Shown in pieces: positions 1 to 26,469 of a DNA stretch of 26,469 nucleotides (position 1 is its first letter; the number at the start of each line of letters is the position of its first letter). Below the pieces are notes generated by a model. It did no database searches and had not been told where the DNA came from. It worked only from the letters and a program-made list of their open reading frames with translations. The translations under genes and the position numbers were made by a program. Source of the DNA: a virus; the IMG/VR virus record IMGVR_UViG_3300030450_000247, positions 1-26,469 of that record, one strand, 5' to 3'.

Positions 1-6
1 CAGGCT

Positions 7-510
7 TTACCCTGCGTCCTGGGAGCCGCCTTGAACATATCTGCCACGACGTTGTACCAATCGTTGCCGTGACCAAGACAGAACCTCCTTCCCCTGTTTC
101 TTCTGAATCCTCTTCAAAATCTGAGTAATTACAGGTTTTAATACCTGTACACACCTTTTAAATACCGCAGTAGCTGTAAGAGTAGCTACAACAGATACTG
201 AAGCTGTAGTACCAGCAGCTACTAGGATTTCCTGTTTTGGTACTGGTAGTTCGTAGTCTGTAAAAGGTATAGTGAATGAAGTAACTTCTCTAGGTAATGA
301 AACTTCTGGTTGCGGTTTTTGTTTGTCTTGGTCTTTGGATTTCTCTTCCTCACCTGCAGAAGATACTCCTGGGGGTGCTCGTAGATCAGAAGGTGGAACA
401 ACTAAAGGACGGTATGAAGGAATTAGTGCCTTCGGTTGATCCAGAGTTACCCTTGGAATATCCAGTGCAGGTGGAAGAGAATAACGTGGCAGGAGAGGTG
501 GCTCTCCCAT
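7..510 (-). CDS. Proline-rich, single-membrane-segment hypothetical protein
   Basis: This is a complete 167-aa reading frame that starts 4 nt after the stop of the preceding 52-aa gene. Three zones are visible. Residues 1-50 are proline-rich and neutral, with the repeated flavour of PPLLPRY, LPPALDIP and VVPPSDLRAPPG. Residues 53-68 are highly charged. A hydrophobic, Ala/Thr/Val-rich segment at 95-117 looks like one membrane helix, followed by a strongly basic tail (118-157, many K and R). The proline-rich opening resembles, from memory, proteins in marine cyanophage genomes whose function I do not know. A membrane role, such as a lysis accessory or a virion protein that contacts the envelope, is possible only by inference. 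The frame has no internal anomaly and ends in TAA at the window edge. I am confident that it is coding and have no firm function. Confidence 0.8.
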   Translation of the reverse strand: MGEPPLLPRYSLPPALDIPRVTLDQPKALIPSYRPLVVPPSDLRAPPGVSSAGEEEKSKDQDKQKPQPEVSLPREVTSFTIPFTDYELPVPKQEILVAAGTTASVSVVATLTATAVFKRCVQVLKPVITQILKRIQKKQGKEVLSWSRQRLVQRRGRYVQGGSQDAG

Positions 511-514
511 CTAA

Positions 515-673
515 TTAATCCGCTGCCTCTGGAGTATTTCCTGCTTCTACCCATTTAAGGTATTCTTTGTAATCTCTATTAGAAGGATCAGCAGGAATAG
601 AAGCCTTATCTGCTATTCTCCAAATAGTTGTTGAATTAGAACCATCTGGTAATTTGATGTATTTATAAGTCAT
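515..673 (-). CDS. Small tail-fibre-assembly-like protein (52 aa)
   Basis: This 52-aa frame begins MTYKYIKLPDGS and ends EAAD, with ATG at 673 and TAA at 515-517. It starts 3 nt after the stop of the 477-aa fibre-like gene and ends 4 nt before the next ATG, so it fills the gap exactly. The C-terminal half, IPADPSNRDYKEYLKWVEAG followed by NTPEAAD, matches a pattern I know from the ends of many short phage tail accessory and tail-fibre-assembly-type proteins, in which IPxDxxNxDYxxYLxWxxxGNTP is conserved. By position and motif it probably serves the neighbouring adhesins, as a chaperone or tip-associated protein, but this is inference. A purine-rich GGAGGCAGAG lies about 14 nt upstream, further away than an ideal ribosome binding site. 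Confidence 0.8.
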   Translation of the reverse strand: MTYKYIKLPDGSNSTTIWRIADKASIPADPSNRDYKEYLKWVEAGNTPEAAD

Positions 674-676
674 TTT

Positions 677-2110
677 TTAAATCTCTGCCTCCGCTAAAAT
701 CCATGCACCAGTGTCACTACCAGAAAGGCTCATTCTGACATAAGCATCTCCACCATTAGCAGAAAAACCTGTACTTCCTCCGTAAGTTCCACTAGAGGGC
801 CATTTTATATAGCCTAATGTTCTTTGAGTAATAGCATCAAATGCGTTTATTCTTTGACTATAGCCTACCTGTGGTCTTTCTAGTTTAATTTCATCTCCGC
901 CAGACACCGTAGGTTGCGCTCTCATTGGCTCATCCCAATCAAGATTTACATAAGCCCCATAATTATGTGCTGCCTCTGAAACCATAAACCACCAACAACT
1001 TTTCCCTGATACATCAGATTTATATAAACCACAATAACGTTTGCAGTCTCTTAGTTCCTCAGCATAAGATTTATGATTAAATGTCCCTGCTGAATTACCT
1101 GTTTCAAGTTGAACACCAGTTATCATCCAAGTGGCTCCTGCTGTTGTTACCACACCATCTTGTGCATGACCTCCTAAATAATTAGCTGTTGAATAATCAG
1201 CCCAACTTGTACTAGTTGTTCCATCATAATTAGAACCAGCGGCTAATGGGAATATAATAGATAAGCCAGCTTCATTATCATTAGCTAGAACTGAGCCACC
1301 AGTATCAGCCGCAATCGTTATGGTTTTTTGCTCCCAAGTATTAGCAGAGCTAATCGCATAAGTTTTGTTTATTACTCTAGTACCTGAAGATCTTCCACTA
1401 TAAAAGCTACATCCATAAGTACCAGTTATAGAGGACTTAACCCAGAACTGAAGAGTTAGTTGTTTAGCACTAGCTGTACCCCATCTTAAATGTTGTAAAT
1501 TCATAGATTCAATATGCTGTCGCACCATTACATATTCATCTGCAGCAATAGCTGATTCCGCTGTTCCAGTTGTCCATCTCAGGCACTTAGTAAAATCACC
1601 TGCTGGATCATCACCTATTTGAGCTAATGTGCCATCAAATTCATCTGCATTATGCATCTGTAATGCCCATCTATCTACTCCAAAACCAGAAGTAGTACCA
1701 TCGTGAGCCATAGTAAGGCTTGTTTGTCTTTGAGCCACTTGCATAGCTCCATTATTTAACAAGTTGGTTGGTGTACCACTAGCTGGGATATCTTCAAAAG
1801 CTGGAGCTGAACCAGCACCTGTAGAAGTTAATACCTGACCATCTGTTCCTGGCCCTACTGCTAAAGGAGCACCACTTGCATCATATGTAATTATCTGCCC
1901 ATCAGTACCATGAGCCATTTGAGCAAGCCCAACAGCGTTATCAGCTAATTTGCTACCTGAAATAGCTGCTGAAGCGTTTATATCAGCGTTAACAATATCT
2001 AAACCAGCTAGTTTGGACTTTGCTATTGCTGCTGAAGCGTTTACGTCAGCGTTAACGATAGAACCATCTTCGATTCCACCAGAGTTAACTTTGTTGAGTG
2101 CGTTTGCCAT
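677..2110 (-). CDS. Tail fibre / receptor-binding-like protein with carbohydrate-binding-type C-terminus
   Basis: This 477-aa protein starts 2 nt after the stop of the 46-aa gene. Residues 1-60 hold two copies of a 21-residue element (IVNADVNASAAIAKSKLA and a close variant), typical of the repetitive shafts of phage fibres. A linker with TDGQIITYDASGAP and TDGQVLTSTGAGSAP (about 68-105) is another common fibre module. From about 116 the sequence reads LLNNGAMQVAQRQTS, then a Trp-rich beta domain with GVDRWALQ and GVQLETGNSAGTFNHKSYAE followed by ELRDCKRY. That pattern recurs in carbohydrate-binding or tip domains of many environmental phage appendage proteins. No enzymatic motif is evident. 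It probably forms part of the host-recognition apparatus together with the gp17-like fibre. The role is inferred from composition and position. Confidence 0.8.
   Translation of the reverse strand: MANALNKVNSGGIEDGSIVNADVNASAAIAKSKLAGLDIVNADINASAAISGSKLADNAVGLAQMAHGTDGQIITYDASGAPLAVGPGTDGQVLTSTGAGSAPAFEDIPASGTPTNLLNNGAMQVAQRQTSLTMAHDGTTSGFGVDRWALQMHNADEFDGTLAQIGDDPAGDFTKCLRWTTGTAESAIAADEYVMVRQHIESMNLQHLRWGTASAKQLTLQFWVKSSITGTYGCSFYSGRSSGTRVINKTYAISSANTWEQKTITIAADTGGSVLANDNEAGLSIIFPLAAGSNYDGTTSTSWADYSTANYLGGHAQDGVVTTAGATWMITGVQLETGNSAGTFNHKSYAEELRDCKRYCGLYKSDVSGKSCWWFMVSEAAHNYGAYVNLDWDEPMRAQPTVSGGDEIKLERPQVGYSQRINAFDAITQRTLGYIKWPSSGTYGGSTGFSANGGDAYVRMSLSGSDTGAWILAEAEI
1965..2060 (-). repeat. 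Two-copy 63-nt-period direct repeat in fibre N-terminus
   Basis: A stretch of about 33 nt beginning gctgctgaagcgttta on the plus strand occurs at 1965-1997 and again at 2028-2060 with a few substitutions. It encodes two 21-residue units of the form IVNADxNASAAIxxSKLA. The phase is preserved, so this is a protein-level shaft repeat within the 477-aa fibre-like gene and not a mobile element. Confidence 0.85.
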
Positions 2111-2112
2111 GA

Positions 2113-2253
2113 TTAGTCTGTTACCTCTGTAATGCCAATAGCTTTTTTCTCTTCTAACGTTGTTAGCCTAAGCCAATTTGCTGGGTATTTCACACCGTTA
2201 GATGTAAAAGGTACATCAATAGGAAGTTTCTTTCCGTTTAGTTTAAATGTCAT
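2113..2253 (-). CDS. Small tail-accessory-like protein (46 aa)
   Basis: This 46-aa frame runs from ATG at 2253 to TAA at 2113-2115. It sits 9 nt after the LamG/SPRY-like gene and 2 nt before the next start. Its sequence (MTFKLNGKKLPIDVPF, then YPANWLRLTTLEEKKAIG and ITEVTD) matches an N-terminal module that I know from longer phage tail-associated proteins, including DUF4376-type proteins, where FTxxGxxYPANWLRLxTxEEKxAIGIxEV is conserved and followed by further domains. Here the protein stops right after this module. The context among adhesin genes suggests a role in fibre assembly or attachment, but the function is unknown. The strong motif match and exact fit between neighbours make it very likely a real gene. 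Confidence 0.85.
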   Translation of the reverse strand: MTFKLNGKKLPIDVPFTSNGVKYPANWLRLTTLEEKKAIGITEVTD

Positions 2254-2269
2254 AGTTACATTTTACCTC
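2251..2269 (-). promoter_or_regulatory. Shine-Dalgarno with a start-stop codon pair before the 46-aa gene
   Basis: Read on the minus strand the junction is GAGGTAAAATGTAACTATG. The GAGG motif overlaps the end of the upstream gene. Next comes an ATG (2261-2259) immediately followed by TAA, and 2 nt later the ATG (2253) of the 46-aa gene. The Shine-Dalgarno spacing suits the first ATG (4 nt after GAGG) better than the second (12 nt). Whether ribosomes use the minimal ORF is unknown. Confidence 0.4.
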
Positions 2270-4590
2270 GCATTAGCATACTTAAAGGGGGATTCGGCAA
2301 AAGCCAAATATATATGAGTGGAACCACTCTCATTTGTATAGCTTCCGTTATTTCTAATTTTAAACCCATTTGAAAGGAAATCTAAAGCACCTTCATTTGA
2401 TTCTTCTGCATAGTTATTATTAGTAGAAAGTGAAGGACTTACCACATTATATCCAGGTATTTTAGCTGTTTTTATAATCCAATTTCTAGAATCTGAATCA
2501 ATATTTTTTATCAAAACCCAAGCAGGTCTAAAACCTGTCACTACATAGGGACCGTCTGTTCCTCCTATGCCTTCGTAGTATCCAGCTTTGCTATAACCAG
2601 ATACACTTGAAAATACATAAGCAATATAATTCTCACCATCTACATTAGTATCTCCTGAGTAATCTCCTGCATCTCCATCACCAACATAAAATACAGAACT
2701 TGTAGGTGCTGTTTCATACCACTGAGTGCTATTTTTATCAGTTGTTCTTAAGCCGTTAGCATCCTCCCATCTTAAGTTTTTATCCCATGAAGAGTCAGTT
2801 CCGACTGCCCAACTACGTGATGCATCTCTATCTTTAACAACAATAAAATTAGGTGCAACTCCTAAATTATGAGCAACGGTCCTACCTGCAACTCCATCAC
2901 CTTCATAAGTAATAATATCAAATCCTGCTGAGACTGATTCTTTCCAGTTCCAAGCAACCCAAGTATCACCATTAGAAACATTAGGCCAATTATTTCCTAA
3001 CGTAACACCATCTGCATCAAAGCTTTTTAAACTTTCAGCTACAGTATCTTCACCGTTTAAATAAGGAGCATATATTTCTTTTGTAGCACCTCTAACTGTA
3101 TCAAATAACATTGAACCTGCACCACTAGCATTACGTCTAGCTGCCCAGAATAAATTAGGAGAAAAACCTACACCTGTTAGTGCTCTATCTGTAGTGGCGT
3201 TTGCTGTATAAAGAATACTATTAAAATAATCTCTACCATTTTTAATTGTTGGATCAGGTAGGTTTGCTGTATTCCATGCTTTAAAACCTGCTGGTTGATG
3301 ACTGAAAGCTCTTTGTCCAAAATTTATACTTCCGTCAGGATTACCTCCTCCACTACTATTTCTACCAATCATTGCATGATAAATCTTATCAGGAGCAACA
3401 GTATCAAGACTAAAGGCATTTCCTAAAGATGTCCCATTCATATAAGCTTGAGCTGTATTGTTATCACAATCAAGAGCAATACCAATAATATCTCCATCAG
3501 AAATAGAAGTGATACTTGAATAAATTGTTGAACTACCTCTCTTAATTTCTCTTACATCAGATTGAGGAACAACAGCAAAAGCTTGGTCCCATTGGGCTGT
3601 ATGCTCAGGAATTTGTAAACAATATCTACCTGATGTTGCTGATGTAGCTGTGACTTCAAAATACCATTTGCCAGTAGGTCCTACTGCTGTTCCACTAAAA
3701 GTTTGTGCAGTAGTACCTCCCAAGTTATAGTCTAAATTTCCATTTGTAGGCGTTTGAAACGTAGTTCCATAGCCTTTTAATGGAGTTAAAGTTGCATGAT
3801 TATTGGTAGGTGTATCTGTCATTGAGTCATTACCTACACCTGCTGCAACGGAGAAATTATTAGGAGTCCAGTTATTACTTCCTGCTGAATCTTTCCCTAA
3901 TGTTGTTGCTGTAGTACCTGAATTATCAGAAAAGTTTAAATAGAATCCATTCGTTCCATAGCTGCCAGCATATTTCTTAGGAATCCATTCCCCTGTATCG
4001 TCGTTTGTTTCACCAAAAGAACTAGCGTCTAAAGCTGTTCCATCTACAAAATTAACTTCTGCTAGATATCCATCAAAAAAATTACTAGACGAAGATTCTA
4101 CTCCTATCCAATTATCTACACTACTTCTAAAGAATGAAACAGAATAACTAGAAGCGGGATTTGTGTGAGCTGAAGATGTGTCTCTTACACCATTAACGTA
4201 TATTCTAACTCTATCGCCTGCTGTACCATTAGTAGTATCAATAGTTAATACTATATGATACCAAGCTGAAGTATCTCTAAATTTTCTAGTAGTTATTAGT
4301 CTGGCATCTGTACTACCAGAACTTGAATCTCTATCTTCATATTGCAAGGTATCATCATTATTAATTCTTAATTTACCTTCAACATAACTATCAGTTGTTG
4401 TAGAAAATGGTACTTGATACGTTCCTAGTTTTCCTCTCTTCATCCAAAAGGACAAAGTCTTTGTTGTATTACTAGAGTTAGTACCGAAAGTTCTAGATAA
4501 TTTAGTATCAGCATCATTAAACCTTAAAGAGCGTTCGATCTCATAGCCGCTAGGATTACTAGCACCCATTCTTGTTAATGTATCAAACAT
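2263..4590 (-). CDS. Multidomain tail adhesin: LamG-like, SPRY-like and triplicated C-terminal module
   Basis: This 775-aa protein starts 2 nt after the stop of the gp17-like fibre. Residues about 20-195 look like a LamG/concanavalin A-like jelly roll: SFWMKRG near the start, WYHIVLTIDTTNG, VRIYVNGV and FFDGYLAEVNFVDG are hallmark positions. Residues about 270-440 resemble a SPRY/B30.2-like beta-sandwich (GKWYFEVTATSATSGRYCLQ, then ISDGDIIGIALDCDNNTAQA). From about 452 to the end there are three related modules of about 100 residues, starting near 452, 553 and 663. Each has a GF.P or GVAP turn, a Trp-containing strand and an N-G-x-x-Y/W-I/V-A-x-x-F-type closing motif. Such architectures are common in marine phage appendage proteins that bind glycans or surface receptors. 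No catalytic motif is recognised. Domain names come from pattern recognition, not a search. Confidence 0.8.
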   Translation of the reverse strand: MFDTLTRMGASNPSGYEIERSLRFNDADTKLSRTFGTNSSNTTKTLSFWMKRGKLGTYQVPFSTTTDSYVEGKLRINNDDTLQYEDRDSSSGSTDARLITTRKFRDTSAWYHIVLTIDTTNGTAGDRVRIYVNGVRDTSSAHTNPASSYSVSFFRSSVDNWIGVESSSSNFFDGYLAEVNFVDGTALDASSFGETNDDTGEWIPKKYAGSYGTNGFYLNFSDNSGTTATTLGKDSAGSNNWTPNNFSVAAGVGNDSMTDTPTNNHATLTPLKGYGTTFQTPTNGNLDYNLGGTTAQTFSGTAVGPTGKWYFEVTATSATSGRYCLQIPEHTAQWDQAFAVVPQSDVREIKRGSSTIYSSITSISDGDIIGIALDCDNNTAQAYMNGTSLGNAFSLDTVAPDKIYHAMIGRNSSGGGNPDGSINFGQRAFSHQPAGFKAWNTANLPDPTIKNGRDYFNSILYTANATTDRALTGVGFSPNLFWAARRNASGAGSMLFDTVRGATKEIYAPYLNGEDTVAESLKSFDADGVTLGNNWPNVSNGDTWVAWNWKESVSAGFDIITYEGDGVAGRTVAHNLGVAPNFIVVKDRDASRSWAVGTDSSWDKNLRWEDANGLRTTDKNSTQWYETAPTSSVFYVGDGDAGDYSGDTNVDGENYIAYVFSSVSGYSKAGYYEGIGGTDGPYVVTGFRPAWVLIKNIDSDSRNWIIKTAKIPGYNVVSPSLSTNNNYAEESNEGALDFLSNGFKIRNNGSYTNESGSTHIYLAFAESPFKYANAR

Positions 4591-4592
4591 AA

Positions 4593-7448
4593 TTACTTCA
4601 CATCTAAACTAACTACACAATGTATTGTATCGGCAGCCACTACTAAATAATCAATACGGTCAACTGCATTTGCTGCTGTACTCAAAGTCGGGGCCGTTCC
4701 TCCAGTCCATTTGAATTGATTTGACCATGCACAAGTTCTCGAACCAGTCCCATCCTGCGTAATTACTATCGATCCGCTTTGCCCAACGGATTCTGTTGTA
4801 GGATTCTGAACCGTAACGTTACCAGTAAGTGTCAGAGTTATATAGTTAGCAACAGTAAAGTCAAACGTAGGGTTACTGTTGACATTACCTAAAGCATTAA
4901 CAGCACATTCAGAGTGTCCAAGTAGCTTTACACCACCTGATTTGGTTTCAAATTCTTTTACATTATCATAGTAAATATCAACTGAACCATTAGCAGTACC
5001 TACTAAATAATTCTCTTGTCCAGCACTTCTAAGTACAATAGAATCTCCTTGACTTATTAAAGAACCAGTTCCATTAGTAATAAAAGTATGGGTTCCACTA
5101 TGATATATCGTTGCATCTGCACCATCGCCAAATGTAGCTTTAACATTATCATCAAACTCCAATGCATTATCTGACATATCCCATGTCAAATCATTACCAG
5201 CATTAGTAGCATTATCAAAGACAACATCACCAGTTATGGTTCCACCAGATAAGATGTTTAGATCAGGAGGGACTGCCCACTCCATACCATTAGAGGTATA
5301 ACCTAAGAACTTATCTGTACCAGTAGGAGCTGCGTGTATATTTAACTTAACTTCTTCAATAGTGTCATCAGCTATCTTGACATTTGTAACAGCTCCATTC
5401 TGAAGGACATCAGTAGATGCTGTGTTATTAGCTGGGGCATTAAGGGTTACGGCTGAACCAATTTGTATGACAAATACATCAGCTCCGTTAGGTAAATTCG
5501 CAGCGAACTTAATAGTGTTCGCATCAGTCATTACAAAGCCGTCTAAGCCTGAAGTGGATGTACCTGTATTTGGCTGTTGGATAACTCCGTTTACCGATAC
5601 GATAAGCTGAGCAGCATTGGTAACACTAGCTCCTGTACCTGTATTACTAGTTTCTCTTAAGTCATAGGTATCAACAGAACCATCAATAGTTGGAGCACCT
5701 GAGCTACCTGTAGGGCATAGAAATAGGAATTTAAAGTCTCCAGTTGATGTAACTTCTCCCCAAGCTGAACCGTCATACACCTTCATGGTGTTAGAGGTTT
5801 TGTTAAAGAACAAGTCACCCTCATCATTATCACTTCCTGGGTCGTTAGTTCCTGTACGGTATCTAGCGTTGAAGTCGTTTATATCATCTGAAAGTTCTTT
5901 AACGTCTCCTTCTTTAGCCAGTAACTTGTGGTAATTGTAAATATTACTTGAACCTGTAGAAGTTACTTGTAAACCTACTCCAGCAACTAAGGTTTCACTG
6001 TATAGAGAACTTGGGAAGTTATTTATAGTTACAGTTGCAGGTGTACCATCAGTAGTCCTACCAGTGGTTGATACACCTGAACCATTAACGACCACTCCTC
6101 CAGCATCACTGATACTAACTACTACACCGTTAGCAGGTTGGGAAGCGGTAGCAGGGAAAGCAGCATCTGTAGCTATAGCTATGAAACCACCAACTGCTGT
6201 AACAGTACTAGCTACGTGATCAGCTACAGCTTTAGAAGTTGGTACTGCTGTATTGCTGTTAGTAGTAAGAGCAGTTTCTGCAAGAGTTATACCATCTAAC
6301 TGGTTAAGTTCAGCAATAGTTGAATTTAAAGCTGTATTAGCCGCAAGTGTACTTGCAGTAGTGCTATGCATTCCAGCAAGAGTTGTTAAGTCTGCATCAA
6401 GAGGCTGCTTAGCATCTACCTGAGTTTGAACGTTAGACGTTACGCCATCTACATAATTAATCTCTGCTGTAGTAGCTGTAACCCCATCTAGAATATTTAA
6501 CTCAGCAGCAGTAGAGGTAACACCGTCAAGGATGTTTAACTCCGCTGTTGTAGATGTAACTCCATCTAAAATATTTAATTCTGCTGTAGAAACCGTAGCT
6601 CCATCTAGTACCTCTACTTCTGTTTGGGTTAGATCAGCAAGAGCACCCGCAGTACCACTAGCCATTGTTGCTAGTTCTGTGAGTTCAGCATCTAAAGGTT
6701 GCTTACCGTCTAACTGAGTCTGTACTGCAGAAGTAACCCCATCTACATAGTTAAGCTCAGTAGTTGTAAGAGTAGCTCCGTCTAATATTTGTACTTCTGT
6801 ACCTGTTAAATCTGCTAGAGCCTGAGCAGTACCTGTGCTCATGGTGGCTAACTCTGTTAACTCAGCATCAACAGAAATAGTAATCTTTCCACTACTAGGA
6901 GTATCATCTGCTATGGATACTGGAGCTGTAGCAATTATGTCGTCTTTTACTTTTGCTGTAGCTTTAGCATCTATTTGACCATCAATAGCCGCTGTAGTAG
7001 CAGCCTTAGCATCGTTACTAACCCAAGAATCAGAGCCACCAATAAAGGAAGCTAAGTTAGTTAAATTTCCTCCAGTACCTAGTAGAGATGAGTAATCATC
7101 AGAAAATTCTTGAAGACTAAATCTAATCTGGTTATCTGCGTTGTTAAGGTCAGTAGATGTAAGAGTTGAACCAGCAGTATAGACAACAGTAGCATCTTGG
7201 AAAGCTGTAGTTCTTTCTAATATGACTGTCCCTGTTACACCTGAATTAAGTACAATATTTCCACCACTAGGCTGTTCAACAGTGCTAGTACCTGAGAATG
7301 AGTAAGTATTAGTAGCTTGAACACTACCGTTTACTTTGACTGAAATATCTGCTTCTCTGATATACCCAATAGGATCTCCACCAGAAGTAGTAAGAGCAAA
7401 TGTAGTTGTGGATGAACCTGGGGTATAGGTTCTAGATGAATAAGCCAT
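4593..7448 (-). CDS. 17: Tail fibre protein, T7 gp17-like N-terminus
   Basis: This 951-aa protein is encoded directly after the gp16 stop, with ATG abutting TAA. Residues 1-120 match the N-terminal fibre domain that anchors T7 gp17 to the tail: a beta-rich start (YTPGSSTTTFALTTSGGDPI), then VTGTVILERTT, AGSTLTSTDLNNADNQIRFS and LQEFSD. Residues 194-390 form a repeat array with motifs DAELTELATM, AELNILDGVTS and VQTQLDGKQPL. The C-terminal third is beta-rich, with ADATIYHSGTHTFITNG and GSIVITQDGTGSRTCAWSNQ followed by FKWTGG, a module seen at the ends of many marine phage fibres. The T7 shaft coiled coil and tip are not recognisable. Its role is fibre attachment to the tail and host recognition. 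At 951 aa it is much longer than T7 gp17 (553 aa). Confidence 0.9.
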   Translation of the reverse strand: MAYSSRTYTPGSSTTTFALTTSGGDPIGYIREADISVKVNGSVQATNTYSFSGTSTVEQPSGGNIVLNSGVTGTVILERTTAFQDATVVYTAGSTLTSTDLNNADNQIRFSLQEFSDDYSSLLGTGGNLTNLASFIGGSDSWVSNDAKAATTAAIDGQIDAKATAKVKDDIIATAPVSIADDTPSSGKITISVDAELTELATMSTGTAQALADLTGTEVQILDGATLTTTELNYVDGVTSAVQTQLDGKQPLDAELTELATMASGTAGALADLTQTEVEVLDGATVSTAELNILDGVTSTTAELNILDGVTSTAAELNILDGVTATTAEINYVDGVTSNVQTQVDAKQPLDADLTTLAGMHSTTASTLAANTALNSTIAELNQLDGITLAETALTTNSNTAVPTSKAVADHVASTVTAVGGFIAIATDAAFPATASQPANGVVVSISDAGGVVVNGSGVSTTGRTTDGTPATVTINNFPSSLYSETLVAGVGLQVTSTGSSNIYNYHKLLAKEGDVKELSDDINDFNARYRTGTNDPGSDNDEGDLFFNKTSNTMKVYDGSAWGEVTSTGDFKFLFLCPTGSSGAPTIDGSVDTYDLRETSNTGTGASVTNAAQLIVSVNGVIQQPNTGTSTSGLDGFVMTDANTIKFAANLPNGADVFVIQIGSAVTLNAPANNTASTDVLQNGAVTNVKIADDTIEEVKLNIHAAPTGTDKFLGYTSNGMEWAVPPDLNILSGGTITGDVVFDNATNAGNDLTWDMSDNALEFDDNVKATFGDGADATIYHSGTHTFITNGTGSLISQGDSIVLRSAGQENYLVGTANGSVDIYYDNVKEFETKSGGVKLLGHSECAVNALGNVNSNPTFDFTVANYITLTLTGNVTVQNPTTESVGQSGSIVITQDGTGSRTCAWSNQFKWTGGTAPTLSTAANAVDRIDYLVVAADTIHCVVSLDVK
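6279..6869 (-). repeat. Nested tandem protein repeats in the gp17-like fibre
   Basis: Residues 194-252 and 253-350 are two copies of one unit (DAELTELATM...LNYVDGVTS..VQTQLDGKQPL), with a partial third copy from 351. The starts are 59 and 98 residues apart, and the extra 39 residues in copy two equal three additional 13-residue units of the form STTAELNILDGVT (about 287-339, nt 6432-6590). At the DNA level the 39-nt units are diverged, mostly at third positions. Confidence 0.85.
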
Positions 7449-10400
7449 TTAATTTATGGTACGATTTGGATTTTGCTTTCGCCATTCCTTATATATTTGG
7501 TTGGCGACATCATTGGCTCTCAAATTAGTAGGTTCTTGGTATGAAGGAGAATCTATTGGATAGATAGTCTTTTCACCACGTAAGAACTGTTCAGCAGCTA
7601 CTTTGATTGCTTCTTTTCTAATTGCCATTAGAACAGCTCGTTTCGTAAGAGGGCTATCTTTCCTAACCCAAGGTGCTAAGTTACCGTCAAGAGTTAATGA
7701 GTTTTTAGGATCATCCTCTAAATCATTGTAGAACACTCCAGGATATCCTGGTATAGGACGTTCGCCACTTATAACTGATCTATATCTTTCATATAAGCTA
7801 TCACCATTTGAAAATGTAAATTCACTACCTAAAAATCTTCTAAACTTATTAACCATAGCTTCATTAGCAACGATTCCTCCGTATCTTCTAAATACTTGTT
7901 TAGGAGGTTTTATTCCATTACGGAATAACTCCATATCTACTGCATCACCTTCATGAGGTACAGGCCAATGTCTTCCTAATAGTGTTTGTAGTACACTTCT
8001 TTGTCTTGGACCTGTATATGTAATATCCCCAGGTTTATACCAATGAGCTTGTCTGAAATCTCCTTCTTGTTGACCTAGTAGTTCCTGATCCATTATTTCA
8101 ATTAAAGGTAACATACCAGTTTTATTAGCAAAACGAGTTACAGCTCTTGAAATGAAATCTAAAGAACCTTTAAGATTACCCTTTGCTACACTCCATCTTT
8201 CACCATAACCAAGCTCTTCATTATATTTATTAACGTCTTCTTCACTTTTAAATAGAACTGCTGGTGAAGCTCCTTCTAAAGGTCTAGCGTGATAAGCCTC
8301 TGTTGTAAGTCTTCCAATTGCATAAACAAAAGGGCTATAGCCAGAACCCATAGTACGTTCTATATAATCAATTAATAAGGCTTCTGCTTTATCTGGACTT
8401 CTTAAAGCTGAAACAAAGGTATCAATACCAGAAATAGCTGGAGTATCCATTATAGTGGCAGCCATAGATACTACTGATATACCAACAGCATTTTGATTAA
8501 GATAAGGAACACCATTTTTTGAGAAGTCTCTGAAGTTTGTGGAGAAAGCCATTAGTTCTCCAAAGTAAGGTATCCAACGATAAGGAACCCAATATCCACC
8601 TAGTTTTACGTGATAAGGAGGTATATAAGCTCCGTTAGCTTCTTGGTAACTATAAACTTGTCCACCTGTAGCTTCTATTTGACCACTTTCTACAAGACTC
8701 ATTACACCGAAGTTAAAAGCTGTAGCCAGTGTTAAAGCACTTCTAGCTTCAGCTCTTACTTTTGGATCTTTATGATGAACTTTACTCTTAAACCAACCCA
8801 ACCTCTGAACCATTAAATCTTTTTCCTTTTTATAATCAAGACCCATTAACCTACCTTCTTCTCCAATTATCTGTTTCCCCATCACCTTTCCATCCCATGC
8901 TTGAACCATTCTTGCTAATCCAATAGCACCTTCCATAGGTACTCCCATTGGCATCCAAGGTTGTCCTGGGGTCATTGGTATATCAACTACTCCTGAGCTA
9001 AATGGTTCAGGTTGAGTGTGATAAAAATGATGTTTATGAGCGTTTAGAGGTGCTTTTATATAAGGCCAGAAAGCTTGCATAACTACATTAGCTTCTCCTG
9101 TATCTTGATTTCTTTGTGCTTTTTGTATTGCACCTGTAATTGCACCATAAATATCATCTTCTACAGGCATCATCATATCCATACCTAGAGCTAATAATTG
9201 AGCATCTTCATCTGTAAATGCTTTAGCTATTTCTTCTGCATTATCCCCTATACCAGCAACAATAGGAGTTGTATATTCCTCATCATATACTTTTTGAACT
9301 GCTGCTAAGAAATCTTTATTAAAAGAACCGTCAGCGTCATATTCAACATATTTTGGTCTTCCAGTCCCATCAACCATATCTAATACTTGACCCCAAGCCT
9401 TAGAAGCAGAGTAGCCTGCTGCAAACCAACCACCTACAAGTTCAGTGCTGGTTTCTGAGGCAAATAAAGGGAAAGTTTCTCCAACTCTTTCTCCACCAGG
9501 AAGTTTAGATTTTAATGGTGTAGCTCTACCTCCACTAGCTGCTTGTAGTGCTGCATCTGAACCTCTTTTAAGAGGATTCATCCAGTTATATGTAAATTTC
9601 TGAAGACTTCCAAAGAAACTACCTTTACCAGTTTTAGGGTCTTTCGCACCTAAAGCTTCCCAAGTATCACCTTTAAAGACCATATCATGGAATTGCATCC
9701 AATTCAGATGCCAATTATTTGCAAACTGCCTAGCTTTTAATTCACCTTCACCAGGATATCTTTCTTCAAAATACTTATTTAAAAGTCTTCCTAAACCTTT
9801 ATTAGGTAAAGGATCTGTCTTATTTAAAACTTCTAGAGCTGCTTGTTCTCTAAAAGGATCTGCAGTTCTTGATGAGGTCTGGAATTTACCACTATTATCT
9901 AAATTTACAGCAGCATCCGTAATTATACTTCTATTAAATTGTCTTCCTTTATAGAAATTTTCAAATACATTTGTAGTAATATTTTGCTGTGCTTTCCAGA
10001 AATTATTCCAAATCCTTTGCTCTTTTAAAGCTGCCATAGTAGCTTCTTCATCTTTCATCCAAGGTAATAAATCCCAAAAACGATTATTAACAGTTTGAAG
10101 CATACCGTTGACCCATTTACCACCACCGTAAATAGCAGTTTGAGGCATAAATGAAGTTTGGGTGGCAGGGTTAGATAATCCGTAAGATTTAAGGTTTCTA
10201 CCTACAATTTCATCACCACTTATTCTTAAAGAACCTAAACTGCTAGGGTTTAAACCAGAAACAGCTAATTGGCTAGTTATTTTAGTAAATATATCTAAAT
10301 CTCTTTGCTCTGGAACAAATTTGGGATCTAAGAACTTTCTTAATGTACTTTCTACAACCTTTAAATTGGAAGGTAATCCAATGTAAGTATCAACATCTTG

Positions 10401-13400
10401 TAAAGCTTCTGATGCTATATCAGATCTCATTTCTTCTATAGCTTTTATAGCATTTTCTGTTGCTAGAATATCAGGATCTTTAACTTTTTTAGCTAAAAGT
10501 TTTTTATAAAGATTAATAGGTCTATCTGTCCATTTTTTCTGTTGTGCAGCCAAGGTTCCAGAAGTAAGGCTTCTTAACTTCATCCATTCACTGGTTTGTT
10601 TATAGAGCATAAAAGATTCTTCTGCTAAATATGATCTATAAGCTCCAGAAGCTTCAGTGGTTAAATTCTTTCTAGATAAAGCATCAACTAATTTATAAAC
10701 TCTATTTGCTTGAACATAAAGTAATAAAGGTGTAGTCATCATTTGAGTCTGAACATCCTTTAGAAGTTTTTCAGACTTAGTAGTAGCTTTAAGATGGTTT
10801 TCTAATAAGCGATAAAACTTTATATATTCACCTTCTGCTTCTACTAAACTCCCTGCAAATCTTACAGCCCTTCTAGCTGCAGCAGGTAGATAATTCTCAG
10901 GTTTACCTGAAAGTTTAGCGAATAAATCAACTAAAGCTGCCCTTCTTTGTTCAATAGTATCTAAGTCACCTATAGTTCTTGATATAGCAGCTAATTTACT
11001 TTGTTCCCACTCATAGGGCATCTGCTTCCCTTGAGCTTCAAGTTTGGCCATTTCATTTACTGTACTAAGAAAGTCCTGACCAGCCTCCTCAGAAGAACCT
11101 CTAGTTACTAAGTCTTCTACAGAAGATTTAATTGGACCTTCTTTAGTTTTTAGCTCTAACTCTTTACCTATTTTTACTCTTTTCTGAGCTGCAGTTTCTG
11201 GTGGTTCAGTTGTATAAGCTATTGGCTCACCTTTAGCGTCAGGATCAATAGTTATACCACCTTCCTTAGTTTCAACAACAGGCATTACATCTGGATCATC
11301 CCAAGGATCACCTAGATCTTCATCTTTACCTACGGCATCTGTTTTAGCTTCTTTTAATGCAGTATCTTCTGCAAGTCTTTGCTTCTCAGCTTTAAGTGCA
11401 GCCCTTCTAGCATCCATTTCTGCTTTAGAAGGTCTACCAGCTTTAATTACTGCTTTTTTAGCTTTCTTATCAACTTCACTTAAAAATAGAACTGTTTTAT
11501 CTAGATCTCTTAAAGCTTTTTGAATAGCTTCTTCTCCTGCAACCCTTCCTAGATTTAATAAATTAAGAAGATCACCAACTGTATTAATAACTGTTCTTTC
11601 TTCTAGAGGAACATTCATTCCTTTTTCTAGTTTTTCTATAGCTTTCGATAATCTGTTAAAAGCTGTTTTTGCTTGATCTCCATCAGGAGACATACGGATA
11701 AGTTTTGAGATAAGAGTTTTCTTATCAACTTTTGTAGGAACACCATCAGCTACAACCTCTACTTCACCTGTCTTCTCAATTTTCTGGATAGCAGTTGTAA
11801 TTGGTTCCTTTTTAGCAGGAACATCAGGAGCTGTATATTCTTGACCTTCTAAAACACTTCCAGCTTCTTCTTCTTCTACTTTGATTTCTTCTTTTTTATC
11901 TACTTCTGCAGCTTTCTTAGCTTCTTCTGCTTTAGCTACTTCAGATTGAGGTGTCTTTAAAGGAGTCTTACCGCCAAATTCTTGTAATTTCTTATATTCT
12001 TCCTGAATAGTATCGAATAACCTATCCTGTATAGTTGGATCATCAGATACTTTATATTCTTCAAATAATTCTTGAACACGTTTAAAAGCTGCATAATATG
12101 GATCATTGTTTAAATCCATATCAGGAGCTAGTTTAAATCTTTCCTCATTAGTTTTACTAAGCATCTCCATTAGGAGACTAAAATCACGTACTACTGCTTC
12201 AGTTTCTGCTTCCTCAGTATTGCGTAAAGGTTCTAATTTTTCTGTATATTCTTGATCTACTTTTGCTACACCTTCTGATGCTTCTACTCTTTGAGCTAGG
12301 TCAGCTTCAATATCTTTTAATTCTTGTTGATATTTTTCTAAATCATTTTGATATCTATTTCTAGTTCTAGTTTCTTTTAATGTTAAATTTTTCTTGTTAT
12401 ATTTACGAGATTTAAGAGAAGCTAAACGGGCTTTAATTAATTTAGGTAAAGTATTATATCTAGCTAAAGTTTTTTCAGGTAAAGTAGCTATCTTTTCAAG
12501 AGTTTCTGTTGTTGTGGTTTGTCCAGCATCTAGTTGACTTATAGATCCTCTTAATTCATTAATTCTATCTATTTGCTTATTAATAACATCTAAGCCATCT
12601 CTAGTTGTTTGAGTAAAGTCCTTATTTAAAACCTCTAGACTTGCCTTATTAGCTGTGTTATAGATAGCTTCCTGAGCAGCCTCAGTTGTTTCAGCAATAG
12701 TTTCTATATTAGGTCTAATTTTTAGCTCTAATTCAGCTTGTATCTTCTTACTATTGAAGAAGTCTTTAACACCTTTTTTAGCTTTAAAAAATCTCCATTC
12801 ATTATTTAAAGCACCTAAAGAACCTCTAAATAATCCAGCAGCTATTGTACCAAAACCTACGTTTGCTAAATATTGCTGCCAATACTGTGCTGAGGCATCG
12901 TCATTTGACTCTATTAAATTTCTAAGAGCTTCTACGGTTTGAGGATCAGCAGCGTTTATTATTCTATCTAATTCTTTTGATTGCTCATAACTAGGCTCTG
13001 GCATTCCAAATATTACAAGTTCTTCAACAAAATCTTCTGGAAGATCAGCAGCAACACGTTTAGCTATATATAAAGCGTTTCCTCTAGCATTTTTCCAATA
13101 TAGATTAAAAGCAGTTCTACCACGTAAACCTAAACGAGTACCAAATTGTGCTTTACCTAGAGCAATACCACGCCTTAAAGCTCCTAAATTAGGTGCGCCC
13201 TGCTTTGCATTCACTGGGTTCCCTAATGACATTAAAAGTATTGAACCAAAATCAGCAACTATATTAGCTAAATCTCCATCTGGTTTAGTAGCTTCATACC
13301 AAGAACCACCTTTACCAAAAACACCAACTATAGGTATATCTTTATCAATACCAAATCGTTTTAATTCTCCTCCAGTAGTTTCTGGATCTAAAAGACCTTT

Positions 13401-13910
13401 AAGTGCGTATTGCCTACCTCTTTCTACTCTTGCTTTTTCTTTTTCACTTAATGCAAGACTTGCACCTTTTATACCCATTGCGTCATCAAATTCTCTCTGA
13501 GCTTCTTCTCCACCACCTATTCCAAGACCTATCCTTGCGCTTGTCATAGCAAGTGCTGCATCACCTCCATAAGCACCCATAGACATTGTATAGGTATCTC
13601 TTATAGGCGTTGTCTGTGCTCTTTGTTGTATGGATGATACAAAAGTATCTGGTATTTGAACTACTGCGTGTTGACTAGTTTTAAAAGCATTTTGGAACCA
13701 ATTTGGTCCCTTGCCTATATCACTTTGATTATCTTCAGAAAATCTAGATAATTTTGTTATAGTTTCTGCTTCTGACTCATCTCCCTTTTCATCTTCTTTT
13801 ACTATAGTGTCCTCTTCAACTGGATAAGATCCTTCAGGATGATCCTCTAAAAGCTCCTTTTCAGTTTCATAATATTGGACAGCTCCTGAAGGGAGTACAA
13901 TTCTAGGCAT
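7449..13910 (-). CDS. 16: Internal virion protein gp16-like, giant DNA-ejection core protein
   Basis: This 2153-aa protein is the largest in the window. It begins 4 nt after the gp15-like stop and its stop abuts the fibre ATG. Position, size and order identify it as the T7 gp16 counterpart, the inner-core protein ejected to form the trans-envelope channel. It is far longer than T7 gp16 (1318 aa). The start, MPRIVLPSGAVQYYETEKEL, leads into a charged region. A short hydrophobic stretch lies near residues 345-365 and another near 1800-1830. Residues about 375-620 are Lys/Glu/Gln-rich and predicted by eye to be coiled coil. About 650-715 is a low-complexity K/E/A linker. The C-terminal half (about 1150-2153) is rich in Trp, Tyr and Phe, and is probably the conserved ejection part. 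I saw no lytic transglycosylase signature at the N-terminus, unlike T7. The function is assigned by synteny more than by motif. Confidence 0.8.
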   Translation of the reverse strand: MPRIVLPSGAVQYYETEKELLEDHPEGSYPVEEDTIVKEDEKGDESEAETITKLSRFSEDNQSDIGKGPNWFQNAFKTSQHAVVQIPDTFVSSIQQRAQTTPIRDTYTMSMGAYGGDAALAMTSARIGLGIGGGEEAQREFDDAMGIKGASLALSEKEKARVERGRQYALKGLLDPETTGGELKRFGIDKDIPIVGVFGKGGSWYEATKPDGDLANIVADFGSILLMSLGNPVNAKQGAPNLGALRRGIALGKAQFGTRLGLRGRTAFNLYWKNARGNALYIAKRVAADLPEDFVEELVIFGMPEPSYEQSKELDRIINAADPQTVEALRNLIESNDDASAQYWQQYLANVGFGTIAAGLFRGSLGALNNEWRFFKAKKGVKDFFNSKKIQAELELKIRPNIETIAETTEAAQEAIYNTANKASLEVLNKDFTQTTRDGLDVINKQIDRINELRGSISQLDAGQTTTTETLEKIATLPEKTLARYNTLPKLIKARLASLKSRKYNKKNLTLKETRTRNRYQNDLEKYQQELKDIEADLAQRVEASEGVAKVDQEYTEKLEPLRNTEEAETEAVVRDFSLLMEMLSKTNEERFKLAPDMDLNNDPYYAAFKRVQELFEEYKVSDDPTIQDRLFDTIQEEYKKLQEFGGKTPLKTPQSEVAKAEEAKKAAEVDKKEEIKVEEEEAGSVLEGQEYTAPDVPAKKEPITTAIQKIEKTGEVEVVADGVPTKVDKKTLISKLIRMSPDGDQAKTAFNRLSKAIEKLEKGMNVPLEERTVINTVGDLLNLLNLGRVAGEEAIQKALRDLDKTVLFLSEVDKKAKKAVIKAGRPSKAEMDARRAALKAEKQRLAEDTALKEAKTDAVGKDEDLGDPWDDPDVMPVVETKEGGITIDPDAKGEPIAYTTEPPETAAQKRVKIGKELELKTKEGPIKSSVEDLVTRGSSEEAGQDFLSTVNEMAKLEAQGKQMPYEWEQSKLAAISRTIGDLDTIEQRRAALVDLFAKLSGKPENYLPAAARRAVRFAGSLVEAEGEYIKFYRLLENHLKATTKSEKLLKDVQTQMMTTPLLLYVQANRVYKLVDALSRKNLTTEASGAYRSYLAEESFMLYKQTSEWMKLRSLTSGTLAAQQKKWTDRPINLYKKLLAKKVKDPDILATENAIKAIEEMRSDIASEALQDVDTYIGLPSNLKVVESTLRKFLDPKFVPEQRDLDIFTKITSQLAVSGLNPSSLGSLRISGDEIVGRNLKSYGLSNPATQTSFMPQTAIYGGGKWVNGMLQTVNNRFWDLLPWMKDEEATMAALKEQRIWNNFWKAQQNITTNVFENFYKGRQFNRSIITDAAVNLDNSGKFQTSSRTADPFREQAALEVLNKTDPLPNKGLGRLLNKYFEERYPGEGELKARQFANNWHLNWMQFHDMVFKGDTWEALGAKDPKTGKGSFFGSLQKFTYNWMNPLKRGSDAALQAASGGRATPLKSKLPGGERVGETFPLFASETSTELVGGWFAAGYSASKAWGQVLDMVDGTGRPKYVEYDADGSFNKDFLAAVQKVYDEEYTTPIVAGIGDNAEEIAKAFTDEDAQLLALGMDMMMPVEDDIYGAITGAIQKAQRNQDTGEANVVMQAFWPYIKAPLNAHKHHFYHTQPEPFSSGVVDIPMTPGQPWMPMGVPMEGAIGLARMVQAWDGKVMGKQIIGEEGRLMGLDYKKEKDLMVQRLGWFKSKVHHKDPKVRAEARSALTLATAFNFGVMSLVESGQIEATGGQVYSYQEANGAYIPPYHVKLGGYWVPYRWIPYFGELMAFSTNFRDFSKNGVPYLNQNAVGISVVSMAATIMDTPAISGIDTFVSALRSPDKAEALLIDYIERTMGSGYSPFVYAIGRLTTEAYHARPLEGASPAVLFKSEEDVNKYNEELGYGERWSVAKGNLKGSLDFISRAVTRFANKTGMLPLIEIMDQELLGQQEGDFRQAHWYKPGDITYTGPRQRSVLQTLLGRHWPVPHEGDAVDMELFRNGIKPPKQVFRRYGGIVANEAMVNKFRRFLGSEFTFSNGDSLYERYRSVISGERPIPGYPGVFYNDLEDDPKNSLTLDGNLAPWVRKDSPLTKRAVLMAIRKEAIKVAAEQFLRGEKTIYPIDSPSYQEPTNLRANDVANQIYKEWRKQNPNRTIN

Positions 13911-13914
13911 TTGT

Positions 13915-16713
13915 TTAAATTGCTAAATGAGGTGCTAATACCTTCTTAAAGATTCTACTTACTACATCCTGTGAAAGTCTAGTCCCGTCAGGACCAATGA
14001 TGTAGAGGTTTAAATGTGGACCAGCTCCAGGTCCATCAGCTTGATCTACTCCTATAGTAAACGTTTTCTTATTATGCTGAAGTCCTAAATAGTTACCTGG
14101 ATATAATATTTGACCAACAGCTAGACCACCAAAGGATCTAGCGTGTCTAATAGTTATAGTAGATCCTGCTTCTAATTCTCCATTACTTTCTAATACTTTT
14201 ATGCTAATAAAATTACCATCAGTTCCAGAATTAAAACCTATTGCTGTTACTTCAGATTTTATAGGAACTGCAATATTAACGTTATTACTTCCATTTTCAT
14301 TATCTTGTACCCAAAAATTAATAGAACCAGTATCTGAATTACTTACTGGTGTTTCCGCAACCCTTACTGTACTACTAGGTCCAACAGTATTACTAGATAA
14401 ACGTCTTTTTAACTCATTAAGACGAGTTTCATCATTAGGTTCAAATAGACTAATAGTATCTCCCTTATTTCTCTTAGGATTTGTCCAGTAAAATACATCT
14501 TTACTTCCTTGACCATTTAAAAATTCTAGTAAAGTAAGATCTTTATTTTTAGATAATAGTTTAGCTAATTCAAAGCCTTGAGCAAGGTCAACTATAGCTT
14601 CATCCTCTATAGCTGCTCCAGTGCTTAAGAAGCTATAAACAGAACCAAATGTACTACTACTTAGCATTGGATTCTCCTTATAATAATTAAGTATTGCATC
14701 TGTATCTAATAGATACTTATTTCGTATAAGAAAATCTTTTGTACTAATTAATTTCGTATTAGCACTTGTAGAAATATCACCTTCTTCTCCTCTTATCCCT
14801 GTATATAAATGGCTTATCTCTCTTTGGGTATTCTGTTTGCTTGGGTATAAATCTTTAACAGTTGGATTTGCAAAAATTGGATCAGATTTTATAATCTCTT
14901 TAAAATCATTTACCTTATCTCTCCACCATTCATCATTAAATACCTGACCTTCTGGTGCTTTTAAAAGTTCTGCAGCAATGTAATCTCTCCATCTCTCTTC
15001 TACAAGACCTTCATTCTTTTCAAGTAATGCTGCAAAATCTCTTTTTATCTGTTGTTTATCATAAGTAGGGTTGTTGGCTTTATACAGTTTTTCTGCTTCT
15101 CTATTCATAGAGCTTAATACTGGAGTTATATTCTGAACTTGTGCGCTTATTTTTGCTGAATAATTCTCTTTAAGTGCAAGCTTAAAAGCATTACGCTGCA
15201 ACGTAGCTATATCTTTATATTGCTCTGTTCCTGGTACTAGCTTTTCAAAAATATCGATTAAAGGATCTTTAGAATTTGCTACTAATCTTCTTAAAGCTGA
15301 TTGCTCAAGAAGCCTATATTCACTCTCTGGTAATAGTTCCCCACCCTTCCGTATTAATTTCTTCAACCCTTCTACGTCTGTATTTGCAGGTAAATCAAAA
15401 GCTACAGTTTCTACTTTTCCTGTTTGATCATTAAAAACTCGTAAATATATTTTATCGTTATTTTCTAATGCATTATCTAAGGCTTGTATCATATTTGTTT
15501 TTACTAGCTCTGCCTCAGCTCCAGTTTTTCCTTCTAAATAATAATGAATAGAATTTCTGTATTTGATTTTAAATCTACTTGCCTCTCTAGTATCTTTTTG
15601 ATCCTCTATACTTTCTTTCTTATTATCAGCAACTTGAGCATTGAAACCAGCAATACTTAAAAGATCTCCTATAGTTTTACCATCTCCATCTGGACCAGGG
15701 AGATCCAAGAAGGTCATACCTTCAGGCATATCAGGAAGTTGAAAACTTAAAGCTTCTCTAACTTTGTTAAATAGATCTTTATCTTGTAAGTCATTAACAC
15801 CATCATTGTTTTCATCAATAAACATCCCTTTAACCCATTTACCAGCTATTACTTGCCACTCTTGACCTGTACCTCCTGTAGCAAGATAATTATTTCTAAT
15901 AGCTAATATCTGGTCCTTTGCACTTTTATTAATACCAGCATTTCTCGCATCATTAGTTGAATCTTGACTAACAGAACTAAGGAAGGACTTTTCAACTTGA
16001 GTTAAAGATGTCATTGTCTTTAAATCTCTAGCATTCCCTTTGTAAGTTCTATGGGCATCATTAATACCCTGTAAAATAACGGGAGTAGTTTTAGCAATTA
16101 CTGGATCAACTAAACCGTTATAATTTTCATTTGATATATGTGGATAATTTTCACTTAGAAATTTGCTAAATTGTTCAGAAACTAATTTTCTAACTGTAGT
16201 GGGATCTTCTATTACTTCAAGATCATTCATATTTCCTTCAACCCAATTGCTAACGTGCATTGTGGCTTCATTGCCTGCAAAACTAGCTTCTTGAGTTTTA
16301 AGACCAAAGAATAACCAAGGGTTGCTATCTAATATCTCCTTTGCAAGATCAGGTCTACCAGCCTTTCTAAGATCTTTTGCAGCTTGACCTATATTTCTTG
16401 TATCTATTTCGTATTGAGAAATCTTTTCAAATAGACGCTTACCTTGAGCATCTTTCTGTTTACTTTCTCTTTTAACAGTTGCGTCTACAGTAAGTTTACC
16501 TGCTTCAGTTATATCTCTAATAGCATCTATTTTTTGCTGTGTTTCTAGTTGTGTAGCTGGATCATATTGATCAAAGTCTAATAATGTACCACCCCTTCTT
16601 TGAGGGGTAGTTTGTGGTTCTGCAGGTTGACCACCCTCTGGTGCTCTCTCAGCTTCCTCAGTTACTTTGCGTATCTGTCTTTGAGGCTTTACTTCAAATT
16701 TGTTAGTAGCCAT
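13915..16713 (-). CDS. 15: Internal virion protein gp15-like with degenerate M23-type C-terminal domain
   Basis: This 932-aa protein (T7 gp15 is 747 aa) starts in a TAATG overlap with the gp14-like gene. Residues 1-45 are charged and proline-rich (APEGGQPAEPQTTPQRRGG). Residues 50-790 are mostly helical by composition, with no recognised motif, as expected for the inner-core tube protein that follows gp14 during ejection. Residues about 800-925 differ. They read like an M23/LytM peptidase fold, with VNIAVPIKSEVTAIG, GNFISIKVL, ITIRHARSFGGLAVGQIL and GPGAGPHLNLYIIGPDG matching the family pattern in order. The residues aligning with the zinc ligands appear changed: S809 and N813 replace the H..D pair, and HLN at 900-902 replaces HxH. 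H857 and H900 remain. The core-protein call rests on gene order. The degenerate domain is inferred from a manual alignment. Confidence 0.8.
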   Translation of the reverse strand: MATNKFEVKPQRQIRKVTEEAERAPEGGQPAEPQTTPQRRGGTLLDFDQYDPATQLETQQKIDAIRDITEAGKLTVDATVKRESKQKDAQGKRLFEKISQYEIDTRNIGQAAKDLRKAGRPDLAKEILDSNPWLFFGLKTQEASFAGNEATMHVSNWVEGNMNDLEVIEDPTTVRKLVSEQFSKFLSENYPHISNENYNGLVDPVIAKTTPVILQGINDAHRTYKGNARDLKTMTSLTQVEKSFLSSVSQDSTNDARNAGINKSAKDQILAIRNNYLATGGTGQEWQVIAGKWVKGMFIDENNDGVNDLQDKDLFNKVREALSFQLPDMPEGMTFLDLPGPDGDGKTIGDLLSIAGFNAQVADNKKESIEDQKDTREASRFKIKYRNSIHYYLEGKTGAEAELVKTNMIQALDNALENNDKIYLRVFNDQTGKVETVAFDLPANTDVEGLKKLIRKGGELLPESEYRLLEQSALRRLVANSKDPLIDIFEKLVPGTEQYKDIATLQRNAFKLALKENYSAKISAQVQNITPVLSSMNREAEKLYKANNPTYDKQQIKRDFAALLEKNEGLVEERWRDYIAAELLKAPEGQVFNDEWWRDKVNDFKEIIKSDPIFANPTVKDLYPSKQNTQREISHLYTGIRGEEGDISTSANTKLISTKDFLIRNKYLLDTDAILNYYKENPMLSSSTFGSVYSFLSTGAAIEDEAIVDLAQGFELAKLLSKNKDLTLLEFLNGQGSKDVFYWTNPKRNKGDTISLFEPNDETRLNELKRRLSSNTVGPSSTVRVAETPVSNSDTGSINFWVQDNENGSNNVNIAVPIKSEVTAIGFNSGTDGNFISIKVLESNGELEAGSTITIRHARSFGGLAVGQILYPGNYLGLQHNKKTFTIGVDQADGPGAGPHLNLYIIGPDGTRLSQDVVSRIFKKVLAPHLAI

Positions 16714-17618
16714 TATGCTTTATCAGATGAAAGGTAGTCATTATCAACCCCATAAGGTTGTGAACCATCAGTTCGAGAATCAAAGGCAGGTTGATCATTA
16801 CCGCCTTCTTCATCATTACCACCTTCGTCTTCATTGTCATTGTCAGGATAAGTCTGTGGAGCAGGTCTGTTATCCATATAATTGTTATAAGCCTTCATAC
16901 CTGCACTAGCTACATCTAGTAAACTTAAACTAGTTGATACCGTTGGTTTTCCAGGTAGATAACTTTCTGCTGGTAGAGGAGATTCAGGTTGAACAGGATC
17001 TTTATAAGGTCTGGGATCATATAATCTAATAGAATTAGCTTTGTTTTTAGCTTCTATTGCTCCAGCCCTCATAGCAGCTAATTTATCACCTACTCTAAAT
17101 TCTCTTGTAATTAATCTATTACCTGCATTTTGTAAATATTGTTGATTACGGGTATGGTACATACGCTCTATACTTGCTCCCACTTGACCACTTGAAACTC
17201 TTTTTACAGCATCAGATAAAGCTTTTTGTTTAATTTCTTCTAACTGTACAGTATCAGTAGCTTCTTCTTCATAAAACCTTGCATCTAAATCTGCGTATTC
17301 TCTACCTAAAGATTCCATTGCATTTATAGAAGTTTCAGTTTTTAACTTTGAAGCATCACTCGATAGTTTATTTTCATATTGCCTAAGTTCTGTAACATAT
17401 TGAGATTGTTTAGCCCAGTTCTTCATATCTACACTGTGTTGTCTAAAATTTTGCTTATTTTCATGCTCTGTTCTTCTTATAGCATTTATGGTATCAGATT
17501 CCCACTTAGCCCAAGCTTGTGTAGCAGCACCAGCTTTAGCAGATGCTTGCTGCCAAAGGTTAAGACCAAAATTTAAAGCTCCTCCTACTCCTGGCGTAAA
17601 TAATGTTGTGAAATCCAT
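16713..17618 (-). CDS. 14: Internal virion protein gp14-like
   Basis: This 301-aa protein is linked by 1-nt TAATG overlaps to the genes on both sides. The N-terminus (residues 4-25: TTLFTPGVGGALNFGLNLWQ) is hydrophobic and could insert into a membrane. Residues 30-215 are Ala/Gln/Lys/Glu-rich helix. They include VSSGQVGASIERMYHTRNQQ, then a stretch rich in R and A that parallels the G..G.S..R....N pattern of T7 gp14, the core protein that forms the outer-membrane pore during ejection. Residues about 215-250 are proline-rich and the C-terminus from about 254 is strongly acidic with Gly/Asn/Glu/Asp runs, which T7 gp14 (196 aa) lacks. Assignment rests on position between gp12 and gp15, architecture and the partial motif. 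Confidence 0.75.
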   Translation of the reverse strand: MDFTTLFTPGVGGALNFGLNLWQQASAKAGAATQAWAKWESDTINAIRRTEHENKQNFRQHSVDMKNWAKQSQYVTELRQYENKLSSDASKLKTETSINAMESLGREYADLDARFYEEEATDTVQLEEIKQKALSDAVKRVSSGQVGASIERMYHTRNQQYLQNAGNRLITREFRVGDKLAAMRAGAIEAKNKANSIRLYDPRPYKDPVQPESPLPAESYLPGKPTVSTSLSLLDVASAGMKAYNNYMDNRPAPQTYPDNDNEDEGGNDEEGGNDQPAFDSRTDGSQPYGVDNDYLSSDKA

Positions 17619-20503
17619 TAGGTTTCTCGGTACTTCCTAGCTACATCAAAATACAAGCCCGTCCATTCTAAAGCAACGAACTTAGCTTGATCAATACTGT
17701 CGTTTACTACTTCTACTGTAACTTGATCATTCTTACTTTGGATATAGGAACGAAACTTAGCTTCTTCAAAATCAGACTTTTGACCAACTATGATATTGGC
17801 ATTTAAAGGATCTCTACGATCAAATTCATAAGTAATTTTATCTCTATACTTTGGGGTCACATCTACTGTAAAATACCTAGCATCATTATAGTAGACATCC
17901 AGATAACGTAACTGAAGTCTACCAGTACGATTACCGATAAAAGTGTTGTCCGTAGCCGTTTTGCTATAAGGCATGAGTTGAGGTGGACTAAACTTAAATG
18001 TAACGGTTTCACCAAAGGCCCAAGAAGATCCACTGAAATCACCCAAACTATCCAACACAAAACTATTAACCCCAGCAGGAATAGACGCAGCCACGATCCA
18101 ACGTTTTTCAGCTTCATTATTATCTGTTTTATCCTTTTTAATAATGACAAACTGACTTGGGTTTACAGTGTAATAAGGTAAGGTAACTGTTGTCTTATTA
18201 GTTGCACCACTATATGCAAAAGAAGCAGTACCTATATCTGTAGTAATCGTACTAGATAACTGCCTATCCAATAGGAATAAAGCATCCTCTGACTGAGGAG
18301 GTCTAGAAGCATTGAGTCCTTCTAAATAATATCTTGTTTGACTATTCTCTGTATATTTAGCAACTGTGTATAATGTACCTTCAACAAAATCAGCCCAATA
18401 TAAGCTCTTATTAGGGAAGGTCCATTTAGACCAAGCATTCTGTCTATTAGTTAAAGAACCGCCTGAAGCCTCCCAGAAAAATTGATATACATATAAAGAA
18501 TTAGGATCGTCTTTACTTAGAACTATTAAATATTGATCTGTTCTACTAACAGCTAAAGAGTCTACATTCTTAGGTATATACTTAGGAACTGTCTCTGTAA
18601 TTACAGCAGTCTGTCCGAGGTTAATACCAACAGTACGGTCAGTAGTAATAAAAGTATGTAACCCTGTGAAGTCACCCTCTTTAACAGGGAATATAACTTG
18701 AGGTCCAACTTGCTGCGGCTTAACATTTGACTCCATACTAATAGAACTAATCCTACCTACAGAAGCAGTTTCTGGAGAAAATGTAACGTTATCACCAGAG
18801 TAAAGTCTGAACTGGTTTTCGTTAGAAAATAGGACCAACTCATCCTGCTGCTGTAGAGCATAATTAAGTACAGCTACATCATTACTAACTGCTGTTAAAT
18901 CTATAGGATCATTATCTAAAACTTGTAAAGCTGATTGCTGCCAAAAATTATAATAAGCACCAGCTTCACTAAGAATTATATTCTCTCCACTTATGAAACC
19001 TAATCTATTCTTAAAGAAAACAAGGTCTGTAATCTTATTAGTTACAAATGAAGGTCCAGCTAACTCATCATCATCTCCTGCTAATCTCTCTGTCCATTTA
19101 GCTAATTTTATAGTTGTAGAGCCATCAGTATAAGTAGAGCCATCAAAAGGTTGTACTGTAAATCTTGTTAATCCTGAATCATTCTTGTAATAAACAAAAG
19201 AATGAGGCATTGTAGAATCATCTAGCTTACCTGCTGTACCCCATCCACCAACTTCTTCCCAAGTACCTCTACCAAAAGTACCAGCAACAGTAGTGTTCTC
19301 AGCATTAAATTTAAGATAATAGGAGCTTTGATCTGCAGCTCCATCTGGAGCAACTATAACTTGATAACCTTCCCAAGAAGTGCTTGGTAATTCAACTATA
19401 TTAGTAACCTGATTTGAAAAACCAGACATCAGTGTATTACCTCTAGCATCAGAAGCTACAAAACTTTTTATGGATCTAGAAGCACTAGCTAGTCCTATAT
19501 TTATTTGAGAATCTTGTACGCTAAAGGTTAGATGATTACTCGTATCTGCTGTGTTAAGAGCAGACTGAAGATCAGTAGCTATTGTTTGGGTACTTACTGC
19601 AGTACCTGACGATAAAGTAGCTGTAGTTATATTTGCATTTACTGTGTCTCCATTATCAAGTTCTATAGCAACTTCATACTTAGTATTGTAGTCAACAAGT
19701 TTTATCCATAATTGAGCCTTAATAGGTACATAGCTACTACTGATATAACCTATATTGTATCTAGTTAAAGTTTCAGAAGCGTCATATGCAGTATTTTTTT
19801 GGATATTAGTTACAAACACATAATCTTGAAATGATGTAGATCTAAATCTATCTCTAGCTCTACCTGAGCCTCTAAAGTATTCAAGATTAGTAGTAGTTAC
19901 TCCTGCAAAGATTTGTTCAACAGGTACTACACTTGGAAGTATTCCAGTAAGAGGTTCTATATTAGAAACTCCTGCTACAAAAGTTTTAGGAGAATCAATA
20001 GTAGCTGTAACTCCACTAGCACTAGCTGTTGTATCCTTATCTATTGTGAAAGTTGTAGCTCCAATTTCTGTAATTGTTGAACCTGAAGGAATACCATTAC
20101 CACTTACTCCAGCTCCTACAAATAAATCAGTAATTCCTCCAGAGGTTATTGTAATTACAGATGTACTATTAGTTGTTACTGTTTTGGTAACAGTCCTACT
20201 ATCATCAGCAATTATTAAAACAAATCTCTCATCCGTACTTCTGTTGTAAACAAAATACCAAGCTTCATCCCATTTAATAGTTCCTGTTAAGTTATTTCCT
20301 GGAGTACCATGACCATCGTATTTAGTTAGATTATCTATACGCTTTAAAGGTACAGAACCTAATCTCTTTTTAAGACCTTCAACAAGATCACAATTAGCAT
20401 TCTCAAGAGTTTTAGCAAACCCAGGTAAAACAAAACTATTAGCTTGTTGATTTACCCCTTTATTAAGAGGACCAATTACTTGGCTAAAAAGTTCTCTAGA
20501 CAT
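17618..20503 (-). CDS. 12: Tail tubular protein B (nozzle)
   Basis: This 961-aa protein (T7 gp12 is 794 aa) overlaps the gp11 stop by one base (TAATG). The near-identical landmark FFKNRLGFISGENIILSEAG with a following NDPIDLTAVS at about 496-530 matches T7 gp12, as do the opening GPLNKGVNQQ, GRLQLRYLDVYY late in the protein and EWTGLYFDVARKYR at the C-terminus. It forms the distal nozzle of the short tail and contacts the fibres and gp11. Residues about 104-171 are Thr/Ser/Gly-rich (TNSTSVITITSGGITDLFVG, then GVSGNGIPSGSTITEIG). They do not resemble T7 gp12 but do resemble a small beta module found in many repetitive surface and phage proteins, so this is probably an insertion. The identification is secure. 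Confidence 0.95.
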   Translation of the reverse strand: MSRELFSQVIGPLNKGVNQQANSFVLPGFAKTLENANCDLVEGLKKRLGSVPLKRIDNLTKYDGHGTPGNNLTGTIKWDEAWYFVYNRSTDERFVLIIADDSRTVTKTVTTNSTSVITITSGGITDLFVGAGVSGNGIPSGSTITEIGATTFTIDKDTTASASGVTATIDSPKTFVAGVSNIEPLTGILPSVVPVEQIFAGVTTTNLEYFRGSGRARDRFRSTSFQDYVFVTNIQKNTAYDASETLTRYNIGYISSSYVPIKAQLWIKLVDYNTKYEVAIELDNGDTVNANITTATLSSGTAVSTQTIATDLQSALNTADTSNHLTFSVQDSQINIGLASASRSIKSFVASDARGNTLMSGFSNQVTNIVELPSTSWEGYQVIVAPDGAADQSSYYLKFNAENTTVAGTFGRGTWEEVGGWGTAGKLDDSTMPHSFVYYKNDSGLTRFTVQPFDGSTYTDGSTTIKLAKWTERLAGDDDELAGPSFVTNKITDLVFFKNRLGFISGENIILSEAGAYYNFWQQSALQVLDNDPIDLTAVSNDVAVLNYALQQQDELVLFSNENQFRLYSGDNVTFSPETASVGRISSISMESNVKPQQVGPQVIFPVKEGDFTGLHTFITTDRTVGINLGQTAVITETVPKYIPKNVDSLAVSRTDQYLIVLSKDDPNSLYVYQFFWEASGGSLTNRQNAWSKWTFPNKSLYWADFVEGTLYTVAKYTENSQTRYYLEGLNASRPPQSEDALFLLDRQLSSTITTDIGTASFAYSGATNKTTVTLPYYTVNPSQFVIIKKDKTDNNEAEKRWIVAASIPAGVNSFVLDSLGDFSGSSWAFGETVTFKFSPPQLMPYSKTATDNTFIGNRTGRLQLRYLDVYYNDARYFTVDVTPKYRDKITYEFDRRDPLNANIIVGQKSDFEEAKFRSYIQSKNDQVTVEVVNDSIDQAKFVALEWTGLYFDVARKYRET

Positions 20504-21138
20504 TAGCGGTTTAAAATATCAGGACCAAAAACAGTTGTCACACGACCACCATACATATCATCAGGACCACTAATGAAGTTATAGTTTTGTGCCATATCTT
20601 CAGTACGTTTAAGTAACTGAAGAGCTTTTTCCTCATCATCTGCGGTATAGCTTTCTATACTACTGGAAGTAACTGCACGATTAGCAAATACTCTTGCAGC
20701 TTTAATTACAATATAACGCTTACCTGTTTCTGGTATATCATCCCAATCTAATTCTTCTACAATTTGAGCTATTAAATCACTTGTGCTACCTGTCATTGCT
20801 ACAGATAAACTTGTTCTTAAATCATATGTACTTTTCACTCGATCATATAATTTAGTACCACGAAGAACAAAGCGTTGTGATGGATAAGAAAGAGGATTAA
20901 ATCTTACAGCAAGAGTATTAGCACCAAGAGTTGAGTGACCATTACTGTCTAAAGGAATTGCATCATATAGTCTAGTATTCCATGACCATCCATTACCTTG
21001 AACTTCTGAACTTATTTCATCAATAATACTTTCAGCTAAACTCACATCTCCAGTTAAGGGTGCTGTTAGTTGATTAACAGGAGCTTCTCCTATTACTGAT
21101 AAAAGAGTATTTACTGCTTTGAGTTTTGTAGTAGCCAT
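20503..21138 (-). CDS. 11: Tail tubular protein A (adaptor/gatekeeper)
   Basis: This 211-aa protein is the first gene after the capsid terminator. The N-terminal motif AVNTLLSVIGEAPVNQL (residues 8-24) matches AVNDILASIGEPPVSTL of T7 gp11. GNGWSWNTR, LYDRVKSTYDL and YIVIKAARVFANR later in the protein fit the same family. The length is close to T7 gp11 (196 aa). The protein forms a ring of subunits linking portal and nozzle. No strong Shine-Dalgarno sequence is visible before the ATG, which lies just 3' of the terminator hairpin, so its expression may rely on readthrough transcripts. The stop codon overlaps the gp12 start in TAATG, suggesting coupled translation. Confidence 0.95.
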   Translation of the reverse strand: MATTKLKAVNTLLSVIGEAPVNQLTAPLTGDVSLAESIIDEISSEVQGNGWSWNTRLYDAIPLDSNGHSTLGANTLAVRFNPLSYPSQRFVLRGTKLYDRVKSTYDLRTSLSVAMTGSTSDLIAQIVEELDWDDIPETGKRYIVIKAARVFANRAVTSSSIESYTADDEEKALQLLKRTEDMAQNYNFISGPDDMYGGRVTTVFGPDILNR

Positions 21139-21145
21139 ATATTAA

Positions 21146-21175
21146 ACAAAAAGGGGAAACTTTACGCCTCCCCTT
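21146..21175 (-). terminator. Rho-independent terminator after the capsid gene
   Basis: On the minus strand an AAGGGGA/TCCCCTT stem of 7 bp (21175-21169 with 21157-21151) encloses an 11-nt loop and is followed by TTTGTTT. It lies between the major capsid and tail tubular A genes, the position of T7 T-phi. The U tract is interrupted by one G, so termination is probably partial, which would raise capsid transcript over the tail genes. Confidence 0.8.
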
Positions 21176-21206
21176 ATTGTATTAGGTTTTAACTGAAACT
21201 TACAGT

Positions 21207-22619
21207 TTAGTATGGATTACCATCATGAAGTAAGCTTACGCAGCAATCAGGACGGAGTATTCCGTGTCCAACTGCATATGAAGCAACCATCATGGTGGAC
21301 TGAGTCATTGCTTTGTACTCAGAACCAGTCATCTGCATTGAGAGGTCTTTAAGTGCAACAGTACCAACGGCTTCTTTTGTGAAGCAAAGACCGAACAAGT
21401 TAGCAACGCTTGAAGTGTTACCTTGCTCATCCTGCCAATAATCGTTGTATCCTGCAGCAGCTTGTCCATCAGAACCGTCTCTACTATTTGTATAGTTAGG
21501 ACGCTCACCTCTAGTTGTAGCAGCTTGGTTATCAAGTCCAACGTATGTTTGACCAGATGTGTAGCTGTTAATTCCTAGATGGTTAGATAGGCGAACCTCG
21601 AAACCAGCAACACGGGCTACATTGTTACCCTTGAAGGTTCCGTTCTGTCCACTTCCACCGTTCCAATCAGTATTAATTGCTCTGTCAGAGTTGATGACAT
21701 CATAATAGGCGCCTGGGGTTAGAACAACCACACGGCCATCAGATGGAGCATCCTTCTCATCAAGTGCTTGACAAGCTTTGTAAAGGTTCTCAACAATAAG
21801 ATCACCTCTAGCGTTTCTGTCAGCAGCACCATTCAGGTTAATACCTGTGTATGATGTTCCTCCAGGAAGCTTGTTAAGTACGAATAGACGCTCTCCAACT
21901 GTAAACGCTGCATTAGCACCAGTACCAATAGCACTGATTGGGTTAACAACGAATGTTGCTGCACCGTTAGATGGAGCTGTAGTTATAACAGCATAAGCAC
22001 CAGAGTCTTCACCATAAACAGTTGTACCAACAGCCCAGTAGCTTAGTTCAGCAGTCTGGAAGTTAGCTGACAGTGTAATGGTGTTTGTACTTACAGAAGC
22101 ATAAGTAGCAGCGTTCAACTGGAATCTCTTTGAATCCCAATCATCAACACGACCATCAGACTCAGAAGCAGAAAGAAGTGTACGAGCTAGGCGCTTATCA
22201 TAGCTTCTGGCAAGTGCTCTTCCTAATTCCTTACTATAGATTGACCTCACATCCCAATGGAGTTTGGCTTCATCTAAATCATACAAACTAACATCTGCGA
22301 CAAGTAGATCATCAATTGTAATAATTTTTGATCCAATCTCACCTTTGTTGCCTTGGCCTGTTATCCAGTCACCTGGTCGGTGATATCGACTTGAAAAGCG
22401 ACCCGTAATTGGAAATTCTGCGGATTTTCCTGAAGAGATTGTCCTCTTCATGGTTAGATCTTTGAAAATCGTTTCCCTATTGAAGGTAGTTAGTACCTCC
22501 CCTGAGAAGATTTTCAGGAAGTTCGCATTCTCCCTTTCATAATTTCCAGCGGCAGCGTTGGCGTTATATTGTACGCCATTAACACTACCTAATCTAGAAA
22601 TCGATGAAAAATCAGGCAT
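21207..22619 (-). CDS. 10: Major capsid protein
   Basis: This 470-aa protein sits between the scaffold and tail tubular A genes and matches the T7 gp10 family in order and content. Landmarks include an N-terminal arm (1-40), IFKDLTMKRTISSGKSAEFP (51-70), GELGR-like helices (ELGRALARSYDKRLARTLL, 131-149), NLYKACQALDEKDAP (278-292) and VVLTPGAYYDVINSDRAINT (298-317), then a C-terminal VGTVALKDLSMQ. It forms the HK97-fold icosahedral shell. It is about 125 residues longer than T7 gp10A (345 aa). Much of the excess is a beta-rich Thr/Ala/Gly stretch at about 165-255 that looks like an inserted domain. The ribosome binding site reads TAGGT, 7 nt before the ATG. No slippery sequence for a gp10B-type frameshift was seen near the stop. 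Confidence 0.93.
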   Translation of the reverse strand: MPDFSSISRLGSVNGVQYNANAAAGNYERENANFLKIFSGEVLTTFNRETIFKDLTMKRTISSGKSAEFPITGRFSSRYHRPGDWITGQGNKGEIGSKIITIDDLLVADVSLYDLDEAKLHWDVRSIYSKELGRALARSYDKRLARTLLSASESDGRVDDWDSKRFQLNAATYASVSTNTITLSANFQTAELSYWAVGTTVYGEDSGAYAVITTAPSNGAATFVVNPISAIGTGANAAFTVGERLFVLNKLPGGTSYTGINLNGAADRNARGDLIVENLYKACQALDEKDAPSDGRVVVLTPGAYYDVINSDRAINTDWNGGSGQNGTFKGNNVARVAGFEVRLSNHLGINSYTSGQTYVGLDNQAATTRGERPNYTNSRDGSDGQAAAGYNDYWQDEQGNTSSVANLFGLCFTKEAVGTVALKDLSMQMTGSEYKAMTQSTMMVASYAVGHGILRPDCCVSLLHDGNPY

Positions 22620-22722
22620 CGAAATTACCTAGAAAAAATAGATTAGTGTGATAAGACTTACGTCACCACTGCTGTTATCTCCTCAGAGGCAACAATTTTA
22701 CATAAGCTATACTTATGATACC
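22620..22722 (-). promoter_or_regulatory. Intergenic leader upstream of the capsid gene, candidate promoter region
   Basis: At 103 bp this is the largest intergenic gap in the window. On the minus strand it carries, in order, a perfect inverted repeat CATAAG-TATAG-CTTATG (22717-22701), a short palindrome CCTCTGAGG (22690-22682) and an AT-rich leader with the capsid ribosome binding site. In T7-like phages this is the usual site of a strong late promoter. I could not match a known phage RNA polymerase promoter consensus, so promoter activity is an inference from position. Confidence 0.35.
22701..22717. repeat. Perfect 6-bp inverted repeat downstream of the scaffold gene
   Basis: CATAAGCTATACTTATG on the plus strand has 6-bp perfect arms and a 5-nt centre, beginning 5 bases past the scaffold stop on the transcribed strand. 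It lacks a following U tract, so it is more likely an operator-like or RNA-processing element, or chance in AT-rich DNA, than a terminator. Confidence 0.5.
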
Positions 22723-23355
22723 TTAAAATCTAGGGCTAAGTATATCGCTCCTTGACATTTTATCCTCTACGTCTTTTGTATAAGCAGCGTCATGTAAATA
22801 ACGTGGATCATTCATAGCACTCTCTACCTCCGCAGTAGAACGATAAACATCTGTACTGTTATTAGATAACCTACCGCTAACAAGTTCAGGTTCTACACCA
22901 GAATTTTCTCTAAAAGCAAAGTAAACAGATTGAAGTGCATTCCTAGCACGAAAGTAATCTCCACTATTAACTTCTCTGTTATAGGCGTTTAACTCTTCTT
23001 GATCTAGATTTTTTTGTGCCCAATCCTGAGCAGATTTAAAATTATCCTGACCACCAATACTGTCAACAATGGTGGTTTCTTGTTCATCACTTAGTTGTAC
23101 TGATTGAGGTTCCTCAGTCTGAACCTCCTCACTTTCCTCATTCTCTTCTGTTTTAGTTTCGTACCCAGTATTGGAATTACCTCCAAGTTTCTTTTCAAGC
23201 TCTTGATAAGCATTGAGAAGTTCATCGGCAGTCTTAAACTTTCCACCAATGAGTTCCTCCTGCTGACCTTCTTGTTGAGGCTCCTTACCATCAATGATCT
23301 GTTGGTCCTGTTCATTAAAAGAACTGGTTTCCTGCTCTTGAACATTAACTTCCAT
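22723..23355 (-). CDS. 9: Capsid assembly scaffolding protein
   Basis: This 210-aa acidic, Gln/Glu-rich protein lies between the portal region and the capsid gene. The N-terminus (1-36) is disordered and Q/E-rich. GGKFKTADELLNAYQELEKK (37-56) is a motif often seen near the start of scaffold proteins of marine T7-like phages. A second acidic low-complexity stretch follows (63-90), then helical segments (QDNFKSAQDWAQKNLDQEEL, about 100-119), and a C-terminal part with Arg and Lys that would contact the capsid inner surface. It is shorter than T7 gp9 (307 aa). The ATG lies 2 nt after the stop of the 59-aa gene. It directs capsid polymerisation and is then expelled. The call rests on composition and synteny, which together are strong. 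Confidence 0.88.
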   Translation of the reverse strand: MEVNVQEQETSSFNEQDQQIIDGKEPQQEGQQEELIGGKFKTADELLNAYQELEKKLGGNSNTGYETKTEENEESEEVQTEEPQSVQLSDEQETTIVDSIGGQDNFKSAQDWAQKNLDQEELNAYNREVNSGDYFRARNALQSVYFAFRENSGVEPELVSGRLSNNSTDVYRSTAEVESAMNDPRYLHDAAYTKDVEDKMSRSDILSPRF

Positions 23356-23357
23356 GT

Positions 23358-23537
23358 TTAACCAATACGGACAGTTAGATCAGGATACACCCAAGCAGGT
23401 TTTTTTGCTTGAAGCGCCCTTTTATATTGTGCATAAACTTCTGGTTTCTTAGCTTTTAACTCTTCAATAAGAATTTCATATGGAGATTTAGACTTACCCT
23501 TTGGTGGTTCTTCTAGAACTGCTGGCTTAGATTCCAC
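23358..23537 (-). CDS. Small protein between portal and scaffold
   Basis: The preferred start is GTG at 23537. It has AGGAG 6 nt upstream and an 11-nt overlap with the portal stop, giving about 59 aa. An ATG at 23588 in the same frame would add 17 residues (MTQSGQTKKQPLQQEKK) but lacks a Shine-Dalgarno sequence and overlaps the portal by 62 nt. The protein begins ESKPAVLEEPPKGKSK and is Lys/Pro-rich there. It then contains SPYEILIEELKAKKPEVYAQ, continuing with YKRALQAKKPAW, a short helical basic region, and ends VYPDLTVRIG. No T7 gene lies at this point and I do not recognise the family. Its place in the procapsid cluster suggests a head-assembly accessory protein. Confidence 0.75.
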   Translation of the reverse strand: MESKPAVLEEPPKGKSKSPYEILIEELKAKKPEVYAQYKRALQAKKPAWVYPDLTVRIG

Positions 23538-25137
23538 CTTCTTCTCCTGCTGGAGGGGCTGTTTCTTGGTCTGTCCTGATTGAGTCATTTTCAGCTTTAA
23601 TAAGTGCGGCTTGCTTTGCAGGATCATTTTGAGGATCTTGCGCTGCTTGTTGCTGTTGCATCATCATAGCCTGTTGTTGTTGCTCTTGTGCAAGATCGTC
23701 TTCAGACTTGATTAGCTTATAAGTTTCTAAACCATCTGAGGCTGCAAGTCTAGTGATAAGCTCCCTAGTATTAACAAACTGAGCCATCGTCTCTGGACCC
23801 ATAGTTTGAGCTAATGTTTGTATAAATTCAATTAACTTAGCTTTATCATTACCTCTACCCAAGGCATCAAGACCTGTCGTAATACGAGGCTTAACAATAT
23901 TTTTTGGTAATCTAGGTAAACGTTTCTGTCTCTCCATCATTGCCATCTTTCGATGTACTAGAGGTAGTTGCATTTCTACAGAAAGTATAGAATATACGCC
24001 TCCTAATCCTGTCTCCAACTCATTTGCAACCATTCTGATTTCTTCCGCAGTGACTCGGTCCCGTCCTGCTGCTCCAGCTTGAATAGCACTATTAAGTAAG
24101 AACGAAAAGCTCAATCTTTGCTCAATCCTTGCAATAGTATTTAACGCTACTGTAAGGTCAGCTTGTTTCTGCATTTGCAGTGGTGCTACATCGTCTGGAT
24201 TTCCCGCTACAATGGCCCCATTTGCGGCTCTGGCAAGACTATCTGGCCTTGTAGTACCATTCGGGTTACAGAGAAATAAAATCCGTGCTGACGCTGCACT
24301 ACCTTCAACGATAGCTTTTGAAAGAAACTCAAGGGATTTAAGATCACCTAGCAGCTCTTCACAGAAACTGCGTCCGTAAGCTTCATGTGCAACACGATAA
24401 AGCCTGAGAGGAATCCAAGGAGATTTCTCTATAGGTGTTGATCCTTGTTGACCTATACGCTTTCCGTAAGCCTCTTGATACCAATAACACTTATCCTTCT
24501 TATGATCCCACTCAATGTAGGTATATAAGAAACAAGTTTGATCTACATATTTACCATCATGTGTTTTCTTAGCTACACCATCTGGTAACACATCTGGACT
24601 TATCTCTTCTCTAACAACTACTTCAAGAATATTTCCTTCTGGATCTCTATTTAAACAAAAAGATTTAAGTGGATAAACTCTAGTACCATTATCAGCTACA
24701 TAAAGTAAAGCATTACCACCAATAATTAAATGCTTGAGTGCTTCAAATAATGCTGTTCTATCTCCTGATTCTTCAATGTCACGCATTACAGCACGTTCCA
24801 TTAAAGATAACTGCTGATCAAAATTAGATTGTAAATCTTTATAATTTTCTAACTCCTGCTGGAGTTTCATATCGTCTACTGAAAGACGAAAGAATGCTTG
24901 GTTTGGAGGTAACAAAGCAACTAAAAGTTTAGCTGCTAAATTATTAACACCTCTAGCTCCTAAGCCTTGGTATGTAGTATTGATTTTTGTATATGCATTC
25001 CTACCTGAACTCCTATCGTTATCAGTAATAAGAGTAGGTAGTGTATATTTACTACACTCAATTGCTCTATCTAGATAAAGACTTTTTTCAGGCTCTAAAG
25101 AACTATATCTACCTTCTGCGGTAAATTTTTTAGACAT
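23527..25137 (-). CDS. 8: Head-tail connector (portal) protein
   Basis: This 536-aa protein has the same length as T7 gp8 and clear similarity along its whole length. Matches include GARGVNNLAAKLLVALLPPN (60-79), ALFEALKHLIIGGNALLYV near 130-150, AYGRSFCEELLGDLKSLEFL near 255-275, RVTAEEIRMVANELETGLGG then VYSILS (about 360-385) and ITTGLDALGRGNDK near 415-430. It forms the dodecameric ring at the capsid vertex through which DNA is packaged and ejected. The C-terminus (about 483-500) is Gln/Met-rich (QEQQQQAMMMQQQQAAQ). Translation starts from a strong GGAGG embedded in the end of the preceding gene. Its 3' end overlaps the following small gene. Confidence 0.97.
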   Translation of the reverse strand: MSKKFTAEGRYSSLEPEKSLYLDRAIECSKYTLPTLITDNDRSSGRNAYTKINTTYQGLGARGVNNLAAKLLVALLPPNQAFFRLSVDDMKLQQELENYKDLQSNFDQQLSLMERAVMRDIEESGDRTALFEALKHLIIGGNALLYVADNGTRVYPLKSFCLNRDPEGNILEVVVREEISPDVLPDGVAKKTHDGKYVDQTCFLYTYIEWDHKKDKCYWYQEAYGKRIGQQGSTPIEKSPWIPLRLYRVAHEAYGRSFCEELLGDLKSLEFLSKAIVEGSAASARILFLCNPNGTTRPDSLARAANGAIVAGNPDDVAPLQMQKQADLTVALNTIARIEQRLSFSFLLNSAIQAGAAGRDRVTAEEIRMVANELETGLGGVYSILSVEMQLPLVHRKMAMMERQKRLPRLPKNIVKPRITTGLDALGRGNDKAKLIEFIQTLAQTMGPETMAQFVNTRELITRLAASDGLETYKLIKSEDDLAQEQQQQAMMMQQQQAAQDPQNDPAKQAALIKAENDSIRTDQETAPPAGEEGGI

Positions 25138-25615
25138 TTAAGCCTCCAGCAGTACCAGATCCTTGAGAATAGCTAGAACCACCTAAACCAGATTTCATAG
25201 ATAAACCAGTTCTTAATGATGTAGGAGTGCCATGCTTTTTACGAGTACGGCTAGCTACTTTAGTTTTATTCTTTTGAAGAGCTATAGCAGATGCTAATTT
25301 GTTTTGTTGTATAGCTAAAGCAGATGAAGTTTTCTGCTGTGCTATTGATTGTTGAGCTGTTGCTTTTGCCTGTAATGCTTGTGCTTTTAATTGATCAGAT
25401 TGTTGTTTGGATTGTTTTAGATTAGATTCAAATTGTAACCGACTCTGTTTAGAATCGAGTTTCATTTGAGCTAACCTAGCTTCAGCTTGCTTCTTAGTTT
25501 CAGCAGCTTGACTTTCAAATTGTGCTGCTTGCCTCTTAGCTGCTTGTGCAGATTTATACCCTGAATAAAGGGTAGCTCCTGCGTTTAAAAAAGTGGCTGC
25601 TGCTAACCAAGACAT
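25130..25615 (-). CDS. Coiled-coil protein upstream of portal, T7 gp7.3-like
   Basis: This 161-aa protein has a hydrophobic N-terminus (3-19: WLAAATFLNAGATLYSG), a long Ala/Gln/Lys coiled-coil region (20-118) with no proline, a basic patch (TKVASRTRKKHG) and a Gly/Ser-rich end finishing GTAGGLNV. It lies immediately upstream of the portal gene and overlaps it by 8 nt. T7 gene 7.3, a virion protein ejected into the host or bound to the tail, holds the same position and also ends in a basic then Gly-rich sequence closing in SSGGGINI. The shared position and terminal pattern support a gp7.3-like assignment. The coiled coil is longer than anything in T7 gp7.3 (99 aa). Function by analogy: a minor virion protein needed for adsorption or ejection. 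Confidence 0.7.
   Translation of the reverse strand: MSWLAAATFLNAGATLYSGYKSAQAAKRQAAQFESQAAETKKQAEARLAQMKLDSKQSRLQFESNLKQSKQQSDQLKAQALQAKATAQQSIAQQKTSSALAIQQNKLASAIALQKNKTKVASRTRKKHGTPTSLRTGLSMKSGLGGSSYSQGSGTAGGLNV
25138..25147 (-). promoter_or_regulatory. Strong portal ribosome binding site inside the upstream gene
   Basis: GGAGG (25147-25143), five bases before the portal ATG, is formed by the two glycine codons of the GGLNV terminus of the upstream protein. It is the clearest Shine-Dalgarno sequence among the junctions examined, where many starts have none. Confidence 0.8.
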
Positions 25616-25621
25616 AATATT

Positions 25622-25801
25622 TTAATTGTACTTAGATTCCTCTTGTAAATTATACTGGTCTTTTAGATGACGTACAACTGACACCTGACCAGTGACGTAC
25701 CATATACGCCTTTCTTCCATACTAATATCTGGAGCCTTATCTGGATAGAGTGATTCCAAATAATCAATAAATTCTTTAGTTAAAGTAGGCACAGGAATCA
25801 T
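25622..25801 (-). CDS. Conserved-looking small hypothetical protein (59 aa)
   Basis: This 59-aa frame has its ATG at 25801 in an ATGA overlap with the preceding coiled-coil gene and TAA at 25622-25624, 6 nt before the next ATG. The sequence is acidic and aromatic: MIPVPTLTKEFIDYLESLYP, then DKAPDISMEERRIWYVTGQ and VSVVRHLKDQYNLQEE. Spacing, the stop/start overlap and the protein-like composition (balanced hydrophobic, charged and aromatic residues) make it a real gene. I do not recognise a family with confidence. It sits among minor head-protein genes, so a small virion or assembly protein is plausible. No membrane segment or catalytic motif is visible. Confidence 0.8.
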   Translation of the reverse strand: MIPVPTLTKEFIDYLESLYPDKAPDISMEERRIWYVTGQVSVVRHLKDQYNLQEESKYN

Positions 25802-26469
25802 ATAGTTAAACCACTAGGAGCTTCTACACCTTCATCTGGTTCCTGAGTACCACCAATACCTAAAGAAGATGTCTGTTTAACTGGTGTGTAAGAAACTCCA
25901 GGCTGTCCTACTGCTGAACCAGTCTCTTCAGAGCCTTGTTGTAGAGCTAGTTGTTGCTCTGCTTGTGCCTCTGCAGAAGCTAATGAAAGTTGTGATTGCT
26001 TTTTAGCATAACCTATCTCTTGTTTTGCTACTTGTTCTGCAGCAAAGGTGTCCTTTTTAGTTTGAGCTAATACGGCATCTGATTCTTCTTGAGCAATTCT
26101 TTGAGATTCAGCTTGTCGTGCAGTTGCTGCTTCTTGATCCTTTACTTGTTGATCTCCTAATGCTTTTGCGTCTTTATATTTTTGGTGTGAAGCTTGAACC
26201 TCCCTATTTGCAGCCTCTATATCTCTTTTTGCTTTCTCTTCTGCTGCTTTTTTAGCTCTATTTGCTGCAACGTGGCTAACAATAGTTGCTACAACCCAAA
26301 ACCATTTAAAAACAGTAGGAGATAAATTAACCTCTTCTTCTTCTTTAATATCTTGAGGCTCAGTTACATAAGCAAAAGCATATGCTGGCCTTAAATCATT
26401 ATCATTGTTAAGCATAACTTGGTAAATCCTGATTGCTTGTCTCAAAGAACGCTGGCATTCTGGCTCTTC
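25798..26469 (-). CDS. Membrane-anchored coiled-coil protein, 5' end uncertain or off the window
   Basis: The frame stays open to the window edge. A TTG at 26445 and an ATG at 26415 are possible starts, but neither has a well-placed Shine-Dalgarno sequence, so the true start may lie outside. Counting from the TTG, there is an acidic stretch at 30-40 (EPQDIKEEEEV), a hydrophobic segment at about 44-60 (TVFKWFWVVATIVSHVA) that could span a membrane, a long Ala/Glu/Gln/Lys coiled coil (61-165), and a Gly/Ser/Pro tail ending APSGLTI. The architecture repeats that of the 161-aa protein two genes downstream. Position just before the portal cluster parallels T7 genes 6.7 to 7.3, which encode minor head proteins. 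Function unknown; a minor virion or ejected protein is the likeliest guess. Confidence 0.7.
   Translation of the reverse strand, partial: EEPECQRSLRQAIRIYQVMLNNDNDLRPAYAFAYVTEPQDIKEEEEVNLSPTVFKWFWVVATIVSHVAANRAKKAAEEKAKRDIEAANREVQASHQKYKDAKALGDQQVKDQEAATARQAESQRIAQEESDAVLAQTKKDTFAAEQVAKQEIGYAKKQSQLSLASAEAQAEQQLALQQGSEETGSAVGQPGVSYTPVKQTSSLGIGGTQEPDEGVEAPSGLTI

Follow-up and report, generated by a model that had tools for sequence, protein, structure and literature searches.

A lineage-specific inserted domain with a putative bracing role in the T7-type capsid protein of a P-RSP2-like cyanobacterial virus

Introduction

The window analyzed in this study, the whole stretch of a 26,469-base virus record of the P-RSP2 kind, belongs to an ocean cyanobacterial virus. 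Its major capsid protein is 470 aa long, whereas gp10A of T7 (CDS 968-2005 of L157) has 345 aa, a difference already given correctly in an earlier note made from the sequence alone. That note proposed a surface insertion domain at residues 165-255, between segments fitting the HK97 core. Where the additional residues lie, whether they form a domain and what such a domain may do in the shell are the questions raised by this locus.

Capsid gene and genomic context

The structural genes are arrayed on the minus strand in the order portal, small ORF, scaffold, capsid protein, tail tubular A and tail tubular B, and the capsid gene is thus placed between those of the scaffold and tail tubular protein A (Table 1). 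The capsid protein is of the T7 gp10A type with an HK97 fold. It matches PF21703 (E 6.2e-45, 154.5 bits, cut-off 27) and phrog_267 (E 4.5e-62), each in two stretches, and these fragmented family-profile matches leave the middle of the protein uncovered. Positions 15000-26469 have a single megablast match in the phage collection, the Prochlorococcus phage P-RSP2 (isolated on strain MIT9302), whose 470-aa counterpart is 86% identical and annotated as hypothetical.

Table 1. Features of the capsid region, with positions in the window
Feature	Positions	Strand	Basis
Major capsid protein, 470 aa, T7 gp10A-like HK97 fold	21207..22619	-	ORF, PF21703, phrog_267
Insert, discrete extra block, residues 157/158-251	21867..22151	-	alignments, spacing counts, model
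Best-conserved part of the insert, a hairpin with its turn, residues 212-223	21951..21986	-	11/12 positions invariant in 61 unique inserts
Spine helix leading into the insert, residues 122-153	22161..22256	-	AlphaFold model
Second expansion, residues 354-401, A-domain loop region	21417..21560	-	spacing counts, alignment, model
Scaffold protein for capsid assembly, 210 aa, immediately upstream of the capsid gene	22723..23355	-	phrog_1052 E 1.8e-31; PF05396 E 1e-05, narrowly missing its cut-off
Tail tubular protein A, immediately downstream of the capsid gene	20503..21138	-	PF17212 E 6e-35

Several neighboring genes also show unusual features. At 210 aa the scaffold is short, as is that of P-RSP2 at 207 aa; the scaffolds of T7, P-SSP7, P-SCSP1u and Syn5 have 265-307 aa, and that of S39C11 has 219 aa. 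In tail tubular B (17618-20503, 961 aa) the best family stretch begins only at residue 205, and part of the preceding sequence resembles another added beta-rich stretch. Three ORFs in the position of internal virion proteins (7449-13910, 13915-16713 and 16713-17618, encoding 2153, 932 and 301 aa) have no PHROG match at E 0.01. In a P-SCSP2-like phage, L203 (IMGVR_UViG_3300030372_001513), a short group I intron at 2055-2285 (Rfam RF00028, 75.8 bits) interrupts the capsid gene close to its start, and the reading frame resumes ~250 bases on.

Extent and distribution of the insert

The T7 gp10A-like capsid proteins (PF21703; T7, P-SSP7, Syn5, P-SCSP1u) are like the window protein in fold, gene order and the sequence profile of both flanks. 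Sixteen shorter members, these four included, were aligned with it; they range from 316 to 397 aa and none carries the insert. The alignment is gapped over most of residues 157-251 and resumes at the PGGT motif, with a few loop residues aligned inside the insert in one protein, S38C3. A larger alignment, A6, comprises 126 rows; the insert is present in 35 of them, that of the window among these, and absent from 91. The rows lacking it are gapped across 158-251, barring a displaced linker of ~6 residues, and their stray residues within this range are few and occur in up to 8-9% of rows. The flanks join cleanly in the shorter homologues and no homologue of normal length aligned across the block, as the earlier note had expected of an insertion. 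The limits given in that note were slightly too far downstream; the gaps in A6 delimit a block of ~93-94 residues, absent from the T7-like relatives compared.

The distance between D141 and P302 separates the homologues into two sets. After 19 of 343 MCP ORFs were left out as incomplete, 231 unique complete proteins were counted, of which 171 have a spacing of 65-85 residues and 60 a spacing of 160-163, with none intermediate. No partial loss was found among the 60 insert proteins. Most of the remaining extra length is accounted for by a second expansion, which had escaped the earlier note. This loop is long and highly conserved in all 60 insert proteins, and long also in three of the 171 others, P-SSP7 and two relatives, which have no insert.

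A total of 80 loci were kept from a first scan that matched 186 stretches, and all of them span the insert. The tblastn search with the insert matched a single one of 50,697 phage records, that of P-RSP2. A profile of the insert gave 224 strong matches among 20,660 ORFs, a set itself collected using capsid and insert queries, and all 224 are in capsid proteins. From 79 pattern matches in the genome_contigs set, no relative of the insert was obtained. The capsid protein thus carries a clean, lineage-specific inserted domain. A literature search, short of most subscription papers, found no description of this insert, and the accessible parts of PMC9860041 and PMC4646655 do not mention it.

Conservation and phylogeny

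The insert is under purifying selection. The dN/dS values (pooled Nei-Gojobori, 36 sequences), rough ratios because dS is near 1, are 0.18 for the insert, 0.17 for residues 253-349 (part of the A-domain), 0.19 for 350-405 and 0.06-0.11 elsewhere. Its conservation falls short of that of the core: over 28 relatives, mean identity to the window is 77% in the insert and 85% in the core. Confinement to one lineage would be expected of a neutral insertion devoid of function, but the dN/dS value and the retention of the block in 60 of 60 proteins at nearly constant spacing make this explanation extremely improbable.

A phylogenetic tree was constructed from the capsid core after removal of the insert and the 354-401 loop. 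In this tree of 127 rows, the insert is represented by 21 (P-RSP2 and 20 of the 35 from A6), all of which fall on one side of one branch with SH-aLRT 100. This allows a single origin, and the P-RSP2 lineage probably acquired the insert once. The tree was built by a quick method and has long branches (1.84 for T7), and its topology is to be taken with caution.

The composition of the insert was also compared with the rest of the protein. Thr, Ala and Gly together make up 36% of the insert versus 26% of the remainder, in agreement with the richness pointed out in the earlier note; however, the content is higher still in 53 of the 377 94-residue windows of this protein, and composition, which therefore says little, was dropped as evidence.

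Predicted structure

The AlphaFold model built from alignment A6 is of moderate confidence (pLDDT 68.1, pTM 0.63). A first model from 29 close rows reached only pLDDT 40.5, and no fold claim is based on it. In the A6 model, the block means of pLDDT over residues 151-250 are 56-83, and values fall below 50 at residues 359-403, in the region of the second expansion. The insert is predicted, fairly confidently, as a separate unit of seven strands (159-166, 172-177, 180-183, 200-203, 209-214, 222-226, 244-250, assigned by DSSP) and one helix (189-195), lying between the spine helix and the A-domain. The native elements resume behind it with a strand at 255-260 and a helix at 268-288. Stretches quoted as beta-like in the earlier note correspond to the predicted strands at 180-183, 209-214 and 222-226, and its placement of the block outside the conserved core agrees with the model.

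The fold search was performed with the whole protein, and its result list was filled by matches to the capsid core. Among the matches were the HRP29 procapsid (Z 22.8, 288 residues, rmsd 3.1), the T7 prohead 3j7v_D (Z 21.1, 282 residues, rmsd 3.2) and P-SCSP1u 8i4l_A (Z 20.9, 294 residues, rmsd 10.3), as well as HK97 2gp1_A (Z 15.4, 236 residues, rmsd 4.8). The rest of the protein thus matches T7, in keeping with an insert flanked by HK97-core segments. Clean junctions, bimodal lengths and the model together support well an inserted, separately folded domain.

Sequence relatives of the insert

Searches with the insert alone gave no significant match in Pfam (best E 0.073), PHROGs (best E 0.032, phrog_358, 3 of 14 members) or PDB (best E 0.97). 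The hairpin at residues 194-218, ~25 residues of the insert, resembles modules repeated in giant cyanomyovirus virion proteins (phrog_358, DUF4815-type). The phrog_358 proteins, ~2,400-2,500 aa long (those of P-SSM4, Syn9 and P-SSM2 are L432-L434), contain several scattered copies of a ~45-residue hairpin module. A profile of 14 modules, from which four picked by eye and used to enter the family were excluded, matched, at E <0.1, 58 of the 76 insert ORFs and none of the 13,460 other ORFs; the window protein scored 0.11 and the best shuffled sequence 0.63, in a family that had itself been entered via look-alikes. The hhalign score of module against insert was 29.9, versus a maximum of 17.7 in 40 column shuffles, again for modules reached from look-alikes. 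For this reason the possible homology of the insert hairpin to the cyanomyovirus modules is taken only as a lead.

Only the hairpin of the insert matches. The data do not support homology of the whole insert to the N-terminal domain of these giant proteins: hhalign scored 14.0, versus a shuffle maximum of 16.3. The N-terminal-domain profile, built from 72 unique rows (77 of 80 loci), had 12 matches at E up to 10; three of these were among the 76 insert ORFs, with a best E of 7.6. Pattern searches for the module returned nothing with a first pattern and three places with a looser one.

The likeness to modules of large virion proteins, and the small size and predicted beta-rich fold, speak for the idea that the insert is an outside domain binding host or particle glycans, like Ig-like decoration proteins, instead of a brace. 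The accessible text of PMC7602432 ascribes to Hoc, pb10 and N4 gp17 a presumed part in adhesion, not in stability. The insert, however, has no significant family match in the three collections; its most invariant part is a hairpin with a turn, and it is constrained like the A-domain, beyond what would be expected of a host-facing surface. We therefore consider adhesion unlikely.

Position and possible role in the shell

By order and spacing of the elements in the model and in the HK97 sequence, the insert site agrees with the G-loop position of other HK97-fold proteins. A profile alignment to HK97 gp5 covered only residues 266-309, at a non-significant E of 0.32. In solved HK97-fold shells, G-loops are described in the outer layer, pinning the E-loop of a neighbor. 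The accessible literature reports that the long G-loop of P74-26 contacts the neighboring E-loop and the decoration protein (PMC6775164), and that the E-loop of phiRSA1 is locked by the G-loop (PMC8538268). Reported G-loop lengths are 10 residues in HK97 and 22-23 in phiRSA1 and P74-26. The long G-loops of HK97, P74-26, P23-45 and phiRSA1 are loops or hairpins, whereas a 94-residue domain occurs here, and the two are equivalent by position only.

On this reading, the P-RSP2 lineage took up, probably once, a small domain predicted to be rich in beta strands, where the spine helix ends and at the putative G-loop position. Such a domain would lie at the capsomer rims, on the outside of the shell, and would grip the tip of the E-loop of the adjoining subunit, bracing the shell as the long G-loops of P23-45, P74-26 and phiRSA1 do. 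The invariant hairpin at 212-223 would be the likeliest contact surface. T7, P-SSP7 and P-SCSP1u are reported without decoration proteins in the accessible text of PMC10575957, and the insert could provide a brace in place of a separate decoration protein. We give an even chance to this reading of the insert as an outside, E-loop-locking brace of a T7-type HK97-fold shell; the outside position and the E-loop contact are inferred, since the insert was placed by order and spacing and the HK97 profile comparison was not significant.

All 61 unique inserts are net acidic, with charges from -2 to -6, which would suit an outer surface better than one facing DNA. This charge, together with the outer-layer location of G-loops in solved shells, argues against an insert pointing inward to touch DNA, scaffold or internal core proteins, an arrangement we regard as quite improbable.

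Other capsid proteins with the HK97 fold have also acquired extra domains. The I-domain of P22 is likewise beta-rich, but it is reported to be joined to the five-stranded sheet of the A-domain between strands 1 and 3 (PMC5701804, accessible text), while the moderate-confidence model has the insert between the spine helix and the native strand 255-260. The predicted insertion site thus differs, and membership in the P22-type I-domains was rejected. The capsid proteins of crassviruses and T4 carry their extra domain in the E-loop, again a different site; that of T4 is described as one helix and six strands (PMC10172136, accessible text).

The same P22 source describes the I-domain as important for folding stability and assembly and implicates the G-loop in guiding assembly. 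By analogy, the insert might mainly aid folding or assembly through curvature, capsid size or scaffold contact. The short scaffold of the insert clade fits with such a role, but S39C11 has a short scaffold without the insert, and the short scaffold was rejected as the partner of the insert. A role mainly in assembly seems to us as doubtful as adhesion.

Implications

We consider the inserted domain real and its putative bracing role likely. A more tentative proposal, which we hold possible but rather improbable, is that a beta module of the kind found in cyanomyovirus virion proteins was taken into the capsid G-loop, so that an E-loop-pinning loop became a decoration domain supplied by the capsid protein itself, with one copy in every subunit. 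If true, a decoration domain would occupy a site that has no domain in any of the shorter T7-like proteins aligned. In viromes of the surface ocean, ~3.9% of the cyanopodovirus reads are reported to come from P-RSP2-like phages (PMC9860041, accessible text). The insert would mark a site of the T7-type shell that tolerates an extra domain, and a built-in domain at the junction of spine helix and A-domain would offer a natural case for testing how bracing arises in HK97-fold shells.
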